A stretch of DNA of 64,000 bases, from NCBI GenBank assembly GCA_036488875.1, contig DASXGW010000002.1, positions 62,001 through 126,000 of the forward strand, in the 5' to 3' direction. The notes under the pieces were generated by a model, which worked only from the letters and a program-made list of their open reading frames with translations, did no database searches and was not told where the DNA came from. Within the stretch, counting starts at the first letter, position 1. Each line of letters begins with the position of its first letter. Below, one piece after another: positions 1-64,000 of this stretch. The position numbers and the translations under genes are program-made. The stretch comes from Candidatus Baltobacteraceae bacterium. GTDB lineage: Bacteria; Vulcanimicrobiota; Vulcanimicrobiia; Vulcanimicrobiales; Vulcanimicrobiaceae.

Positions 1-2
1 TT

Positions 3-644
3 AGGTTAGCGACGACGTTGGCTCTGCTGATGACCTTGTGCGGCTGCGCCGGGTCGATCGAGCATTGGATCGTCAACGTGCGCGTGCACCAGGGCGACGC
101 CGCGCTGGTCCGCGGGAACGTCCGCGAAGCTTCGCTGGCCTACGGACTGGCTTTGCGCGTCGATCCAACCGACGTACGCGCCCAAGCGGGCTACGTGGAG
201 GCAGCGGCGGGGTTGGCCAAAGACGAGTACACCAAGGGCGACTTCGAAGACGCGATGGCCACGATCGCGCACGGACTGGCGGTCGATCCGCAGAGCGTCC
301 GGCTCGAAGGCCTCAAGACCACGATCGAACAGGCGCGCCTCAAACGCGAGATCGTCATATCGAACTATCCGACGTACGGACAGAGCGGATTAGCGATCGA
401 GAAAGCGTACGTTCAGCTCGATACCACAAACAAGCTGCTGCTGCGCAGCCTGCACCGATTCGGTTATACGTTCGACGCTAACGATCTCACCGACGCGATC
501 AAGCGCAGCTACGAGCTGCAGTTGGACATTTCGAAGAACACGAATCGCCTGATCGTCTACCGGCAGCTCGTGACCTCCGGCGTTCCAGCGGCCACGTCAA
601 CCGTCACGTCGGGCAGCTCGTCTTCGCTGTTGCCTCTGCCGTGA
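3..644 (+). CDS. TPR-like lipoprotein, 5' end outside window
   Basis: The frame is open at the window edge. A hydrophobic stretch ends in the lipobox-like sequence LCGC, so this looks like the end of a lipoprotein signal peptide whose start codon lies upstream of the window. The TTG at 18 would leave too short a signal. The following residues form two helical repeats of TPR type (a gene-product pattern with 'LRVDPTDVRAQAGYVEAA' and 'LAVDPQSVRLEGL'), then a helical region and a serine-rich tail. TPR proteins usually scaffold protein complexes, here probably anchored to a membrane on the periplasmic side. It lies 10 bp before the DUF4239 gene. The exact function is unknown. Confidence 0.7.
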   Translation, partial: RLATTLALLMTLCGCAGSIEHWIVNVRVHQGDAALVRGNVREASLAYGLALRVDPTDVRAQAGYVEAAAGLAKDEYTKGDFEDAMATIAHGLAVDPQSVRLEGLKTTIEQARLKREIVISNYPTYGQSGLAIEKAYVQLDTTNKLLLRSLHRFGYTFDANDLTDAIKRSYELQLDISKNTNRLIVYRQLVTSGVPAATSTVTSGSSSSLLPLP

Positions 645-654
645 GGCTGCCCTG

Positions 655-1440
655 ATGATCCAGTCTTTCGAGCAGTTGCCGATCGCGCTGAGCGGGATTT
701 TGGTTATCGGCGGCTTCTTGGTGCTGACCCTCGTTATTGGTAATATCATCGCGCGTGTGCTGCCCTCCAGCGTGCGCGAGGAGCATAACGACTTGGCCGG
801 GTTTATCTTGGCCGTGGTCGGCGTCATTTACGCCGTACTGCTCGCATTCATCGCCATCGGCGTCTGGGAACGGTTCGAAATGGCCGAAGCGCGTACGTAC
901 GAGGAGGCGACAAACCTGACGATCGTCTATCGCGACGCCGGATCGTTTTCGACCGGATCGGGGCTGCGCGCGGCACTGCGCGATTACGTTAAACACGTGA
1001 TCGACGACGAGTGGCCGATGATGCAGCGCGGCGAGCGGGCCGTTGAGGCGCGATTACTTTTGGAGTCCGTCGATCGCGACATCCGTAACCTTCCGGCCAA
1101 TTCGCCGCGTCTGCAGAATATCCAAGCGCAGATGCTGGCGGCGATAGCGGTCGCGCTCCAGGACCGCGACGCCCGGCTGTCGATGGACGCGACGGGGATC
1201 AACGGGATCATGTGGGCCGTTTTGATCGCTGGTGCGTTCGTAACGGTCGGATTTACGTACCTCTTCGGATTCAAGCAGACGATCATGCAACAGCTCATGA
1301 TCGGATCGCTCAGCGTTTTGATCGGGCTCGTGCTCTTCTTGACGCTTGCCCTGGACTATCCGTTTAGAGGGGGACTTACGGTGGCGCCCGATGCCTTTGA
1401 GAACGCCCTCTGGGTGTTCAATACGATCGGGCCGCAGTAG
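655..1440 (+). CDS. DUF4239 (bestrophin-like) membrane protein
   Basis: This 261-residue protein has two N-terminal membrane helices (about residues 10-30 and 48-70), a soluble helical middle, and two C-terminal helices (about 185-205 and 215-235). The layout and motifs such as 'EEHNDLAGFILAVVGVIYAV' and 'EATNLTIVYRDAG' match the DUF4239 family, sometimes called bestrophin-like. No transport activity is established for the family. It starts at an ATG 10 bp after the TPR lipoprotein and probably shares its transcript. Its 3' end overlaps the convergent glycosyltransferase gene by 23 bp. Confidence 0.75.
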   Translation: MIQSFEQLPIALSGILVIGGFLVLTLVIGNIIARVLPSSVREEHNDLAGFILAVVGVIYAVLLAFIAIGVWERFEMAEARTYEEATNLTIVYRDAGSFSTGSGLRAALRDYVKHVIDDEWPMMQRGERAVEARLLLESVDRDIRNLPANSPRLQNIQAQMLAAIAVALQDRDARLSMDATGINGIMWAVLIAGAFVTVGFTYLFGFKQTIMQQLMIGSLSVLIGLVLFLTLALDYPFRGGLTVAPDAFENALWVFNTIGPQ

Positions 1441-3064
1441 GCAGCGTACAGACGCGGTGCGCGTCGAGAAACGCGCGCCCACGTCCGCGGCGTTCGGCGT
1501 TGCGAAACGCACGCCAGAACGCGTCGGCCTTCGGCGCAATTCTAGCAGGGTCGGTTTGGTAAACGGGCCATTCGGCCGTCGGATTTAGCAGCGGAAAGCG
1601 CTGCAACCACGCGCAGAGCTCGGTATTGCGGCGCAGCCGGTTGTCTTCGATCGAGATGAAATAGCGCGCACCCTTGCGGATCGCGCTCTCCTCGTCGAAC
1701 GGGGTCCAAAGCGCGGGATCTTCCTCCCACCCAAAGCGATCGACGTAGTACTGCACGTCGGGTCCGTAGTGTCCGATGACGACCAGCGCGTTGCGATCGA
1801 GCGTGCGGTCGAGCGCGACGGCATTGCGATAGGCCGCCTTGGGGTAGGCGTAGTAGGGCGCGGCGGTCGCGACGCCGTCGACCAGTACGACGGCGCCCAC
1901 GAGCGGAACGATCGCGACGAGCGCGTACCGCGCCGCCGCGGCGAGCGTCATCCGTGCGATCGAGCTGACGTAGGCGGCGAGCGCGCCTCCCGTGACCAGC
2001 GCGAACGGTGGAACGAGAAGCAGCATGTAGTAGTCGACGCGCTCGACGGTAACGACGACAAAAACGTAGACGAGCCCCGCCGCAAGCCAACCCCACAGTA
2101 CCGATTTCGTTCGCGCGCCTATCCATCCCAAAGCAATGAAACTTCCCAGCGCCAGCCAAAACCCGATCGCGCCGGCGATCGTGGCCGCAAACATGCCGAT
2201 CGCCTCCCGGAAGAGAACGAGCTTGTCGACAAAGGCCGGCAGACTCGTAAACGCCGCTCTTAGCGCCGGCAGCACGTGCAACGTGGTAATGCCGCTGGCC
2301 CAATGCCATTCCGCGTACGATGCAACCCGCCGGTCGTAGAGCCACAACACCGCCAGCGGCACGACGACCAGCACGGCAAGCGCCGTCACGCGCGTGTGTA
2401 TACCCGAACGAGCGCGTTCCCAGATCCCGCACAGAACGGGAACCAGGCCGACGACGGCGACCGGCTTCGCCAGATACGCAAACGTGAGCAGCGCTGCCGA
2501 GCGCGCCAGCGCCCGCGGATCCATCTGCTCGTTTTCCAAAAGGAAACGGGTTACGGCATATACCGCTGCCGTAAGGAAGAACACCATCGCCGTATCCGGT
2601 GTAAACGTGCGGCCGTAATACACGCTCCCCGGATACACGGCAAAGAAGAACGCGCCGATTAGTCCAGCCAAGGAGCTCGAAAAAAGCCACCGCCCGAAGA
2701 AGCCGATAACGACGACCGTCCCGACGCTAAACGCAATGGAAACCAGCCGTCCGAATACCTCGTGTATTCCGAAGAGTTTGTAGAGAGTCGCAGCTAAGAA
2801 CGGAACGATTTGCAGCTCGAGCTCGACGTAGTTCGGCGGCGGACCATTGTAGGTCGTCTGCGGATACATAATGTCGTACCGGAGCCGAAAGAAGTTGCGC
2901 GCAATACCGGCCGTATCGCCCTGTCGCCACGCGGGATGATCGAGAATCGGATCGTGAATGCCCTTGAGCCGCAGTGCAACGGCTATCAAGACGACAACGA
3001 GCAGCCCGGCTCCCCACCACAGCGAGGACCGGGACGGCGTTACGCTACGTGTTTGAACGTCCAA
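1418..3064 (-). CDS. GT39/ArnT-like membrane glycosyltransferase
   Basis: About 548 residues with roughly ten or more membrane helices. The first periplasmic loop after helix 1 holds acidic and aromatic residues (near 'LDHPAWRQGDTAGIARNFF'), typical of GT-C enzymes of the dolichyl-phosphate-mannose mannosyltransferase type, which use polyprenyl-phosphate sugars outside the inner membrane. A TTG at 3064 is the best start: it leaves a 25-bp overlap with gtrA and a short tail before helix 1. An ATG at 3118 is also possible but overlaps gtrA by 79 bp. Last gene of a three-gene operon (PIG-V-like, GtrA, this). The acceptor is unknown. Confidence 0.75.
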   Translation of the reverse strand: MDVQTRSVTPSRSSLWWGAGLLVVVLIAVALRLKGIHDPILDHPAWRQGDTAGIARNFFRLRYDIMYPQTTYNGPPPNYVELELQIVPFLAATLYKLFGIHEVFGRLVSIAFSVGTVVVIGFFGRWLFSSSLAGLIGAFFFAVYPGSVYYGRTFTPDTAMVFFLTAAVYAVTRFLLENEQMDPRALARSAALLTFAYLAKPVAVVGLVPVLCGIWERARSGIHTRVTALAVLVVVPLAVLWLYDRRVASYAEWHWASGITTLHVLPALRAAFTSLPAFVDKLVLFREAIGMFAATIAGAIGFWLALGSFIALGWIGARTKSVLWGWLAAGLVYVFVVVTVERVDYYMLLLVPPFALVTGGALAAYVSSIARMTLAAAARYALVAIVPLVGAVVLVDGVATAAPYYAYPKAAYRNAVALDRTLDRNALVVIGHYGPDVQYYVDRFGWEEDPALWTPFDEESAIRKGARYFISIEDNRLRRNTELCAWLQRFPLLNPTAEWPVYQTDPARIAPKADAFWRAFRNAERRGRGRAFLDAHRVCTLPTAARSY

Positions 3065-3465
3065 TATTTGTTGATGAAGAAGTTGACGAATATTCCGGCG
3101 ACGGTCGCGACGAGCCACGTCTTATGACCGTGCCCGAGCCACGGACTCACGGCGGCCGAAACGCCGAGACCGACGCCGAGCGCGACCGCCGAAACGGTGA
3201 GGAACTGCGCACCCTCGCGAACGGCGTCGCCCTGCGAACGGAACGTCCAAATGCGGTTGAAATAATAGTTCGAGACGCCGCCGGCCATGAATGCAAGGGA
3301 GTAAATGATATTGTACTGCAAGGGGCGTGAGTGGTCGGGGACGACGCGCTGAAGCAAGGTGAAGACGACCAGATTGACGACGAAGCCCGACGCTCCGACG
3401 ATGCCGAACTTTACGAACTGGCGTACGCCGCGGCGTTCGGTCAGCGATGCGAGCACCTTAGGCAA
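3040..3465 (-). CDS. GtrA family membrane protein
   Basis: A 141-residue protein with four predicted membrane helices. It carries GtrA hallmarks: 'QFVKFGIVGASGFVVNLVVF' near the start, 'NYYFNRIWTF' in the middle and 'NFFINKYWTF' at the end. GtrA proteins are thought to flip polyprenyl-phosphate-linked sugars across the inner membrane. The gene overlaps the upstream PIG-V-like gene by 8 bp and the downstream GT-C gene by about 25 bp, so the three are translationally coupled. The context fits a donor flippase serving the two membrane glycosyltransferases; this is inferred from position. Confidence 0.88.
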   Translation of the reverse strand: MPKVLASLTERRGVRQFVKFGIVGASGFVVNLVVFTLLQRVVPDHSRPLQYNIIYSLAFMAGGVSNYYFNRIWTFRSQGDAVREGAQFLTVSAVALGVGLGVSAAVSPWLGHGHKTWLVATVAGIFVNFFINKYWTFKHVA

Positions 3466-4999
3466 CCCAATACCAATCTGCGAAGAGCACGGTAAACAGA
3501 CCTAGGAGCGGCAGCGAAAACGCGAGGATCACGTTGTTGATCCACGGGCGTTCTCCCCAGCGCGCCAAAATGACGAACATCGGAAAGAGAACCAGCGCGA
3601 AACGCGGCATCGACATGAGGCTCGACGTAGACATCGGTACGAGAATCGATAGCGCCATATACGCGATGAACGCCGGGCGCAGGCTGCGGAAGCCGAACGC
3701 TAGGACGCCGATCATCAGGAAAGTGAAGGAGATTTCGAGCGACTGCGTGGCGACGGTTTGACCGGTCGTGGCGATGGCGATCTTGTGGAAGGCGTTATAG
3801 ACGCTCACCCATGGCGGGGCGAGGTGGCGGTTCCAGTGGGTTTGGACGTGCGAAAAATAAAGCGGATCGGCGCGAAGCACCCACAAGTACGCCATGTAGA
3901 CCAGCAGTCCGCAGAGGATCAACGCGACCGGCGCGAGGTTCGCGAACGCCAACCCCCGCTCGCGGCCGCCGCGCCTGAGCACGGACCAATACGTCGTCAG
4001 CCATTCGATCGCAAACGGTACGACGAGGAGAATGCCCTCAACGCGCGTCAGCGCGGCAAGGAAGCCGATCGCTCCGGCCAGCCACCAGCGATGCGCGCGC
4101 ATGTAATAAAACGACGCGACCGACAGCATGAAGAAGAGCGATTCGGGATAGACCGCCGAGAAGAACACGGCGGTCGGGAAGACCGATACGTAAAAGATGC
4201 CGCGTCGAGCGACGCCGCGGTCGAATTCGTGCTCGAGCAGCTTATAGAGGAAAAGCAGTCCGAAGAAAAATGCGGCGTTGGAAATGAGCAATCCGGCAAC
4301 GAGATGGTTGCCCGCGAACGCTCCCACGATTCGGATGAGATAGGGATAGAGCGGGAAGAACGCCATGTCGGTGCCTTGATAGCCGCGCGTCGCGATATCC
4401 AGGTAGTGCACGGCATCCCAGCGTCCCCACACGGCGAGCAGCACCGTGCGCGATTCCTGAACGTGTTCGCCGGGGCGTTGACCGATGATAACCGCCGCGA
4501 GTTCGGCAATGACGAGAATCGCGGCGCGCGTAGCGACGAAGTCGACGAGGACCTCGCGCACCGTTTGGTTGAAACGCGCCGCGATAAAAACTTTTGCGAC
4601 GCAGAAAAGCGCGACGGCCAGCAGAAAGACGCGCGCGCCGTGCACGTATTCGACCGGCAAGAAGAACGTCAACCACAGCAGCCAGAACGGCAGCCACGTT
4701 AGGGCGTCGTATTGCAGCGATCGCAACTGCGTCACGCCGGCGCGCCGTGAAAAGTAGCGTGCGTAGCCGATCCATAAGGAAATCGAGGCGAGCGGACCCG
4801 CAATGACGGCGGCGAGTAAGGCCAGGTTGCTCAGTGCCGGGTCGTGGCGCGGAACGACGAGTGCGTACCAAGCGAAGAAACCGAGGGTGAAGCCGGCAAA
4901 GGCGACTGTGGCGAACGCGCCCGTTCCCGGCGCGAGGAGAACGTCGAAGCGAAGCGAGCGTGGTCGCGACGTTTGCGGCAGGTGCGTACTGGCGGACAC
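3458..4999 (-). CDS. PIG-V-like mannosyltransferase-type membrane protein
   Basis: A 513-residue polytopic protein. It contains the 'AFFPLYPYLIRI' and 'YPESLFFMLSVASFYYMRA' segments characteristic of bacterial PIG-V-like (GT-C fold) proteins, plus 'GRWDAVHYLDIATRGYQ' in the catalytic loop region, where an acidic residue is expected to act. Such enzymes transfer a sugar from a polyprenyl phosphate carrier on the outer face of the inner membrane. First gene of a reverse-strand operon with GtrA and a second GT-C enzyme. It is divergent from glpX, with only 53 bp between the start codons. The sugar and acceptor cannot be told from sequence. Confidence 0.8.
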   Translation of the reverse strand: MSASTHLPQTSRPRSLRFDVLLAPGTGAFATVAFAGFTLGFFAWYALVVPRHDPALSNLALLAAVIAGPLASISLWIGYARYFSRRAGVTQLRSLQYDALTWLPFWLLWLTFFLPVEYVHGARVFLLAVALFCVAKVFIAARFNQTVREVLVDFVATRAAILVIAELAAVIIGQRPGEHVQESRTVLLAVWGRWDAVHYLDIATRGYQGTDMAFFPLYPYLIRIVGAFAGNHLVAGLLISNAAFFFGLLFLYKLLEHEFDRGVARRGIFYVSVFPTAVFFSAVYPESLFFMLSVASFYYMRAHRWWLAGAIGFLAALTRVEGILLVVPFAIEWLTTYWSVLRRGGRERGLAFANLAPVALILCGLLVYMAYLWVLRADPLYFSHVQTHWNRHLAPPWVSVYNAFHKIAIATTGQTVATQSLEISFTFLMIGVLAFGFRSLRPAFIAYMALSILVPMSTSSLMSMPRFALVLFPMFVILARWGERPWINNVILAFSLPLLGLFTVLFADWYWVA

Positions 5000-5052
5000 G
5001 GCGACGCATCGTTTTAAAGGAAATAGCCCGCATCCCTTGTAGGTCTCGCCAC

Positions 5053-6036
5053 ATGGCTCGAACGATGGCAGGTACCGTCTTCAACCACCCGGTTCATTCG
5101 CTCGATTTCGTGAAAGTCACTGAAAGCGCGGCCTTGGCTGCCTCGCGCTGGATGGGGCGCGGGGAACGCGACGCGGCCGACGGTGCGGCGGTGGAGAAGA
5201 TGCGCGAATCCCTCGGCGAGATGGAGATTTCGGGCCGCATCGTCATCGGTGAGGGCGAGCGCGACGAAGCGCCGATGCTGTACATCGGCGAAGAAGTCGG
5301 TGCCGGCGGCGAGGAGGTCGACATCGCGGTCGATCCCGTCGAAGGCACGAATCTCGTGGCGAACGGCTTGCCGAACTCGATCGCCGTTATGGCGATCTCG
5401 GAGCGCGGCGGACTGCTGCACGCACCCGATTCGTACATGAAAAAGCTGGCCGTCGGTCCCAAAGCCGCACCGTACGTCCACATCGACGCTCCCGTGCAAG
5501 AAAACCTGGAAGCGGTTGCCAACGCGCTCGAGAAGCCGATCAACGACGTCTGCGTCGTCATTCTCGATCGGCCGCGTCACGCCGACTTGATTCGCGAGGT
5601 GCGCGAAGCCGGCGCGCGGATTCGCTTGATTTCCGACGGCGACGTCGACGCGTGCATTGCGACCGCGATCGACAATACGGGCATTCACGTCGCGATGGGA
5701 ACCGGCGGCGCGCCCGAAGGCGTGCTTGCCGCCGCCGCCATCAAGTGTTTGGGCGGAAACTTCATGGGCCGGCTGGAGCCGCGGAACGAAGAAGAAGCTA
5801 ATCGCGCAATTGCGATGGGCTTCGGCGATCTCAAGCGCGTGCTGGAGATCGAAGATTTGGTCAAGAGCGACAACGTGATCTTCTGCGCGACCGGCATTAC
5901 GGACGGCGATCTCGTTCGCGGCGTACGGTTCTACGGCAACCAGGCACGCACGCATTCGATTCACGTCCATTCTGGTGGAACCGTGCGCTTTATCGAATCG
6001 ATTCACCGGCTTGGTGCGCGCCCGACGGGGCGCTAA
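5053..6036 (+). CDS. glpX: Class II fructose-1,6-bisphosphatase
   Basis: A 327-residue GlpX enzyme that hydrolyses fructose-1,6-bisphosphate in gluconeogenesis; some homologues also act on sedoheptulose bisphosphate. Family landmarks: the N-terminal 'LDFVKVTESAALAASRWMGR', 'GRIVIGEGERDEAPML', the metal-binding 'DPVEGT' and 'GTGGAPEGVLAAAAIKCLGG'. The ATG at 5053 gives the normal family N-terminus, although the frame stays open further upstream across the divergent gene. The dehydrogenase-like gene follows after 4 bp, so the two are probably co-transcribed. Confidence 0.95.
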   Translation: MARTMAGTVFNHPVHSLDFVKVTESAALAASRWMGRGERDAADGAAVEKMRESLGEMEISGRIVIGEGERDEAPMLYIGEEVGAGGEEVDIAVDPVEGTNLVANGLPNSIAVMAISERGGLLHAPDSYMKKLAVGPKAAPYVHIDAPVQENLEAVANALEKPINDVCVVILDRPRHADLIREVREAGARIRLISDGDVDACIATAIDNTGIHVAMGTGGAPEGVLAAAAIKCLGGNFMGRLEPRNEEEANRAIAMGFGDLKRVLEIEDLVKSDNVIFCATGITDGDLVRGVRFYGNQARTHSIHVHSGGTVRFIESIHRLGARPTGR

Positions 6037-6040
6037 ACCC

Positions 6041-7480
6041 GTGAAACGGCATAAACACGACGTCGCGATCGTCGGTGCGGGCTCCGGCGGTTACGCCGCC
6101 GCGCGCACGTCGCGCGATTTCGGATGTGACGTCGCGATGATCGACACGGGTCCACTCGGGGGTTTATGCATATTACGCGGCTGCATGCCCAGCAAAGCCG
6201 TGATCGCTTCGAGCGACGCCATCTACGACGTGCGGGAAGCCGCCCATCTGGGGATTCACGCGAGCGGCGTGCGAGCCGACGTGCCGGCGATCTTTGCCCG
6301 AAAGCGGATGCTCGTCAAAGAGTTTGCGGACTACCGGATCGAGGGCATCGAACGCTTTCCGCTGTATAGCGGGCCGGCGCGGTTTCTCTCGCCCACGGAA
6401 GTCGCCGTCGGCGACGACGACGTCGTGGAAGCAAAACATTTCGTCGTTGCGACCGGCAGCGTCATTCCGCCGGCGGCCTTATCGGGTTTGGCGGAAACGG
6501 GTTACGTCGATACCGACGGCGTGCTCGAGCTCGAGCGGATTCCGGAGTCGGTGGTCGTTCTCGGCGGCGGATATACCGCGTGCGAACTCGGCCAGTTCTT
6601 GGCTCGGATGGGTGCGAAGACGACGATCTTGATCCGCAGCGGTCATTTGCTGACGCACGCCGACGAGGACGTCGGCGGCGCGTTGACCGGCTACTTCAGA
6701 GATGAAGGCATCGAGGTCATTACGGGCACGTCGCTACGGCGTGCCGAGCGACGCGGCGCCAAGAAGATCGTGCATTTCACGGTGGACGGCCGGCCGCAAG
6801 AGGTCGCGGCCGACGAGATCTTCTACGCGCTCGGCCGAACGCCGAACGTTGCCGGGCTGGATTTGGAGAAGGCTGGTATCGCCTATCACGCAATCAGAGG
6901 CATCGACGTCGACGCCACGCTTCGCACGAGCAATCCGAACATCTACGCGGTCGGCGACGTGACCGGCGAATACATGCTCGTACACGTCGCGATTTACCAA
7001 GGCGAAGTAGCGGCGCGCAATGCGTGTCTCAACGGTCGGGAAGAAGCCGATTACGGCCTCGTCGCCGCCCACACGGTCTTCTGCGATCCCCAAGTCGCGG
7101 CGGCCGGCAAGTCGGAGAAGATGCTCCAGCGTGAAGGCGCTCGATACGTGCGCGGCCGCTACGATTTCGCCGAGCACGGAAAGGCGCAATGCCTCGGAAA
7201 GACCAAAGGCTTCGTCAAGATGATGGCGGACGCCCAGGACGGGCGGATCTTGGGCGCGTCGGTGATCGGTCCGCAAGGGTCGGAGCTCATCCACGAGGTC
7301 ATCGTCGCGATGAACTTCAGATCGACCGTCGCGGAGTTCATGCGCATTCCGCATCTGCACCCGACGCTGGCGGAAATCTGGACGTATCCGGCCGAAGAGT
7401 GCGCCGCGCAGCTCGGCATGAAGGCGCCCGGCGACGAACAGATGGAGCTGGCGACCAGCGTGGACGCGACGCCGCCGTAA
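6041..7480 (+). CDS. Dihydrolipoamide dehydrogenase-like flavoprotein
   Basis: A 479-residue pyridine nucleotide-disulfide oxidoreductase. It has an N-terminal FAD-binding 'VGAGSGGYAAA', the redox-active disulfide 'GLCILRGCMPSK' (C-x4-C), an NAD(P)-binding 'VLGGGYTACELG', a second FAD motif 'IYAVGDVTGEYML', and the C-terminal His-Glu pair in 'HLHPTLAEIW'. This is a complete active site of the Lpd/mercuric reductase group. No 2-oxoacid dehydrogenase subunits lie nearby, so the partner is unknown and other class members (for example mycothiol- or mercury-type reductases) are possible. GTG start 4 bp after glpX; the amidase gene follows after 1 bp. Confidence 0.85.
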   Translation: MKRHKHDVAIVGAGSGGYAAARTSRDFGCDVAMIDTGPLGGLCILRGCMPSKAVIASSDAIYDVREAAHLGIHASGVRADVPAIFARKRMLVKEFADYRIEGIERFPLYSGPARFLSPTEVAVGDDDVVEAKHFVVATGSVIPPAALSGLAETGYVDTDGVLELERIPESVVVLGGGYTACELGQFLARMGAKTTILIRSGHLLTHADEDVGGALTGYFRDEGIEVITGTSLRRAERRGAKKIVHFTVDGRPQEVAADEIFYALGRTPNVAGLDLEKAGIAYHAIRGIDVDATLRTSNPNIYAVGDVTGEYMLVHVAIYQGEVAARNACLNGREEADYGLVAAHTVFCDPQVAAAGKSEKMLQREGARYVRGRYDFAEHGKAQCLGKTKGFVKMMADAQDGRILGASVIGPQGSELIHEVIVAMNFRSTVAEFMRIPHLHPTLAEIWTYPAEECAAQLGMKAPGDEQMELATSVDATPP

Positions 7481-7481
7481 C

Positions 7482-8372
7482 ATGCGCGTCGCGATCGTTC
7501 AGACTAAGCCGGCCAAAGGCCGCTACGAAGAGAATCTTCGCGCGGCTGTCGAGGCGTTTGCGCAGTTGCGGGAACGCGAGCCGGAGCTCGTCGTTTTCCC
7601 GGAAGGCGCCTTTACGGGTTACTTCTTAGAGGGCGCCGTCTTCGATCTCGCGTTGCCGGCCGCAACGTTCGCGACCGATCTCGCGGCGGCGTGGCAGGCG
7701 GCGTGCGGCGACGCCGAGGTGGATATCGTCTCGGGATTTTTTGAAAACGACGACGGAACTTATTACAACAGCGCCCTCTACCTGCACGTCGCGGGCGGAA
7801 AAGGCGACATCCTGCACGTTCATCATAAGATGTTCCTCCCGACGTACGGCGTCTTCGACGAAGAGCGGTTCCTATCGCGCGGCCGTAAGCTGAGCGTCTT
7901 CGAAACGCGTTTCGGGAAAGCAGCGATGCTCGTGTGCGAGGACGTCTGGCACACGATCGTGCCGACCATCGCCGCGATCAAAGGCGCGCGTCTGGTCATC
8001 GTTCCCAGCGCTTCTCCGGGACGCGGCATCGACGGCGACGGCGAGCTCAGCAGCGTGACGCGCTGGCGGCAAATTCTGCGCGTGACGGCAGCCGAGCACG
8101 GCATCTTCGTCTTGTATGCCGGGTTGACGGGTTTCGAAGGCGGCAAAGGCATGTCGGGATCGTCGACCGTGATCGATCCGCACGGCAACGTGCTGGTGGA
8201 AGCTCCGGTCGACCAATCGTGCATCGTCACCGCGGATATCGACTTGCGCGACATCGACCTGGCGCGCGCAAGCTTCCCGCTTATCGGCGATCTCGATGCG
8301 GTGCTGCCGGATCTTTTGCTCGACGAAGAGCTGCCGCTGCCGCGCGGAGGACGCGATGCTGCCGATCGTTGA
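7482..8372 (+). CDS. Carbon-nitrogen hydrolase, probable glutaminase partner of NadE
   Basis: A 296-residue nitrilase-superfamily protein with the full Glu-Lys-Cys triad: Glu in 'VFPEGAFTGY', Lys in 'HHKMFLPTYGVFDE', Cys in 'MLVCEDVWH'. The lysine motif resembles the glutaminase domain of glutamine-dependent NAD synthetases, and the gene overlaps nadE by 17 bp. The likely role is to release ammonia from glutamine for NAD synthesis. This is inferred from the motif and the overlap; an independent amidase such as N-carbamoylputrescine amidase remains possible. ATG start immediately after the flavoprotein gene. Confidence 0.8.
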   Translation: MRVAIVQTKPAKGRYEENLRAAVEAFAQLREREPELVVFPEGAFTGYFLEGAVFDLALPAATFATDLAAAWQAACGDAEVDIVSGFFENDDGTYYNSALYLHVAGGKGDILHVHHKMFLPTYGVFDEERFLSRGRKLSVFETRFGKAAMLVCEDVWHTIVPTIAAIKGARLVIVPSASPGRGIDGDGELSSVTRWRQILRVTAAEHGIFVLYAGLTGFEGGKGMSGSSTVIDPHGNVLVEAPVDQSCIVTADIDLRDIDLARASFPLIGDLDAVLPDLLLDEELPLPRGGRDAADR

Positions 8373-9204
8373 AGCGGCGCGCCCGACGCTCGAGCCGCCG
8401 GGCATCGACGCGGCCGTGACGGCCGAATGGCTGACCTCGTTCCTGCGCGACGAGCTTGCCGGCCGGCGCAATATTTCTCGCGCCGTCGTCGGGCTCTCCG
8501 GCGGCGTGGATTCGGCGGTGACGGCGTTCCTGTGCGCGCGCGCGCTCGGCGCCCAGAACGTGTATGCGATTCGGATGCCGTACGCCACGTCGAGTTCGTC
8601 GAGCTTGTCCGACGCGCAGCTGGTCGTCGACGCGTTGGGTATTCACTGCCGCACGATCGAGATCACCGCGGCCGTGGACGGATACCTGCAGTACGAATCG
8701 GACGCGAACGGACGGCGCCGCGGTAACGTCATGGCCCGTACGCGCATGGTCGTGCTCTTCGATCAATCGGCGAAATACGACGCCCTTCCCATCGGAACGG
8801 GAAACAAGACCGAACGGCTGCTCGGGTATTTCACGTGGCACGCCGACGATACGCCCCCCGTCAATCCGATCGGCGATCTGTTTAAAACGCAGGTGTGGGA
8901 ACTAGCCCGCTATCTCGGCGTTCCGCCCGCACTGATCGAGAAGGCTCCGAGCGCCGACCTCGAGGCGGGTCAGACCGACGAAGCCGATCTCGGCATAACG
9001 TACGCGCGCGCCGATGCGATTCTGGCGCAGCTGCTGCTCGGGTACTCCAACGCGCAGCTCGTGACGCGCGGCTTTGCCGCCGAGGAGGTCGCCCTGATAC
9101 GCAGGCGCGTGGACGGGACGCACTGGAAGCGCCACCTTCCCACGACCGCGATGCTCACGAGCACCGCAATCAACGAGTTTTACTTACGCCCCGTCGACTA
9201 CTGA
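8356..9204 (+). CDS. nadE: NAD+ synthase, synthetase subunit
   Basis: A 282-residue ATP-pyrophosphatase domain protein that adenylates and amidates nicotinate adenine dinucleotide to NAD+. It shows the PP-loop 'GLSGGVDSAVTAFL', 'GTGNKTERLLGYFT' and 'KAPSADLEAGQTDE', all NadE hallmarks. The ATG at 8356 has a GGAGG ribosome-binding site five bases upstream. It overlaps the end of the amidase gene. The length is that of an ammonia-type NadE without its own glutaminase domain, so the preceding gene probably supplies that activity. Confidence 0.93.
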   Translation: MLPIVEAARPTLEPPGIDAAVTAEWLTSFLRDELAGRRNISRAVVGLSGGVDSAVTAFLCARALGAQNVYAIRMPYATSSSSSLSDAQLVVDALGIHCRTIEITAAVDGYLQYESDANGRRRGNVMARTRMVVLFDQSAKYDALPIGTGNKTERLLGYFTWHADDTPPVNPIGDLFKTQVWELARYLGVPPALIEKAPSADLEAGQTDEADLGITYARADAILAQLLLGYSNAQLVTRGFAAEEVALIRRRVDGTHWKRHLPTTAMLTSTAINEFYLRPVDY

Positions 9205-9210
9205 CAATAT

Positions 9211-9253
9211 GTGTCATCCTGAGCGTAGTCGCGAAGCGACGAAGTCGAAGGGC
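9211..9253. repeat. Dispersed hairpin repeat (copy 1)
   Basis: The stretch between nadE and the next gene contains GTCGCGAAGCGAC (9228-9240), a perfect 5-bp stem with a GAA loop, followed by GAAGTCGAAGGG. A related GCGAAGCGAC and GAAGTCGAGGGG pair recurs at 22327-22404. It does not code for anything visible and resembles a dispersed intergenic REP-like element. Only two copies are visible here, so the repeat family is inferred. Confidence 0.5.
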
Positions 9254-9261
9254 AGGCGTAT

Positions 9262-9840
9262 GTGAGAAAAGCTTTTTTCCCCGTCGGTTTGAATCTCGAC
9301 GGGCGCAAGTGCGTCGTCATCGGCGCGCCCGACGACCGCGAAGCGATCGAGAAAACCGCGGCTTTGGAAGAGTCCGGTGCAAACGTTCGCCGGCTGACCG
9401 ATCCGCGGGCGGTTCGCGACGAGGATGTGATCGACGCATTCTTCGTGATTTCGACGCCGCAGGACGAGGCGCTCTCCGCGCGTCTGCGCGCATTGGCCGA
9501 TCGGCACCGGTTCCTGCTCTGCTGCATCGATCAACCGGCTCACGGATTCGTCGCGATGACGGCGATTGCCAAGGCCGGTCCCGTCCGCGTCGCGATCTCG
9601 ACGGCCGGCCTTGCGCCGCGCGTCGGCAAGAAACTGAAGCAGGCGCTCCAGCGCGCGATGGATGCGACGTTTGCGGCGTTCGTCGGCGAACTCGCCGAGC
9701 GCCGGCAGCGCGTGCGCGAAGCGCACCCTCACGTTGAGGAATCGGCGCTGCGCCGCTCCGACGCGATCGAAGCGGCCGACGGTTTTGAAGCCGACGTGAC
9801 CTTTCGCTATCCTCAGTGGTTCCGCAATGGCGGCGCTTGA
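9262..9840 (+). CDS. Siroheme synthase N-terminal (precorrin-2 dehydrogenase-like) protein
   Basis: A 192-residue protein with the start 'FFPVGLNLDGRKCVVIGA' and the later 'VRVAISTAGLAPRVGKKLKQ' of the CysG/Met8 N-terminal domain, which oxidises precorrin-2 to sirohydrochlorin and can insert iron. The nucleotide-binding glycine motif is degenerate: 'VIGAPDDREAIEK' replaces the usual GGGxVAxRK. The residue usually important for catalysis cannot be confirmed by eye. The GTG start at 9262 is supported because the preceding ATG runs directly into a stop. It overlaps cinA by 14 bp. No other siroheme genes are nearby. Confidence 0.7.
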   Translation: MRKAFFPVGLNLDGRKCVVIGAPDDREAIEKTAALEESGANVRRLTDPRAVRDEDVIDAFFVISTPQDEALSARLRALADRHRFLLCCIDQPAHGFVAMTAIAKAGPVRVAISTAGLAPRVGKKLKQALQRAMDATFAAFVGELAERRQRVREAHPHVEESALRRSDAIEAADGFEADVTFRYPQWFRNGGA

Positions 9841-11071
9841 ACTGATTGCCGTCGGCACGGAGCTGCTGCTGGGGCAGCTCGTCGACACGAACACCACGCA
9901 TATCGAGCAGCAGCTGGCGGAAAACGGAATCGACGTGCGCGCAACCCACACGATCGGCGATAATCGCGAACGCATCGCGGCGGTGATCTCCGACGCGCTC
10001 GCGCGAGCCGACGGCGTCATCACGACGGGCGGGCTCGGCCCGACGATCGACGACCTCACGAAGGAGGCGGTCTGCGACGCGCTCGGTTTCGGCGTGGAGT
10101 TATACGAGCCGGCGCTGCGGCAAATGGAGTCCTTCTTCGCGCAGATCGGCCGCGAGATGCGTCCCAACAATCGCAAGCAGGCGGAGTTGCCGGCCGGCAG
10201 CCGCCCGCTCGACAATCCGCACGGCACGGCGCCCGGGTTCGTCGCGTTCGACGCAAACGGAAAGTTCGTCGCTTGCATGCCGGGCGTGCCGCGCGAGATG
10301 AAACCGATGCTGGCAGAGCGCTTACTGCCGTTCTTACGCGAGCGGTTTGCGGTGAACTCGGCGATTTACACGCGCGTGCTCCATACCATCAATCTCGGCG
10401 AGTCGGAGATCGACCATCGCATCGACGACCTCTTTCGTGCCGGTGAAAACCCGAAGATTGCCGTACTCGCGCACGAGTATCGCGCCGACGTGAAGATCAT
10501 GGCCAAAGCGGCGTCGGCGCGAGAAGCGCAAGCGATGATCGCCCCGATCCAGCGCGAGATCGAGATGCGGCTCGAGGGTCACGTTTTCGGAACCGATGAA
10601 GCGACGATCCAGTCGTCGATTCACGCAGCGCTGCAGGCGCGCGGCGAAATGCTCGCGGTCGCCGAGTCGTGTACGGGCGGCCGCATCGCGGCAGCGCTCA
10701 CGAGCGTTCCGGGCTCGTCGAAGAGCTTCACCGGCGGGGTCGTGGCGTACGACAATGCCGTCAAAACGGCGGCGCTCGGCGTCGAGGCCGAGCTCATCGA
10801 GCGCGCCGGTGCGGTGAGCGAAGAGGTCGCGATCGCGATGGCCCGGGGAGCGCGGGAACGCCTCGGGGCCGACGTGGCCCTGTCGACGACCGGCATTGCG
10901 GGCCCTGACGGCGGCACCCCGGAGAAGCCGGTCGGGCTCGTATGGTTCGCGATCGACGACGTTTCGGGGGCGCGCGCGTGGCGGATCGTGTTCCGGGGCG
11001 ATCGCGCTGCCGTGCAGAGCCGCGCGACGACCGCTGGGTTGGGTATGATCTGGAAACGATGCCATGGGTGA
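9827..11071 (+). CDS. cinA: CinA, nicotinamide-nucleotide amidohydrolase / ADP-ribose hydrolase-like
   Basis: A 414-residue full-length CinA. The N-terminal half is a molybdopterin-binding-like domain ('ELIAVGTELLLGQLVDTNT', 'ITTGGLGPTIDDLT', 'MPGVPREMKPML'). The C-terminal half is the amidase domain with 'AVAESCTGGRIAAALTSVPGSS' and 'STTGIAGPDGGTPEKPVGLV'. Family members remove pyrophosphate from ADP-ribose and deamidate nicotinamide mononucleotide, recycling pyridine nucleotides, which fits the nadE neighbourhood. The ATG overlaps the upstream gene by 14 bp, and its own 3' end overlaps the next gene by 13 bp. Confidence 0.93.
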   Translation: MAALELIAVGTELLLGQLVDTNTTHIEQQLAENGIDVRATHTIGDNRERIAAVISDALARADGVITTGGLGPTIDDLTKEAVCDALGFGVELYEPALRQMESFFAQIGREMRPNNRKQAELPAGSRPLDNPHGTAPGFVAFDANGKFVACMPGVPREMKPMLAERLLPFLRERFAVNSAIYTRVLHTINLGESEIDHRIDDLFRAGENPKIAVLAHEYRADVKIMAKAASAREAQAMIAPIQREIEMRLEGHVFGTDEATIQSSIHAALQARGEMLAVAESCTGGRIAAALTSVPGSSKSFTGGVVAYDNAVKTAALGVEAELIERAGAVSEEVAIAMARGARERLGADVALSTTGIAGPDGGTPEKPVGLVWFAIDDVSGARAWRIVFRGDRAAVQSRATTAGLGMIWKRCHG

Positions 11072-12072
11072 GACTGCTTGCTTGCGCGGCGCTCGCCGGC
11101 TCGCTTGCTGCTTGCACGGCCGTCGAACGACTCGCGCACAAACCGGCGCAATACATCGACCTGAACTATCCGGTCGGTAAGAGCGCTCAACAACAATATC
11201 CGCACACGGTCGATGCGTCCGGCGCGCTGTGGTACATCGACGGCGACGCGCTCGTCCGCTCGACTGCACCGTCGCGGCGCGACGTCGTGCACGATCCGGA
11301 CGTTAAATCCGGCACGCTTTTTTGGTACGACCGGGCCGTGTATGCCGTCGACGGCAGCGGAACGACGCTGGCGCGCGTCGGCACGAAGCTGCACGTCGAA
11401 CCCACCGATGTGCCCGATAAATACGCGCCGGTGGAGGGAGCTATCGCCGACTCGCGTAACCGCTGGGTCGTCCTCGCACAAACCAAACCGCACGAGCTTG
11501 CCGTGCTGGACGTCTGGAAGTGGTACGGCGAGCGGATTCCGGCATCCATCGACCCGTACGCGTCGACGTTAGCGGGCGGAGCTCACGGCAAAAAGTATCT
11601 CGTCGTCGCCGACGCGACCAAACCGGTCATCGCGATCAAGAACCGCTGGAACGGCCGCTCGGTAATCGTTAGCGTTCCCGACAACGCGTGCTTTTCGGGT
11701 TCGCGCGGTACGTGGCACGTGCCGGTCGACGTTCGCGGCCGAGACAGTACGAAAACCTGGGTGACGGCCGGAAGCCACATCGTCTCCATTGACCTTCCGA
11801 GCAAGCGAACCTTGCGCACTTGGGACGTCGACGGGTGCGCGATGCGCATCTTACGTGCGGACGCCGATCAGGCGACGGTCCTCTTGGGATCGCGTGACGG
11901 CAACACGTTCACGTCATCGGTCGTGCGCGTCGACCACGGCGGCGTTCATCCGCTCGATCAGTACGGAAAACTCGACGGTCTGGCCGGCGGCGCGATTATC
12001 GACCGCTACGAACGTTTGTGGTGGTACGACGCGAAAGCTCACGCTTTCGTCTGCCGCACCCCCCTCGCTTAA
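11059..12072 (+). CDS. Hypothetical lipoprotein, possible beta-propeller
   Basis: A 337-residue protein beginning with a clear lipoprotein signal ending in LAAC at about residue 19. The rest consists of repeated short beta-like blocks such as 'GALWYIDGDALVRS', 'RAVYAVDGSGTTLAR' and 'RLWWYDAKAHAFVC', suggesting a beta-propeller. I do not recognise a named family. The ATG at 11059 overlaps cinA by 13 bp, so it is coupled to cinA translation. It probably sits in the periplasm or on the outer membrane. Confidence 0.65.
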   Translation: MPWVRLLACAALAGSLAACTAVERLAHKPAQYIDLNYPVGKSAQQQYPHTVDASGALWYIDGDALVRSTAPSRRDVVHDPDVKSGTLFWYDRAVYAVDGSGTTLARVGTKLHVEPTDVPDKYAPVEGAIADSRNRWVVLAQTKPHELAVLDVWKWYGERIPASIDPYASTLAGGAHGKKYLVVADATKPVIAIKNRWNGRSVIVSVPDNACFSGSRGTWHVPVDVRGRDSTKTWVTAGSHIVSIDLPSKRTLRTWDVDGCAMRILRADADQATVLLGSRDGNTFTSSVVRVDHGGVHPLDQYGKLDGLAGGAIIDRYERLWWYDAKAHAFVCRTPLA

Positions 12073-12078
12073 CCGGCG

Positions 12079-13107
12079 TTAGCTTCCGTACCCTACTGCT
12101 TTTAGCACCCGTTGCGTTGCGACGGCGTCTTCGAACGTCGGCAGAGCGTTGGGTTGGCCTTCGATCGCTTTGACGAACTCGTCGTAGAGCTCCATCAACA
12201 GTGGAACGTTTCCGTTGATCGTGCTGAGTTTGGCGTACGGTGACGGCTTGCAGTCGAGCTCGCTGGTTTCATCCTTCTCAACGGTAAAGAGCTGGAGTTC
12301 GATCATGCTGGAGCCGCTGGCAACCGCACTGCGATCCTCACCGTGTAGCGCGCACGTATATCCCTCCGCCGCGGTCGTGCCGTCGACCGTCAACCGCGCG
12401 ATGAGCCCGTCACCGTAATCGAGCAGCGCGAACGCGCCGTCGTCAACCGTCGACGCAAACTCGCCCTCGTCGTCGTGCCGAACCACATTTGCCGTGCGCG
12501 TCATGCCGAGCGTGCGCTGCGGCACGCGCGCGACCAGCCAGCTAGCCTGATCGATGAGATGTGATAGCATCGCGCCCGCGAGGCCGCCGCCGCGATCGCG
12601 GTCGAACCACCACCCGCGCGTGCGGCGGCTCGATCGATGGAGCATCGGGCGCAGTGACGTGATCTCGACGTCGCGCAGCGGATCGAGATGATGGTTGACC
12701 ACCAGCTCCTTGAGCGCTTGCGCTTGCGGAACGAAACGAAACTCGTGAGCGACCCCGCACGCGGTGCCGGCCGCTTTGGCGGCACCCAGCATCGCCTCGG
12801 CGTCCGCGACGCTGATTGCAAAAGGCTTCTCGCAGATGACGGGCTTGCGCGCGTCGAGCGCGGCCGACACGTCATCTTTATGCGCAAACGGTGGGGAAGC
12901 AATCGTGACGGCGTCGAGCTCGACGCCCGCGAGCATTTCGGCGCACGACCGAAAATGATGCGGTATGCCGCGCTCCTCCGCGACGCGCGCCGCGCTGTGC
13001 GGCGACGCGAGCGCGACGACCTCGAATCGTTTATGGGCTAACAGGGCCGGAAGGTGCGCGTGGACGCCGAACCCGGCGCCGGCGATTCCGATGCGATAGG
13101 TTTTCAC
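12079..13107 (-). CDS. Gfo/Idh/MocA family oxidoreductase
   Basis: A 342-residue NAD(P)-dependent oxidoreductase. It has an N-terminal Rossmann motif 'IGIAGAGFGVHAHLPAL', the family 'VICEKPFA' motif near residue 95 (the EKP lysine is usually catalytic) and a C-terminal beta-sheet substrate domain. The substrate, commonly a sugar or inositol derivative, cannot be predicted. It lies 6 bp downstream of the aminotransferase gene on the same strand, so a shared pathway (oxidation of an alcohol followed by transamination, or sugar-amine metabolism) is possible but unproven. Confidence 0.85.
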   Translation of the reverse strand: MKTYRIGIAGAGFGVHAHLPALLAHKRFEVVALASPHSAARVAEERGIPHHFRSCAEMLAGVELDAVTIASPPFAHKDDVSAALDARKPVICEKPFAISVADAEAMLGAAKAAGTACGVAHEFRFVPQAQALKELVVNHHLDPLRDVEITSLRPMLHRSSRRTRGWWFDRDRGGGLAGAMLSHLIDQASWLVARVPQRTLGMTRTANVVRHDDEGEFASTVDDGAFALLDYGDGLIARLTVDGTTAAEGYTCALHGEDRSAVASGSSMIELQLFTVEKDETSELDCKPSPYAKLSTINGNVPLLMELYDEFVKAIEGQPNALPTFEDAVATQRVLKAVGYGS

Positions 13108-13113
13108 GATACG

Positions 13114-14412
13114 TTACTCGTTGCTCCGAATGGCGGCTTCGAGCAGCTCGATCCCGCGACTGAGCTGTCGATCGGTGATGACTAAGGGCGGTGCGACGGT
13201 GACGGTGTCGCCTTCCGGGCCCGCCTGCAGAACGATGACGCCCGATGCAAGCGCGCGTTTGACGACGCGATCCGCCGTCGCCGCGTCGCGAAGCTGGATG
13301 CCCCAAAACAAGCCGCGGCCGCGGACGCCGCTGACGTTCTTGCGTGCGCGCAGCGCGTCCAGACGGGAAGCCAGCGCGAGTCCGGCTTGCCGCGCTTTCG
13401 CCGGAAGTGCCATCCGCTCGATTTCGCTGATCGTTGCCAGCGCCGCGGCGCAGCCCATGGGGTTGCCGAGGTACGTCGACGTGTGCAGCGCTTCCCCGGT
13501 GGAGAGCGGCCACGCGTCCATGATCTCCGGGCGTCCGGCGCAGGCGCTGATCGGGAAGCCCGATCCCATCGCCTTACCGATGCAGATGATGTCGGGGACG
13601 ACGCGATCGTGCTCGACGGCGAACCACGTTCCCGTTCGCCCGAATCCCGTGTAAATTTCGTCGGCGATCATCACGACGCCAAGCTCGGTGCACACATCTT
13701 TTAGCGCCGCGAGATACCCGGGCGGAGGCACGATGCAGCCGGCGCGTCCCTGAATCGGTTCGACGATCAGCGCCGCAACGTTGCCGTCGCGCTCGATGGC
13801 TTCGCGCGCCGTCGCAACGGCAGCACCGGTATTCGCGCCCGCGACGTTATGCGGGTACTCGAGGAAGATCGCGCTCGGGCCAAGCGCGCCCGCAAACGGC
13901 GTTCGGAACTTCTCGACGCCGCAGAGCGGCAACGCGCCGAGCGAAAGTCCGTGATAGGCGTTGCGATAGGCGACGAAGTGCGATTTGCCGGTCGAAAGCA
14001 TCGCGGTTTTGAGCGCGGCTTCGACGGCTTCGGATCCCGTCGTCGCCAAAAACGTCTTGGTCAGTCCGCGCGGCAGCACGGTCGCGAGCTTTTCCAGCAA
14101 TCGCGTTCGGGCTTCGTGCGGATGAACGTCGCCCATGCCGTGCATGAGCCGCGCGGCTTGGTCGGCAACGGCGGAAATGACGTAGGGATTGCCGTGACCG
14201 GCGTTCGCGACGCCAAACGCTGCCGTAAGATCGATGTAGCGGTTGCCGTCGACGTCGGTGACGGTCGCGCCGCTCGCCGACTCCCAAAACACCGGAAACT
14301 CGTCGCTGAGGTACGTGACGTTGCGCGACTCGTGCGCGCGCAGCGAGGGAAGCAGTTCGGCCGTGCGTGGACCAGGTATCGCAGTGACGACGCGTTCGAG
14401 TTCGTCGCTCAT
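13114..14412 (-). CDS. Class III pyridoxal-phosphate aminotransferase
   Basis: A 432-residue enzyme of the ornithine/GABA aminotransferase type. Landmarks: 'YIDLTAAFGVANAGHGNP', 'TGSEAVEAALKTA' (phosphate binding), 'VIADEIYTGFGRTG' (Asp contacting the PLP ring) and the PLP lysine in 'IICIGKAMGSGFPISA'. The ATG at 14412 overlaps the stop of the LuxC-like gene by 4 bp, so the pair is coupled. That makes a fatty or acyl aldehyde a plausible amino acceptor, which would yield an amine. This substrate assignment is inference. Confidence 0.88.
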   Translation of the reverse strand: MSDELERVVTAIPGPRTAELLPSLRAHESRNVTYLSDEFPVFWESASGATVTDVDGNRYIDLTAAFGVANAGHGNPYVISAVADQAARLMHGMGDVHPHEARTRLLEKLATVLPRGLTKTFLATTGSEAVEAALKTAMLSTGKSHFVAYRNAYHGLSLGALPLCGVEKFRTPFAGALGPSAIFLEYPHNVAGANTGAAVATAREAIERDGNVAALIVEPIQGRAGCIVPPPGYLAALKDVCTELGVVMIADEIYTGFGRTGTWFAVEHDRVVPDIICIGKAMGSGFPISACAGRPEIMDAWPLSTGEALHTSTYLGNPMGCAAALATISEIERMALPAKARQAGLALASRLDALRARKNVSGVRGRGLFWGIQLRDAATADRVVKRALASGVIVLQAGPEGDTVTVAPPLVITDRQLSRGIELLEAAIRSNE

Positions 14413-15635
14413 CGTTCGTCGTCGATCCAGCGAACGAACTCGGCGATGCGCGGACGGCCGCCGTGCCGTCCTGCCGCGACCGGGGATTGCAGCTCGCCGA
14501 AACGGGCGATGCGCGAGGCACCGGTTGCAACGGCCATGGCCGTAATATCGTCGCGCGCGCCGGCCACCGCAACGGCTTCGACCGGGAGCCGATGCGCCGT
14601 GCAATAGGCCACCACGTCGGCGGGGCGCGAAACCGCGCGCACGCCGATGGCGCGCGGCAAGAACGAGGGAGGTTCGTCGAGCGTCGCGGTCGCGTCGACG
14701 AGGAACGTCGCCGTGGTATCGGAGTGCGTGCCGCCGCGGCCTTGGGCCGCGCGAAATGCCGACAAGTCTCGTGCCGCTGCGACGCTCGCAACGGTCTGTG
14801 GCGAGCGCTCTGCGACGGGAAATTCCACGTTTGCGCGTTCGACCGCGCGCGCGAGCACCTCGGCGAACGCGTCGGGCGTGACGGTGCCCCCAACCTCCAC
14901 GAAGAGCGCGTGCAAACTCAAGCAGCCCTCGGTTTCGTAGAGGACGAGGTCGCGCGCCGCGCCCCCAGCCGTTTCCTCGGCTTGCCTTGGCGTCGCGAGC
15001 GCCTCGCGAGCGACGTAACCGATGCTCGCCCGCGTACCGAACGGAATCAGCCGGGTACGCGGCGTCAACGTACTCGCAATCGACGCGATCGTTTCGTCGT
15101 CACCGAACGCGACGACGACGTCGAACTCGGCCAGATCGCGCTCGCGAACCGCGCCCTCCCACTGTGCGGCAAGCGCCGTGCCGGCAAACTCCTCGAGCTC
15201 TTCCTTTAAGGTCGCGAAGAACGCCGCAATCAACGCGTCCTCGCGGTCCTTCACCACGACGTCGCACTTAGCCAGCAGTGCGAAGATTGCCGGGAAGAGC
15301 GCGACCCCAACGGTCGTACGGCTAGAGATCACGCAGACGCGTCCCGCGGGGAGCGCACGCTCGCGCGGGCCGTTACCGCGCACCGCGAATCCGTCGAGGA
15401 CGTCGAGGGTTCCCAGCTCGCGCTCGACGGTTGCTTCGAGTTCGACTGCAGTCAACGCCCCGAACAGCCGGTCCAGCGCATACTCCGCCGCCGGCATGGA
15501 GTATCCGGTGCGCGCGCAGACGCGTTCGAGCGCCCGCACGCGAGGGGGAAAGTCGCCGTCCCTCCACCGCTCGGCCGCGTCGGCGATCGCACGTAGAATC
15601 GAACGGACCGGTCGCGCGGCTAGGCCTTTTCTCAT
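14409..15635 (-). CDS. LuxC-like acyl-CoA/acyl-protein reductase
   Basis: A 408-residue aldehyde-dehydrogenase-fold protein resembling LuxC, the reductase of the bacterial fatty-acid reductase complex, which forms an acyl-cysteine and reduces it with NADPH to an aldehyde. The probable nucleophile is the cysteine in 'YETEGCLSLHALFVEVGG'. 'AGRVCVISSRTTVGVALFPAI' and 'FDVVVAFGDDETI' fit the nucleotide-binding half. The ATG at 15635 is chosen because upstream in-frame sequence reaches into the divergent gene. It is coupled to the aminotransferase by a 4-bp overlap. No luciferase genes (luxAB) are present. Confidence 0.75.
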   Translation of the reverse strand: MRKGLAARPVRSILRAIADAAERWRDGDFPPRVRALERVCARTGYSMPAAEYALDRLFGALTAVELEATVERELGTLDVLDGFAVRGNGPRERALPAGRVCVISSRTTVGVALFPAIFALLAKCDVVVKDREDALIAAFFATLKEELEEFAGTALAAQWEGAVRERDLAEFDVVVAFGDDETIASIASTLTPRTRLIPFGTRASIGYVAREALATPRQAEETAGGAARDLVLYETEGCLSLHALFVEVGGTVTPDAFAEVLARAVERANVEFPVAERSPQTVASVAAARDLSAFRAAQGRGGTHSDTTATFLVDATATLDEPPSFLPRAIGVRAVSRPADVVAYCTAHRLPVEAVAVAGARDDITAMAVATGASRIARFGELQSPVAAGRHGGRPRIAEFVRWIDDER

Positions 15636-15702
15636 CTGACGCTCACTCGTTCTTCTTAGGAGCCCGAGGTTCCCAAGGAAGGGATGGCAAAAAGGCGCGT
15701 CC

Positions 15703-16983
15703 ATGTCTCGAGTGGGCCGAACGCTGTTCGTTATCGTCGCCGCCGCCGCCATCGCCTTGGTGATCGGCAGTACTGCGTGCACGCGGCGTGGGGGTAACGG
15801 CGCGCCGCCGGTGGTGACCCCGACCCCGATCAACGCCTACTACGTCAATCCCGTCAAAGGAAAAGACACGAACAACGGCTCGGTCTCGGAACCGTTCAAA
15901 ACGCTCACCCACGCGCTCGCCACCGTCGTAAAGACCGCCGGAATGGGCATCACCATCAACCTGACCAAAGGCACGTACTCGGTGCGCAGCGGCGAGACGT
16001 TTCCGATCGTCATTCCGGCCGGCGTTGTCGTGGCCGGCACCAACTACGGGCATTCGCAGTCGAAGGGCACGTTCATCAACGGGTCGGGCGAAGACACGTA
16101 CATCGAAACGGCGTTAAACAAGGCTCCGCACACGTTCTCCGCGACCGTCATCGTCAAGGGCGGCGTATCGGCGACGCTCAATCAACTCTACGTCGGGACG
16201 TCGGCGGTGCCAAGCGGCATCTACGCGTCGGTCGACGACTTCGGCACCGTCACCGGCGACGCCGATACGTTCGGCGCCGGCGCGCACGAGCCGTCGACCG
16301 GCGGCGTGCTGCTGCCGAGCGGAACGCTGCACTGCCTCGCCTGCACGATCGGCGGCCGCGATTACGGAATCGAGGCCTTCACGCTGGCGTCGGCGACGAG
16401 CGCGCCGTCAATTTCGCTCAGCGGACCCGGTCAAGCCGTCATTAGCGGCAACGACGCGATTCGTACCGACGGCACCGCTTCGGTGACGGCCTCGGGACAG
16501 AATTTTGCCGCGCGTGATTCGGCGTATACCGATACGTACGCCGTTGCCTCGCCGTCGAGCAAACCGGCGACCGTGCCCGCGACGACGACCGGGCCGACGA
16601 GCACGCCGACGTCGAGCTCGTCGTCGTCGGGTTCTTCCTCGGGTATGACGCTCGACTTTGGGTACGGCGCGACGGGTTCGTCGGGAGGGAACACGTTCGG
16701 ACTCGCGCACAGCCTTCACGAAATTTACATCACGACGGGCGGCGCCACGCTCGTCGCGCGCAGCAATACGTGGCTGCATTTCGAAACGCAAGGCACTTCG
16801 GGCGCCGGCTTGTATCGCAAAGAGCAAGTGTTCGGACCGGGAACGACCGGGAAAAACGTAACGATCCTCTCGAGCGCCGGCGGATCGAAGGTCGTCGTCG
16901 GGCCGCAACCGGCATCGACGCCCACGCCGTCGCCCACACCGTATTACAGCACGTCGCCGTCACCGACGGCGAGCTCGACCTAG
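15703..16983 (+). CDS. DUF1565 / right-handed beta-helix lipoprotein
   Basis: A 426-residue secreted protein. A hydrophobic signal ends in the lipobox STAC near residue 26, followed by a threonine/proline linker. The DUF1565 signature 'YYVNPVKGKDTNNGSVSEPF' comes next, then beta-helix-like repeats in the pattern of pectate lyase-like folds. A serine/threonine-rich stretch (about residues 285-310) and a Pro-Thr-Ser tail suggest surface linkers. The gene lies opposite to, and between, the LuxE-like and LuxC-like genes. Substrate or ligand unknown; a carbohydrate is typical of the fold. Confidence 0.75.
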   Translation: MSRVGRTLFVIVAAAAIALVIGSTACTRRGGNGAPPVVTPTPINAYYVNPVKGKDTNNGSVSEPFKTLTHALATVVKTAGMGITINLTKGTYSVRSGETFPIVIPAGVVVAGTNYGHSQSKGTFINGSGEDTYIETALNKAPHTFSATVIVKGGVSATLNQLYVGTSAVPSGIYASVDDFGTVTGDADTFGAGAHEPSTGGVLLPSGTLHCLACTIGGRDYGIEAFTLASATSAPSISLSGPGQAVISGNDAIRTDGTASVTASGQNFAARDSAYTDTYAVASPSSKPATVPATTTGPTSTPTSSSSSSGSSSGMTLDFGYGATGSSGGNTFGLAHSLHEIYITTGGATLVARSNTWLHFETQGTSGAGLYRKEQVFGPGTTGKNVTILSSAGGSKVVVGPQPASTPTPSPTPYYSTSPSPTASST

Positions 16984-16993
16984 TGTCCCGGAA

Positions 16994-18097
16994 CTAACGC
17001 GGAAGCAGCGTCTCGGCGTCGAGCGAACAGCCGCGCAGCGACGCGCCGGCGTCGCGTCCGATGACCACCAGTCCATCCGTAAAACGCACGCCCAGATCTT
17101 CGGTCGCGACGGCAATGCACGACGACCGGTTTCCAAGATCCACGTGCACGAGCGCGCCGACCGTCCCGTCGGGCAGCGTTTTCCCGTCGGCGCCGGCGAC
17201 GCGCGTACGCAGCCACGGCGGCGCGATTTTTCGCCGGCCCTCCGGCGCACCGCGCGACAGCGGCGCATCGTAGTACTGTGTCGTCAACTCCGTCATTCCG
17301 TACTCGGCGACGATCGCGGTGACGGGAAGGTCGAAGGCGCGCGACGCACGCGCATAGAGCTCTTCGCGCGCGACCGCGCGCGTGCGGCCTTTGAAGCCGC
17401 CGGTTTCCATGATCCGGCTCGCCGGCGGCAGCGGAAGATCGATTCCGCGGCGTTCGAGTTCGTCGAGGATATGCAGCAAACCAAATGCCGTCGTCCCGAC
17501 GCATACGGCGGCGTTGTCGCCGGCTGCCGCGCGCGCGTCGGCGATAAATGCGTCGACGAACAGCTCGTCGCCGCGAACGTACCAGCCGGTCTGGCCGTCG
17601 CCGAAGTGCAGGCTGACTTGCTGCATCATGTATCCAAGCGACGAGTGCGGGCGATCCGCGGGATTCGGGACGACGTTGAAGTAGCGAAGCCGGGCGCCGT
17701 CGCCGAGCACGAAGCGGTCGAAACCGGCGAGCAGTGCCGCGTCGTAGAGGGCGCGCGTTTCCATGAAGTGACGCCCGCCGGTGCCGGTCGTCGTTCCGCT
17801 GGTTTCGAAGGCGAGCGCGGCACTCGCCGGATCGAACGTCGCGAGCGCCGCCTCTTTGTACGCCGCGGCTGGTACCGCCGGAATGGCCTCCCAGCGCGCG
17901 GGCAGACTGCTGCGCGAAATGCCGGCGCTCGCGCAATACCGGGCGTACGGAGCGTTGTAGCGAAGTTGATACTCGAGTAGGCGCGACGCGAGATCGTCGA
18001 ATTGGGCTTCGGGGAGATCTCGCTCGTGCGCGTGCCAGCCGTCGATGACGGCGAAGATCTCGGCGTCGAGCGCGGACGACTCCGCCGCGTAGGTCAC
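16994..18097 (-). CDS. LuxE-like acyl-protein synthetase
   Basis: A 367-residue adenylate-forming protein like LuxE, which activates a fatty acid with ATP and passes the acyl group to LuxC. Visible motifs: the P-loop-like 'FETSGTTTGTGGRHF', 'SSLGYMMQQVSLHFGDG' and 'VAEYGMTELTTQYYD'. The LuxE acyl-accepting cysteine near the C-terminus may be the one in 'ASLRGCSLDAETLLPR'. Its start overlaps the CoA-binding-protein gene by 4 bp. Together with the LuxC-like gene some 1.4 kb away on the same strand it suggests a complete fatty-acid reductase pair. Confidence 0.75.
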   Translation of the reverse strand: MTYAAESSALDAEIFAVIDGWHAHERDLPEAQFDDLASRLLEYQLRYNAPYARYCASAGISRSSLPARWEAIPAVPAAAYKEAALATFDPASAALAFETSGTTTGTGGRHFMETRALYDAALLAGFDRFVLGDGARLRYFNVVPNPADRPHSSLGYMMQQVSLHFGDGQTGWYVRGDELFVDAFIADARAAAGDNAAVCVGTTAFGLLHILDELERRGIDLPLPPASRIMETGGFKGRTRAVAREELYARASRAFDLPVTAIVAEYGMTELTTQYYDAPLSRGAPEGRRKIAPPWLRTRVAGADGKTLPDGTVGALVHVDLGNRSSCIAVATEDLGVRFTDGLVVIGRDAGASLRGCSLDAETLLPR

Positions 18098-18582
18098 GAG
18101 CGCGAGTTGGGCAGCAACCGTGAAGAGATGACGCCGCTATTGAGTCCGGTTGCGGAGAGACCGCCGTGAAAGCGCGCGTGCTCGACCTTCATGCAGCGAT
18201 CGACGACCACGGTGAGTCCGGCGGCATCGGCCTTCGCGATAGCGTCTTCGTTGACGACGCCGTACTGAAACCAGATCGCGCGCGCACCGGCGGAGATCGC
18301 GTCGTCGACGACGGCAACGAGCTCGCTAGGTTTGCGAAAGACGTCGACGACGTCGGGCGGCCCGTTTTCGGCGGCATAGGCGGCCACCGACGGATACGCT
18401 TTGATGCCGTCGATTGCGTCGATGGTGGGATTGATCGGTACGACGCGATACGCCGTACGCGTGCGCAGATAGGAGAAGACCGTGTAACTCGGGCGCAGCG
18501 GATTGGCCGAGGCGCCGACCACTGCGACGGTTTTGACGCGATCGAGCAGGGCGCGCCGCTCGGCGGGGGTGCGCAGAATCAT
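18094..18582 (-). CDS. CoA-binding domain protein (YccU-like)
   Basis: A 162-residue Rossmann-like protein with 'VKTVAVVGASANPLRPSYTVF', 'VVPINPTIDAIDGIKAYPSV' and 'AIWFQYGVVNEDAI', matching stand-alone CoA-binding proteins related to the alpha subunit of succinyl-CoA synthetase. The catalytic role in the family is unclear. It shares 4-bp overlaps with the MetY gene upstream and the LuxE-like gene downstream, so all three are translated as one operon. A role in handling acyl-CoA next to LuxE is possible. Confidence 0.88.
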   Translation of the reverse strand: MILRTPAERRALLDRVKTVAVVGASANPLRPSYTVFSYLRTRTAYRVVPINPTIDAIDGIKAYPSVAAYAAENGPPDVVDVFRKPSELVAVVDDAISAGARAIWFQYGVVNEDAIAKADAAGLTVVVDRCMKVEHARFHGGLSATGLNSGVISSRLLPNSRS

Positions 18583-19832
18583 ACGACGCCCTCGGGGACG
18601 GCCGACGCTCTCAACGCGCGATCCAAATCCCAAGTCAAGTCCGCCGGATCTTCCAAGCCGACCGAAAGGCGAATCGATTCGGGCGGAACGCCGGCTTTGC
18701 GCAGCTCGTCGTCGGAGAGCTGCGAATGCGTCGTCGATGCGGGCGCGATGACCAGGCTCTTCGCGTCGCCGACGTTGGCGAGGTGGCTCCACAGCTCCAG
18801 TGCGTCGATGAACCGGCGCGCCGCTTCGCGGCCTCCGCGCAAGCCGAACGTGAAGATCGATCCGAGCCGCGGCTCGTTGACCCACGCGACTTCGGAGCGC
18901 TGTTTGAGAAACGCGACGATTGCCCGCGCGTTGTCGACGTGACGATCCATCCGAACGGCCAGCGTTTCGAGGCCGAGCAGCAGCAGCCACGCGTCCATCG
19001 GCCCGAGCTGCGCGCCGACGTCGCGCAGTACTTCGGCTCGCGCGCGCATGAGAAACGCGTATTCACCGAACGTTTCGGTGAACGTTTTCTGATGATAGGC
19101 CGGACTCGGCTGCGACAACAGCGGAAAGCGGCCATTATCCCAGGGAAAGCGTCCCGACTCCACGAGCACGCCGCCGATGACCGCGCCGTGACCGCCGATG
19201 AACTTCGTCGCGGAGTGAAGGACGAGGTCGGCGCCGCGCTCGATCGGCCGGCAAAGGTAGGGCGTCGCAAACGTGTTGTCGATGCAAAGCGGAACGCCGG
19301 CTTCGTGCGCGATCCCTGCCAGCGCTTGGATATCGGCGACTTCACCCGACGGGTTGGCGACGGTTTCGGCAAAGAGCAGTCTCGTGTTTGGCGCGATCGC
19401 CGCGCGAACCGCTTCGAGATCGGTTCCGGGAACGAACGTCGTAGAGATGCCCATGCGTTTGAGGGTAACGGTAAACTGCGTCACCGTTCCGCCGTAGACG
19501 TTCTGCGAACAAACGATGTGATCGCCGTTTTGCGCGACCGCGAGCACCGCGCACAACTGCGCCGCGATTCCGCTGGAGAAGGCGATCGCACCGAGGCCGC
19601 CTTCAAGGCTGGCCACGCGTTCTTCGAACGCCGCAACGGTGGGATTGCTGATGCGGCTATAGATATGGCCGTAACTGCGCAGGGCGAAGAGCTCCGCCGC
19701 CTGCTCGGTTGAACCGAAGACGTACGCAGCCGTTTGGTAGATCGGTGCCGCGCGCGAGCCGGTTGCCGGATCGGGAGGCGTTCCTGCATGGATCGCGCGG
19801 GTGGCGAAGCCGAATTGCCGGTCGAGGTGCAT
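18579..19832 (-). CDS. metY: O-acetylhomoserine sulfhydrylase-type PLP enzyme
   Basis: A 417-residue Cys/Met metabolism PLP-dependent enzyme. The PLP lysine lies in 'LHSATKFIGGHGAVIGG'; 'SRISNPTVAAFEERVASLEGG' and 'CIDNTFATPYLCRP' are typical of MetY, which joins O-acetylhomoserine and sulfide to form homocysteine. The long internal segment 'SQPSPAYHQKTF' favours MetY over cystathionine synthases. The ATG at 19832 is used; the frame extends upstream only into the divergent leuC region. First gene of an operon with the CoA-binding and LuxE-like genes. Confidence 0.88.
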   Translation of the reverse strand: MHLDRQFGFATRAIHAGTPPDPATGSRAAPIYQTAAYVFGSTEQAAELFALRSYGHIYSRISNPTVAAFEERVASLEGGLGAIAFSSGIAAQLCAVLAVAQNGDHIVCSQNVYGGTVTQFTVTLKRMGISTTFVPGTDLEAVRAAIAPNTRLLFAETVANPSGEVADIQALAGIAHEAGVPLCIDNTFATPYLCRPIERGADLVLHSATKFIGGHGAVIGGVLVESGRFPWDNGRFPLLSQPSPAYHQKTFTETFGEYAFLMRARAEVLRDVGAQLGPMDAWLLLLGLETLAVRMDRHVDNARAIVAFLKQRSEVAWVNEPRLGSIFTFGLRGGREAARRFIDALELWSHLANVGDAKSLVIAPASTTHSQLSDDELRKAGVPPESIRLSVGLEDPADLTWDLDRALRASAVPEGVV

Positions 19833-19850
19833 GACCCGACTGCTTCGCCC

Positions 19851-19856
19851 TATAAT
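19851..19856 (+). promoter_or_regulatory. Predicted -10 element of leuC
   Basis: A perfect TATAAT ends nine bases before the leuC ATG. Transcription would begin about three bases before the start codon, giving a nearly leaderless mRNA. No good -35 hexamer is seen at the usual distance. Confidence 0.55.
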
Positions 19857-19865
19857 GAAGAGATC

Positions 19866-21149
19866 ATGGGCATGACACTTACCGAAAAGATTCTCGCTCG
19901 GCACGCCGGCCTGGACCGCGTCGAACCGGGGCAGATCATCAACGCCAAGGTCGATCTCGTTCTGGCCAACGAGCTGTCCGCGGCGGTAGCGATCGGCGTG
20001 ATGCGCGGCATCAAGGGCGCTCAACGCGTCTTCGATCCCAGCCGTATTGCGCTGGTCGAAGATCACTTCGTTCCCGCCAAGGACGCGCAGTCCGCCAAGC
20101 TCGCGAAGCTCATGAAAGATTTTGCGATCGAGCAGAAGATCGAGCACTTCTTCGACGTCGGACGCGGCGGCATCGAGCACGTCGTGTTACCCGAAGAAGG
20201 TCTGGTCGCGCCCGGCGAGCTGATCGTCGGCGGCGACTCGCATACGTGCACGTACGGCGCCTTCGGCGCGTTCGCGACGGGCATGGGCTCGACCGACATC
20301 GCGGCGGCGTTCGTGTTGGGCGAAGTCTGGCTCAAGGTTCCCGGCTCGATCAAGCTGGTGTATAACGGGAAGCTCGGGCGCATGGTCTACGCCAAGGACC
20401 TGATGCTGCGCACCGTGGGCGAGCTCGGCATCGACGGCGCGACGTATCGAGCGATCGAGTACCACGGGTCGACCGTCGACGAACTGTCGATCACCGGACG
20501 CATCACGATGGCAAATATGGCGATCGAAGCCGGCGCGAAGAACGGAATCTTCCACGCCGATGCCAAGACGATTGCCTACGTCAAGGAGCGCACGAGCCGG
20601 GAGTTCGTGGTCGAGCGGTCGGATGCCGACGCAGTTTACGAGCGCGTCGTAACGATCGACGTCGACGAGCTCGAGCCGCAGGTGGCCTGTCCCCACACGC
20701 CCGACAACGTGCATCCGATTTCGGAAGTCGCGGCCGACAACGTGAACGTCGACCAAGTCTTCATCGGTTCGTGCACCAACGGCTACATCGAAGATCTTCG
20801 CATCGTCGCAAAGATTCTCGAGGGCAAGAAAATCGCGTCGAGCTTGCGCGTGATCGTCAATCCGGGTTCGCAAAAAGTCTGGATGCAGGCCGCACAGGAA
20901 GGCGTGCTCACGACGCTTGCCGCCGCGGGCTGCGTGGTCAATACGCCTGGTTGCGGCGCCTGCTTCGGCGGCCACATGGGAACGCTGGGCGACGGCGAGC
21001 GCGCCGTTTCGACGACCAATCGCAACTACGTGGGCCGGATGGGCTCGCCCAAAGCCGAAGTGTTCTTAGCGTCACCCGCAACGTGCGCGGCGTCGGCGTT
21101 AACCGGAAAGATCAGCGATCCGCGCGTTTTAGAGCTGGCAGGAGTATAG
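19866..21149 (+). CDS. leuC: 3-isopropylmalate dehydratase large subunit
   Basis: A 427-residue aconitase-family subunit that isomerises 2-isopropylmalate to 3-isopropylmalate in leucine synthesis, with the small subunit encoded just downstream. The [4Fe-4S] cysteines lie in 'FIGSCTNGYIED' and 'NTPGCGACFGGH'. 'VGGDSHTCTYGAFGAFATGMGSTD' is the active-site segment. The length matches the prokaryotic LeuC/homoaconitase-like subgroup, so homoaconitase activity cannot be excluded. The ATG at 19866 follows a TATAAT box. leuD begins within about 14 bp. Confidence 0.93.
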   Translation: MGMTLTEKILARHAGLDRVEPGQIINAKVDLVLANELSAAVAIGVMRGIKGAQRVFDPSRIALVEDHFVPAKDAQSAKLAKLMKDFAIEQKIEHFFDVGRGGIEHVVLPEEGLVAPGELIVGGDSHTCTYGAFGAFATGMGSTDIAAAFVLGEVWLKVPGSIKLVYNGKLGRMVYAKDLMLRTVGELGIDGATYRAIEYHGSTVDELSITGRITMANMAIEAGAKNGIFHADAKTIAYVKERTSREFVVERSDADAVYERVVTIDVDELEPQVACPHTPDNVHPISEVAADNVNVDQVFIGSCTNGYIEDLRIVAKILEGKKIASSLRVIVNPGSQKVWMQAAQEGVLTTLAAAGCVVNTPGCGACFGGHMGTLGDGERAVSTTNRNYVGRMGSPKAEVFLASPATCAASALTGKISDPRVLELAGV

Positions 21150-21162
21150 AGTGGAAGATTCG

Positions 21163-21660
21163 ATGCGCGGCAAGGCGCACAAATACGGAAAGAACGTCGA
21201 TACCGACGTGATCATCCCGGGAAAATATTGCAACATCATCGATCCCGTGGAGCTCGGCAAGCACGCGCTCGAGGGGCTCGATGCCGAATACACGTCGAAG
21301 ATGAAGGCCGGCGACATCATCGTTGCCGATACCAACTTCGGCTGCGGATCGAGTCGCGAAGTCGCGCCGATCGCGATCAAAGGCTCGGGGACGTCGGCGG
21401 TGATCGCCAAGAGCTTCGCGCGGATTTTTTACCGCAACGCGCTCAATATCGGTTTACCGATCTTCGAATCGGAAGCTGCCGTCAACGGTATCGCCAGCGG
21501 TGACGATATCGAGGTGCAGCCGGCGACCGGGGCGATCGTCAACCACACGAAGGGCGAAACGTATCAGGCGGCCCAGTTTCCGCCGTTCATGCAGTCGCTC
21601 ATCGATGCCGGCGGTTTGGTTCCGTACGTCGAGAAACGCTTAGCCGAAGCGAAGGCCTAG
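21163..21660 (+). CDS. leuD: 3-isopropylmalate dehydratase small subunit
   Basis: A 165-residue swivelling domain partner of LeuC. It has the family start 'MRGKAHKYGKNVDTDVIIPG' and the substrate-recognition loop 'NFGCGSSREVAPIAIK'. The ATG at 21163 is preferred: it matches the family N-terminus and has GGAAG upstream. A GTG at 21151 in the same frame would add four residues. Its stop overlaps the convergent hypothetical gene by 4 bp. Confidence 0.93.
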   Translation: MRGKAHKYGKNVDTDVIIPGKYCNIIDPVELGKHALEGLDAEYTSKMKAGDIIVADTNFGCGSSREVAPIAIKGSGTSAVIAKSFARIFYRNALNIGLPIFESEAAVNGIASGDDIEVQPATGAIVNHTKGETYQAAQFPPFMQSLIDAGGLVPYVEKRLAEAKA

Positions 21661-22292
21661 CGCGGCGGCGGGTAGCCGCCGCCGCCCGAGGGACCTCCGC
21701 CGGCGTTGGGCATCCCGAAACCGCCCGGCGCCGGATTGACGTTCTCGATCCACTTTTCTTTTGGCCGATAGGCTGCCGTGAACGGGATCTGCTCTTTTGG
21801 GGTGGTCAGCATGCCGATGATGTCCGTCGTGCCGTCGAGCCGGCCTTCCATCAGAAGCGTCGTTCCGTCGGACATAGTCACGATCAGGCGGATTGCCTGT
21901 CCGTCGACCGAGCCGGCAAGCGGGTATCGCTTACCCTTCGTGTCGAGGTAGGTGCCCGTTAAGGTGCTGCCGCTTTGCGGTGCCAGCCGGAAATGCGTGT
22001 AGTCGGTGGTGTCCGGATGCTGGATCGCGACCTCCCAGACGCCTTCGAGCCCTTTGCGCACAACGGCGGGCGGCGTGGGAGTTGCGCCCGGCGACGGTGA
22101 GGTGAGGGGAATCTGCGGGCCGTTGGGCGGAGCCAGTGAGGTCGGGCTGGCCAGAGGTCCGGGGGCCGAAACGGGCGGCGGGGTCGGAGGCGGCGTCGCG
22201 GCAACGACGGGCGAGCTCGAGGCCACCGAGCCGTAGCCGAGGAGCGCGACGGCTGCTGCCGACGCGAGGAGGGTGGACGCAAAGGGTTTCAC
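21657..22292 (-). CDS. Proline-rich secreted hypothetical protein
   Basis: A 211-residue protein with a GTG start at 22292 and an N-terminal signal peptide ('[20 protein letters not shown]'). A Pro/Ser/Thr linker of about 60 residues follows. Then comes a compact domain containing '[18 protein letters not shown]', '[20 protein letters not shown]' and '[10 protein letters not shown]', a beta-barrel-like pattern in which extract and ligand tests are scored by hydrophobic residues. The tail is Gly/Pro rich. I do not recognise a named family. Probably periplasmic or surface exposed. Confidence 0.6.
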
Positions 22293-22320
22293 GCGGGCGC
22301 TCTTAGGCGGCGTCGTAGCG

Positions 22321-22404
22321 GCTCCTGCGAAGCGACCGCTCCGTACCGGCGAGCTCCCGAAGGGAGCGTCGTCCCGAAGGCACGTAGTGCCGAAGTCGAG
22401 GGGT
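22321..22404. repeat. Dispersed hairpin repeat (copy 2, composite)
   Basis: Intergenic sequence between the secreted-protein gene and rpmE holds GCGAAGCGAC (22327-22336), a GCTCC-cgaag-GGAGC hairpin, a GGCAC-GTA-GTGCC hairpin and GAAGTCGAGGGG. The first and last blocks match the element at 9231-9252, with extra hairpins inserted between them. No coding potential is seen. Confidence 0.45.
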
Positions 22405-22413
22405 TGCGGGCCC

Positions 22414-22422
22414 TGGTATAAT
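22414..22422 (+). promoter_or_regulatory. Extended -10 promoter of rpmE
   Basis: TGGTATAAT forms an extended -10 element (TGn plus TATAAT). Its end is nine bases before the rpmE GTG, so transcription should start about two to three bases from the start codon. Confidence 0.6.
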
Positions 22423-22431
22423 GCTAAGGCT

Positions 22432-22704
22432 GTGAAAGACAAGATCCATCCCAAATGGCACTCGCAAGCGCGCGTCCACTGCGCGTGCGGCAGTACCTTT
22501 ACCACCGGTTCGACGCTGCCGGAAATCTCGGTCGAAATTTGTGCCGCGTGCCACCCGCTCTTCACCGGGCAACAGAAGCTCATCGATACCGCTGGCCGCG
22601 TCGACAAGTTCAATCAGCGTTCGGCCGCCGCGAAGAAGAAGCAGGAAGAGGCCGCCGTCCGCAAAGCGGATCGCGACGCCAAAAAAGCCGCCGCATCCCT
22701 TTAG
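22432..22704 (+). CDS. rpmE: Ribosomal protein L31
   Basis: A 90-residue zinc-ribbon type L31. It begins '[20 protein letters not shown]' and has the metal-binding cysteines in 'HCACGS' and '[12 protein letters not shown]'. The C-terminal extension is lysine/alanine rich and longer than in E. coli. The GTG at 22432 gives the family N-terminus and lies just after a strong -10 box. An intrinsic terminator follows at 22724. Confidence 0.95.
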
Positions 22705-22723
22705 CTACGCACTGTTTTCCGGA

Positions 22724-22750
22724 AGCGAGCCGTTGATGCGGCTCGCTTTT
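22724..22750 (+). terminator. Intrinsic terminator after rpmE
   Basis: AGCGAGCCG and CGGCTCGCT form a perfect 9-bp stem around a six-base loop, followed by a run of T. It separates rpmE from prfA. Confidence 0.85.
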
Positions 22751-22764
22751 GATTTGGTTACGCC

Positions 22765-26473
<3,709 letters not shown>

Positions 26474-26488
26474 GTCCTCGTCGCAACC

Positions 26489-27232
26489 GTGAATCCCGCT
26501 GACGTTACTGCCGTCATACTCACGCGGGATGAGGAGCGTAACTTACCAAGAGCACTAACGAGCTTGCCGAAAGGTATGCACATGTTCGTGCTCGATGCGT
26601 GTTCGACCGATCACACGATACAGTTTGCCCGGGGTGCCGGCGCCGAAGTGGTGCAGCGTGAATGGACGGACTTTCTGGACGCGCGGCGTTTTGCGCTGGG
26701 GCACGTGCGGACCCCTTGGGTGCTGATGCTCGATGCCGACGAAGCCCTCGACGACGTGCTGCGCGACGCGATCGAGCGTGCGGATCCGGCGATCGACGGC
26801 TACCGCGTGCGCCGGACGACGTACTTCTGCGGCCGGCCGATGCGGTTGTGGCGCGACGAACCGCTGCTGCGGCTGTTCAAGCGGGATCGCGCGCATCTCG
26901 AATCCGCGCCGGCAACCGACGCGGACGCGGCGCTCCACGAACGTTGGGTCGGCGACGGCAGCGTGGCCGAATTGACCGGATCGCTGCTGCACTACTCCTA
27001 TCCGGACGCCTCGGCGTATCGCAAAAAGTTCGCGCAGTATACGGCTATTGAAGCGGAAGGATCCCGAGCGTCGGTGGGAGCCCTGCTGGCCGCGTGCCTG
27101 CGCGCAGCCGTGAGGTTTCCGTATTTCTTGTTGGCCAAGGGAGCGTTGCTCGACGGTCTAGGCGGGATTTACGTGGCGTGCGGCTCCGCGACGTATCCCA
27201 TAGCGGTGGCTTGGAAAGCGCTGCTCCGTTGA
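26489..27232 (+). CDS. Family 2 glycosyltransferase (WaaE/KdtX-like)
   Basis: A 247-residue GT-A enzyme: 'VTAVILTRDEERNLPRAL' (nucleotide-sugar binding), 'LDACSTDHTIQFA', and the DxD-like 'LMLDADEAL'. The C-terminal 'ELTGSLLHYSYPDASAYRKK' segment resembles LPS-core beta-glucosyltransferases of the WaaE/Lgt type. It is likely cytoplasmic, acting on a lipid-linked or core glycan. GTG start 15 bp after pyrG; it is followed directly by another glycosyltransferase, suggesting a two-step glycan assembly. Confidence 0.85.
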   Translation: MNPADVTAVILTRDEERNLPRALTSLPKGMHMFVLDACSTDHTIQFARGAGAEVVQREWTDFLDARRFALGHVRTPWVLMLDADEALDDVLRDAIERADPAIDGYRVRRTTYFCGRPMRLWRDEPLLRLFKRDRAHLESAPATDADAALHERWVGDGSVAELTGSLLHYSYPDASAYRKKFAQYTAIEAEGSRASVGALLAACLRAAVRFPYFLLAKGALLDGLGGIYVACGSATYPIAVAWKALLR

Positions 27233-27243
27233 CGCGGGGAACG

Positions 27244-28260
27244 GTGGGACTCGATGCGCGGCTGACCGCTCAAATGTCGGTGGGAATGCAAACCTACGTC
27301 CGCGAGCTCGTCGCGCGCCTTCCGAACGTGGCGCCGGAGTTTTCCTATCGCACGTATTCCAGCGGGCGCAACTTCGGATTGGAAGAGCAGATCCGCTTGC
27401 CGTGGGCGATGCGGCGGTCGCGCGTCGACCTGGTGCACTTTCTTTCGATCTACGTGCCCCTGCTTGTGGCTGCGCCGTCGATCGTTACGGTGCACGACCT
27501 CATCCACTTGCGCTTTCCGCAGTATTTCAAGGCGAAGGTTCGGCCATACTATCAAACCGTCGTTCGACTCGCCTGCGCGCGAGCGAAGGCCGTTATCACC
27601 GACGACGAGCGAACCGTTGACGATTTGCACGAACTGCTGGGCGTCGAGCGGAAGAAGATTCGCGTGGTCGCGCTCGGCGTCGACGACCGGTTTTTGGCGC
27701 CGGCCGAACCCTTCACGGCCGAGCGTCCCTACGTGCTCTACGTCGGAAACCATCGGCTCCATAAAAATCTGGCGACGCTTTTCGACGCGTGGTCAAAACT
27801 GCCCGAAGAGAACGCGGTCGATCTCTACGTGACCGGTCCGGACGATTTCAACGGCGAGCTGCAGCGGCGCGCGACGGGCAAGCGCGCGATCGTGGCGCTG
27901 GGCGACCTTCCCGACGATCGGCTCGCCTCGTATTACGCCGGCGCACGGGCGCTCGTGCAGCCGGCGCTGCGGGAGGGATTTGGGCTGCCGATGCTCGAGG
28001 CAATGGCGGCCGGCTGTCCCGTCGTCGCGTGCGAGGACGCGGTTCCGCGAATCCTGGAGCCGGCCGCGCTGACCTTTGCTGCGCGGGACTCGGGCGAGTT
28101 GTCGGCGATTCTGCACGACGTGCTCGCCGACGCAGGGCTCCGCGACCGGTTCGTCAACTTAGGGCGGCGAATCGCCCGGACGCTTACGTGGGATCGATGC
28201 GCGCGGGCGACTGCCGACGTCTATCGAGAGGTGCTCGAGCCTGCGCGCAAACGTGTATAG
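27244..28260 (+). CDS. Family 4 (GT-B) glycosyltransferase
   Basis: A 338-residue GT4 enzyme. Landmarks: an N-terminal donor-side 'VGLDARLTAQMSVGMQTYVR', 'VTVHDLIHLRFP', and the C-terminal signature 'ALREGFGLPMLEAMAAGCPVV' with the retaining-enzyme Glu residues. The GTG at 27244 has a GGGGA ribosome-binding site; a TTG at 27229 overlapping the previous stop is the alternative. It overlaps the next gene by 8 bp. Probably adds a sugar to the same glycan as the preceding GT2. Confidence 0.87.
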   Translation: MGLDARLTAQMSVGMQTYVRELVARLPNVAPEFSYRTYSSGRNFGLEEQIRLPWAMRRSRVDLVHFLSIYVPLLVAAPSIVTVHDLIHLRFPQYFKAKVRPYYQTVVRLACARAKAVITDDERTVDDLHELLGVERKKIRVVALGVDDRFLAPAEPFTAERPYVLYVGNHRLHKNLATLFDAWSKLPEENAVDLYVTGPDDFNGELQRRATGKRAIVALGDLPDDRLASYYAGARALVQPALREGFGLPMLEAMAAGCPVVACEDAVPRILEPAALTFAARDSGELSAILHDVLADAGLRDRFVNLGRRIARTLTWDRCARATADVYREVLEPARKRV

Positions 28261-29683
28261 ACGCCTTTTGTCGATGGCGGCGTTGATCGGCCTGCTCGGC
28301 GCGGCGCCGCCCATTTCGATCGTCATCAACGGCGACAAGCTTCCGATCGATCCGCCTCCGCTGATGGAGCACAACGTGCTCTACGTTCCCGTGCGGCACA
28401 CGCTCGCGGCGCTCGGTCTGCCGTTCTTCGCGCAAGACAAGCACGTGACGACGCAGGTCGGCTCGCGCAACGTGGACGTCGCGCCGACCATCGAGATCAG
28501 GAACGTGCTCTACGCGCCGCTGCGGTTCTTTAGCGACGTCCTCGGCGCGCAAACGAACTACGACCGAAAGACGAACACCGTAACGATCGTGGCGCAGCTC
28601 GTCGGACGGACGGCCAACGGTTTGAGTGCGACGCACGAAGGCTACGTTCGAGTTGGAACGGTCGCCGCGGTCGACGTGTTGTCGGATCCGCCGACGATTA
28701 CGCTGGGTTACGATACCGGACCAAAGACCATTGCGATCGGGCGCAACGCGATCATCGAAATGGAAGACGTCGGCGCCAACGTCACGAGTCCCGGCGAACT
28801 CGGCGACGTCCGCCCGGGCGATTTCGCGCGCGTCGAGATGGACCGTAGGGGCAGCGTCGAGCGCGTGATCGACGCCTACGGATCGCACTACGGAAAAATC
28901 GTCGCGGTCGGCAGCGGTCAGTTCGTGCTCGACGACGGCCAGGTTATTGCCGCCGGGCGCACGACCGAGATCGCGCTCAACGGCCGCGCCGCCGGCTTTG
29001 GCGACTTGAAGCCCGGCGACGACGTGAGCGTTCGATACAACGTCGAGACGAACGAAGTTCGCGAAGTGCTGGCCAGCCGGAAAGTCGCCGGCGTCAGCGG
29101 CGACCCGCAGCTCATTACGAGCGTCGAAGACGATGCCAATCAGCCGCTGCGCGCCGGCGACGCGGTGCACGTCACGATACACGGTACGCCGAGCGGTTCG
29201 GCGACCTTCGACATCGGTTCGTACGTCACGAATATCGCCATGCAAGAGACGCAGCCCGGCACCTATTCGGGCGTCTACACGATTCCACGCGGGGCGAACT
29301 TTTCGGCCGTGCCGGTGATCGGCCACTTGCAGTTGCCGGGGCGTGCCCCGGCCGACGCCGCCGCTGAGCAAACGGTTTCGGCCGCCAGTACCGCGCCGGG
29401 TATCTCGGCCATTGCTCCGGACCCCGGAGCAACCGTCAACGGCTCGCACCCGGGCATTTTTGCCGCGTTCTCGGCCGGCGCGGTCCCGGTCAATCCGTCG
29501 AGCGCCGTGCTGTGGGTCAACGGGCGCGACGTTACCTCCGAATGCGTGCGCACCGCGCAGTTCATTCAATACCTTCCGTCGTATTCGTATCCGAACGGAC
29601 CGGTGCGCGTCACCGTGCGAATCGCGGACCGGGCCGGGAACGTCACCACGAAGTCTTGGACCTTTTCGATCAAGGCGCGGTGA
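28253..29683 (+). CDS. Secreted protein with copper amine oxidase-like N-terminal domain
   Basis: A 476-residue protein with a signal peptide. It has the stalk-domain pattern 'IVINGDKLPIDPPPLMEHNV' and 'LYVPVRHTLAALGLPF', which in other secreted proteins mediates cell-surface attachment. The middle contains repeated beta blocks and the end has an immunoglobulin-like region ('PDPGATVNGSHPGIFAAFSA', 'VRVTVRIADRAGNVTTKSWT'). No catalytic residues of copper amine oxidases are present; only the small N-terminal domain is shared. Role unknown, probably structural on the cell surface. Confidence 0.75.
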   Translation: MYRRLLSMAALIGLLGAAPPISIVINGDKLPIDPPPLMEHNVLYVPVRHTLAALGLPFFAQDKHVTTQVGSRNVDVAPTIEIRNVLYAPLRFFSDVLGAQTNYDRKTNTVTIVAQLVGRTANGLSATHEGYVRVGTVAAVDVLSDPPTITLGYDTGPKTIAIGRNAIIEMEDVGANVTSPGELGDVRPGDFARVEMDRRGSVERVIDAYGSHYGKIVAVGSGQFVLDDGQVIAAGRTTEIALNGRAAGFGDLKPGDDVSVRYNVETNEVREVLASRKVAGVSGDPQLITSVEDDANQPLRAGDAVHVTIHGTPSGSATFDIGSYVTNIAMQETQPGTYSGVYTIPRGANFSAVPVIGHLQLPGRAPADAAAEQTVSAASTAPGISAIAPDPGATVNGSHPGIFAAFSAGAVPVNPSSAVLWVNGRDVTSECVRTAQFIQYLPSYSYPNGPVRVTVRIADRAGNVTTKSWTFSIKAR

Positions 29684-29699
29684 CGGCAGGGGGTAGCAG

Positions 29700-31307
29700 G
29701 TGCGTAACGGAGCCGAACGAGTCCGAGCATCGGCCGTTTTAACGGCCCTTCTTTTCAGCGGGTGCACGTCGCAGCCGGTCACGCGACCGGCCTACGCAGC
29801 GTCGGTGAACGACCCCGTGCTGCTCGTCGCGCGGGCGGGAGACGCGGTGTCGCTGGACCCCGCGCAAGCCAGCGACGGATTCTCGCTCAACATCACGCGC
29901 GAGATCGTCGAAGGTTTGGTGCAGTTCAAGCAGGGGACGTTCGACATCGAACCCGCTATCGCGCAATCGTGGAGCGTCGGCGGCGGCGGACGCAGTTGGA
30001 CGTTCACCATCAAGCGCGGTCTGAAATTCTCCGACGGCACTCCCGTCGACGCCCAGGCGGTGAAGTTCAACTTCGACCGCTGGCGGCTGATCAGCAATCC
30101 GTATCACGGGAACTTTAGCTATCCGTACTACATTTCGGAGTTCGGCGGATTCCCAGGACTGATCCAAGACGTCCAGGCGCCGGACACCTACACCGTCGTC
30201 TTTACGCTCGCGCGGCCGTTCGCGCCGTTTCTTCACGATCTCGCCGTGCCGTCGTTCGGGATCGGTTCGCCGACGGCGATTCGCGACGACCTCGCCGGCT
30301 TTGCTTCGCATCCGGTCGGATGGGGACCGTACACCTTGGGCGAGTGGGTCAAAGGCGACCGTATCGTGTTGCGCGCGAATCCATCCTATCCGGTGCGGTC
30401 GACGTACTCCGCGGTCGTGATTCGCGACATGGGGGATCCCGCAGCCGGCGTGCGCGCGATGACGGAAGGGACGGTCGACGTGCTCGTCGATCCGGCGCCC
30501 GACAGCGTGGACGCGCTATCGGAAACGCCGGGCGTGACGATGTACTATCAGCCGCCCAACAATAGCGCCTACCTCGCGATGAATATCGACCGCAAACCGT
30601 TCGACAAGCGTGCCGTCCGAGAAGCGGTGGCGTACGCGCTCGACGTGCGCGGCATCGTCAAAGAGTTTTTCCCACGCGGCGCAGAGGTTGCGGACAACTG
30701 GACTCCGCCCGGCATGGCGGGCGAGAACTCGAGCGTCAAGGCGTACGCGCAGAACGATAAACGCGCGCGCGCGCTGCTTGCGAGCGCCGGATTTCGCGAC
30801 GGGTTCAAGACCGAACTCTTTTACACGACCAGGGCCCGGCCGTATATGCCCGATCCGGCGCGCATGGCCCGGGAAGTTGCATCCGAGCTTCACCGCGTCG
30901 GCATCGACGTGAAGCTGGAATCGTTCGACTGGAGCGTGTTCCTGGAAAAGATCCACAACGGGGAGCATCCGATGGTGCTGACCGGATGGAGCGGGGATAA
31001 CGGCGATCCCGACAACTTCATGTACACGCTGCTCGACAAAGACTCGGCGCGCCGGCCGAACGCGCTCAACTACAGCTTCTGGCGTGACGAAGCGTACCAT
31101 CAACTGATGCTGCAGGGTCAGAATACCAGCGATCCCACCCAGCGAGCGCTCATCTACGAGCGCGCCAACGCGATGGTGCACGACATGGTTCCGTCGATTC
31201 CGATCGTCCATTCGGCGGTGCCGGTGGCGATGCGAACGTCGATCGCTGGGTACATTCCCAGTCCGGACACGAGCATCGCTTTCGAGTTTCTCCATCCGCC
31301 GGGGTAA
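29700..31307 (+). CDS. Family 5 substrate-binding lipoprotein (peptide/nickel-type ABC)
   Basis: A 535-residue periplasmic binding protein like DppA/OppA. A lipoprotein signal ends in FSGC near residue 22. The sequence contains the family pattern 'SLDPAQASDGFSLNITREIV', 'WTFTIKRGLKFSDGTPVDAQ' and 'FDKRAVREAVAYALD'. Binds peptides, nickel or other solutes for an ABC importer. No permease or ATPase gene is nearby, so it is an orphan subunit. GTG start with GGGG upstream; the HIT gene begins 2 bp after it ends. Confidence 0.88.
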   Translation: MRNGAERVRASAVLTALLFSGCTSQPVTRPAYAASVNDPVLLVARAGDAVSLDPAQASDGFSLNITREIVEGLVQFKQGTFDIEPAIAQSWSVGGGGRSWTFTIKRGLKFSDGTPVDAQAVKFNFDRWRLISNPYHGNFSYPYYISEFGGFPGLIQDVQAPDTYTVVFTLARPFAPFLHDLAVPSFGIGSPTAIRDDLAGFASHPVGWGPYTLGEWVKGDRIVLRANPSYPVRSTYSAVVIRDMGDPAAGVRAMTEGTVDVLVDPAPDSVDALSETPGVTMYYQPPNNSAYLAMNIDRKPFDKRAVREAVAYALDVRGIVKEFFPRGAEVADNWTPPGMAGENSSVKAYAQNDKRARALLASAGFRDGFKTELFYTTRARPYMPDPARMAREVASELHRVGIDVKLESFDWSVFLEKIHNGEHPMVLTGWSGDNGDPDNFMYTLLDKDSARRPNALNYSFWRDEAYHQLMLQGQNTSDPTQRALIYERANAMVHDMVPSIPIVHSAVPVAMRTSIAGYIPSPDTSIAFEFLHPPG

Positions 31308-31309
31308 CC

Positions 31310-31654
31310 ATGAACGAGGACTGTATCTTTTGCCGGATTTCGTCGGGGTCGATTCCGGCGAAGGAAGTCTATCGCGACGGCGATGTGCTCGCCATCGAGG
31401 ACGTCAACCCACAAGCCCCCGTGCACTTGCTCGTTCTGCCGTCACGGCATCATCCGAACATCGCAGCGCTCTCCGATCGTGACGACGGTTCGCTGGTTGG
31501 GAAGCTGATCGAGGTCGCTTCGCGGCTCGGGCGCGAGCGCGGCGGCGACGGATTCAGGCTCGTGATCAACACCGGCCGCGACGGCGGACAGACCGTCGAT
31601 CATCTCCACGTTCACGTGCTCGCCGGCCGTCCGATGACGTGGCCTCCCGGGTAG
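31310..31654 (+). CDS. HIT family nucleotide hydrolase/transferase
   Basis: A 114-residue histidine-triad protein. The catalytic motif is 'HLHVHVLAGR' (HxHxH) and the start 'CIFCRISSGSIPAKEVY' is typical of Hint-like phosphoramidases. These act on adenosine 5'-monophosphoramidates and similar nucleotides. HIT genes often sit just upstream of rpsU-yqeY, as here. It overlaps the DUF488 gene by 16 bp. Confidence 0.92.
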   Translation: MNEDCIFCRISSGSIPAKEVYRDGDVLAIEDVNPQAPVHLLVLPSRHHPNIAALSDRDDGSLVGKLIEVASRLGRERGGDGFRLVINTGRDGGQTVDHLHVHVLAGRPMTWPPG

Positions 31655-32169
31655 CCTCGCAGCCGCTCTTTACGATCGGTCACGGCGCCGTCGATATCGA
31701 CACGTTCATCGGCTACGTGTGCGATGCGGGAATCGCATCGCTCGTCGACGTGCGACGTTTTCCCGGCAGCCGTAGACATCCGCAGTTCGGCTCGGCCGCA
31801 CTTTCGGACGCGTTGCGGCAAGCCGGTGTTGCGTACCGCCACGCCGTCGATCTCGGAGGGCGGCGTCGTCCGTTGCCCGATTCTGCCAACACCGGCTTGC
31901 GCAACGAAGGCTTTCGCGGCTACGCGGACTGGATGGCGAGTGACGCGTTTCGAGCGGCGTTTTCGAGCGTCGTCGACGAGTCGCGCGAACGCCGCACGGC
32001 CGTTATGTGCGCCGAGACGCCGTGGTGGAAATGCCATCGGCGGCTGATCTCCGACGCCGCGGTGCTGCTGGCGAACGATCACGTGGTCCACCTGATCGCC
32101 GGGAAACAGGCCGATCACCGGCTCACCGAAGGGGTCGAGGTCGAGGGAGGTAGCCTCCTCTATATTTGA
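31639..32169 (+). CDS. DUF488 domain protein
   Basis: A 176-residue protein with DUF488 features: 'FTIGHGAVDIDTFIGYVCDA', 'LVDVRRFPGSRRHPQF', and 'VMCAETPWWKCHRRLISD', where the cysteines may bind metal or act in catalysis. Function in the family is not established. GTG start within the end of the HIT gene, indicating coupled translation. Confidence 0.85.
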   Translation: MASRVASQPLFTIGHGAVDIDTFIGYVCDAGIASLVDVRRFPGSRRHPQFGSAALSDALRQAGVAYRHAVDLGGRRRPLPDSANTGLRNEGFRGYADWMASDAFRAAFSSVVDESRERRTAVMCAETPWWKCHRRLISDAAVLLANDHVVHLIAGKQADHRLTEGVEVEGGSLLYI

Positions 32170-32194
32170 CGCACTTGCTGCCCTATGTTAGGGT
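32166..32194 (+). promoter_or_regulatory. Possible rpsU promoter
   Basis: TTGACG (32166-32171) and TAGGGT (32189-32194) are separated by 17 bp. The -10 is weak but has the conserved A and final T. Transcripts would begin at the base of the hairpin at 32203. Confidence 0.35.
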
Positions 32195-32202
32195 AGGTGC
32201 TC

Positions 32203-32224
32203 AGGCCCCTCGGGGCCTAATTTT
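32203..32224 (+). terminator. Hairpin with T-rich tail upstream of rpsU
   Basis: AGGCCC-CTCG-GGGCCT followed by AATTTT has the form of an intrinsic terminator. Smaller hairpins flank it at 32181-32193 (CCCTA/TAGGG) and 32226-32239 (CGTGC/GCACG). It may end the HIT-DUF488 transcript or act as a 5' leader element of rpsU. Confidence 0.5.
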
Positions 32225-32263
32225 GCGTGCGTCAGCACGTCTCGAAAGGGGGGTCGTTACAGA

Positions 32264-32434
32264 ATGGAAGTTCGCGTTGCTCCGGGCGAATCGATCGAGA
32301 GCGCGCTGCGTCGCTTCAAAAAGGCCACCCAAAAGGCGGGGATCCTCGCCGAGGCGCGCAAGCACGAGCATTACGAGAAGCCGAGCGTGCGCCGCAAGAA
32401 GAAGTCGGCAGCCGCTCGCAAGCGCCGCAGCTAA
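32264..32434 (+). CDS. rpsU: Ribosomal protein S21
   Basis: A 56-residue basic protein, [20 protein letters not shown] at the start and arginine/lysine rich at the end, matching S21 of the 30S subunit, which helps initiation. It is short and lies inside a longer frame read by other means, so it is easily missed. The ATG has an AAGGGGGG ribosome-binding site about ten bases upstream. It is followed after 7 bp by yqeY, the order seen in Bacillus. Confidence 0.92.
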
Positions 32435-32441
32435 TAACACA

Positions 32442-32888
32442 ATGGCATCCTTGAAAGACCGCATCGCCTCCGATCTCAAGGAGGCGATGAAGGCGCGCGA
32501 CCAACTGAGCCTCGATACGCTGCGGTCGGCCCTTTCCGGGTTTACCTACAAACGCTCCGAAGCCGGTCAAGACCTCACCGACGCCGACGAGCTCGACGTT
32601 GTGCGGCGTTTGGTCAAGCAGCGCGGCGACTCACAAGCCGAGTTCGAGAAGGCCGGACGGACGGAGCTCGCGGCCAAAGAGCGCGCCGAGCGTGAAATTC
32701 TCATGGCCTATTTGCCGCAGCAAAAATCGGCGGCCGAGGTGCGCGAGATCGTTCAAAGCGTTCTGGCGGAGCTGCCGCCGGAAAACCGCAACCAGGGCGC
32801 CGTCATGAGGGTCGTCATGCCCCAGCTCAAGGGCGTGGCCGACGGCAATTTGGTCCGCCAAATCGTCACCGAAGAGCTCGGCCAGTAA
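32442..32888 (+). CDS. yqeY: GatB/YqeY domain protein
   Basis: A 148-residue helical protein matching YqeY: 'LKDRIASDLKEAMKARDQLS', 'TLRSALSGFTYKRSEAGQDL' and the C-terminal 'GAVMRVVMPQLKGVADGNLV'. The domain is shared with the tail of GatB, the tRNA amidotransferase subunit that contacts tRNA; the role of the stand-alone protein is not settled. ATG 7 bp after rpsU. Confidence 0.93.
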   Translation: MASLKDRIASDLKEAMKARDQLSLDTLRSALSGFTYKRSEAGQDLTDADELDVVRRLVKQRGDSQAEFEKAGRTELAAKERAEREILMAYLPQQKSAAEVREIVQSVLAELPPENRNQGAVMRVVMPQLKGVADGNLVRQIVTEELGQ

Positions 32889-32918
32889 CCTTTTCGCGCC
32901 GCGACGGTAGCTAGCCGT

Positions 32919-34217
32919 ATGTGGAGTCGACGCTTGCGTGCCTGGGTTTGCTCCGGCCTCGTGCTGTGCGGTATGTGCGGGCTGGGCGTCGCCGCGTTCG
33001 CTCAGGAGGCCCCTCCGGTCGTCGTCGTACCGATTCACGGTACCGTCGACCAAGGCATGGCCCACCTCGTCACGCGGTCGGTGCAAAAAGCCAACGAAGA
33101 ACATGCCGCCGCCGTCGTTCTCGACGTCAACAGTCTCGGCGGTATCGTCGATGCCGCACTGCAGATCAAAGACGCGCTGCTTTCGGCGCACGAACCCGTC
33201 ATCGCGTTCGTTTCCGGCCGCGCATATTCGTCGGCAGCACTCATCTCGCTTTCGTCGAGCCGCATCATCATGGCGCCGGGCGCGTCGATCGGATCCGCCG
33301 AGCCGCATCCCGATACGCGCGAGACCGTTTCGGCGCTAAAAGCCGAGTTCGAGTCGACGGCGCTGCGCAATCACCGCAATCCAAAGCTTGCCGCGGCGAT
33401 GGTCGATCGAACGATCGACGTTCCCGAATATAAGCCGACGGGAGCGTTTCTAACGCTCAACACGCAGGACGCGATTCGTTCGCACATCGCCGACGGGATT
33501 GAACCGTCGCTGGATGCGGCGCTCACGGCACAAGGTCTGGGTTCCGCTCCGCGCGAGCAGGCGGGGTACACCTGGGCGGAAGAGCTTGCGCGGTTTGCAA
33601 CCGATCCGGTCATTAGTGGGCTTCTGCTGACGCTCGGCATGCTGGGGTTGCTCATCGAGATGCAGACGATGCACGGCATCGCCGGCGTTATCGGCGTCGG
33701 CGCGTTCGCGCTCTTCTTCGGAGCGCACATCTATGCCGGATTCTCCAACGGCATCGTCGCGGTTTTGGCGCTGCTGGGCGTCTTGGGCATCTTGTGGGAG
33801 CTGCACGTCGTGCCCGGCCACGGCCTACCGGGAATCATCGGCGCCGTCTTACTCTTTTGCGCGGTGCTCTTCGCATTCGGGACGCCGTTTTTCGTCATCG
33901 CCGTCGAGACGATCGCGACGGCCATCGTGCTCACCGCGATCGGCTTTTCGCTGCTGGTGCGCGCCGTTCCGCAAAACGCGTGGGCCAACCGGCTGGCGTT
34001 GGCGGCAGTGCAAGGTCCCGACTACGTCGCCAGCGCCGACTTTTCAGCGCTGCGCGGGAAGAGCGGCGTGGCGGCCTCGTACCTGCGGCCGGCCGGGATC
34101 GCGCAGATCGAAGGACACCGCGTCGACGTGCTGACGCAGGGCGAGTTCATCGCGCAGGGAACCCCGATTCGCGTCGCGCGCGTCGAGGGCGCGCGCATAT
34201 TCGTTGAGGAGGTATAG
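32919..34217 (+). CDS. nfeD: NfeD family membrane serine protease (ClpP class)
   Basis: A 432-residue long-form NfeD. A signal sequence is followed by a ClpP-like domain ('VVLDVNSLGGIVDAALQIKD', probable catalytic Ser in 'GRAYSSAALISLSSSR'). Then come four to five membrane helices and a C-terminal OB-fold ('GKSGVAASYLRPAGIAQIEG'). NfeD proteins pair with flotillin/stomatin-like proteins and may cleave their C-termini. floA follows 3 bp downstream, the classical pairing. Confidence 0.92.
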   Translation: MWSRRLRAWVCSGLVLCGMCGLGVAAFAQEAPPVVVVPIHGTVDQGMAHLVTRSVQKANEEHAAAVVLDVNSLGGIVDAALQIKDALLSAHEPVIAFVSGRAYSSAALISLSSSRIIMAPGASIGSAEPHPDTRETVSALKAEFESTALRNHRNPKLAAAMVDRTIDVPEYKPTGAFLTLNTQDAIRSHIADGIEPSLDAALTAQGLGSAPREQAGYTWAEELARFATDPVISGLLLTLGMLGLLIEMQTMHGIAGVIGVGAFALFFGAHIYAGFSNGIVAVLALLGVLGILWELHVVPGHGLPGIIGAVLLFCAVLFAFGTPFFVIAVETIATAIVLTAIGFSLLVRAVPQNAWANRLALAAVQGPDYVASADFSALRGKSGVAASYLRPAGIAQIEGHRVDVLTQGEFIAQGTPIRVARVEGARIFVEEV

Positions 34218-34220
34218 AGG

Positions 34221-35231
34221 GTGGCGTTAGCTGGAGCGGGCGCGGCGATTGTCATATTCGTTCTCGTCGTCGCGTTCTTCATGTTCCTGTACTACTTCCC
34301 GATCGGGATGTGGATCAGAACGGTCGCGGCCGGCGTACCGCTGGGCATCATCTCGCTGGTGCGGATGCGTTTGATCGGCATTCCGCCTAGCGTGATCGTC
34401 TCGAACTACGTGCGCGCGCGCAAAGCCGGATTGGATCTCACCGTCGACCAAATGCAGTCGCACTTTCTTGCGGGCGGTAACGTGGACAAGGTGACCTTGG
34501 CCATGATCGCCGCGCAGCGCGCGCAGATTCCGCTGGAGTGGCAGCGTGCCGCCGCCATAGATCTCGCAGGACGCGACGTGCTCGAAGCGGTGCAGACGTC
34601 GGTAAACCCGAAAGTCATCGAAACGCCGATCTTCCAGGGCGTTGCGCAAAACGGCATTCAACTCAACGTCAAAGCGCGTATCACGGTGCGTACGAATCTC
34701 GATCGTTACGTCGGCGGCGCCAGCGAACCCACGATCGTTGCGCGCGTCGGCGAAGGCGTCGTCTCGGCCGTCGGTGCGGCTATCGATCACAAGGAAGTAC
34801 TGGAGTTTCCCGATCGCATCAGTAAAGCCGTCCTCGCAAAAGGGCTCGATGCGGGCACCGCATTCGAGATCGTCTCGATCGATATCGCCGACGTCGACGT
34901 CGGCAAGAACATCGGTGCCGAGCTGCAGACGAGTCAAGCCGAAGCCGATCGGCGGATCGCACAGGCGAAAGCCGCGGAACGGCAATACGCGGCAATGGCT
35001 TCCGAACAAGAGCAAAAAGCTCAGACGCAGGCGATGCGCGCAAAAGTCGTAGAAGCCGAAGCGCAAATCCCCCAAGCGATCGCCGAAGCGTTTCGCAGCG
35101 GCAATCTGGGCGTGATGGATTACTATCGATTGAAAAACCTTCAAGCCGACACGGACATGCGCTCGACGATCGGAGGCTCCGCCGACGCCGCAAGCGATCA
35201 GCAAGCGCCGCCCACGCCGCCCGTGAAGTAG
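34221..35231 (+). CDS. floA: Flotillin-like protein FloA
   Basis: A 336-residue SPFH-type membrane protein. It has an N-terminal hairpin membrane segment (about residues 5-45), '[20 protein letters not shown]', '[20 protein letters not shown]' and a coiled-coil with '[20 protein letters not shown]'. FloA organises membrane microdomains and affects membrane fluidity. It starts with a GTG 3 bp after nfeD, matching the yqeZ-yqfA arrangement in Bacillus. Confidence 0.94.
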
Positions 35232-35240
35232 GTTTCGACC

Positions 35241-35612
35241 GTGCGCGACATCGGCGGTCTCGTTTGGATCGTCTTCGTGCTCTTCGCGGTGATATCGAGC
35301 ATCGTGCGAAGTGCCAGGCGTGCTCGGGCTGCCCCGGCCTCGCCTAACGCTCGAGTGAATCGGTCGGCCGGAGCGCCCGCGCGGCCTCCCGTGATGGTGC
35401 AAGCGGCGCCGGCTCCGCCGCCGGCTCGCGTACCGCCGGTTGCAAGCGTACCGCCGCCGCCAATCGTGATCGCGCCGCCGCGCCCGGTTGTATCACACGT
35501 CGAGTTGCCGCGAGCGCGCGCCACTGGATTTTTTGCCGACCGCGGGGCCCTGATCCGCGGTATCGTCGCGGCAGAAGTGCTGGGAAAGCCTCTCGCGCTG
35601 CGCGACGAATAA
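35241..35612 (+). CDS. Small proline-rich membrane hypothetical protein
   Basis: A 123-residue protein with a single membrane helix at about residues 6-22 followed by a basic patch. A long Pro/Ala/Val-rich linker then leads to a short conserved-looking tail ('DRGALIRGIVAAEVLGKPLA'). It sits in the floA-phoH interval, where Bacillus has the unrelated small gene yqfB. I do not recognise a family. The GTG start lies 9 bp after floA; probably expressed with the cluster. Confidence 0.6.
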   Translation: MRDIGGLVWIVFVLFAVISSIVRSARRARAAPASPNARVNRSAGAPARPPVMVQAAPAPPPARVPPVASVPPPPIVIAPPRPVVSHVELPRARATGFFADRGALIRGIVAAEVLGKPLALRDE

Positions 35613-35619
35613 TCGGCTA

Positions 35620-36567
35620 TTGACTTCAACAACCCGCTCTATCGAGCTGCACGATCTTCCCGATCGCGTTCGCCTGTTCGGCGAATTCGACCGCAACCTG
35701 TCGGCTATTGAGGAGGCGCTCGATGTTTCCGTACAGGCCGATGGCGATTGGCTGCGCGTCAGCGGGCATCCGGACGACGTTGAACGCGCCGAGCACGTCG
35801 TGCGCAAGATGCTCGACGCTGCCCGCGGCGGCACGTTCGTGACGCCCGACGACGTTTCGCTGGCTTCCAACGACGTACGTGAGGGTTCGGGCGAGCGTGC
35901 GCTGCCTGAAACGCTCGCGCAGACGCAACGCGGCAAAAGCGTGCGTCCGCGAACGCCCGGACAGCGCCGGTTCGTCGAAGCCGTCGAATCGAAGACGTTG
36001 ACGATCGGGATCGGTCCGGCCGGTACCGGAAAGACGTACCTCGCGATCGTGATGGCCGTCCGCGCGCTGCGCAATCGCGAAGTCGCGCGCGTGATCCTCT
36101 CGCGACCGGCCGTCGAAGCGGGGGAGAAACTCGGATTTCTGCCCGGCGATTTACGCGAAAAGGTCGACCCGTATATGCGTCCGCTCTTCGACGCGCTCAA
36201 CGAACTGCTCGGTCCGGCGGTCGTCGACAAACACATCGACCGCGCGACCTTGGAAGTCGCACCGCTGGCGTACATGCGCGGCCGGACGCTTTCGGACGCG
36301 TTCGTCATTCTCGACGAAGCGCAGAATGCGACCAACGATCAGATCAAGATGTTTCTCACGCGTCTGGGCTCCGCGTCGAAGATGCTCGTCGTCGGCGACG
36401 AGACGCAAATCGACTTACCGTCGGGCGAGCGCAGCGGGCTGCGGGACGCGGCAAACCGCTTGAACGGTCTCGGCGACGTCGCGATCGTCGAGTTCGATGA
36501 AGGCGACGTCGTTCGTCATCCGCTGGTGGCGAAGATTATCCGTGCGTACGCACCCAAAAAGCCGTGA
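35620..36567 (+). CDS. PhoH-like ATPase
   Basis: A 315-residue PhoH (PhoL) protein. It has an N-terminal KH-like RNA-binding region, a Walker A motif in 'GIGPAGTGKTYLAIVMAVRA', 'RPAVEAGEKLGFLPGDLREK' and Walker B in 'FVILDEAQNATNDQIK'. The family links to rRNA processing and ribosome-associated YbeY. TTG start; it overlaps ybeY by 4 bp, a conserved coupling. Confidence 0.93.
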   Translation: MTSTTRSIELHDLPDRVRLFGEFDRNLSAIEEALDVSVQADGDWLRVSGHPDDVERAEHVVRKMLDAARGGTFVTPDDVSLASNDVREGSGERALPETLAQTQRGKSVRPRTPGQRRFVEAVESKTLTIGIGPAGTGKTYLAIVMAVRALRNREVARVILSRPAVEAGEKLGFLPGDLREKVDPYMRPLFDALNELLGPAVVDKHIDRATLEVAPLAYMRGRTLSDAFVILDEAQNATNDQIKMFLTRLGSASKMLVVGDETQIDLPSGERSGLRDAANRLNGLGDVAIVEFDEGDVVRHPLVAKIIRAYAPKKP

Positions 36568-37016
36568 TCTATTATCGCAACGACGTCCGGAGCAGCGGCG
36601 TGAACGGCCGCGCCCTCGTCGCAACGGCGAAGAAGCTGCTCGTCGCCGCCGGCGAGCCGTCTTCGTCGCTTTCGCTCACGCTGGTTGACGATGCGGCGAT
36701 TCGTTGCCTCAATCGCGAGCATCGCGGAAAAGACAAGGCGACCGACGTTTTGTCGTTTTCTCTAGTGGAAAACGGCAGCGCGTCGGCAGAACGGCTGCTC
36801 GGCGACGTCGTGATTTCAATTGAAACCGCGCGTCGGCAGGCGGCCGACTACGACGCATCGCTGCAAGACGAGCTCTACCGCCTGCTCATTCACGGGATTC
36901 TGCACGTCATGGGGCACGACCACGAGCGCGTGCAAGAGCGCCGCGTGATGGTGACCGCGGAACGGCGTTTGGCGCGAGCTATCGGACTTACGTGGCCGTA
37001 CGAGGGTAGCCGCTGA
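36564..37016 (+). CDS. ybeY: Endoribonuclease YbeY
   Basis: A 150-residue zinc-dependent RNase for 16S rRNA 3' maturation and ribosome quality control. The metal-binding motif is complete: 'HGILHVMGHDH' (HGxLHxxGxDH), with 'KATDVLSFSL' upstream. GTG start overlapping phoH by 4 bp, and its stop shares a base with the start of the next gene. Confidence 0.95.
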   Translation: MIYYRNDVRSSGVNGRALVATAKKLLVAAGEPSSSLSLTLVDDAAIRCLNREHRGKDKATDVLSFSLVENGSASAERLLGDVVISIETARRQAADYDASLQDELYRLLIHGILHVMGHDHERVQERRVMVTAERRLARAIGLTWPYEGSR

Positions 37017-37783
37017 TGAAGCATCCCGTCGACGAGCCCAAACGCCCGGAGCGCCCGCAATACGTTCCGATTTCGGAGAGCAAGTTCGGCCGTTCGTTCT
37101 ACCACGCGTTCGAAGGGATTCTCTACGCGACGCGCACGCAGCCGAACATGCGCGTGCACTTCGTCATCGCGGCGCTGGTATTGCTGGCCACGCTCGTGCT
37201 GCGGCTGGACCGGTTCTACGTCGTCGCGACGTTGATCTTGGTCGCCCTGGTGCTGAGCCTGGAACTGATCAATACCGCCGTCGAAGCGATCGTCGATCTG
37301 CTGACCGTCGCGCACCACCCGCTGGCGAAGACGGCCAAGGACGCCGCCGCCGGGGCCGTACTCATCGCGGCCATCGCCTCGGCGCTGGCCGGCTACCTGA
37401 TCTTCTATCAAGGCATCGTCGGTGGCGGCACCCGGGTCTTCGAGGCGGTACAGTCGGTACCGGCCAACGTGGCCCTGATCGTGCTGGCGGTCGTCTCGAT
37501 CGCCACGATCTTCGCCAAGGCCTGGGTCGGCCGGGGGTCGCCCTTACAAGGGGGCGCCGTCTCGGGCCATGCGGCCGTCGCCTTCGCCGCCGCCACGATG
37601 CTGGCGTTCTTCTACCAGAAGCCGCTTCCGGCGCTCCTAGCCTATGCCATCGCCTTCCTGGTGGCCCAGAGCCGCGTGGAGGCCCGGATTCATAGTGTCT
37701 TTGAGGTCTTCTGGGGGGCAGCCCTGGGAACGATTGTGGCCATGGCCATCTACGTCATCGTCCGCCCCCACGTGCTGCTTTGA
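37016..37783 (+). CDS. DgkA-type lipid kinase fused to PAP2 phosphatase
   Basis: A 255-residue protein in two membrane halves. Residues 20-125 match DgkA ('SFYHAFEGILYATRTQPNMR', 'LELINTAVEAIVDLL'), which in Gram-positives phosphorylates undecaprenol. Residues 140-255 form a PAP2 domain with 'GAVSGHAAVAF' and 'SRVEARIHSVFEVFWG' (SGH and SRx5H motifs), a lipid phosphate phosphatase. Kinase and phosphatase in one chain could balance undecaprenyl phosphate or phosphatidate; which lipid is unknown. Starts where ybeY stops. Confidence 0.88.
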   Translation: MKHPVDEPKRPERPQYVPISESKFGRSFYHAFEGILYATRTQPNMRVHFVIAALVLLATLVLRLDRFYVVATLILVALVLSLELINTAVEAIVDLLTVAHHPLAKTAKDAAAGAVLIAAIASALAGYLIFYQGIVGGGTRVFEAVQSVPANVALIVLAVVSIATIFAKAWVGRGSPLQGGAVSGHAAVAFAAATMLAFFYQKPLPALLAYAIAFLVAQSRVEARIHSVFEVFWGAALGTIVAMAIYVIVRPHVLL

Positions 37784-37806
37784 CCGCCTGCCCTTCGTGC
37801 TATAAT
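37780..37806 (+). promoter_or_regulatory. Promoter before corC-like gene
   Basis: TTGACC (37780-37785) and TATAAT (37801-37806) are 15 bp apart, with TGC making an extended -10. The TTGACC overlaps the stop of the previous gene. The start codon TTG lies ten bases after the -10, so the leader is only a few bases. Confidence 0.65.
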
Positions 37807-37816
37807 AGGCGCCGTC

Positions 37817-39157
37817 TTGAATACCGACCCGTCTCGAAGTAGTCCCGAGGCCTTAATTTTCCAGATCGTCGCCCTCGTGGTGCTCGTGCTCCTGGCGGCG
37901 TTCTTCGCGGCCTCAGAGGCGGCGCTGATCTCGATTTCACGGCTTCGGGCCCGATCCATCGCCGAACGCGGCGTGCTCGGATCGGACACCCTCGTCACCG
38001 TCGTCGAGGATAAGAACCGATTCCTCACCTCGATCCTCGTCGGCAACACGATCGTGTTGATGGCGTCGGATTCGCTCGCGACCTACGTCGCGATCAACTT
38101 GAACCTGCCCGCGCCGGCCGTGTGGTCGACCGTCCTCATGACGATCGTCATGCTGCTGTTCGGCGAAATCGTTCCGAAAACGATCGCGACGAGCGACAAC
38201 GAACGCTGGGCGCTGCGGCTCGGCAAAGCGATGTGCTTTTTCGCGATCGCGCTCACGCCGATCGCGCGAACTTTTCAGTTCTTGACCGAACTCGTGCTGC
38301 GGCCGTTCGGCGTCAAGCACGGGCAGCAGATCTACATAACCGAAGAAGACATCCGCACGCTGATCAACGTCGGCGCGGAACAGCGCGTCATCGAAGAGGG
38401 CGAGCGCGAGATGATCCATTCGATCATCGAGTTCGGCGACACGATCGTGCGCGAAGTCATGACGCCGCGCCCGGAGATGGTGGCCGTCTCGGTGGACGAT
38501 CCGCCGCGCCGCGTGCTCGAAGTCGTGATCGCCGAAGGCTACTCGAAACTGCCCGTCTATCAGGAATCCAAAGACGACATCATCGGGGTGATTCACGACC
38601 GCGAGCTGCTCGTCGCTTTGGCCAACGGAACGATCTCGCAAGCGAGTTTGCGCGCATTGATGCGGCCGGCCGTACACGTTCCCGAAAGCAAGCGGCTGGC
38701 GGACCTGCTGCGCGAGATGCAGCGCGATAAATTTACGCTCGCGATCGTCGTCGACGAGTACGGCGGCACCGCCGGTTTGGTGACGATGGAGGATTTGCTT
38801 GAAGAGATCGTCGGCGAGATTCGCGACGAGCACGACGTCGACGAGCAAGAAGCGATTCACGTGGTTTCCCCGACCGAAGCCGTCGTAGAGGCGGGGACGA
38901 ACATCGAAGATCTCAACGCCAAACTCGGAACGGTGATTCCCAGCGACGACTTCGAGACGATCGGCGGCTACACGGTGGGTTTATTCGGCCGGCTTCCGGC
39001 CGAAGGCGAAGAGATCGACGCCGACGACCATACGCGGCTGCGCGTCGACCGGACGCGCGGACGGCGCATCCTTTTGGTGCGCGTGTTCACCAACGGCATA
39101 ACCCAGCTCAAGCCGCAGTCCGAAGTGGAGACGAGCGACGCAAGCACGCGCCTATAA
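37817..39157 (+). CDS. Hemolysin/CNNM-CorC family transporter protein
   Basis: A 446-residue protein. It has an N-terminal DUF21 (CNNM) membrane domain with about four helices ('FFAASEAALISISRLRARSI'), a pair of CBS domains ('VREVMTPRPEMVAVSVDDPP', 'MRPAVHVPESKRLADLLREM') and a C-terminal CorC/HlyC domain ('ETIGGYTVGLFGRLP'). Family members export or sense magnesium or cobalt. The TTG at 37817 is the only plausible start and lies right after a strong promoter. The gene overlaps the likely recO start. Confidence 0.92.
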   Translation: MNTDPSRSSPEALIFQIVALVVLVLLAAFFAASEAALISISRLRARSIAERGVLGSDTLVTVVEDKNRFLTSILVGNTIVLMASDSLATYVAINLNLPAPAVWSTVLMTIVMLLFGEIVPKTIATSDNERWALRLGKAMCFFAIALTPIARTFQFLTELVLRPFGVKHGQQIYITEEDIRTLINVGAEQRVIEEGEREMIHSIIEFGDTIVREVMTPRPEMVAVSVDDPPRRVLEVVIAEGYSKLPVYQESKDDIIGVIHDRELLVALANGTISQASLRALMRPAVHVPESKRLADLLREMQRDKFTLAIVVDEYGGTAGLVTMEDLLEEIVGEIRDEHDVDEQEAIHVVSPTEAVVEAGTNIEDLNAKLGTVIPSDDFETIGGYTVGLFGRLPAEGEEIDADDHTRLRVDRTRGRRILLVRVFTNGITQLKPQSEVETSDASTRL

Positions 39158-39881
39158 GACGCGCGGCATCGTCATTCGCGGACGCCAGCTCGGCGAAGCC
39201 GATCGCATCTTCACGCTCTTTACACTCGAGCGCGGGAAACTCGACGCGGTTGCAAAAGGCGTCCGTCGTCCGCGCAGCCATCTCGCGGGACGCTTAGAGT
39301 TTGGAAATGAGTGTGCGTTTGGAATGCATCACGGACGTTCGCTCGACGTCATCGTATCGGCCGACATCGTGACGGCGCCGTGGACGAAGCTGGTCGAACC
39401 CGAGCGATACGCCGTTGCCTCGGTCGCGGCCGAGCTGATCGATGCGTTTTGCGAACCGGATTTGGAACTGCCCGAGGTGTACGCGCTTTTCTCAGGAATG
39501 CTCGGCGCCGTGACCTCGTCGCAAGAACCCCGCGCGCTGTTGCCGCGTTTTTCGCTACGTCTATTGGATCTGCTGGGCTTGGCTCCCCCGGCCGGCGACT
39601 GCGTGCGCTGCGCGACGGCGCTGGGGGACGCACGTGCGTGGGTCGATGCGCAAGCCGGTGGATTCATCGATGCGGCGTGTCGCGAGCGGTGGCGAGATCT
39701 TCCCGAAGCCGATGCGGCCGATCGCGAAAACTTTGCCGCGCTCCGCGCGCCTAAGGACGCGACGTCCGCCGGGCTGCGCGCGCGTCCGCTCGTGGCGCGC
39801 GCGATCGACGATTTGCTCGCGCACCATCTCGGGCGCCGTCCGAAATCGGGCGCGCATCTGGCCGAGTTTAGCTCGCGGTAA
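39138..39881 (+). CDS. recO: DNA repair protein RecO, non-canonical start
   Basis: The frame encodes a complete RecO of about 247 residues: an N-terminal OB-fold 'YKTRGIVIRGRQLGEADRIF' and 'GKLDAVAKGVRRPRSHLAGR', then a helical part with cysteines in 'DCVRCATALGD'. RecO loads RecA with RecR. The frame is open from 39102 but has no ATG, GTG or TTG before 39324, which lies inside the conserved OB-fold. ACG at 39138 sits seven bases after GGAG and is the best candidate start. A sequencing error or frameshift from the preceding gene is the alternative. Confidence 0.8.
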   Translation, partial: TQARAYKTRGIVIRGRQLGEADRIFTLFTLERGKLDAVAKGVRRPRSHLAGRLEFGNECAFGMHHGRSLDVIVSADIVTAPWTKLVEPERYAVASVAAELIDAFCEPDLELPEVYALFSGMLGAVTSSQEPRALLPRFSLRLLDLLGLAPPAGDCVRCATALGDARAWVDAQAGGFIDAACRERWRDLPEADAADRENFAALRAPKDATSAGLRARPLVARAIDDLLAHHLGRRPKSGAHLAEFSSR

Positions 39882-39891
39882 AGGCAGCGCT

Positions 39892-40314
39892 ATGGCCATT
39901 ATGGCGCTCGACGTCGGAAGCAAGCGCATCGGCGTGGCCGTTGCCGATCCCAGCCGCACCTTCGCGTTGCCGGCGACGACGGTCGAGCGAAGCAATCTCA
40001 AAGCCGATCTCGCGCGCCTGCGCGAGCTCTTCGAAGAACACGGCGTCGACGAACTGATCATCGGCGATCCCATAGCGCTTTCGGGGGAGCGCGGAATCGC
40101 CGCTCAAAAGATGGACGAGTTCGTCGAACGGCTGCGCGCGGTCTACGACGGAGCGATTCATCGCGTCGACGAGCGCATGACGACGGCTGCGGCGACCAAA
40201 ACGCTCATCGCCGCGGACGTGTCGCGCGCGAAACGCAAACGCGCGGTCGACGCAATGGCTGCCGCGCTCATCCTGGAAACGTACCTGGCGCGCCGTGGGC
40301 GGGAAACCCCCTGA
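39892..40314 (+). CDS. ruvX: RuvX/YqgF Holliday junction resolvase-like protein
   Basis: A 140-residue RNase H-fold protein: 'ALDVGSKRIGVAVADPS' (first catalytic Asp), 'ELIIGDPIALSGERG', and 'KRAVDAMAAALILETYL' (last Asp). YqgF is involved in pre-16S rRNA processing and possibly Holliday junction resolution. ATG at 39892, with ATG at 39901 as an alternative. In Bacillus it also precedes the mltG and DUF1292 genes. Confidence 0.92.
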   Translation: MAIMALDVGSKRIGVAVADPSRTFALPATTVERSNLKADLARLRELFEEHGVDELIIGDPIALSGERGIAAQKMDEFVERLRAVYDGAIHRVDERMTTAAATKTLIAADVSRAKRKRAVDAMAAALILETYLARRGRETP

Positions 40315-40319
40315 AGGGT

Positions 40320-41309
40320 TTGCTTCGCGCCGCCGGCTGGGCGCTGTTCGTTGCGATCGTCGTTGCAGCGGGTGCCGCTACGTGGTTTTACGCGACGGCG
40401 TATCGCGACACGACGTTACCCGCGCACGAGACGCAAGTCGTGATCGCGCGCGGGTCGACGTTCGACGAGATCGCGCGTCAGCTCGCGCGCGAAGGCGTGG
40501 TCGGCAACTATACGGCGTTCCGGCTCCTGGCGCGCATCCGCGGCGAAGAAGCCGGCGCGCACGCCGGCGAATACCGGTTCGCGGCGCACCAAACGCAAAG
40601 TGCCGTGCTCGAGGCGCTCATGACGGGCGGCGCGCAAGTCGCGGTATGGGTGACGATCCCCGAAGGTTTTACGGCGCAAGAGATCGCCGAGCGACTGAAA
40701 GAAAGCGGCGTCGGAACGGCGCAGCCGTTTGCGAGCGCGTTTGCCCACGATTCGATCGTGGTCGACGGCGCGCGAACCAAGAGTCTCGAGGGCTTTCTCT
40801 TTCCCAGCACGTACCTGGTGTCGCTTGGTGCCGGTCCGCAGCAAGTCGAATCGCAGCTTACCGGTGAGTTTTTCGCAAGGCTTCCGCGCGATGCGGCAGC
40901 GCGCTCGAAACGGCTCGGCGTGACCGTTCCCCAAGCCGTGACGGTCGCCTCGCTGGTCGAGCGTGAAGCAAAGGCGGATGCCGACCGCCCGCTGATCGCA
41001 AGCGTGATCTACAACCGCCTGCGCCTGCGCATGCCGCTTCAGGTCGACGCCACGATTGAATACGCACTTCCTTCCCACAAGAACGAACTGTCGTTCGCGG
41101 ATTTGCGGATCGATTCGCCCTACAATACCTACACGCACGCCGGGCTGCCGCCGACGCCGATTGCCAATCCAGGGCTCCCCTCGCTGGAGGCGGCGCTCTC
41201 CCCGTCGAAGACCGATTTTCTGTATTACGTCTACTGCGGTAACGGGCGGCACGCGTTCGCGAAAACGCTGACCGAGCACCAAGCCAACGTCGCACGCTGT
41301 CTGCATTAA
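40320..41309 (+). CDS. mltG: Endolytic murein transglycosylase MltG
   Basis: A 329-residue protein with one N-terminal membrane helix (residues 5-25), a LysM-like region and a YceG domain. The catalytic Glu is in 'VASLVEREAKADADRP', with 'LQVDATIEYALPSHK' and 'SPYNTYTHAGLPPTPIANPG' conserved. MltG cuts nascent peptidoglycan strands. TTG start 5 bp after ruvX. Confidence 0.94.
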   Translation: MLRAAGWALFVAIVVAAGAATWFYATAYRDTTLPAHETQVVIARGSTFDEIARQLAREGVVGNYTAFRLLARIRGEEAGAHAGEYRFAAHQTQSAVLEALMTGGAQVAVWVTIPEGFTAQEIAERLKESGVGTAQPFASAFAHDSIVVDGARTKSLEGFLFPSTYLVSLGAGPQQVESQLTGEFFARLPRDAAARSKRLGVTVPQAVTVASLVEREAKADADRPLIASVIYNRLRLRMPLQVDATIEYALPSHKNELSFADLRIDSPYNTYTHAGLPPTPIANPGLPSLEAALSPSKTDFLYYVYCGNGRHAFAKTLTEHQANVARCLH

Positions 41310-41322
41310 GGAGCTTTCAGAA

Positions 41323-41622
41323 ATGCCGTCCGATAACGGTGAACGTTCGAGCGGCCCGCTCGAGCTGAGCGAGGTCCTCTACATTCAGACCAAGGACGGC
41401 GCGGAGATGCCGTTCGAGGTCGTGGGCATTCTGGAAGATCCCGACGACGGAACCTCCTATGCCGTGCTCATGCACGAGCCGCACGAGGAAGGCGAAGGTG
41501 AGTTCATCGTCACGGACTTGCAAGGGAACCTCGTCGACGACGAAGAGCTCGCCCAAGAGATTCTCGACGAGTTCTTGGTCTTTGCCGAAGAAGCGGGCGA
41601 CGACGGGGGCGCGAAAGCCTAA
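41323..41622 (+). CDS. DUF1292 acidic protein (YrzB-like)
   Basis: A 99-residue very acidic protein with 'LYIQTKDGAEMPFEVVGILE' and 'YAVLMHEPHEEGEGEFIVTD', matching DUF1292, which in Firmicutes lies with ruvX and mltG as here. Function unknown. ATG with AAGGAGC ribosome-binding site. Its TAA stop overlaps the apparent start of the next gene. Confidence 0.85.
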   Translation: MPSDNGERSSGPLELSEVLYIQTKDGAEMPFEVVGILEDPDDGTSYAVLMHEPHEEGEGEFIVTDLQGNLVDDEELAQEILDEFLVFAEEAGDDGGAKA

Positions 41623-42758
41623 TTCGCGTCCTATTTCTGTCGGCGAACGTCGGCGTCGGTCACGTCTCGGCCGCGAACGCGGTCTGCGCGGGACTGCGCA
41701 AGATCGATCCGTCCGCGCGTACGCTGGTCGTCGACTCGTATAAGTACGCGGCGCTCGTCGTTTCGCGCGTCGTTTCCGACGGCTATCTGCAGATGGTCAA
41801 AACCATTCCGCAGATGTATCGCTACATCTACCATCGCGCCGAGCGCGCCACCGAAGTCGGTCCGTTCCGAACGTGGGCGCATCAGTTTACCGCCGGAAAT
41901 CTGCGACCGCTGATCGAGCGCGAGCGCCCCGACCTAGTCGTGTGCACGCACGCGTTTCCTAGCGGCGCGATGGCCGAATACAAACGCCAGTTCGACGACG
42001 CTCCTCCGGTCGTCGGGATCGTTACCGACTTTGCGGTACACGCGTTTTGGATCCATAAGAACATCGATGGATACATCGTTGCGACCGAAGCGATTCGCGA
42101 TCAAATGATGGCGCGCGGCGTCGCACCCGAACGCGTCGTCGCTGCCGGGATACCGGTACAAGCGGAGTTCGCGCCGCCGGCGCTTCCGCGCGGCCGCCTG
42201 CGCGAAGCGCTCGGCTTGCCGTTGGATCGGCACATCGTGCTGCTTATGGGCGGCGGCTTGGGCATCGGGCCGTTAGCACGATTGATGCGTGCCTTGGACG
42301 GCGTGGAGTTACCGATCGCCGCGGTCGTCATCGCCGGCCGCAACAAGCGCATGGAACGGCGAGTGCTCGCTGCCGCAGAAGGCGTGGGCTATCCGGTGCG
42401 CGCGATGCGTTTCGTCGATAACGTCTACGATTACATGCACGCGGCGGACGTGCTGGTGACCAAACCCGGCGGTTTAACGGCGGCCGAGGCGCTGGTCGCG
42501 CAGCTCCCAATGGTTTTATGTAAGCCGCTTCCCGGGCAAGAAGAACGAAACGCCCGCATTCTTTGCGAGGCCGGCGCGGCGGTTCGTTCGCGGACCGTCG
42601 GGGATCTGGCGGAGACGGTGAGCGCGGTGCTGGCACCCGGCGCCCGTCGCGAGCGCATGCTCGTTGCGGCTAGACGCATCGCGAGACCGCACGCAGCGGC
42701 CGAAGCCGCGTCGCTGATTGCGCGGCTGGTGCGGATGCGAAAGGAGGTCGTTGCCTAA
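41622..42758 (+). CDS. MGDG synthase/UgtP-like GT28 glycosyltransferase, ATT start
   Basis: About 378 residues. The N-terminus is 'RVLFLSANVGVGHVSAANAV', the glycerolipid-synthase signature (G-x-G-H), and the C-terminal GT-B half has 'VLLMGGGLGIGPLARLMRAL' and 'VLVTKPGGLTAAEALVAQLP'. Family members glycosylate diacylglycerol with UDP-sugar. No ATG, GTG or TTG occurs in this frame between 41502 and 41793, and 41793 would delete the conserved N-terminus. ATT at 41622, overlapping the DUF1292 stop as TAATT, gives exactly the family start. AUU is a known rare start; a sequencing error is the alternative. Confidence 0.8.
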   Translation: MRVLFLSANVGVGHVSAANAVCAGLRKIDPSARTLVVDSYKYAALVVSRVVSDGYLQMVKTIPQMYRYIYHRAERATEVGPFRTWAHQFTAGNLRPLIERERPDLVVCTHAFPSGAMAEYKRQFDDAPPVVGIVTDFAVHAFWIHKNIDGYIVATEAIRDQMMARGVAPERVVAAGIPVQAEFAPPALPRGRLREALGLPLDRHIVLLMGGGLGIGPLARLMRALDGVELPIAAVVIAGRNKRMERRVLAAAEGVGYPVRAMRFVDNVYDYMHAADVLVTKPGGLTAAEALVAQLPMVLCKPLPGQEERNARILCEAGAAVRSRTVGDLAETVSAVLAPGARRERMLVAARRIARPHAAAEAASLIARLVRMRKEVVA

Positions 42759-43312
42759 TGATGACGTTACCGTCTGCGACGACGTACGCGCGTTGGCTGT
42801 CACTGCTGCGCATCCTGACCGGTGCAATGTGGATCGCGCACGCGCTTCCGAAGTTTCTCAACGCCGCGTCGTTCATGCCTCCCAACGGAATGATGCCGAA
42901 GCTGGTCGCTCACGGCGCGCAACACGGCTCGCACGCATTCGCGGGGTTTTTCGCAACCGTGGTAACGCCGAACTTACCGCTCTTCGCCGAGCTCGCACGG
43001 TTGGGCGAACTGTTGACGGGCATCGCGCTGCTGCTCGGATTGTTTACGCGACTAGGCGGCTTGGTCGGAATCTTTCTCCCGATCATGTATCTCGCTGCGA
43101 AGGGGCCGCTGCTGAGCTACGAAACGCTCGCGACGCCGGACTTTAGCATGATCGTCCTGTCGGGGATAAATCTCGTACTGCCGACGGGTCGCGTCCTCGG
43201 CTTCGACGCGCTGTTGGGACGACGCCGTACTCGCATACCGCGGGTTCAGGCCGAGTTCGTGCCCGAGCCGCCGATCACGCCCCCGCCCCCACCCGAGCCA
43301 AGCACCCACTAG
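42758..43312 (+). CDS. DoxX family membrane protein
   Basis: A 184-residue protein with four membrane helices and DoxX features: 'SLLRILTGAMWIAHALPKFL', 'ELARLGELLTGIALLLGLF'. The tail is proline rich. DoxX proteins take part in redox or oxidative-stress membrane complexes, mostly undefined. ATG overlaps the stop of the glycosyltransferase gene. Confidence 0.8.
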   Translation: MMTLPSATTYARWLSLLRILTGAMWIAHALPKFLNAASFMPPNGMMPKLVAHGAQHGSHAFAGFFATVVTPNLPLFAELARLGELLTGIALLLGLFTRLGGLVGIFLPIMYLAAKGPLLSYETLATPDFSMIVLSGINLVLPTGRVLGFDALLGRRRTRIPRVQAEFVPEPPITPPPPPEPSTH

Positions 43313-43329
43313 GACATCGCGCCGGGGCG

Positions 43330-43338
43330 TGGTATAGT
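43330..43338 (+). promoter_or_regulatory. Extended -10 of tRNA-Ser promoter
   Basis: TGGTATAGT, an extended -10 element 13 bp before the 5' end of the tRNA-Ser gene. Confidence 0.5.
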
Positions 43339-43351
43339 CGGTCGTCGGCGA

Positions 43352-43441
43352 GGAGAGATGGCCGAGCGGCTGAAGGCGGCGGTTTGCTAAACCGTTATAC
43401 GATGTAAAGTCGTATCGAGGGTTCGAATCCCTCTCTCTCCG
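43352..43441 (+). tRNA. tRNA-Ser (anticodon GCT)
   Basis: GGAGAGA pairs with TCTCTCC in the acceptor stem. The anticodon loop reads TTTGCTAA with anticodon GCT, reading AGC/AGU. A long variable arm (ATACGA/TCGTAT) confirms a class II serine tRNA. The 3' CCA is not encoded. Confidence 0.95.
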
Positions 43442-43457
43442 AAGTTAGTACGGACGC

Positions 43458-43531
43458 GCGGTCGTAGCTCAATTGGATAGAGCAACAGGCTACGAACTTG
43501 TAGGTTGGGGGTTCGAGTCCCTCCGACCGCG
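43458..43531 (+). tRNA. tRNA-Arg (anticodon ACG)
   Basis: Acceptor stem GCGGTCG/CGACCGC, D-arm GCTC/GAGC, anticodon loop CTACGAA with anticodon ACG. After A34-to-inosine editing it would read CGU, CGC and CGA. CCA is not encoded. Confidence 0.93.
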
Positions 43532-43540
43532 ATTATGGAA

Positions 43541-43566
43541 GAAGCCTCGCGGCAACGCGAGGCTTC
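43541..43566. terminator. Bidirectional hairpin between tRNA-Arg and convergent gene
   Basis: An 11-bp perfect stem (GAAGCCTCGCG/CGCGAGGCTTC) with a GCAA tetraloop lies between the tRNA and the convergent hypothetical gene. T tracts are short on both sides. Confidence 0.65.
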
Positions 43567-43570
43567 CATC

Positions 43571-44353
43571 TTAGAAACACTGTAAGAACTTGCCCGATTT
43601 ATCTTGACCCGCGTGTTGCTTGTCGTAACCGAACACCATGTCGCGGCCGAGTTTGGTTTGGCAGCCGAGATGCGGAGATTCGGCGGAAGCGAAGCGGGGG
43701 CCGAACTCCACCCAGATCGTGTGACCGTCGTCGATGAAAAGGACGCCGTAATTCGTTAGGTCTTTCTGGGCCGCGGGCAGATTACCGATCGAGTTCAGCG
43801 CGCCTTTTGCAAAATCGAAAGCGGCCTGAAGGTCGGCCTCCGGAGCTTGCCCGAACGGCACCGCATCGCCGTGAAATGGACCCCAAACCTTGAACGCCGG
43901 CCGCGCGGCGGACGTCGTCGTCACCGGCTTTTCGTTCGCGATCGGATCGCCATATTCGTACGACCATAGTGCGCCGTCGTCCGAGGCGTCGATCTCGATC
44001 TGATACGAGGCGGCGAAAAGTTTTTCGACCAGCGAAATGTGCATCGGATAACCGAGGGTGTCCAAGGAATGGCGCACGATTTCTACGCCCGCTACAGCGC
44101 CGCCGGTCTCGGGCGAGGGCGACGGCATGTTCAGCGTCTCATTCGTACCGACGACTGCAGGTCCGAAGCGGTATTTGCCGGCAGCGTTTCGATACAGCCA
44201 CACACCGATATCCTGAAACGTGCCGCCCGCATTGATGGCAAGCGCTCGGCCGGCGTTCGAATCGGCCAGAGCTTGGGCGGTCGTGCTTGGACACGCGCTG
44301 CCTAGGAGAACGATCGACAAGGCCGCAGCAAAAACGGTGAAACGATGTCGCAC
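43571..44353 (-). CDS. Secreted hypothetical protein
   Basis: A 260-residue protein with a GTG start preceded by AAGG, and a signal peptide ('FTVFAAALSIVLLGSACPST') with a possible lipoprotein cysteine. The mature part contains 'YPMHISLVEKLFAASYQIEI', 'GVLFIDDGHTIWVEFGPRFA' and two cysteines that could pair. I do not recognise a family. Likely periplasmic. It is convergent with the tRNA pair and separated by a hairpin. Confidence 0.6.
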   Translation of the reverse strand: MRHRFTVFAAALSIVLLGSACPSTTAQALADSNAGRALAINAGGTFQDIGVWLYRNAAGKYRFGPAVVGTNETLNMPSPSPETGGAVAGVEIVRHSLDTLGYPMHISLVEKLFAASYQIEIDASDDGALWSYEYGDPIANEKPVTTTSAARPAFKVWGPFHGDAVPFGQAPEADLQAAFDFAKGALNSIGNLPAAQKDLTNYGVLFIDDGHTIWVEFGPRFASAESPHLGCQTKLGRDMVFGYDKQHAGQDKSGKFLQCF

Positions 44354-44495
44354 GAGATGCCTTCCGAAGGACGATGGCTCGGAGCCGAGGATTTCTGGGG
44401 GTGTGGCGGCTACCCTGGCGAGCAAAACGGCGCGACAGTTGCGACGGGCGACGGGTCATGGTATCGTACGGTGTCGAAAAGCGCTCGACGGCCAT

Positions 44496-44567
44496 GGCTC
44501 GGTAGCTCAGTGGTAGAGCGGGGGACTCATAAGCCCTAGGTCGTAGGTTCAAATCCTACCCGAGTCA
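44496..44567 (+). tRNA. tRNA-Met (CAT), elongator or Ile2
   Basis: Acceptor GGCTCGG/CCGAGTC with a G-U pair, D-arm GCTC/GAGC, anticodon loop CTCATAA. Position 1-72 is G-C, so it is not an initiator. Base pair 31-39 is A-G, an unusual mismatch at the loop-closing position. Met elongator or lysidine-modified Ile tRNA cannot be told apart here. CCA is not encoded. Confidence 0.88.
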
Positions 44568-44633
44568 AGCTTGAATAGAGGGCCGGTCGCCGTGTCCGGC
44601 GGCCGGTTCAGTTCCCGAGGTAAGCATCGCATC

Positions 44634-44873
44634 ATGTCGACCATTCCCTGCGACTTTTGTCCCCATCCCGTCGATCGCGGACAAATGGAAGAGATCGAGA
44701 TCTCGCACTACGTTCCGGACAGTTCGGGCGACGATCTCGCATACGCGCGCACGTATTTCTTCGGACATCCCGATTGCGTGCGGAAATTCTACCGCACGCT
44801 GGTCGACCACAAGCTCGATCTCTTCAAGCACATTCCGAGTGCGGGGAGCTCGCCCGAGTCACCTCGGCCATAA
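44634..44873 (+). CDS. Small hypothetical protein with CxxC
   Basis: A 79-residue protein starting 'STIPCDFCPHPVDRGQMEEI' with a C-x2-C pair, then 'DDLAYARTYFFGHPDCVRKF'. The three cysteines plus nearby histidines could form a small zinc site. No family recognised. ATG start between two tRNA genes; the second tRNA-Arg begins 9 bp after its stop. Confidence 0.5.
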   Translation: MSTIPCDFCPHPVDRGQMEEIEISHYVPDSSGDDLAYARTYFFGHPDCVRKFYRTLVDHKLDLFKHIPSAGSSPESPRP

Positions 44874-44882
44874 GCGTCACGT

Positions 44883-44959
44883 GCGCCCGTAGCGTAGCTG
44901 GATAACGCACAGCCCTCCGAAGGCTGGGATCGGGGGTTCGAATCCCTCCGGGCGCGCCA
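44883..44959 (+). tRNA. tRNA-Arg (anticodon CCG)
   Basis: Acceptor GCGCCCG/CGGGCGC, anticodon stem CAGCC/GGCTG with loop CTCCGAA (anticodon CCG, reads CGG), T-arm GGGGG/CCCTC. The 3' CCA is encoded here, unlike in the other three tRNAs. Confidence 0.93.
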
Positions 44960-44978
44960 CCTCCCGATCGCCGTTGAC

Positions 44979-45182
44979 TTACGGCGTCTCTTCCTCGAGT
45001 AAAAACGTTCGCGCGATGTCGAGCAGTTGTTCGCGGTGCATCGCGTGCGTGCGGTCCGACAACCTGCGCCCCTGCTGCCGGCGCTCGAGAATACCGAGCG
45101 CAAAAAATGGCGCGGGAGGGGCTGCGCTGCGACGGCGATCGCTGATTCGGCGTTCGGGCCCGTCATAGCTCTTCGGAAGCAT
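44979..45182 (-). CDS. Small arginine-rich hypothetical protein
   Basis: A 67-residue protein with two similar basic motifs, 'GPERRISDRRR' and 'RRQQGRRLSDRT', and an acidic C-terminus. A TATATA-like -10 lies about 40 bp upstream. The PERRxxDRR pattern occurs in short regulatory or signalling proteins but does not identify a function. ATG at 45182; an in-frame start at 45233 is possible. Confidence 0.45.
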   Translation of the reverse strand: MLPKSYDGPERRISDRRRSAAPPAPFFALGILERRQQGRRLSDRTHAMHREQLLDIARTFLLEEETP

Positions 45183-45312
45183 AACGCCTACTCTACCAAG
45201 CCGCCGCGCGTCCGCGCCATATATACATCGCACTTAGGTGAAGCCTCCGCGGGACTGAAGTCAATTGCGACAAAAGTTAGAGCGACGATCGGATCGCGGT
45301 GTGCGGTCGACA

Positions 45313-45669
45313 CTAAGACTCGACCACGATCGTCAACGTCATGTCGGCGTGCCCGGGACCGCAGAAAACGCGGCAGTGTAAAACGTACGCGCCCGTTTTG
45401 ACGGGTGTGATCGTCACGTCGGTGGTTTGCCCGTCGGAAAGCAGAGTGTGCGTGATGCCGGCGTCGGGCGCGTAGAGTCCGTGGACGCCGCTGACGGAGA
45501 AGCGCAGGGTGGTGGTCTCGCCGGCGTGCAGGACGATGGTATCGGGCGAAAAGGTGCTCGGGATGACCTTGATATCGACGATGCGGACGTCACCGGCGGC
45601 GGCGTGCGCAAAGGAACATAAAAAGATGCCGGCGCCCACAAAGGGCGCGAGGACGCTCCGGAGATTCAT
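45313..45669 (-). CDS. Stand-alone CuA-type cupredoxin
   Basis: A 118-residue protein with a signal peptide and one cupredoxin domain. It has the complete CuA ligand set seen in cytochrome oxidase subunit II: His63 in 'GVHGLYAPDAGI', then C99, C103, H107 and M110 in 'HCRVFCGPGHADM'. It would carry electrons or bind copper in the periplasm. No oxidase subunit I gene is nearby. The ATG at 45669 is preferred over 45693 because a 17-bp regulatory box (45691-45707) then lies exactly 21 bp upstream, as at the response-regulator gene. Confidence 0.82.
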   Translation of the reverse strand: MNLRSVLAPFVGAGIFLCSFAHAAAGDVRIVDIKVIPSTFSPDTIVLHAGETTTLRFSVSGVHGLYAPDAGITHTLLSDGQTTDVTITPVKTGAYVLHCRVFCGPGHADMTLTIVVES

Positions 45670-45690
45670 GAATCGATTCTCGGAAGCATC

Positions 45691-45707
45691 CATGAAGGAA
45701 TCCTGAA
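45691..45707 (-). promoter_or_regulatory. Direct-repeat regulator box 1 (cupredoxin promoter)
   Basis: On the minus strand it reads TTCAGGATTCCTTCATG: two TTCA half-sites 11 bp apart. It is 21 bp from the cupredoxin ATG, with GAGAAT as a possible -10 in between. Confidence 0.55.
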
Positions 45708-45742
45708 TCGACGAGCGTTCCAAGTCTGGAGAACCCATGAAT

Positions 45743-45759
45743 TTCAGAGTTTCTTCACG
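45743..45759 (+). promoter_or_regulatory. Direct-repeat regulator box 2 (regulator promoter)
   Basis: TTCAGAGTTTCTTCACG: TTCA half-sites 11 bp apart, 21 bp before the response-regulator GTG, with TACGGT as a possible -10. Same spacing as box 1. Confidence 0.55.
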
Positions 45760-45780
45760 TCCGCTCGCTACGGTGACGCC

Positions 45781-46449
45781 GTGCAGATCCTACTCGTCGA
45801 GGATCATGCCGCAACCGCGCGAGCGATTCGCTCGATGCTCGAGGGACATATGTTCGCGACGAGCGTTGCGGGAGACGGCCCGGCGGCGCTCGATCAGCTT
45901 CTGCGGCATTCGCACGACGCTGCAATCGTCGACGTTGGGTTGCCCGGCATTGATGGATTCGAGGTCGTAAAACGCGCCCGTAAAGAGGGTGTCGTCATCC
46001 CCATTCTCATGCTGACTGCACGCGACGGTGTCGAGGATCGCGTTCGCGGTTTGGAGTGCGGCGCCGACGATTACTTGATCAAGCCCTTTGCCGAGCACGA
46101 GCTGCTGGCGCGTCTGCGAGCGCTGCTGCGGCGTAGTCACGGCCGGGAAGAGTCAGACGTTCTCGAGATCGGCGAGCTCCGCGTGGACGTTGGAGCGTGT
46201 GCCGCCACGTATGCCGGAGAGCCGTTGGCACTCGGACCGACGGAGTTTCGGCTATTGGAGCTGCTCGCGCGCAACGCCGGCATGACTTTGCCGCGCTCTA
46301 AAATTCTCGAGCGGTTGCGCGAAGAACGGGACGGCGCCAGCAACGTCGTGGACGTGTTCGTGAGCCAGTTGCGCAGTAAGCTTAAACGCAGCGGCGCCGA
46401 CCATCTCATCGAGACGATTTGGAACGTCGGCTACCGCCTGCGCGCGTAG
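45781..46449 (+). CDS. OmpR/PhoB-family response regulator, orphan
   Basis: A 222-residue two-domain regulator. The receiver has the phosphorylated Asp in 'AAIVDVGLPGIDGFEV', Lys in 'ADDYLIKPFAEHE' and Thr in 'LMLTARDG'. The winged-helix DNA-binding domain ends 'LIETIWNVGYRLRA'. It shows closest general likeness to the copper-responsive CusR/CopR type, which is only suggestive. No histidine kinase is adjacent. A 17-bp direct-repeat box occurs before this gene and before two neighbours, suggesting autoregulation. The GTG start may be leaderless. Confidence 0.92.
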   Translation: MQILLVEDHAATARAIRSMLEGHMFATSVAGDGPAALDQLLRHSHDAAIVDVGLPGIDGFEVVKRARKEGVVIPILMLTARDGVEDRVRGLECGADDYLIKPFAEHELLARLRALLRRSHGREESDVLEIGELRVDVGACAATYAGEPLALGPTEFRLLELLARNAGMTLPRSKILERLREERDGASNVVDVFVSQLRSKLKRSGADHLIETIWNVGYRLRA

Positions 46450-46477
46450 CCGCAAGGGTTTCAAGTTCATGAATCCC

Positions 46478-46494
46478 TTCAGACTTTATTCATG
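46478..46494 (+). promoter_or_regulatory. Direct-repeat regulator box 3
   Basis: TTCAGACTTTATTCATG, 14 of 17 bases identical to box 2. A further TTCATGAAT lies at 46466. It precedes the small secreted-protein gene by 54 bp. Confidence 0.55.
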
Positions 46495-46548
46495 ACAAGC
46501 TGGCAAACTCTAGCTCGGAAGCGGCACAAGCATGCCGCTGGAGGTGTG

Positions 46549-46953
46549 ATGAGGACCCGCGCTCTCGTGATTTCGTCGCTTGCCCTGACCCTGTTAATGC
46601 CGGTGACGGCGGCCGCCGATTCCGGTCAGACCGTAGTCGTAACGCTCAACGCGCTCAACGGCAGCGGCGAGAACGGAACGGCGACGCTGCACGCGCAAGG
46701 CAGCAAGACGGTCGTCGTTATCAAGCTTTCTAATGGATCGGGCATCGAGCAGCCCGCGCACTTTCACGTCGGCACGTGCGACAAATATCAGCCGCGTCCG
46801 CTCTATCCGCTCGAAGACGTGGTGAACGGCCAGTCGACGACGACGCTCAGCGTGCCGATCGACAAGCTCACGGGCGGCGACCTTATCGTCAACGTCCACA
46901 AGTCGTACGCCGACATCGCCACGCAAGCGGCCTGCGGAATCTCGAAGTCGTGA
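46549..46953 (+). CDS. Small secreted protein with HxH motif
   Basis: A 134-residue protein with a signal peptide cleaved after 'PVTAAA'. The mature part is beta rich and contains '[20 protein letters not shown]' and a late cysteine in '[10 protein letters not shown]', so one disulfide is possible. The HFH pattern and strand layout recall Cu/Zn superoxide dismutase- or CHRD-like folds, but this is a guess. ATG at 46549 has GGAGG five bases upstream. Its stop overlaps the next gene's GTG. Box 3 upstream suggests control by the response regulator. Confidence 0.6.
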
Positions 46954-49900
46954 ACGTCCTCTCGCGCTTTCGCGTTCCGGTGCAAATCGGGGCCGGGTTT
47001 TTCGTTGGTGTTTTGCTCTTAGGGATTGTGACGGCGCTGGCTATTTCGCGCGTTCACGTGATGCGCGCCCGGTCGGAAGAAGCGGCCGCCCTGAGCGGCA
47101 TCGCAACGTTGACGCGCGACGTGATGGCGCAGATGCTCGATCAATCCGGTGCGGTGCGCGGCTACGTCGCCACCGGCAACCGGCGTTATCTCGATTCGAT
47201 GGGTGCCGCGCAGGCGGCCGTGAGCGCGGATACCGCGAAGCTCGATAAAGTCGATCAGACCAATGCCATCGATTCGGCCCGGCTCGAGCAAGTCGACATC
47301 GAGGCCGCGCAGATCGAGAGCGACATCGATGCGGTGAAGAAGGGATTCGACAAACAGATCGCCGTCGGTCCCGGACGCGGCCCGCAGCCGATTGCGGCGA
47401 TGGACGCCACGCAACGGCTCTTCAAGAATCTGCGACGCGACAACGACGCGCTGCTGACCTATTCGACCACGCAGGCCGGCGTCGCATCCGGGCAGTTCGA
47501 CCGTGCGCAAGTCGAGCTGATGACGGCGCTGTTCGTGAGCACCGTGGCTGCCGTAATCGCGCTGATCTTTACCGCCGTGTTCATCGGCGGGAGCATCGCA
47601 CGCCGCTTGCAGGCCGTGACGCAAGCGCTGCTCGAGGTTACCGAGCAGGACGTTGCACAACTTACCGCGGCGTTCGATCGCCTCAGCGCGGGCGATCTTG
47701 CCGTTAGCTTCGAGTCGGATCGAGCGTTCATCGTCGACGAGGGGAGCGACGAGATCGGTCAGCTCGCGCAGAGCTACAACGGCGTCGCCGCCGGCCTTGG
47801 ACTGATATCGCTGGAGTTCAACAAGATGACCCAGACGCTGCGCGACGTGATGTCGGGCATCGCCGTTGCGACTGACGACCTGGCAAGCTTGAGTTCCCGC
47901 ATGTCGGCAGCCGCGAGCGAATCATCGGTCGCCGTCGATCAGATCGCGGCATCGATCGAGGGCGTAGCCGACGGCGCACGTAACCAAGCCGAACGCATCA
48001 GTGCGGCGCACGGCGAAATCAACGTGCTGACGGCGAGCGCGCAGCAAATCGCTACGGGCTCGAGCGCGCAAGCGCGCGGAGCGATCGAGGCGGTCGAAGC
48101 GGTGCGGCGCCTCGACGAGCAGATCTCCGCGTTCGCGACGCTCGGCACGACGTTAGCCGGCGCTGCGGGACACGCGTCCGACCAAGCGCAAACCGGTGAA
48201 CGGTCGGTGGCGCAGGCCGCGCACGCGATGGAGCGCATCACCGAAGCGACCAACGTGGCGCAGGCGGCCATGAAGAATCTCGAAAGCAGCTCGAGTGCCG
48301 TCTCGGATATCGTCGCGGTGATTCACGACATCGCCGATCAGACGAACTTGCTGGCCCTCAATGCGGCGATCGAAGCGGCCCGCGCCGGCGAGCAAGGTCG
48401 CGGCTTCGCCGTTGTAGCCGACGAAGTACGCAAGCTTGCGGAGAAGTCGCGCATCTCCACCGGAGAGATCAGCCGCATTCTCGACGCGATCCGCGACGAG
48501 AGCGTGCGCGCCGTGGCGGCAATGGCATCGGCCTCGGCGCAAGTGAAGACGGGCACGGCACTGTCGACCGACGCGACCAAAGCACTGGGCGCGCTCGGCG
48601 CCGCGATCTCGCAGACGAGCGACGTCGCCGCCGAGGTGGCGAGCCGTTCGGAGCACATGAAATCCGCTTCGAGCGCGCTGACGCGCAGCATCACCGGCGT
48701 TTCGCGGATCATCGACGACAACGCCGCCGCTGCGGCGCACGTCAACGAACGCAGCGAGCACGTGCAGACGACGATTCATCCAGTCGCCGAGTCGGCCGAC
48801 GCGCAGGCAAAGACCGCGCGCGAAGTTTCCGATGCGACGGGGGTGCTCTCGCAGCAGATGCAAGAGATGAACGACTCGTCGCAGAGCTCGCGCGAACAGT
48901 CGGAACGCCTACGCGAGCTGGTCGGCGTGTTCCGCAACATCGAGATGCCGGCCCTGCGCAGCGCGGTCGTTCGTATCGCGGCAATGGCGGTGCTGGCGTT
49001 GGGCGTGTTTCACCCGCGTCCCGCCGACGCGACGCAGGAGTTTGCACGGCGCACCTTGCTGTCGTGCGGCGCGTGTCACAGCGTGGGCGTAAAGCTCACG
49101 GATTTCGGTAAGGCGTTCAAAGCCGGCGGCTACGTGGTTCCCAAGCTCGTTCCGAACGGTTCGATTCCGGCAACGTTGCAGGCGCAAGCGGCCTATTTCG
49201 GTGACCCCGATCCCACGGGTTTGCCCAAGACGATCGTCGATAAGGTTATCGGGCTGGTCGGGGGGCCGATCGGTCCGCACTTTACCTACGACGGCCAGCA
49301 GTATTTCATGGATGGCGGCGTGGTGGGCGATTTGCGCGAAGCGTGGGTGGAATACACGTCGAACTGGACCGACAAAATTCCGGTCGATTTTCGCGTCGGC
49401 CAGCAAGTCATGCCGCTGCCGACCGATCCCCAGCGCTTTAAGCTGAGCGAACAAGATTACGGCGTCGCCGTGCAAACCGTCGGAGACAATCCGTTCAATC
49501 TCTACGAGCCGATGGACGGTCTGCGACTGTCGCTAGGAAAGGAAGTCAGCGGCTTCAACGCATCGATTCTGGCGTTTAGCAATCACGATCAAGGATCGCC
49601 GATCCAGCAGACCGGCACGGATTGGATGTTCGTGGGTCGCGAAACGTTCCGGCACGCGGATTTCGAGGTGTACCGGTACACCGGGCGCCGAGCAGTCGGT
49701 CCGGAGGATCAGTTTTGGCGTCAAGGGTACGGCGCCAACTATTATACCGGCCGCTTGACGGTGCACACCGCGCTGCAGGTCGGCAACGATACGAATCCGC
49801 TCGGCATCGGACAAGCGGTGGTTTCGAGCGGCGGTTACGTTGAGGGGCAGTATCAAATCGGGCGATCGATCTTCGCGTACGCGCGTGAGGACGGCGTTAA

Positions 49901-50078
49901 CGACACGGCCGGCGGATTCGGACGAGACTTCGTCTATGGGACGAGCATCTTTATCGGCCGCCCGTTCAAACTGCAGCTCGAGGACGTTGTCACGACGGCC
50001 GGCCAAACGCACAACTCGCTCGCGATCATCTTCGGTATCGGGATTAGCACGATTCACAACGGCTCGGCTTCGTACTAA
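46950..50078 (+). CDS. Chemoreceptor fused to Cyc2-like cytochrome-porin
   Basis: One open frame of 1042 residues. Residues 9-33 and about 190-214 are membrane helices around a periplasmic helical sensor. A HAMP-like region follows, then a full MCP signalling domain with the tip '[19 protein letters not shown]' (about residue 463). The MCP ends normally at 'LRELVGVFR'. Three codons later Met666 (48945) begins a typical signal peptide with a cleavage-like ADA site, then '[20 protein letters not shown]' (one CxxCH heme c site, C706-H710) and about 330 residues of alternating beta pattern ending in aromatic Tyr. The C-terminal part resembles Cyc2-type monoheme cytochrome-porins that oxidise iron at the outer membrane. 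Confidence 0.85.
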
Positions 50079-50079
50079 C

Positions 50080-50097
50080 CGGGCACTTCATTGCCCG
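50080..50097 (+). other. Intergenic hairpin before the pilin gene
   Basis: CGGGCA-CTTCAT-TGCCCG forms a 6-bp stem without a T tail, between the receptor-cytochrome gene and the pilin gene. It could be an mRNA processing or stability element. Confidence 0.35.
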
Positions 50098-50113
50098 TGG
50101 AGGGTGATGAAGC

Positions 50114-50572
50114 GTGCCAGATCGCAAGCATTTAGCGTCCCAACGAGGGTTTACCCTGATCGAAATGATGATCGTCGTGGCGATCATTGCGATTCTGGTG
50201 AGCATCTTAGTCCCGAATTTCATTCGCGCGAGGGCGCAAGCGCAGACCGCAGCGTGCGAGGCGAATCTCAAGGAAATCGCGACGGCACTCGAGCTGTACG
50301 AAACCGATAACGAGAAATATCCCGCGAGCGGTACGGTTAACGCGAGCAACACGGATCTGCAACCCTATCTGAAGCAAACGCCGGTCGATCCTGCCGCGGG
50401 TCCTAGCGCGTACTACACGTTTACCGTGACCGGATCCGGTGCGTCGACGGCGACGTATACGATCGTTTGCCCCGGCGTGCACGATCCCGGCACGTTACAG
50501 AACATTACGCCGAACACGACGCTCACCCACATTCAGTACACGTCGGCCGCAGGGTTTTCGGCGGCGAACTGA
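50114..50572 (+). CDS. Type IV pilin / pseudopilin
   Basis: A 152-residue prepilin. A short basic leader precedes the cleavage/N-methylation site 'RGFTLIEMMIVVAIIAILVS' (cut after Gly12). The long hydrophobic helix is followed by 'RAQAQTAACEANLKEIATAL', as in major pilins and GspG-like pseudopilins, and a C-terminal globular part with two cysteines. GTG start with GGAGGG eight bases upstream. It begins the pilus part of the cluster; a prepilin peptidase is encoded 1.2 kb downstream. Confidence 0.9.
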   Translation: MPDRKHLASQRGFTLIEMMIVVAIIAILVSILVPNFIRARAQAQTAACEANLKEIATALELYETDNEKYPASGTVNASNTDLQPYLKQTPVDPAAGPSAYYTFTVTGSGASTATYTIVCPGVHDPGTLQNITPNTTLTHIQYTSAAGFSAAN

Positions 50573-50585
50573 CGTGGTGGACGTT

Positions 50586-51230
50586 ATGAGCGCCGCACTG
50601 CGCGACGCGGGCAGCGCATCGGTCGCCGCGCCGGCGCTTGCGTTCGCGGCGGGAACCGCATCCAGTTTCGGCCCGTGCATCGGTCCGCGAATACTGACGC
50701 TCGCGGCGCTGTGCTCGCGGCACCGAGGCGCGGCGCGTTGGATTGCCGCTGGAATCTTTGCCACCGGACTGTGTGCCGGCTACGCCATCGTCGCTACAGT
50801 TGCGGGTGCGGCAGGCTTGGCGTCCGCGCTGTCGCCGTCGATCTATCGAATCTTGGCGATCGCCGCTGCGGCCGGCGGCGTCTGGACGCTCGTACGCGGG
50901 CCGCAACGGGCTTGTTGCCGCGGCGAAGGCCGAGTTAACGGCGGTGTGGGATTCTTTGCCGGCTTAGTGTCGGCGAGCGTAACGTCGCCGTGCTGCGGTC
51001 CGATCGGTGCCGCGTTGGCGGGCGTCGCGGCCGCGGCGGCCGGTCCCAGATACGCAGCAGCGATCGCCGGCGCGTTCGCGCTGGGTCACGCTTTACCGCT
51101 GGTGGCGGTTGCAGCCGGCTCGATGCGGTTCGGCGGCGCCGTCACGCGAGCGGTCGAAAGCGGCGCGGGCGTAACGATTTCGGGCGCCCTGATGCTTGCG
51201 ACCGGTACGTATTACGCGGTGCTCGCGTGA
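50586..51230 (+). CDS. CcdA/DsbD-like transmembrane thiol transporter
   Basis: A 214-residue membrane protein with about six helices. It has internal symmetry and paired cysteine motifs 'SSFGPCIGPRILTL' and 'SVTSPCCGPIGAALAG', typical of CcdA, which passes reducing power across the inner membrane for cytochrome c maturation or disulfide repair. It could serve the CxxCH heme site encoded just upstream; this is inferred from position. The ATG at 50586 is chosen; GTG codons at 50574 and 50577 are alternatives. Confidence 0.75.
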   Translation: MSAALRDAGSASVAAPALAFAAGTASSFGPCIGPRILTLAALCSRHRGAARWIAAGIFATGLCAGYAIVATVAGAAGLASALSPSIYRILAIAAAAGGVWTLVRGPQRACCRGEGRVNGGVGFFAGLVSASVTSPCCGPIGAALAGVAAAAAGPRYAAAIAGAFALGHALPLVAVAAGSMRFGGAVTRAVESGAGVTISGALMLATGTYYAVLA

Positions 51231-51763
51231 GGGAGATTCCGGCGGCGCGGCGCATGGCGCTGGCACTCACCGGCATCGTCCTTTCCGGTTACTTGGTGCG
51301 TCCGCAGATTTCCCAAGCGCTCGTGATACGCGGCGACGAGCGGCTTTATCGCGGCAGCGCAAGGGAGGCGCTCGGGTATTACAAGCGCGGGATCGACGCG
51401 GATCCGCTCAACGCCTCCGCAGTCGATCGGTTCGCCTTCGGCGCGGTGAGCCTTCGGGAAAAAACGGTCGTTCGCGAAGCGATCGCGGCGTCGTCAGCGT
51501 ACCTTCGCCGGCGTCCGGCCGACGACGTCGTGCGCATGGATCGCGCGATGGCGTTTCGGTTGCTGGGCGATTGGCGCCACGCTGCGACAGACTTCGAGCG
51601 CGTTGGCGAACGGGAACGCGACGCGACGGCGCTGACCTTTGCCGGTTATGCCGCCGACAAGCTCCACGAGCATCGCCGCGCGCGTGCCTTATGGCGCAAA
51701 GCGCTGACCGTCGATCGTAACTTTCGCGCCGCGCTTCACGCGCTTGGGAGTAACGCGTCGTGA
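51227..51763 (+). CDS. TPR membrane-anchored protein
   Basis: A 178-residue protein with an N-terminal membrane segment ('MALALTGIVLSGYLV') followed by TPR-like helices ('ERLYRGSAREALGYYKRGID', 'RAMAFRLLGDWRHAATDFER', 'HRRARALWRKALTVDRNFRA'). It may play the part of the PilF/PilW pilotin or another pilus assembly scaffold, but the match is only to the repeat class. GTG start overlapping the CcdA-like gene by 4 bp. Confidence 0.65.
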   Translation: MREIPAARRMALALTGIVLSGYLVRPQISQALVIRGDERLYRGSAREALGYYKRGIDADPLNASAVDRFAFGAVSLREKTVVREAIAASSAYLRRRPADDVVRMDRAMAFRLLGDWRHAATDFERVGERERDATALTFAGYAADKLHEHRRARALWRKALTVDRNFRAALHALGSNAS

Positions 51764-52362
51764 GCGTCGTTGCGGCGTCCCTCGAGACCGTTTTAACACT
51801 GAGCGTTCTGGCGGCAATCGCTTATGAAAGGATGCACGCGAACGGCTTGAAAGCGCGGGTGCTCGACGCTCGTGCGATGACGATAGCGGTCGCGGCGACG
51901 CTCGCACGCGGCTGGTTGGCCCGGCGCGGCGTCGGTGGAATCGAGACGTCGATCGCCTTCGGTATCGCCGCCGTTGCCGCAATTACCGATCTCCACTGCG
52001 GATATGTGTTCGACCGCGTACTGCTCGCCGGGAGCGTTGCGTTGATGGCCGCGGAGGCGGCGCACGGAAGGCTGAGTTTTGCGCTGGAAGGCGGTGCGGT
52101 CGCGGCGGCGGCGCTTGCCGTGCCGTGGGCGGTGACCCGCGCGCGCGGTCTGGGGTTTGGCGATGTAAAGCTCGCGGGCGTCCTGGGTTGTGCGCTCGGA
52201 CCGTACGACGCGATGCGGGCACTGTGGTTCGCGTTTGTGATCGGAGCGCTCGTCGCGGTTGCGTGCATCGTGACGCGCCGCCGCTCGCGCGGTGACGCGA
52301 TGCCGTTCGCGCCGTTCGTCGCACTGGGGGCGGTGATGTCGGCGGGAAGCGCGGCGTGGTGA
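51760..52362 (+). CDS. Minimal prepilin peptidase (A24 family)
   Basis: A 200-residue polytopic protein with both catalytic aspartates of type IV prepilin peptidases: 'AITDLHCGYVFDRVL' and 'GLGFGDVKLAGVLG' (GxGDxK). It lacks the N-terminal zinc/methyltransferase domain of full PilD, so it would cleave but not N-methylate, as in CpaA/TadV-type enzymes. It would process the pilin encoded upstream. Overlaps both neighbours by 4-7 bp. Confidence 0.82.
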   Translation: MSVVAASLETVLTLSVLAAIAYERMHANGLKARVLDARAMTIAVAATLARGWLARRGVGGIETSIAFGIAAVAAITDLHCGYVFDRVLLAGSVALMAAEAAHGRLSFALEGGAVAAAALAVPWAVTRARGLGFGDVKLAGVLGCALGPYDAMRALWFAFVIGALVAVACIVTRRRSRGDAMPFAPFVALGAVMSAGSAAW

Positions 52363-53303
52363 AAATGCGGTCGATTCCGTTGGGCGTCGATATCGGCAAG
52401 ACGCGGATACGCGTCGCCGCGGCCGTCCGAGCGGCGTCGGGAGCCGTGGAGCTCGTCGGCGTCGCGTCGCGCGAGGCGCCGGACGAGCCCGAAGCAGCGG
52501 CGACGGTTCTCGACGATCTTCGTCGCGAGCTCGGAACGCGCGAGCGCCGCTGCGTGTTGTCACTGCCGGCCAGCGCCGGCGTGCTAAAGGTCTTGCGCTT
52601 TCCGAAGATGAGCGATGCCGAGCGTCGCAACGCGGCGCTCTTTGAGTCCGAGCGTATCGTTTCGTGGAACTCCAAGGAGATCGCCACCGTGGTTCGCGCG
52701 CATTGGGTGAACGTGCGTGACGGGCTCGTTGCAATCGGCGTCGCGCGCGAGGAGGCGCTGCGCGCGCGGGTTGCGTGTGCCCGTCGGGCCGGGTTGTCGG
52801 TTGCCGGCGTCGATCACGATGCGTGCGCGATGCGCCGAGCGTTTCCGTTCGCCGATGCAGTGCTCGACGTCGGATGCGAATCGTCGAGCTTGCACGTCTT
52901 CTCAGCGTCGGGCCCGCTGTCGGTGACCATTCCGGCGGGCGGCGCGGAGGTGACGGCCGGCATCTGCCGCGATCTCGGGATCGATTCCACCGCGGCCGAG
53001 CGCCGAAAGCGCATCTTGGGAACCGCGGGCGCCGGCGAGGGAGCGCGCGACGCGTTCGTCGCACGCGTCGCCGCAACGATTCACGACGTGCGCGAACGCC
53101 ACCCCGTTCGCCGTCTTGCCATGACGGGAAACGGCGCGCGTTTGCCGGGACTTGCGGAGTTCGTCGAAGCCGCGGTCGGGGCGATGGTGGACGTCCCCGT
53201 CAGCGACTTACTGCGCGTTGCCGCGTATCCCGATGACGTCGCGCGCTCGGCCGCTCCGGATTGGACGCTCGCAGCGTCGCTTGCCGCATGGGAAACACCG
53301 TGA
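52356..53303 (+). CDS. pilM: Type IV pilus assembly ATPase-like protein PilM
   Basis: A 315-residue actin-like fold protein. It has 'LGVDIGKTRIRVAAAV' (phosphate-1 loop), 'ADAVLDVGCESSSLHVFS' and 'RRLAMTGNGARLPGLAEFVE', as in PilM/GspL cytoplasmic components. It would bind the N-terminus of PilN on the inner side of the membrane. GTG start overlaps the peptidase gene; ATG at 52365 is an alternative. First gene of a pilMNOPQ-like series. Confidence 0.85.
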   Translation: MVKMRSIPLGVDIGKTRIRVAAAVRAASGAVELVGVASREAPDEPEAAATVLDDLRRELGTRERRCVLSLPASAGVLKVLRFPKMSDAERRNAALFESERIVSWNSKEIATVVRAHWVNVRDGLVAIGVAREEALRARVACARRAGLSVAGVDHDACAMRRAFPFADAVLDVGCESSSLHVFSASGPLSVTIPAGGAEVTAGICRDLGIDSTAAERRKRILGTAGAGEGARDAFVARVAATIHDVRERHPVRRLAMTGNGARLPGLAEFVEAAVGAMVDVPVSDLLRVAAYPDDVARSAAPDWTLAASLAAWETP

Positions 53304-53848
53304 TTCGCTTCGACTACCTGCACGACCCGCCGTCGCGGTTATGGGGAACCATCCGTACCGCGCGGTTGCCGCGGCGACTTCACAACCTCACCGTGGCGTT
53401 CGCCGCGGTTGCGGTGCTGCTCGGCGGCGCGGCGGCGATCGAACGGGGACGCGTGCGGGAAGCGCAACGCGTACGAGCTGAGGCGCAAGACCGCTTCGAA
53501 CGCAGCCGTGCGGATCTCGAGCGATTTCGTCTACAGTGGCGTCAAATCGACGACCTGATCGCCGAGGATCGAAGATTGCGCGAGATTCGGCTTTCCGGAA
53601 GCCGCGTGGCCGAGCGACTGGCCGCGATCGGCGATCGGTTCCCAAACGGCGTAAGCATCGATTCGCTCCGAGCCGCGGGCGAAGAGTACGCCGTTAAAGG
53701 GAAGGCTCCGACCATCGACGCGGTGAGCGGCGTGTTGAGCCGAATCGTCGCGAGTAGCGCGCTGCCGCATCCCGGTATCGTCCGCATTGCGAAGGATTCC
53801 GGCGTTCTCGCAGGCTTCACGTTCGAGTTCAGCGCGGGTGCTCCGTGA
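53288..53848 (+). CDS. pilN: PilN-like pilus assembly protein
   Basis: A 186-residue bitopic membrane protein: a short cytoplasmic N-terminus, one helix at about residues 40-58, a coiled coil ('EAQDRFERSRADLERFRLQW') and a ferredoxin-like C-terminus ('VAERLAAIGDRFPNGVSIDS'). PilN joins PilM to PilO. ATG at 53288 overlaps pilM by 16 bp; a GTG at 53300 that overlaps the pilM stop (GTGA) is an equally good start. Confidence 0.78.
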   Translation: MGNTVIRFDYLHDPPSRLWGTIRTARLPRRLHNLTVAFAAVAVLLGGAAAIERGRVREAQRVRAEAQDRFERSRADLERFRLQWRQIDDLIAEDRRLREIRLSGSRVAERLAAIGDRFPNGVSIDSLRAAGEEYAVKGKAPTIDAVSGVLSRIVASSALPHPGIVRIAKDSGVLAGFTFEFSAGAP

Positions 53849-54414
53849 AGGCTGCATGGCTTGCAGTTCTCGCGTTGGCGATCGCCGGCTATGCCGGCGT
53901 CGTCGCGCCGGCCGAACGCACCGTTCGATCGCTGACGCGCGAAAGCCAAGATCTCTACGAACTGGCAAACCGCAACGAGGCGGTGCTTCGGCAGCGCGCG
54001 TCGCTGGTGCGCCTGCGCGACCGCGTTCGACGGGATTTGGACGGTTTGGGCGCGGAGAATACGCCGGCTAAAGCCGCGTTAGCGCTTATCGAACTGCTCG
54101 ATCGAGTGGGAAAAGAGCGTGACGTAGCCGTCGGCACGTTCGCGCCGGACGAAACGGCTGAAAGCGGCGATGCGCAGCAAATCTCGCTCGCGATTCACGG
54201 CTCGTATGAAGCGGTGCTGCCGTTTCTGAGCGATTTGACGCGCCACCGTCCGTTGGTGGAAGTCGAGAGCGCGGAGCTGCAGCGGCAATCCGATACGAGC
54301 GATGGTTCCGAAATCGACGGCCAGGTTCGCGTGGTGCTGTATCATACGGCAGCCGGTTTCATTCACACGATTTCGACGGAGGTGCATCCGCATGATACGA
54401 CCGCTCACGACTAA
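53845..54414 (+). CDS. pilO: PilO-like pilus assembly protein
   Basis: A 189-residue protein with an N-terminal membrane helix, a coiled-coil ('SLTRESQDLYELANRNEAVL') and a small ferredoxin-like domain ('ISLAIHGSYEAVLPFLSDLT'). It would form heterodimers with PilN in the inner-membrane platform. GTG start overlapping pilN by 4 bp. Confidence 0.75.
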   Translation: MKAAWLAVLALAIAGYAGVVAPAERTVRSLTRESQDLYELANRNEAVLRQRASLVRLRDRVRRDLDGLGAENTPAKAALALIELLDRVGKERDVAVGTFAPDETAESGDAQQISLAIHGSYEAVLPFLSDLTRHRPLVEVESAELQRQSDTSDGSEIDGQVRVVLYHTAAGFIHTISTEVHPHDTTAHD

Positions 54415-54868
54415 TCAGCGACGCAGCATCGCGCGCAGCTCGCTGGCGGGCTGCATCGTTTCGTTGCTGCTGCTTCCACTGGCCGTGCCGCCAAGCACGT
54501 CGGCCGGCACTACGACCGGCATCGCCGCAGCGTGGCGCGAGCTGCCTTCGATTCCGCCGCCGCTGAGCTATCCGGCGCTTACGATTCGCCACAATCCGTT
54601 CGTGCGACCGCTGCCGCCGATTGCCGGCGACGACGACGCCTTGCCGCCCGACTTGGTCCTGCCGCCGAACGCGGGGATCGCCTCGCCGCCGCGCGTGCAG
54701 GCCCTGATCTTGGGTGCCGTGCCCAAAGCGCTCGTGGAGGTCGAGGGCCACACTGCGATCGTCGGTGTCGGAACGAAGCTCGAAGGGTCGGCGATCGTGC
54801 GAATCGACTCACGCGGACTCGAGCTCGATAACGGCGAGCGGCTGGAACTCGAAGGGCGGCGTCCGTGA
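54392..54868 (+). CDS. PilP-like periplasmic protein
   Basis: A 158-residue protein with a signal-anchor ('SLAGCIVSLLLLPLAVPP') and a proline-rich linker. A small beta domain follows, with 'RVQALILGAVPKALVEVEGH' and 'DSRGLELDNGERLELEGRR', as in PilP/GspC homology regions that link the platform to the secretin. Sequence conservation is weak and the call rests mainly on position between pilO and pilQ. Confidence 0.6.
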   Translation: MIRPLTTNQRRSIARSSLAGCIVSLLLLPLAVPPSTSAGTTTGIAAAWRELPSIPPPLSYPALTIRHNPFVRPLPPIAGDDDALPPDLVLPPNAGIASPPRVQALILGAVPKALVEVEGHTAIVGVGTKLEGSAIVRIDSRGLELDNGERLELEGRRP

Positions 54869-56223
54869 CATATTCCCGCATGGTGCCGATGCTGCTGCTG
54901 GCGGTTCTCTTGTGCGCGGCCGTCGAACGCAGCGCAATAACGATCGACGCTCACGACGTCGACATTAGCGACGTGATTTCGTTGTTAGCGGCGGAGTCAG
55001 GCGTGAACTTGGTCACGGATCGATCGGTCAAACCAGAACGCATCACGGTACACTTGCACGACGTCAGTTTCGAGGAGGCACTGCAGGCGATTACCGTCGC
55101 GCACGGGCTGTCGGTGCGCCGCGAAGGCTCGATTCTCATCGTCGCGAGTGGCCAGTCTCAGAGTACCGCGAACGCTACCGCGGTTTTTGCACTGCACCAC
55201 GCGGAGCCCGAAGACGTGGCGCGCGAGCTCACCGCGGTTCTGCCGCAAGGAACCGTCGTGGTTCCCGACAAGCGCACGGGCGCGCTCTTCGTCGGCGGCG
55301 ACGCGTCGGTCGCGAGCCGTGCGCGCACGCTGGTTGGCGCGTTGGATTCCGCGCGGTTATCGGAGGCGGGCGGCTCGCGAACCACATCGTATCCTCTGCG
55401 GTACCTACGGCCCGATGATGCCGTCGCCAAGCTCAAGGCGCTGTTGCCCGACGGCAACGTGCTCGCCGACGAGGAGCAGAACGCGGTGCTGGTGTCGGGC
55501 GGGGAGCGCGTGCAGTCGGTTGCCAGGGGATTGCTCGCGCAGATCGACGTCGCAAGCCCGCAGGTCCTGTTCGAGGTCAAAGTCGCCGACCTGACGCCCG
55601 TGAACGACTCGAGCAACGTCGGTTTCGAGTTCGGTGGGTTGGATCTGACCGGCCAGCCGCTTCCGGGTGCGGCGACCTATGCCTTTACGACGGGAACGAT
55701 ACCGGTCAACGCCCGCCTGAACTTGCTGGTGAGCAAAGGCCACGCGCAGATTCTGGCGACACCGAAGCTCGTGACGATTAACAACAAGGAAGCGAATCTC
55801 ATGATCGGAGAGACCTACCCGATCGTCTATAGTACCTCGGTACTCGGTGGACAAAACGTGCAATACGTGGATATCGGGGTTCATCTTCGCTTGACGCCGA
55901 CTATCGGCTCCGACGGCAGCGTCACGGCGGACCTCCATCCGGAGTACAGCGAGCTCGTCGGCTTTACGTCGACCGGCTATCCGATCGTCGCCAATCGAAA
56001 GATCGATTCGACATTGCGGGTCCAAGACGGTTCCACGATCGTGCTCGGCGGCCTCATGCGCGACACAAGCAGTGAGACCATCGATAAGGTTCCGGGCCTC
56101 GGCGATATTCCGATTATCGGCGGTTTGTTCAAGAACAAGCAAACCAATCACGAACGCGACGAGATCGTATTCTTGATTACGCCGCACGTTATCTATCCAG
56201 GCAGCACCCCACCGGCTAAGTAG
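54865..56223 (+). CDS. pilQ: PilQ-like secretin
   Basis: A 452-residue outer-membrane secretin. It has a signal peptide, an STN/N0 domain ('ITIDAHDVDISDVISLLAAE'), two NolW-like modules ('ATAVFALHHAEPEDVAREL', 'TSYPLRYLRPDDAVAKLKAL') and the C-terminal secretin domain with 'SSETIDKVPGLGDIPIIGGL'. It is shorter than proteobacterial PilQ because AMIN domains are absent. It implies an outer membrane. GTG start. No pilB, pilT or pilC lies in the window. Confidence 0.9.
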   Translation: MTYSRMVPMLLLAVLLCAAVERSAITIDAHDVDISDVISLLAAESGVNLVTDRSVKPERITVHLHDVSFEEALQAITVAHGLSVRREGSILIVASGQSQSTANATAVFALHHAEPEDVARELTAVLPQGTVVVPDKRTGALFVGGDASVASRARTLVGALDSARLSEAGGSRTTSYPLRYLRPDDAVAKLKALLPDGNVLADEEQNAVLVSGGERVQSVARGLLAQIDVASPQVLFEVKVADLTPVNDSSNVGFEFGGLDLTGQPLPGAATYAFTTGTIPVNARLNLLVSKGHAQILATPKLVTINNKEANLMIGETYPIVYSTSVLGGQNVQYVDIGVHLRLTPTIGSDGSVTADLHPEYSELVGFTSTGYPIVANRKIDSTLRVQDGSTIVLGGLMRDTSSETIDKVPGLGDIPIIGGLFKNKQTNHERDEIVFLITPHVIYPGSTPPAK

Positions 56224-56272
56224 AAGGGAAGCGCACCAGGAGAGGTCTTCGCAGTACTGAAAGCCTCAACGC

Positions 56273-57601
56273 ATGGGAACTTCTTTGAAGATGGGCGGGC
56301 GAAGCTATTTCTACGCCGCGCGCGTCGCCGTCGCGAGCGTGATCGGCACGTCGATCGAGTGGTACGATTTCTTCATTTTCGGACTTTCGGCGGCGCTGGT
56401 ATTCCCCACGCTCTTTTTTCCAAAGGCCGATCCGCTCGCGGGGTTGCTCGCCTCGTATGTGATCTTCTGGGTTGGATTTTTAGGACGCCCCCTCGGGGGC
56501 GTCATTTTCGGTCACTTCGGGGATCGTCTCGGACGCAGAACGATGCTCGTCATTACTCTGACGACGATGGGCGTAGCGACCTGTGCGATTGGATTGCTGC
56601 CCACACAATCGAAAATCGGCGATTTGGCGCCGGTGCTGCTGCTGATTCTGCGACTGCTACAAGGTGCGGCGATCGGCGGCGAATGGGGCGGTGCCGTATT
56701 GATGGCGACCGAGCATGCGCCGGATCGGTCGCGCGGTTTCTTTGGCAGTCTGCCGCAGATTGGCGTGCCGATTGGCTTGATTCTTTCAAACCTGGTCTAT
56801 CGCACGGTGGCGGGACACGGAGAAGCTGCGCTGCTCGCCTTTGGCTGGCGCGTGCCGTTTCTCTTCAGCATCGTTTTGGTGGTCGTTGGTTTGCTCGTCC
56901 GGCTCAGCGTCGACGAGACTCCGGCGTTCAAGCGCGTGCGCGATCGCGCGGAACTGGTAAAGGCACCTATACTTACCGTGCTTACGCGCGACTGGAAACC
57001 GGTCCTGATCGGGAGCGCCATCTTCTTGGTCGTCAACGGCGGATTCTATTTGCGCGCCGTGCAGATATTCAGCTATGCCGCCGGTCCACATTCGACATTG
57101 AAGATCGATCCGAGCGTCATCCTTAACGCGCTCATCGTGGGCGGCTGCTTTGCTCTCCTCGCACTGCCGGCATCGGGATATCTTGCCGATCGCTTCGGCC
57201 GCCGTCCGGTTTGCCTGGCTGGCGCGGTGCTAAGCATAGCGCTCGCGTTTCCGACGTACTCGCTCATCGACACACGTAATCCACTGCTGATAGCCGCGGG
57301 GCTCGCGCTTTGGGAATGCGTCTCGGCGCTCATCGCCGGTCCTCTGCCCGCGCTCTTGTGCGAGCTGTTTCCGAGCAACGTGCGGTACACCGGAGCGTCG
57401 CTGAGCTATCAGTTCGTCTCGATCGTCGGCGGCGGTCTTGCTCCGTTCATCGCCACCGCACTGCTCTCGCTTTCCGGTGGCAGTTCCTGGGTGCTTGCAC
57501 TCTATGTCATGCTCATGGCAGTGATCTCCACAATCGGTGTGCTACTCCTACCGGAGACACGCGAGGTCGCGCTGCTGCCCGCGTTTAATGCGCCATCATG
57601 A
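56273..57601 (+). CDS. MHS-family (MFS) metabolite:proton symporter
   Basis: A 442-residue transporter with 12 predicted helices. The MHS subfamily signature is clear: 'SVIGTSIEWYDFFIFGLSAA', 'GRPLGGVIFGHFGDRLGRRT' and 'LRLLQGAAIGGEWGGAVLMA'. Relatives take up dicarboxylates, proline or betaine. The substrate is not predictable. Its stop overlaps the next gene (ATGA), suggesting a functional link with the sensor-like protein. Confidence 0.9.
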   Translation: MGTSLKMGGRSYFYAARVAVASVIGTSIEWYDFFIFGLSAALVFPTLFFPKADPLAGLLASYVIFWVGFLGRPLGGVIFGHFGDRLGRRTMLVITLTTMGVATCAIGLLPTQSKIGDLAPVLLLILRLLQGAAIGGEWGGAVLMATEHAPDRSRGFFGSLPQIGVPIGLILSNLVYRTVAGHGEAALLAFGWRVPFLFSIVLVVVGLLVRLSVDETPAFKRVRDRAELVKAPILTVLTRDWKPVLIGSAIFLVVNGGFYLRAVQIFSYAAGPHSTLKIDPSVILNALIVGGCFALLALPASGYLADRFGRRPVCLAGAVLSIALAFPTYSLIDTRNPLLIAAGLALWECVSALIAGPLPALLCELFPSNVRYTGASLSYQFVSIVGGGLAPFIATALLSLSGGSSWVLALYVMLMAVISTIGVLLLPETREVALLPAFNAPS

Positions 57602-59424
57602 AGCCCGCTACTTGGCGCGCGATCCTTTTAACGTGCTGTGCTTTCGGGGCGCTCTTGGTGGTTGTGGACTTTTGGAATCAGGCCGGCATCGGCGGTCAGC
57701 CGTGGTACGGTCTATTGGGCGCGTACGTCTCCGGTTCGTCGGAGCCGTGGCACGTTTCCATTCGCGGAATCGATCCCGGTGGGCCGGCCGATCGCGCGGC
57801 TATTCGCGAGGGAGACACGGTCGACGTGCGCGATGCGAGCGTGCTCTTGCGCGTGTCGCTCTTGGGACAGTTCATGGCGAACCGTCCCGTTACGCTGCGC
57901 GTAGAAAACGCCCACGGAAGCGCAGGGCGAACGCTGATTCCGAGAACGTTTTCGATGTTCCGGTTTTGGCAATACGTCGTCTGGGAGCTCGGGTGCTTAT
58001 GGCTGCTGCTCTTTGCGGCGTTGATTGCATGGCGCCGCCCATACGTCGATAATAATCTGCTCCTTTCGACGGTTCTGGTAGCTGCAGCAATCGGAAGCAG
58101 CGCGTCGCTGTTGTTTTCTGCGTGGCCTTGGCCCTGGCCGTACGTGGTCCTTTCGCTAATCGGACAGGCGGAGCCGTTGTCGATTGCGCTCTGGGCTACG
58201 TTGGCTAGTGCTTTTGCGCGGCCGCTCTCACCGGTGCGCCGGCTCGTGCTCGCGCTTACGTATGTAGCCGTCGGAGTCTGGATTCTCTTTGGAAACGGAA
58301 CTCCCGACCGCGCCCCAGGAATGGCATCGCTTACTGGAATGCTCACGCTGTGGTTCGATCCGACCTTCTTCATCGGTCCAGCGTGGATTCTGACCGTTGC
58401 TACGGGGGTTCTCATCGCCGTCGCGTGCAGCGTTTTAGCGATTGTTGCAAGCCGGGGAGTCGAACGGCAACGGGCTGGGTGGTTGCTCGTACCTTGCACG
58501 ATGCTTTTTTGTACCGGCACCTTAACGCTATTTGCCTTCCATTTCCTGTCCTACTCAAGCATCCTCGAGGCAGGGTACGCCAATAGCATAATCACGATCT
58601 GCGCACCGCTAGTTTTGACATACGCGGCACTGAATCGCAGATTGATCGACGTCGGATTCGTGCTCAATCGGACCGTGGTCTTTGCGATTGTCTCGTCGAT
58701 CGTTATCGGCACGTTCATCCTAGTCGAGTGGGCGGCCGGTGAGTGGCTCGTAAACGCCAACCACGTAACCAGCGCGGTCGTCGGTATGGTGGTAGCGCTG
58801 GCGCTGGGCTTGTCGATGCGATATATCCATCGCTACGTCGACCGGTTCGTTGACAACATCCTGTTTCGCAAGCGCCACGAGTCCGAGACGGCGCTGCGCC
58901 GTTTTGCCCACGAGGCCGCCTACATCAACGAACCCGCAGTGCTCTTAGAACGTACGCTCAAGACGGTGCGCGATCACACGACCGCGGAGAGTTCCTACAT
59001 CGTACTGCGTAACGGTTCGGCGGCATATTCATCGGCTTCCGAGCCGCGTGCAGAGATCAGTGAGAACGATCCGGCGATCGTCGAGTTAAAAGCCTGGAGC
59101 AAGCCGGTTGACCTGCACGCCGTTACCGGCTCGCACCTTCACGGGGAGCTGGCATTTCCAATGGCGTCGCGCGGCCAGCTCGTCGGCGCGCTCGTATGCG
59201 GTCCAAAGCGCGACGGCGAAGCCTATGCGCCGGATGAAACCGAAGCCCTCGCTGCATTGGCGCACGGCGTCGGCAGTGCGCTCGACGTGCTCGAAGCGCG
59301 CGAAGGACAGCCGAGCGGGAACGTCATGGCCGATCTCGCCCAATCGGTTCGCGAGCTGTCGGAGATTACGCGGAGCTTACCCGATGCGCTCGCCAAAATA
59401 GTCCAAGAACGAGCTGCCAGATAA
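57598..59424 (+). CDS. PDZ-membrane-GAF sensor-like protein without kinase
   Basis: A 608-residue protein: one N-terminal helix, an extracytoplasmic PDZ-like domain ('IRGIDPGGPADRAAIREGDT', about residues 54-100), seven to eight membrane helices (about 120-400), a linker helix and a GAF-like domain ('EPAVLLERTLKTVRDHTTAE', 'GELAFPMASRGQLVGALVCG'). The layout is that of a histidine kinase sensor, but it ends without HisKA or ATPase domains. It may regulate the overlapping transporter or pass signals to another protein. Its 3' end overlaps the convergent gene by 59 bp. Confidence 0.75.
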   Translation: MKPATWRAILLTCCAFGALLVVVDFWNQAGIGGQPWYGLLGAYVSGSSEPWHVSIRGIDPGGPADRAAIREGDTVDVRDASVLLRVSLLGQFMANRPVTLRVENAHGSAGRTLIPRTFSMFRFWQYVVWELGCLWLLLFAALIAWRRPYVDNNLLLSTVLVAAAIGSSASLLFSAWPWPWPYVVLSLIGQAEPLSIALWATLASAFARPLSPVRRLVLALTYVAVGVWILFGNGTPDRAPGMASLTGMLTLWFDPTFFIGPAWILTVATGVLIAVACSVLAIVASRGVERQRAGWLLVPCTMLFCTGTLTLFAFHFLSYSSILEAGYANSIITICAPLVLTYAALNRRLIDVGFVLNRTVVFAIVSSIVIGTFILVEWAAGEWLVNANHVTSAVVGMVVALALGLSMRYIHRYVDRFVDNILFRKRHESETALRRFAHEAAYINEPAVLLERTLKTVRDHTTAESSYIVLRNGSAAYSSASEPRAEISENDPAIVELKAWSKPVDLHAVTGSHLHGELAFPMASRGQLVGALVCGPKRDGEAYAPDETEALAALAHGVGSALDVLEAREGQPSGNVMADLAQSVRELSEITRSLPDALAKIVQERAAR

Positions 59425-60031
59425 GGATCGGCAGGGCCGAGAACGCAACGTTGTGCGGCGTGAGAACTTGGAACGCGAACAGCGCAGCTATTTGCGCGAT
59501 CGCCAGCACGAGACCGCATAGGGCGAGCGCTCGCAGTTCTCTCATCACGACCGGTTCCAGCGATAGAAGAATGATCCCTAGGGCCGTCAGTAGGATTGCA
59601 AACTTCGTCGCATATTGAATGATGATCGCACCCCCAGCGATCGCCGCTTGCATGTCGAGCGGCGCCCCGCCGCCCAGCGTTAAATGCGGTGCGGCAAACG
59701 CCGGAATAAGGAAGCCGTCGAAGCTGGCGGCGACGCAAATCCCCGCGGTTGCGGCGCAGAACGCGACGGCGGCGAAGGCCGGTAGCGGGCGATCGAACCC
59801 GAGCAGTCTGCAGAACGCGAGGATGCAGGTTAAAGCCGCCAGTTCAAAAGCGATCGCCGCGGCGTGCATGCCGCCTAAATGAGAACGCGCTTCATAGAGG
59901 CGCGCCAGAAGCTCTTGGCCGCTCAGTCCGTGCCTGCCGCCCGCGGCGGGATGCGCTAAGAGGGCAAAGAACATCAACGCCGTGACGGCAATGAGAATCG
60001 ACGCAAAAGCGCCGCTGCGGTTCTGCTGCAT
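59366..60031 (-). CDS. Hypothetical membrane protein
   Basis: A 221-residue protein with about six hydrophobic segments, alternating 'FASILIAVTALMFFALLA' and 'QIAALFAFQVLTPHNVAFSA'. No named family recognised. ATG at 60031, seven bases after TACGCT, which could be a -10 for a leaderless transcript. It is divergent from a TetR gene with 21 bp between, so it is a likely TetR target. Confidence 0.6.
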   Translation of the reverse strand: MQQNRSGAFASILIAVTALMFFALLAHPAAGGRHGLSGQELLARLYEARSHLGGMHAAAIAFELAALTCILAFCRLLGFDRPLPAFAAVAFCAATAGICVAASFDGFLIPAFAAPHLTLGGGAPLDMQAAIAGGAIIIQYATKFAILLTALGIILLSLEPVVMRELRALALCGLVLAIAQIAALFAFQVLTPHNVAFSALPILIWQLVLGLFWRAHRVSSA

Positions 60032-60052
60032 GTCGACCAGCGTAGCGTCGTC

Positions 60053-60598
60053 GTGAGCGGACGCGGTAGACACTCGAGCCGAGGTGTCCGAAAAAGCCGC
60101 GAAGCGATCGTGGCGACGTTTAACGCGCTCGTGCTTAACGGCCACTACGCGGAGTTGGGCGTACGGGAGCTCGCGCGGAAAGCCGGCGTCGGCCGCTCGA
60201 CGTTCTACCAGCACTTCGACGACAAGACGGCCCTGCTCGTCGAAGCCATGTATCCGCTGCTTTCCATCGTTGCGAACGCCGCGGCGGGAAATGAAGCGCC
60301 CAAGCTGCCCTGGGTTCTCGCCCATTTCGAAGAGCAGCGCGCAAACGCGCTCGAGTTTTTTGCGTCTGCGGAACGCGCGGCCATCGAAAGCGCCGTGACG
60401 AAACTCATCGAGCCGCAATTGCCGCGCAGCTCGACTCCACTGCCGCGAGCCACGATCGCTTCGACGCTCTCGCGTACGGCGCTCGGTCTTATCGCCGATT
60501 GGCTCGCGGCCGAGCAGCGCGTTGGGGCAGAGGAGCTCGCCGCGGTCGTGACCAGAACGATGCTGGCCTGCCGCAGCGCGCTCCTCGTTACCGGTTAA
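60053..60598 (+). CDS. TetR/AcrR family regulator
   Basis: A 181-residue repressor with the TetR helix-turn-helix 'GVRELARKAGVGRSTFYQHF' and a variable ligand-binding C-terminus. It probably represses the divergent membrane-protein gene and itself through the 21-bp spacer. GTG start. It is convergent with the DJ-1 gene, overlapping by 4 bp. Confidence 0.9.
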   Translation: MSGRGRHSSRGVRKSREAIVATFNALVLNGHYAELGVRELARKAGVGRSTFYQHFDDKTALLVEAMYPLLSIVANAAAGNEAPKLPWVLAHFEEQRANALEFFASAERAAIESAVTKLIEPQLPRSSTPLPRATIASTLSRTALGLIADWLAAEQRVGAEELAAVVTRTMLACRSALLVTG

Positions 60599-61164
60599 TG
60601 CCTAGCGCCGGCGGCCAGCCCTTGCGTCGCGAACAGTTCGATCATGGCGTCGTTGAACTGCGGGATATCGTCGGGCTTGCGGCTGGTCACGATGCGCTCG
60701 TCGCGGACGACCGGTTCGTCGACCCAATCGCCGCCGGCGTTGAGGATATCGGTTTTCAGCGAAGGCCACGACGTAACGCGACGGCCGCGCACGATGCCCG
60801 TCTCCACGAGCATCCACGGTCCGTGGCAGATCACTGCAATCGGTTTCTTTGCGGTATCGAACGCGCGGACGAAGAGCACCGCCTTGCCGTTCATGCGCAG
60901 TACGTCCGGGCTGCGCACGCCGCCGGGGATCAGCAGGGCATCGTACTGCGCCGGATCGGCGTCGGCAAGTGTGACGTCGACCGGAAACGTATCGCCCTTG
61001 TCGTCGTGATTGGCAGCCTGCACTTCGTCCTTCTGCGGCGAGACCAACGTCGTTTGCGCTCCCGCTTGCTCCAGAGCGGCGCGCGGTTTCTCCATCTCGA
61101 CTTGCTCGAATCCGTTTTCCACGAGAATCGCAACGCGGAGTCCGTTTAACGTTTGTTGTGCCAT
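60595..61164 (-). CDS. DJ-1/PfpI family protein
   Basis: A 189-residue class I glutamine amidotransferase-like protein. The nucleophile elbow is in 'IAVICHGPWMLVETG' (Cys-His-Gly). Similar PfpI/YhbO-type proteins act in stress protection or deglycation; protease claims are disputed. ATG at 61164. It stands alone on its strand before aroC. Confidence 0.9.
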   Translation of the reverse strand: MAQQTLNGLRVAILVENGFEQVEMEKPRAALEQAGAQTTLVSPQKDEVQAANHDDKGDTFPVDVTLADADPAQYDALLIPGGVRSPDVLRMNGKAVLFVRAFDTAKKPIAVICHGPWMLVETGIVRGRRVTSWPSLKTDILNAGGDWVDEPVVRDERIVTSRKPDDIPQFNDAMIELFATQGLAAGARH

Positions 61165-61247
61165 AGCGCTCTCGTACCCGCCATCCCAAGGGCCCCAAAA
61201 CGGCGCAAGAGTAGCCGCACGGCCGCACGCCGAAGAGGCAAAAACGC

Positions 61248-62420
61248 ATGTTTCGTTACCTGACAGCCGGCGAATCGCATGGGCCGGCGCTCGTCGGCAT
61301 CCTCGACGGCATCCCCGCGCACCTCAAGCTCGACGTTTCGGCGATCAACGCGACGCTCGCACGCCGCCAGGGCGGCTACGGACGCGGCGCTCGCATGAAA
61401 ATCGAGCAAGACGAGGTCGAGTTCTTGGCCGGCGTGCGCGGCAGCGAGACGCTTGGGTCGCCGATCGCGGCAATCGTGCGCAACCGCGACCATCTGACGC
61501 CGAAGGTTCGGGCGTTGATGGATCCGCTGACGGGCGCCGGCGATCCGTTGACCAATCCGCGGCCGGGTCACGCCGACTTTGCGGGGGCGTTAAAGTACCG
61601 GCAGCGCGACTTACGTAACGTCCTCGAGCGCGCGAGTGCGCGCGAAACCGCCATGCGCGTCTGTCTGGGCGCCATCTGCGCGCAGTTTCTCGAAGCGCTC
61701 GGCGTCACGACGCGCAGTTACGTGCAACGCATCGGCGCCGTCGAAGCGGACGAACTCGACGATTGGAATCAAGACGACGTCGAAGCGAGCGACGTGCGTT
61801 GCCCGCATCCCGAGAGCGCACAGCGCATGATCGACGCCATCGATGCGGCCAAAGCCGCGGGCGACACGCTCGGCGGTCAGTTTATCGTGCGCGTCGACGG
61901 TCTGCCGGTCGGCATCGGCAGCAATCGCCAGCCGGAGCAGCGCCTCGACGGAATTCTCGCGGGCGCCGTGATGGGCATGCAAACGGTAAAAGCGGTGGAG
62001 ATCGGCATGGGGGCCGGCGTCGCGTCGCGGCCGGGTTCGCAAGCGCACGACGTCTTCGCGCTCGCCGGCGACGGCGTGGTTCGCGGCAGCAATCGCGCCG
62101 GCGGCATCGAGGGCGGCATGAGCAACGGTCAACCGATTATCGTGCGCGTTTCCGTCAAACCGATTCCGACGCTGATGAAGGCGTTGCCGTCGGTGAACTT
62201 GCACGCGCGTACGGACGCGCCGGCGACGATCGTGCGCAGCGACGTGTGCGTCGTTCCCGCGGGAGCGATCGTCGGCGAAGCGATGGTGCGTCTCGCGCTG
62301 ATGGCGCCGGTTCTCGAGAAGTACGGCGGCGACTCGATGGAGGAAACGCTCGACAATCTGCGCCGCAGCGCGGACGCCGCGGAATCCTTATTCGAAGGGG
62401 CGGAAACGGAAAACGTATGA
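61248..62420 (+). CDS. aroC: Chorismate synthase
   Basis: A 390-residue FMN-dependent enzyme making chorismate from EPSP. Signatures: 'RYLTAGESHGPALVGILDGI', 'NPRPGHADFAGALKYRQRDL', 'NVLERASARETAMRVCLGAI' and 'GGIEGGMSNGQPIIVRVSVK'. ATG with AGAGG upstream. aroK overlaps its stop (ATGA), and aroB follows, so the three shikimate genes form one operon. Confidence 0.96.
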   Translation: MFRYLTAGESHGPALVGILDGIPAHLKLDVSAINATLARRQGGYGRGARMKIEQDEVEFLAGVRGSETLGSPIAAIVRNRDHLTPKVRALMDPLTGAGDPLTNPRPGHADFAGALKYRQRDLRNVLERASARETAMRVCLGAICAQFLEALGVTTRSYVQRIGAVEADELDDWNQDDVEASDVRCPHPESAQRMIDAIDAAKAAGDTLGGQFIVRVDGLPVGIGSNRQPEQRLDGILAGAVMGMQTVKAVEIGMGAGVASRPGSQAHDVFALAGDGVVRGSNRAGGIEGGMSNGQPIIVRVSVKPIPTLMKALPSVNLHARTDAPATIVRSDVCVVPAGAIVGEAMVRLALMAPVLEKYGGDSMEETLDNLRRSADAAESLFEGAETENV

Positions 62421-62941
62421 AACGGCATTTGGCACTCGTCGGCTTCATGGCGGCGGGTAAATCCACTATCGGCAAGCGCCTGGCGCGCAAGCTCAAGAGC
62501 GCCTTTTACGATATCGACGACGTCGTGGTGCGCGATCATGGCGCGATCTCGGACATTTTTTATAACGAAGGCGAGACGGCGTTCCGGCGCTACGAGAAAG
62601 CCGCGCTCGCCGAAGTGCTCGAAAACGGCGAGGCGGGCATCGTCGCGCTCGGCGGCGGCGCCCTGACGATCGAAGAGAACCAAAAACTGCTCAAGAAGCG
62701 CGCCTACCGCGTCTTCGTGAAAGTGTCGCCCGAACAAGCGCTGGAACGGATGCGGCGCAGTAAGGTCGTTCGACCGCTGCTCGGGCCCACGCCGGCGCTG
62801 AATAAGATCCGCGAGCTGTATACCAAGCGCATGCCGCAATACGCGCATGCCGACTACGTGGTGGAAGTCGACGGGATGACCACCTCGCAGGCCGTCGACG
62901 ATATCATCGCGTGGCTGCACAAGAAGAAGATTCACCTCTAA
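62417..62941 (+). CDS. aroK: Shikimate kinase
   Basis: A 174-residue P-loop kinase: Walker A 'VGFMAAGKSTIGKRLA', shikimate-binding 'YDIDDVVVRDHGAISDIF' and 'IVALGGGALTIEENQKL'. It phosphorylates shikimate at the 3-position. Its ATG overlaps aroC by 4 bp; aroB begins 5 bp after its stop. Confidence 0.94.
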   Translation: MKRHLALVGFMAAGKSTIGKRLARKLKSAFYDIDDVVVRDHGAISDIFYNEGETAFRRYEKAALAEVLENGEAGIVALGGGALTIEENQKLLKKRAYRVFVKVSPEQALERMRRSKVVRPLLGPTPALNKIRELYTKRMPQYAHADYVVEVDGMTTSQAVDDIIAWLHKKKIHL

Positions 62942-62946
62942 CGCGG

Positions 62947-64000
62947 TTGTCGCCGGTCGCCGTCAATCACGATCTCGAGTATCCGATCGCGATCGGCGAC
63001 CGGTTGCACCTCGAGGCGGCCGAGTTCGCCGCGGCACGGGGCTCGGGTGTCGTGGTCGTCCACGACGCCAACCCGGCCGTTACGGCGATCGCGCGGCGAT
63101 ACGCGCGCGCCATCGGAAAAGATCGCGTCCTGGGTGTCGCCGGATTTGAGCTCGGCGAAAGCCGCAAACGCTTGGCGACCGTGGAGCGCGTGCTCGAACG
63201 GCTGGTGCGCTCGGGTGCCGATCGCTCGACGACGATCGTCGGCGTCGGCGGGGGCGTCGCCAGCGACCTCTTCGGATTCGCGGCGGCAACGTACATGCGC
63301 GGCGTCGCCTACGCACACGTCGCGACATCGCTGGTCGCAATGGTCGACGCGGCGATTGGCGGAAAGACGGGCGTCGATCTTCCGGCTGGTAAAAATCTCG
63401 CCGGCGTCTTCTGCGATCCGGCGGCCGTCTTTTGCGAGGTCTCGGCGCTCTACACGCTGCCGATGCGTTCGGTGCGCGAAGGATTGGCGGAGATCGTCAA
63501 AGCCGCAATTATCGAAGGCGACGACCTGTTCGACGGATTGGAAACGCTGTCGGCGCATGGATTTGCGCTTTGGCCGTGGACCGATCTCATTTCGGCGGCC
63601 GTCAAGGTGAAGACGGCCATCGTTGCCGACGACCGGCTGGAAGCGGGGATGCGCGAGCTCCTCAACCTCGGGCACACGTTCGCGCATGGGATCGAGCGCG
63701 CGTCGGAGTACCGCGTCACCCACGGATCCGCGGTCGCACTGGGATTGCGGGCAGCGGGATTGATGGCTTTGCGTACGGGACGTTTTAGCGAGCGCGAACA
63801 CCTGCGCGTATTGACCTTACTGGCGCTCTTCGGCATGCCGCTGCGAACGTCGGTCGACGCCGGTGCGATCTACGACGCGATGCTCACCGATAAGAAACGC
63901 CGCAACGGCCGGCTGCGCTTCGTCCTGCCGCGCGCCATCGGTGACGTCGAATACGGGGTTGAATGTTCCGATCGCACGGTGCGTTCGGTGCTCGGACGAT
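62947..64000 (+). CDS. aroB: 3-dehydroquinate synthase, 3' end outside window
   Basis: At least 351 residues are in the window. NAD-dependent AroB, the second shikimate step. Motifs: 'TTIVGVGGGVASDLFGFAAA', 'VATSLVAMVDAAIGGKTGVD' and the zinc-binding 'ELLNLGHTFAHGIE'. A TTG at 62947, 5 bp after aroK, gives the normal N-terminus. The remaining length suggests only a few codons are missing. Confidence 0.94.
   Translation, partial: MSPVAVNHDLEYPIAIGDRLHLEAAEFAAARGSGVVVVHDANPAVTAIARRYARAIGKDRVLGVAGFELGESRKRLATVERVLERLVRSGADRSTTIVGVGGGVASDLFGFAAATYMRGVAYAHVATSLVAMVDAAIGGKTGVDLPAGKNLAGVFCDPAAVFCEVSALYTLPMRSVREGLAEIVKAAIIEGDDLFDGLETLSAHGFALWPWTDLISAAVKVKTAIVADDRLEAGMRELLNLGHTFAHGIERASEYRVTHGSAVALGLRAAGLMALRTGRFSEREHLRVLTLLALFGMPLRTSVDAGAIYDAMLTDKKRRNGRLRFVLPRAIGDVEYGVECSDRTVRSVLGR

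Follow-up and report, generated by a model that had tools for sequence, protein, structure and literature searches.

The locus lies in a window of 64,000 nucleotides (C2:62001-126000) from an Eremiobacterota MAG, G000, and consists of two abutting genetic modules, a redox/receptor unit and a standard pilus operon. The first gene, on the reverse strand, encodes a CuA-type, probably secreted cupredoxin (45313-45669) that matches PF13473 (Cupredoxin_1) and, weakly, CoxB/NosZ. CuA ligands are spaced as CxxxCxxxHxxM, and this spacing can be read in the sequence of its motif, CRVFCGPGHADM. The listed open reading frame (ORF) runs to 45738, but a start at 45669, with the signal-peptide-like MNLRS, is likelier. 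A palindrome near the cupredoxin start, GATTCATGAATC, was dropped, as it was not found in L034.

All further features are on the forward strand. An OmpR-family response regulator with receiver and Trans_reg_C domains and no adjacent kinase (45781-46449) is flanked by two predicted response-regulator boxes found by motif, TTCA-N7-TTCA (45743-45757 and, 5' of the HxH gene, 46478-46492). It is followed by the HxH protein, which has a signal-peptide-like N terminus (46549-46953), and by a single ORF of 1042 aa (46950-50078) comprising a chemoreceptor (MCP) part (46950-48944), an internal signal peptide (48945-49031) and a cytochrome-porin part (49032-50078). At the module boundary lies a GGGCACT element (50081-50087), a motif common 5' of the family's pilins. 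Beyond it are genes for a type IV pilin (50114-50572; Pfam and alignment), a CcdA/DsbD_TM-like protein (50586-51230), an adjoining TPR protein with a hydrophobic N terminus (51227-51763), a prepilin peptidase with an A24 domain (51760-52362), PilM (52356-53303), PilN (53300-53848), PilO (53845-54414), a PilP-like protein (54392-54868) and the secretin PilQ (54865-56223). Profile matches identify the TPR protein, the peptidase, PilM, PilN and PilQ. PilO exceeds the cut-off for T2SSM_b and reaches 18.9 of 22 bits for the PilO model; the PilP-like protein is assigned by position, with no Pfam or NCBIfam match.

The initial annotation had named these genes together in this order, and all of them are present. 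Its count of eight overlapping junctions among the last ten held with revised starts: from HxH to PilQ, gaps remain only between porin and pilin (35 nt) and between pilin and CcdA (13 nt). Of the motor and chemotaxis genes that it had also called absent, pilB/pilT and cheA/cheW are indeed missing from the window. The T2SSE matches of the genome (pilB/pilT) lie at C2:319-321k and on C4, and both of its CheW-domain matches (cheA/cheW) are on C10. A pilC adjoins PilB/PilT, and the genome thus has a type IV pilus set, with pilin, A24 peptidase, PilM, PilN, PilO and PilQ here and PilB/T/C elsewhere. The second genome of the same genus (g1), G001, has the matching gene at every place from the response regulator to PilQ, so the clustering goes beyond chance.

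Predicted regulatory boxes

The response regulator is 62% identical to a regulator on C4 whose gene is accompanied by those of a kinase and a second cytochrome-porin. TTCA-N7-TTCA occurs six times in each of G000 and G001, against none in either for a reversed-pattern control, the pattern having been set after four sites had already been seen. In both genomes, sites precede the genes of the response regulator, the HxH protein, a HiPIP (PF01355, 24.5 and 24.0 bits against a cut-off of 22) and a predicted lipoprotein of 374 aa; two of the six sites in G000 are without a counterpart among the six of G001. We suggest that the response regulator binds these boxes and would control itself, HxH-MCP-cytochrome-porin, the HiPIP, the predicted lipoprotein and perhaps other genes. 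The HiPIP gene is unlinked to the redox/receptor module, its one connection being the predicted box, and a predicted link between the module and this electron carrier is supported by the sequence comparison.

The box may instead be bound by a different regulator or form part of a promoter, which we regard as somewhat unlikely. From the box to the start codon are 23-24 nt at the response regulator and at the HiPIP, close for an activator site, and the motif was recognised post hoc, with its role predicted from sequence. OmpR-family regulators have sites built as 11-nt direct repeats, however, and the box, itself an 11-nt direct repeat, resembles these. Moreover, sites flank this regulator gene on both sides in both genomes, and in G006 one copy is found close to a regulator of 54% identity.

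Comparative context of the two modules

Module A (50114-56223) appears to be the family's usual type IV pilus operon, and module B (about 45313-50078) would form a redox/receptor unit. Vulcanimicrobium has type IV pili (PMC9758169), and in the available portion of that source the pilMNOPQ operon corresponds to module A in its pilin, prepilin peptidase and PilM-Q. The family departs from that description: its pilin is followed by CcdA-like and TPR genes and, at 40 of 58 loci, preceded by a gene for a sigma factor. Here, the sigma-factor gene adjoins pilC instead.

Module B immediately precedes the pilin in both g1 genomes, with 60 nt between them in G001. By contrast, HxH, MCP and cytochrome-porin were found at 0 of 59 pil loci outside g1 within the stretches covered (less than 3 kb upstream in 8 of the 58 pilin-bearing loci). 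In six genomes of genus g9 (G042, G129, G133, G131, G134 and G053), the pil operon and module B, the latter whole or in part, occupy different sites. In this genus module B lies away from the pili, with receptor and porin as separate genes, and pieces of it are also found apart, as HxH-porin without the MCP and as HxH-MCP without the porin. Because the module porins form one clade (8/40 rows, 99/96), as do the module MCPs (7/16 rows, 99/98), HxH-MCP-cytochrome-porin is, as judged from these trees, a co-inherited redox/receptor module.

These distributions bear on the proposal of the initial annotation that the whole cluster is one system including pili. In such a reading, one long operon would encode surface electron transfer, taxis and pili as one integrated system of the genus, its parts working together, consistent with the order from the response regulator through HxH, MCP/porin and pilin to pilQ, kept in both g1 genomes with no gene between, and with the window scan, which found no terminator-like site at the boundary. 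We consider this improbable. In addition to the pil loci of other genera and the separate placement in g9, the GGGCA[CT] element, which lies 5' of the pilin in 37 of 58 family loci, is retained at the porin-pilin junction of both g1 genomes, and cheA is located near flhA. G001 also lacks the cupredoxin at this position; elsewhere, 81 of 98 genomes have related cupredoxins, and a CuA-like one is again near HxH-MCP-porin in one g9 genome. Outside g1, relatives carry pil genes without the redox block in the stretches covered, a pattern that the initial annotation had named beforehand as refuting its one-system hypothesis. The redox reading gains support, since a redox/receptor module exists and the predicted box ties it to the HiPIP, but a place for the pili in it is not supported and the single-system reading gains nothing.

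Scans of 45200-56400 for sigma-70 promoters and terminators gave no excess over shuffles. A hairpin 5' of the pilin is more stable than its shuffled versions (z -2.6) but has no T run, and we draw nothing from it; the porin-pilin gap of G001 was judged for a terminator by eye only. Because the modules abut in both genomes, read-through with some co-transcription of the two is plausible in g1.

The receptor and the cytochrome-porin

The ORF at 46950-50078 aligns between G000 and G001 over all 1042 aa with no gap and no stop, and differences are most numerous at codon position 3, the junction included. In the receptor part, CHASE3, HAMP and MCPsignal exceed their Pfam cut-offs, and two hydrophobic segments (TM1 and TM2) flank CHASE3. 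A third hydrophobic segment (residues ~666-689) is present in both genomes and is followed by an AxA site. By eye and hydropathy, this is an internal signal peptide, in frame, with HPRPA[DS]A before TQEFARRT. The frame being open in two genomes, MCP and cytochrome-porin would be translated as one chain, a polyprotein that is probably cut in two. Signal peptidase would cleave between HPRPA[DS]A and TQE, after which the receptor would stay in the inner membrane and the one-heme porin would pass to the outer membrane. FbcH, the cytochrome b/c1 polyprotein, likewise comprises two membrane proteins made as one chain and parted at an internal signal peptide. The present chain shares this arrangement and differs in joining a chemoreceptor to a cytochrome-porin. 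In the accessible portions of the open-access literature, we found no report of this fusion of an MCP with a cytochrome-porin.

It is quite improbable that the chain stays uncut and works as a receptor attached to a heme porin of its own. The single uninterrupted ORF of both genomes agrees with such a protein, but no more than three residues separate the AxA site from FARRT, which would be too short a stretch to cross the periplasm to the barrel. In g9, MCP and porin genes are separate, with overlaps of 4 nt in G042, G129 and G133 and of 1 nt in G131, so the two proteins need no tether in that genus. The fusion is extremely unlikely to stem from faulty assembly or sequencing, or from rare read-through where a stop has been lost: among the matches listed from 99 family genomes no other porin lies in such an ORF, and g9 has two genes, but two MAGs whose proteins are 76% identical share the same gap-free fusion, with coding-type substitution across the junction.

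The heme site of the porin part, CGACH, is a CxxCH near the N terminus; CxxCH occurs in 40 of 42 rows of the family, and the remaining two were read in the wrong frame. The chain ends in Tyr, and a C-terminal aromatic residue is found in 34 of 42 porin rows. From family resemblance and these aromatics, an outer-membrane barrel, which in Cyc2 has 16 strands, is predicted. Structure prediction from two-row alignments gave a pLDDT of 28 for the cytochrome-porin and 52 for HxH, and PDB sequence searches with both returned nothing usable. Cyc2 is a fused cytochrome-porin and iron oxidase, with a motif upstream of the heme site defined as AxPxFAR[QK][TY] (PMC8406198). Measured against the available part of that account, the window porin is like Cyc2 in its signal peptide, single N-terminal CxxCH, porin-length part of ~330 residues and aromatic end. 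It is unlike Cyc2 in lacking the P of this motif and the PxL, in belonging to a module-specific clade and in sharing one chain with a chemoreceptor, and its barrel is predicted only. In the motif, P is replaced and R stands for Q/K; P-x-FAR-[QK]-[TY] is found in 2 of 42 porin rows. Four residues downstream of CxxCH, where Cyc2 has PxL, stand VKL (G000) and AKL (G001), PxL being present in 32 of 42 porin rows and in 0 of 8 module rows. By sequence, the porin is Cyc2-like, without two Cyc2 motifs.

Pilin cysteines, proposed electron transfer and taxis

The pilin has two conserved cysteines (C36, CPG). The CcdA-like protein of the window scores 16.1 and 17.3 of 27.1 bits for DsbD_TM, below the Pfam cut-off, and its relative in the pil operon of G011 exceeds it with 59.8 bits; the Cys in GPC and CC are invariant in 17/17 rows. 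CcdA is present in all 53 rows in which the pilin has the Cys36/CPG pair and absent in all six in which it has not; these six form one clade, and their pilins have two other Cys near the C terminus. On the PilQ tree the covariation is one event (six genera, 100/100), G034 being left out (no CcdA, a locus without pilin, and PilQ a long-branch fragment). One locus, L240, has the CcdA-like gene with no TPR match found. The CcdA-like relatives of family f3 are without the conserved Cys, and no pilin motif was found within ~1.5 kb of them (35 of 37 non-family genomes searched), so the comparison does not extend to f3.

The covariation, from one phylogenetic event, is suggestive of a pilus role, in which the CcdA-like thiol transporter and the TPR protein would serve the two-cysteine pilin. 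In ComGC, a pilin disulfide pairs with the BdbDC oxidoreductases. The likeness lies in a pilin disulfide, putative in the window pilin, with a thiol-redox partner, and the difference in a partner that is CcdA-like and encoded beside the pilin. The open-access literature, as far as it was available, held no report that we found of a pilus-linked CcdA. CcdA had initially been taken as a sign of cytochrome maturation, a view that we abandon. The protein is CcdA/DsbD_TM-like and a c-type cytochrome gene is nearby, but a role in cytochrome c maturation for the heme porin is very improbable: the CcdA-like gene also occurs in pil operons for which the search returned no cytochrome-porin gene, its presence follows that of the pilin cysteine pair, and C12:93872 carries a distinct ccdA that matches DsbD_TM in full (67 bits). 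Since the CcdA-like protein comes and goes with the pilin cysteine pair, a redox control of pilus assembly can be put to a direct test.

In the HxH protein, HxH, NVHxS and two Cys are invariant across 26 aligned members. The window protein has no Pfam match to Cu-Zn SOD or CHRD; at E<=1, 17 of the 26 aligned members match CHRD (best 9.2e-08) and 2 match Sod_Cu (best 0.0012). A profile search returned weak matches only, to one methyltransferase (E 0.39) and four SOD chains (E 0.47 to 1.1). These homologue matches weakly suggest a CHRD/Cu-Zn-SOD-like protein.

We propose that the porin would exchange electrons with something outside the cell, and that HxH, the HiPIP and the CuA protein may carry electrons or metal in the periplasm. 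The receptor would signal the state of this chain to the sole CheA of the genome, whose gene lies beside flagellar genes, for energy or redox taxis via flagella; we infer the redox input to the CHASE3 receptor from its gene neighbours. The explanation as a whole, of a pilus operon next to a regulated redox unit with a cut polyprotein and a part in taxis, is in our judgement likely to be right.

Among known systems, PioABC and the Iro HiPIP are iron-oxidation chains (PMC10654088), and in the accessible part of that source they share with module B an outer-membrane cytochrome conduit and a periplasmic HiPIP; unlike them, the porin here has a single heme and the HiPIP gene is unlinked. The Geobacter esn network ties MCP signalling to extracellular electron transfer (PMC5585712), the coupling proposed here, but in the passages available EsnA is without a putative periplasmic domain and no cytochrome-porin fusion appears. 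Gallionellaceae heme-motif MCPs are placed in a table of c-type cytochromes, with no porin fusion in the part available (PMC10734462). The MCP/Cyc2-like porin module would be a new kind of redox unit.

A more far-reaching model, which we put forward tentatively and think unlikely to hold in full, is that chemoreceptor and a dedicated sensing Cyc2-like porin are made 1:1 as a self-parting polyprotein. The altered heme site without PxL would read the redox state of an extracellular donor, electrons would pass via HxH, CuA and HiPIP, the receptor would convert this flow into taxis, and one response regulator would set the level of all. If true, the module would serve extracellular electron transfer as a built-in sense organ. 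How bacteria sense extracellular electron donors and acceptors and move toward them is largely open, and a receptor linked to a one-heme porin by gene order, and in one genus by a shared reading frame, with six predicted box sites that take in the HiPIP promoter, is a concrete candidate.

The pil operon and its neighbours

All of the genes named in the initial annotation are present, with the overlaps it described, in a 3.7-Mb Eremiobacterota MAG (G000; window at C2:62001-126000). PilB, PilT and PilC lie ~ 200 kb from the window on the same contig, and a CheW-domain search of the genome identified one CheA and one CheW on another contig, adjoined by CheC, a CheY-like protein and FlhA. Elsewhere in the window, a 608-aa protein (57598-59424) lies behind an MFS transporter, with GAF matches that are weak and C-terminal, and a 284-aa ORF (43571-44425, minus strand) had no Pfam or NCBIfam match.

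Placement of the window genes on other genomes identified pilin-CcdA-TPR-A24 peptidase-PilM...PilQ as the family's usual pil operon. The order orphan response regulator (RR), secreted HxH protein (HxH), chemoreceptor (MCP)/cytochrome-porin, pilin...pilQ was repeated only in a second genome of the same genus, G001 (L034, L057), where an HD-domain gene takes the place of the cupredoxin and cupredoxins related to the window's, up to 45% identical, lie elsewhere. The block reads as two adjoining modules, the pil operon and a redox/receptor module around HxH, MCP and cytochrome-porin. The proposal that redox, taxis and pilus genes form a single system was not confirmed, as HxH, MCP and cytochrome-porin were found in 0/59 pil loci outside the genus at E 1e-3. 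These loci comprise 19/20 of one set and 40 of another, the G027 locus appearing twice; the pilin is absent from one (L213), and the test is partial in 8/58 others with less than 3 kb upstream of the pilin. In L217 this upstream sequence is only 20 nt. A response-regulator match occurred somewhere in five of the loci, in none as a block with other module genes.

Pilin cysteines, CcdA and the sigma gene

A sigma-70-family gene lies upstream of the pilin in 40/58 pil loci (L058-L076, L207-L245), and a GGGCA[CT] element occurs within 120 nt of the pilin in 37/58 (mononucleotide shuffles: mean 5.4, maximum 14). In G000, the sigma-70-family gene adjoins pilC (L128:5510-6079), not the pilin; the element before the pilin is retained (50081-50087).

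Pilins were compared in 59 rows from 58 genomes (G027 twice; G001 included, G000 excluded). In 53 rows from 24 genera, Cys36 and the CPG cysteine occur alongside a CcdA-like gene of the same locus. Six rows from six genera have neither the pair nor the gene; their pilins retain two cysteines at other positions, close to the C terminus. Because the PilQ tree groups all six pair-less loci as one clade nested in the others (support 100/100), the sequences indicate that the cysteine pair and CcdA were lost jointly, once. The pilus CcdA is distinct from a second group of hits that these genomes also contain, of which the G000 member (C12:93872) has a DsbD_TM match of 67 bits. CcdA-like proteins of family f3 (L247-L260, L273, L274) have other residues at the cysteine positions (SPSS, PDAT), making them membrane proteins of the CcdA type that lack the redox cysteines.

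The receptor and cytochrome-porin

In genus g9, HxH, MCP and porin lie together in G042, G129 and G133, MCP and porin on a short contig of G131, HxH and porin lacking an MCP in G134 and also at another locus of G133, and HxH and MCP without porin in G053; in all of these genomes the pil operon is at a different place or contig. In G060, HxH and the MCP start lie at a contig end. G129 also has, upstream of HxH, a CuA-like cupredoxin and one more cytochrome-porin-like gene. The eight module porins group as a single clade apart from 32 others (support 99/96) in a tree of rows that matched the window porin at tblastn E values up to 1e-20, a subset of the family; 2/42 rows were left out for wrong-frame reading. 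Seven module MCPs are likewise one clade among 16 (99/98), the comparison MCPs being those fetched by an earlier search. In G134 (L165, 8006-10705), a standalone-type cytochrome-porin (plus strand) adjoins a module-type one (minus strand) that itself lies behind HxH.

Features given for Cyc2 in PMC8406198 include AxPxFAR[QK][TY], CxxCH, PxL and a 16-stranded porin, and PMC8357290 includes a report of Cyc2-like genes in Eremiobacterota. CxxCH was present in 40/42 porin rows, PxL in 32/42, P-x-FAR-[QK]-[TY] in 2/42 and an aromatic C-terminus in 34/42; PxL occurs in 0/8 module porins versus 32/32 other readable porins. The window porin was not classed as Cyc2 because it departs from two Cyc2 sequence criteria; it may work like a Cyc2-type protein. 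A second G000 cytochrome-porin locus (L175, C4:38000-56000, about 2300-11000) contains a cytochrome-porin, a plastocyanin-like protein, SCO1, a response regulator and a histidine kinase, with genes that by eye resemble UbiD and UbiA.

Among the matches listed for 99 family genomes, the porin lies within an ORF of >1000 residues that also spans the MCP/porin junction only in G000 and G001, whose fusion proteins are 1042 aa each and 76% identical without gaps. Across the 40-codon junction block, they differ by 10, 10 and 20 at codon positions 1, 2 and 3. The MCP and porin genes of unfused g9 copies overlap by 4 nt (G042, G129, G133) or 1 nt (G131), and the fusion could have arisen through loss of the overlapping stop codon. 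Hydrophobic segments of the G000 protein lie at 7-38, 187-218 and 668-689; after the third come HPRPADA, which reads HPRPASA in G001, and next TQEFARRT. Because a three-residue spacer could hardly keep an outer-membrane barrel tied to this segment, we infer that the chain is cleaved after it. FbcH is a precedent for such a polyprotein. This putatively cleaved receptor-porin polyprotein is the most surprising part of our finding.

A predicted regulator box

Comparing G000 with G001 in the sequence upstream of RR and of HxH yielded a box, TTCAGANNNTNTTCA, with two sites in the window (none in shuffles) and six in each genome (none in either for the reversed control pattern). Sites common to both genomes lie upstream of RR, upstream of HxH, 23-24 nt upstream of a 90-aa HiPIP (G000 C10, G001 C203) and 58 or 54 nt upstream of a predicted lipoprotein, which is 374 aa in G000 C4 and is truncated by the contig end in G001 C20. 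The two extra G000 sites precede a 213-aa protein and a polyketide-cyclase-like protein, and the two in G001 are around and in the HD gene. Among the 288 loci compared, the box outside the genus lies near a 54% identical RR in G006 (L091) and adjoins the G133 porin of genus g9, at one site covered by both L140 and L164. RR is predicted to bind this box. It is 62% identical to a C4 regulator whose neighbours are a kinase, a cytochrome-porin, a plastocyanin-like protein and SCO1. A search of this C4 locus gave no exact copy of the box; the C4 kinase may drive the orphan RR. The redox function proposed in the initial annotation, still putative, gains support from the predicted box before the HiPIP gene and from the recurrence of a cupredoxin.

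Follow-up and report, generated by a model that had tools for sequence, protein, structure and literature searches.

Can a chemoreceptor (MCP) and a Cyc2-like cytochrome-porin be encoded by one gene, and how would a single translation product then supply two different membranes? The question is raised by a long open frame in a 64,000-nucleotide stretch of a Candidatus Baltobacteraceae genome (contig DASXGW010000002.1; hereafter the window), for which an initial annotation had proposed either a true fusion or two genes whose stop codon was lost or misread. Feature coordinates within the window are collected in Table 1.

Table 1. Features of the fused gene and its surroundings, in window coordinates
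Feature	Position	Strand	Basis
Periplasmic cupredoxin, divergent neighbour, 1.2 kb upstream of fusion	45313..45738	-	Pfam PF13473
OmpR-type response regulator, upstream	45781..46449	+	Pfam; conserved in sister
Small secreted protein, conserved HFHxGTC; TGA overlaps GTG start of fusion	46549..46953	+	GGAGG before ATG 46549, likely start
Fused gene, CHASE3-HAMP-MCP receptor then cytochrome-porin-like protein	46950..50078	+	Open frame; gapless in sister L032
Membrane helix 1 of receptor, residues 14-32	46989..47045	+	Hydropathy
CHASE3 periplasmic sensor domain, residues 55-173	47112..47468	+	Pfam PF05227, 29.7 bits vs cut-off 28
Membrane helix 2 of receptor, residues 194-212	47529..47585	+	Hydropathy
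HAMP domain, residues 235-281	47652..47792	+	Pfam PF00672, over cut-off
MCP signalling domain, canonical tip, residues 405-587	48162..48710	+	Pfam PF00015, E 5.6e-39
Signal-peptide-like internal segment, residues 666-694, helix 669-687, ends ADA	48945..49031	+	Hydropathy; resembles N-terminal signal peptide of separate genes
Predicted signal peptidase I site ADA|T, residues 692-695	49023..49034	+	Sequence; ASA|T in sister; cleavage inferred
CGACH c-type heme site, residues 706-710	49065..49079	+	Both Cys and His invariant in 35 family members
Predicted outer-membrane barrel region, residues 741-1042, C-terminal Tyr	49170..50075	+	Tyr ending in relatives; weak periodicity
Type IV pilus-type cluster, downstream	50114..56223	+	Pfam; same order in sister

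One frame in two species

Translation bears out the earlier claim of a stop-free frame, which runs from GTG at 46950 to TAA at 50076-50078 over 1042 sense codons with zero internal stops, and the ATG at 48945 (residue 666), the CGACH motif and the C-terminal Tyr that had been annotated are each present in it. By hydropathy the 1042-residue product has three membrane-type segments (14-32, 194-212 and 669-687). The receptor half has the attributes by which an MCP is recognised, namely a signalling domain with its tip and two helices flanking a periplasmic sensor, followed by a HAMP domain; where a complete MCP with two helices, a HAMP-like region and a canonical tip had been described, Pfam identifies CHASE3, HAMP and MCPsignal domains. 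The second part of the frame has no Pfam or NCBIfam match.

The host genome (3.7 Mb in 15 contigs) contains five MCP-domain matches within four frames and, on contig C10, genes for CheW, CheA, CheC and a CheY-type receiver protein beside FlhA, with several flagellins encoded elsewhere; the CheA/CheW system and flagellar genes provide a plausible output for the receptor. On another contig of this genome (C13, 371000-378000), a 1042-aa frame (L137:2483-5608) places a DctP-type solute-binding domain between two MCP signalling domains; Pfam finds no HAMP domain in this candidate frame, which is read from one assembly.

The initial annotation had proposed looking for homologues with the same junction in related genomes, and one was found in the sister species (G041, locus L032), a public MAG and the sole other genome of the genus examined, where the ADA end of the internal segment is kept as ASA. 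All 1042 residues of the fused gene align with the sister without a gap, at 75% identity in the receptor half (93% in the tip region, residues 451-510) and 79% in the cytochrome half. Both halves are under purifying selection: against the sister, dN/dS is 0.143 in the receptor part and 0.137 in the cytochrome part, at a dS of about 1.2. Because homology continues in the same frame across the junction and the identical indel-free arrangement recurs in a second species, the frame is, as judged from these alignments, more than chance read-through of GC-rich DNA.

The fusion is narrowly distributed. Within the named genome collection, a scan recovered it from the sister MAG only, and a search of viral contigs and plasmids returned no relatives. 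A profile of the 35-member cytochrome-porin family matches 90 of the 149 genomes profiled in the phylum (well over 100 places among the matches listed), with the match lying inside a frame exceeding 1100 codons in both genomes of this genus and in no other, and no further MCP/cytochrome fusion was seen across the 149 beyond these two species. Long receptor frames in G043 (962 aa) and G093 (1374 and 837 aa) were considered as further fusions and rejected; their extra length lies upstream of the receptor, has no Pfam match and is consistent with an open non-gene frame in GC-rich DNA.

Relation of the C-terminal part to Cyc2

Cyc2, an Fe(II) oxidase, is defined by a signal peptide, one CxxCH with a preceding AXPXFAR[Q/K][T/Y] and a later PXL, and a predicted 16-stranded barrel, and published searches applied a length filter of at least 365 aa (PMC8406198). 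The C-terminal part of the fused protein, which is compared with Cyc2 by its sequence, has the single CGACH near its N-terminus, a long region of ~300 residues following it and an internal segment that would act as the signal peptide. Of the upstream motif FAR and T are present just before the heme site, while P and Q/K are absent, and the PXL position reads VKL, compared with AKL in the sister and with PHL or PQL in many relatives. Counted from ATG 48945 this part is 377 aa long, or 348 aa when mature, against the published filter of 365, and unlike Cyc2 it sits behind a receptor. Other members of the family in this phylum match the Cyc2 head closely (for example ALPIFARQYQVSCAKCHSVIPHL in G090), and some match AXPXFAR[Q/K][T/Y] fully, as in L014 (ALPIFARQY) and L023 (AIPVFARQY). 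The earlier designation 'Cyc2-like' thus stands for the wider family, which has the Cyc2 head motif, but holds only in part for the fused protein, which misses two published motifs; since these elements are lacking we do not file the protein as Cyc2 and regard it as Cyc2-like by family, on a diverged branch. A Cyc2-like gene has been reported from an Eremiobacterota MAG (PMC8357290). The host carries in addition a second, distant, free-standing cytochrome-porin gene (L002 / L046, contig C4, 46325-47455) with a more typical Cyc2-like head, AIPIFAQRYGLRCTACHSVLPEL.

Signs of a barrel come from the sequence pattern. Outer-membrane barrels often terminate in an aromatic residue, and Tyr is the last residue in 31 of 38 relatives. 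A two-residue periodicity of hydropathy lies weakly above shuffled sequences (p 0.03 and 0.08 by two measures). Searching solved structures and Pfam with a profile from the 35-member family alignment gave no porin match, and an AlphaFold2 model, built from an alignment of two sequences, reached a pLDDT of 28. The C-terminal part is probably a Cyc2-like outer-membrane cytochrome-porin, with the barrel predicted.

Origin of the fusion and fate of its product

Separate counterparts of both halves occur in genus g37 of the same family, where four genomes (G087, G089, G091 and G096) carry a homologous receptor and cytochrome-porin in the same order as in the fused gene and, where the contig shows it, behind the same upstream secreted-protein gene. 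They extend the claim that the two functions are 'genetically tied', as receptor and cytochrome are here overlapping but separate genes: the receptor stop and cytochrome start share ATGA in G087 and G096, GTGA in G091 and TGATG in G089, and a strong Shine-Dalgarno precedes the cytochrome start in G087 (-11.1 kcal/mol) and G096 (-11.9 kcal/mol). These pairs differ from the fused gene in lying in different frames, with the strong Shine-Dalgarno in two of them, whereas the fused gene is one frame without such a site. In the cytochrome tree (40 rows), a branch with 95/96 support separates the fused and linked members from the rest, and a branch with 99/100 support does so in the receptor tree (30 rows), the two fused sequences being placed beside the linked g37 ones in both; both trees were midpoint-rooted, so whether this group is called a clade depends on the root. 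The gene of this genus is thus, as these sequences read, a translationally coupled pair of MCP and Cyc2-like cytochrome-porin that became a single gene. Since the g37 genes lie in different frames, the fusion would have needed a small indel near the overlap, beyond mere loss of the stop.

At the junction, the second signal-peptide-like segment and ADA site described earlier are present and positioned for a possible split by signal peptidase. The signal peptide of the separate cytochrome in G091 (MRSRFAFGLLAAVLLLAVHPGPADA) is recognisably like the internal segment of the fused protein. Cleaved signal peptides usually evolve fast yet keep their end, and the internal segment has this pattern, with a dN/dS of about 0.49 against the sister and a retained AxA end (ADA / ASA). 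Of the potential start codons, ATG 48945 is replaced by GTT in the sister and ATG 48984 by ATC, and the only start-type codons common to both species near the junction are ATG 48867, which lies inside the receptor, and GTG 48927. ATG 48945 lacks a Shine-Dalgarno (+0.6 kcal/mol), and neither ATG 48867 nor GTG 48927 has one beyond the background range of the gene.

We favour a polyprotein, in which signal peptidase would divide a precursor into a receptor for the inner membrane and a cytochrome-porin for the outer one, and consider this the likely fate of the product. With no stop between the halves, any ribosome that completes the receptor has to read on into the cytochrome-porin. Once inserted into the inner membrane, the receptor would have a cytoplasmic signalling domain; export would resume at the third hydrophobic segment, oriented N-in, with its Arg residues on the cytoplasmic side and the cytochrome outside. 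Signal peptidase I would then cleave after ADA (ADA|T) to free the cytochrome, heme would be attached in the periplasm and the barrel inserted into the outer membrane, giving equal amounts of receptor and cytochrome-porin. The cut signal would stay on the receptor as a third membrane anchor, which is possible because MCP signalling hairpins return toward the membrane. Cytochrome b/c1 of Bradyrhizobium is made in the way proposed here, as the polyprotein FbcH, in which one gene with an internal signal peptide yields a precursor divided by signal peptidase; there the partners are subunits of one respiratory complex, whereas here they would be a receptor and a porin. A literature search for an FbcH-type precedent or an MCP-cytochrome fusion returned no paper directly describing either.

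Three other accounts of the frame have to be weighed. An assembly or sequencing error, with loss of a stop or of the frame, might have merged two separate genes, and relatives in another genus do carry two overlapping genes that a one-base error could join. The same frame recurs without indels, however, in a different species with a separate genome record and 79% identity in the C-terminal part, where the separate start codon and Shine-Dalgarno have gone. This finding largely refutes such an error and practically excludes the lost or misread stop codon that the initial annotation had offered as its alternative. With both halves constrained, ATG 48945 not conserved and no Shine-Dalgarno above background at the conserved start-type codons, an error in the window assembly is very improbable, and the 'true fusion' then suggested is almost certainly a genuine fused gene of this genus. 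That gene might still give two products, if translation from an internal start (GTG 48927 or ATG 48945) supplied most of the cytochrome-porin and the long protein were a by-product. GTG 48927 is conserved as GTG in both species and would yield a signal peptide of workable length, but ATG 48945 is unconserved, the conserved internal starts have no Shine-Dalgarno above background, and ribosomes arriving from upstream would still meet no stop before the cytochrome; we consider internal initiation unlikely. Slightly less probable again is an uncut fusion, whose third membrane helix, geometrically possible given the returning hairpins, would tether the cytochrome-porin domain on the periplasmic side of the inner membrane, where it would serve the receptor as an additional sensory or redox module. 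Periplasmic c-type heme is indeed carried by some receptors (Geobacter GSU0582/GSU0935, PMC3460858). Against an uncut product, the AxA site is kept amid a fast-evolving segment, a pattern known from cleaved signal peptides, the C-terminal part is similar to proteins that most relatives export as free-standing products with a signal peptide of their own, and a heme head of ~45 residues is unlikely to span from inner to outer membrane if the remainder is an outer-membrane barrel.

Gene neighbourhood and possible function

The secreted-protein gene directly upstream keeps that position elsewhere, preceding the fusion in the sister and the receptor gene in g37. Its product also has a conserved NVHKS pattern, with relatives in 97 of 103 genomes of the order; a fold search gave no significant match, the weak resemblance being to Cu/Zn superoxide dismutase folds (from a poor model based on a two-sequence alignment). 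In g37 the module takes three forms: secreted protein-MCP-cytochrome, secreted protein-MCP without a cytochrome (G092, G093 and one G091 copy) and secreted protein-cytochrome without an MCP (G091 and G092). The parts thus tend to occur in combination, and this speaks for a functional relation, albeit a loose one. At L132:1962-7220 (G091 contig C396), a related pair of secreted protein and MCP that lacks the cytochrome-porin adjoins genes for cytochrome c oxidase subunits, and a related MCP locus, L038, has cytochrome c, a cupredoxin and a second Cyc2-like gene as neighbours. The downstream pilus-type cluster encodes a prepilin, a DsbD/CcdA-like protein, a TPR protein, PilD, PilM, PilN, PilO, a PilP-like protein and PilQ. 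No such cluster was found beside the g37 receptor/cytochrome pair, and the linkage to type IV pili was dropped as a functional clue because the cluster follows the gene in this genus only.

Electrons could move through the cytochrome-porin between the cell surface and carriers in the periplasm, with the receptor perhaps signalling the redox outcome to CheA. A dedicated redox or electron-donor taxis along these lines is plausible but less likely than not, and it is similarly tentative that one precursor serves to match motility control to electron uptake one to one, with the cut signal as third receptor anchor. The fusion may instead be a neutral accident of overlapping genes that has no meaning for taxis, with the cytochrome-porin acting alone in respiration or metal handling. 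This account, which is compatible with the polyprotein reading, is a reasonable possibility at somewhat less than even chances; the looseness of the module, in which secreted protein and MCP or secreted protein and cytochrome occur alone in relatives, and the mostly free-standing state of the family members speak for it. On the other side, MCP and cytochrome are linked across two genera and both parts are constrained in the fusion genus, while related MCP loci adjoin the cytochrome c oxidase genes (L132) or the cytochrome c, cupredoxin and Cyc2-like genes (L038) noted above.

Known systems offer partial parallels. Desulfovibrio DcrA is a heme-containing chemoreceptor with the heme in its periplasmic sensor domain. 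Geobacter GSU0582 and GSU0935 (PMC3460858) resemble the fused gene in that a single gene product includes both a chemoreceptor and a c-type heme, but they carry the heme within the periplasmic sensor domain, whereas here it comes after the signalling domain and an internal export signal. In Shewanella congregation outer-membrane cytochromes cooperate with the MCP SO_2240 (PMC5789149), a functional link that differs from the one proposed here in involving no gene fusion, multiheme cytochromes, and electron acceptors instead of donors.

Ties at the level of gene structure between a receptor and the metabolic machine on which it might report are rare. If cut as predicted, the product would be an unusual bacterial polyprotein whose parts end up in different membranes, and their fixed linkage would suggest a specific, testable input for the receptor. 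The occurrence of separate overlapping genes in one genus and of the fusion in another shows a route by which such a polyprotein can arise.
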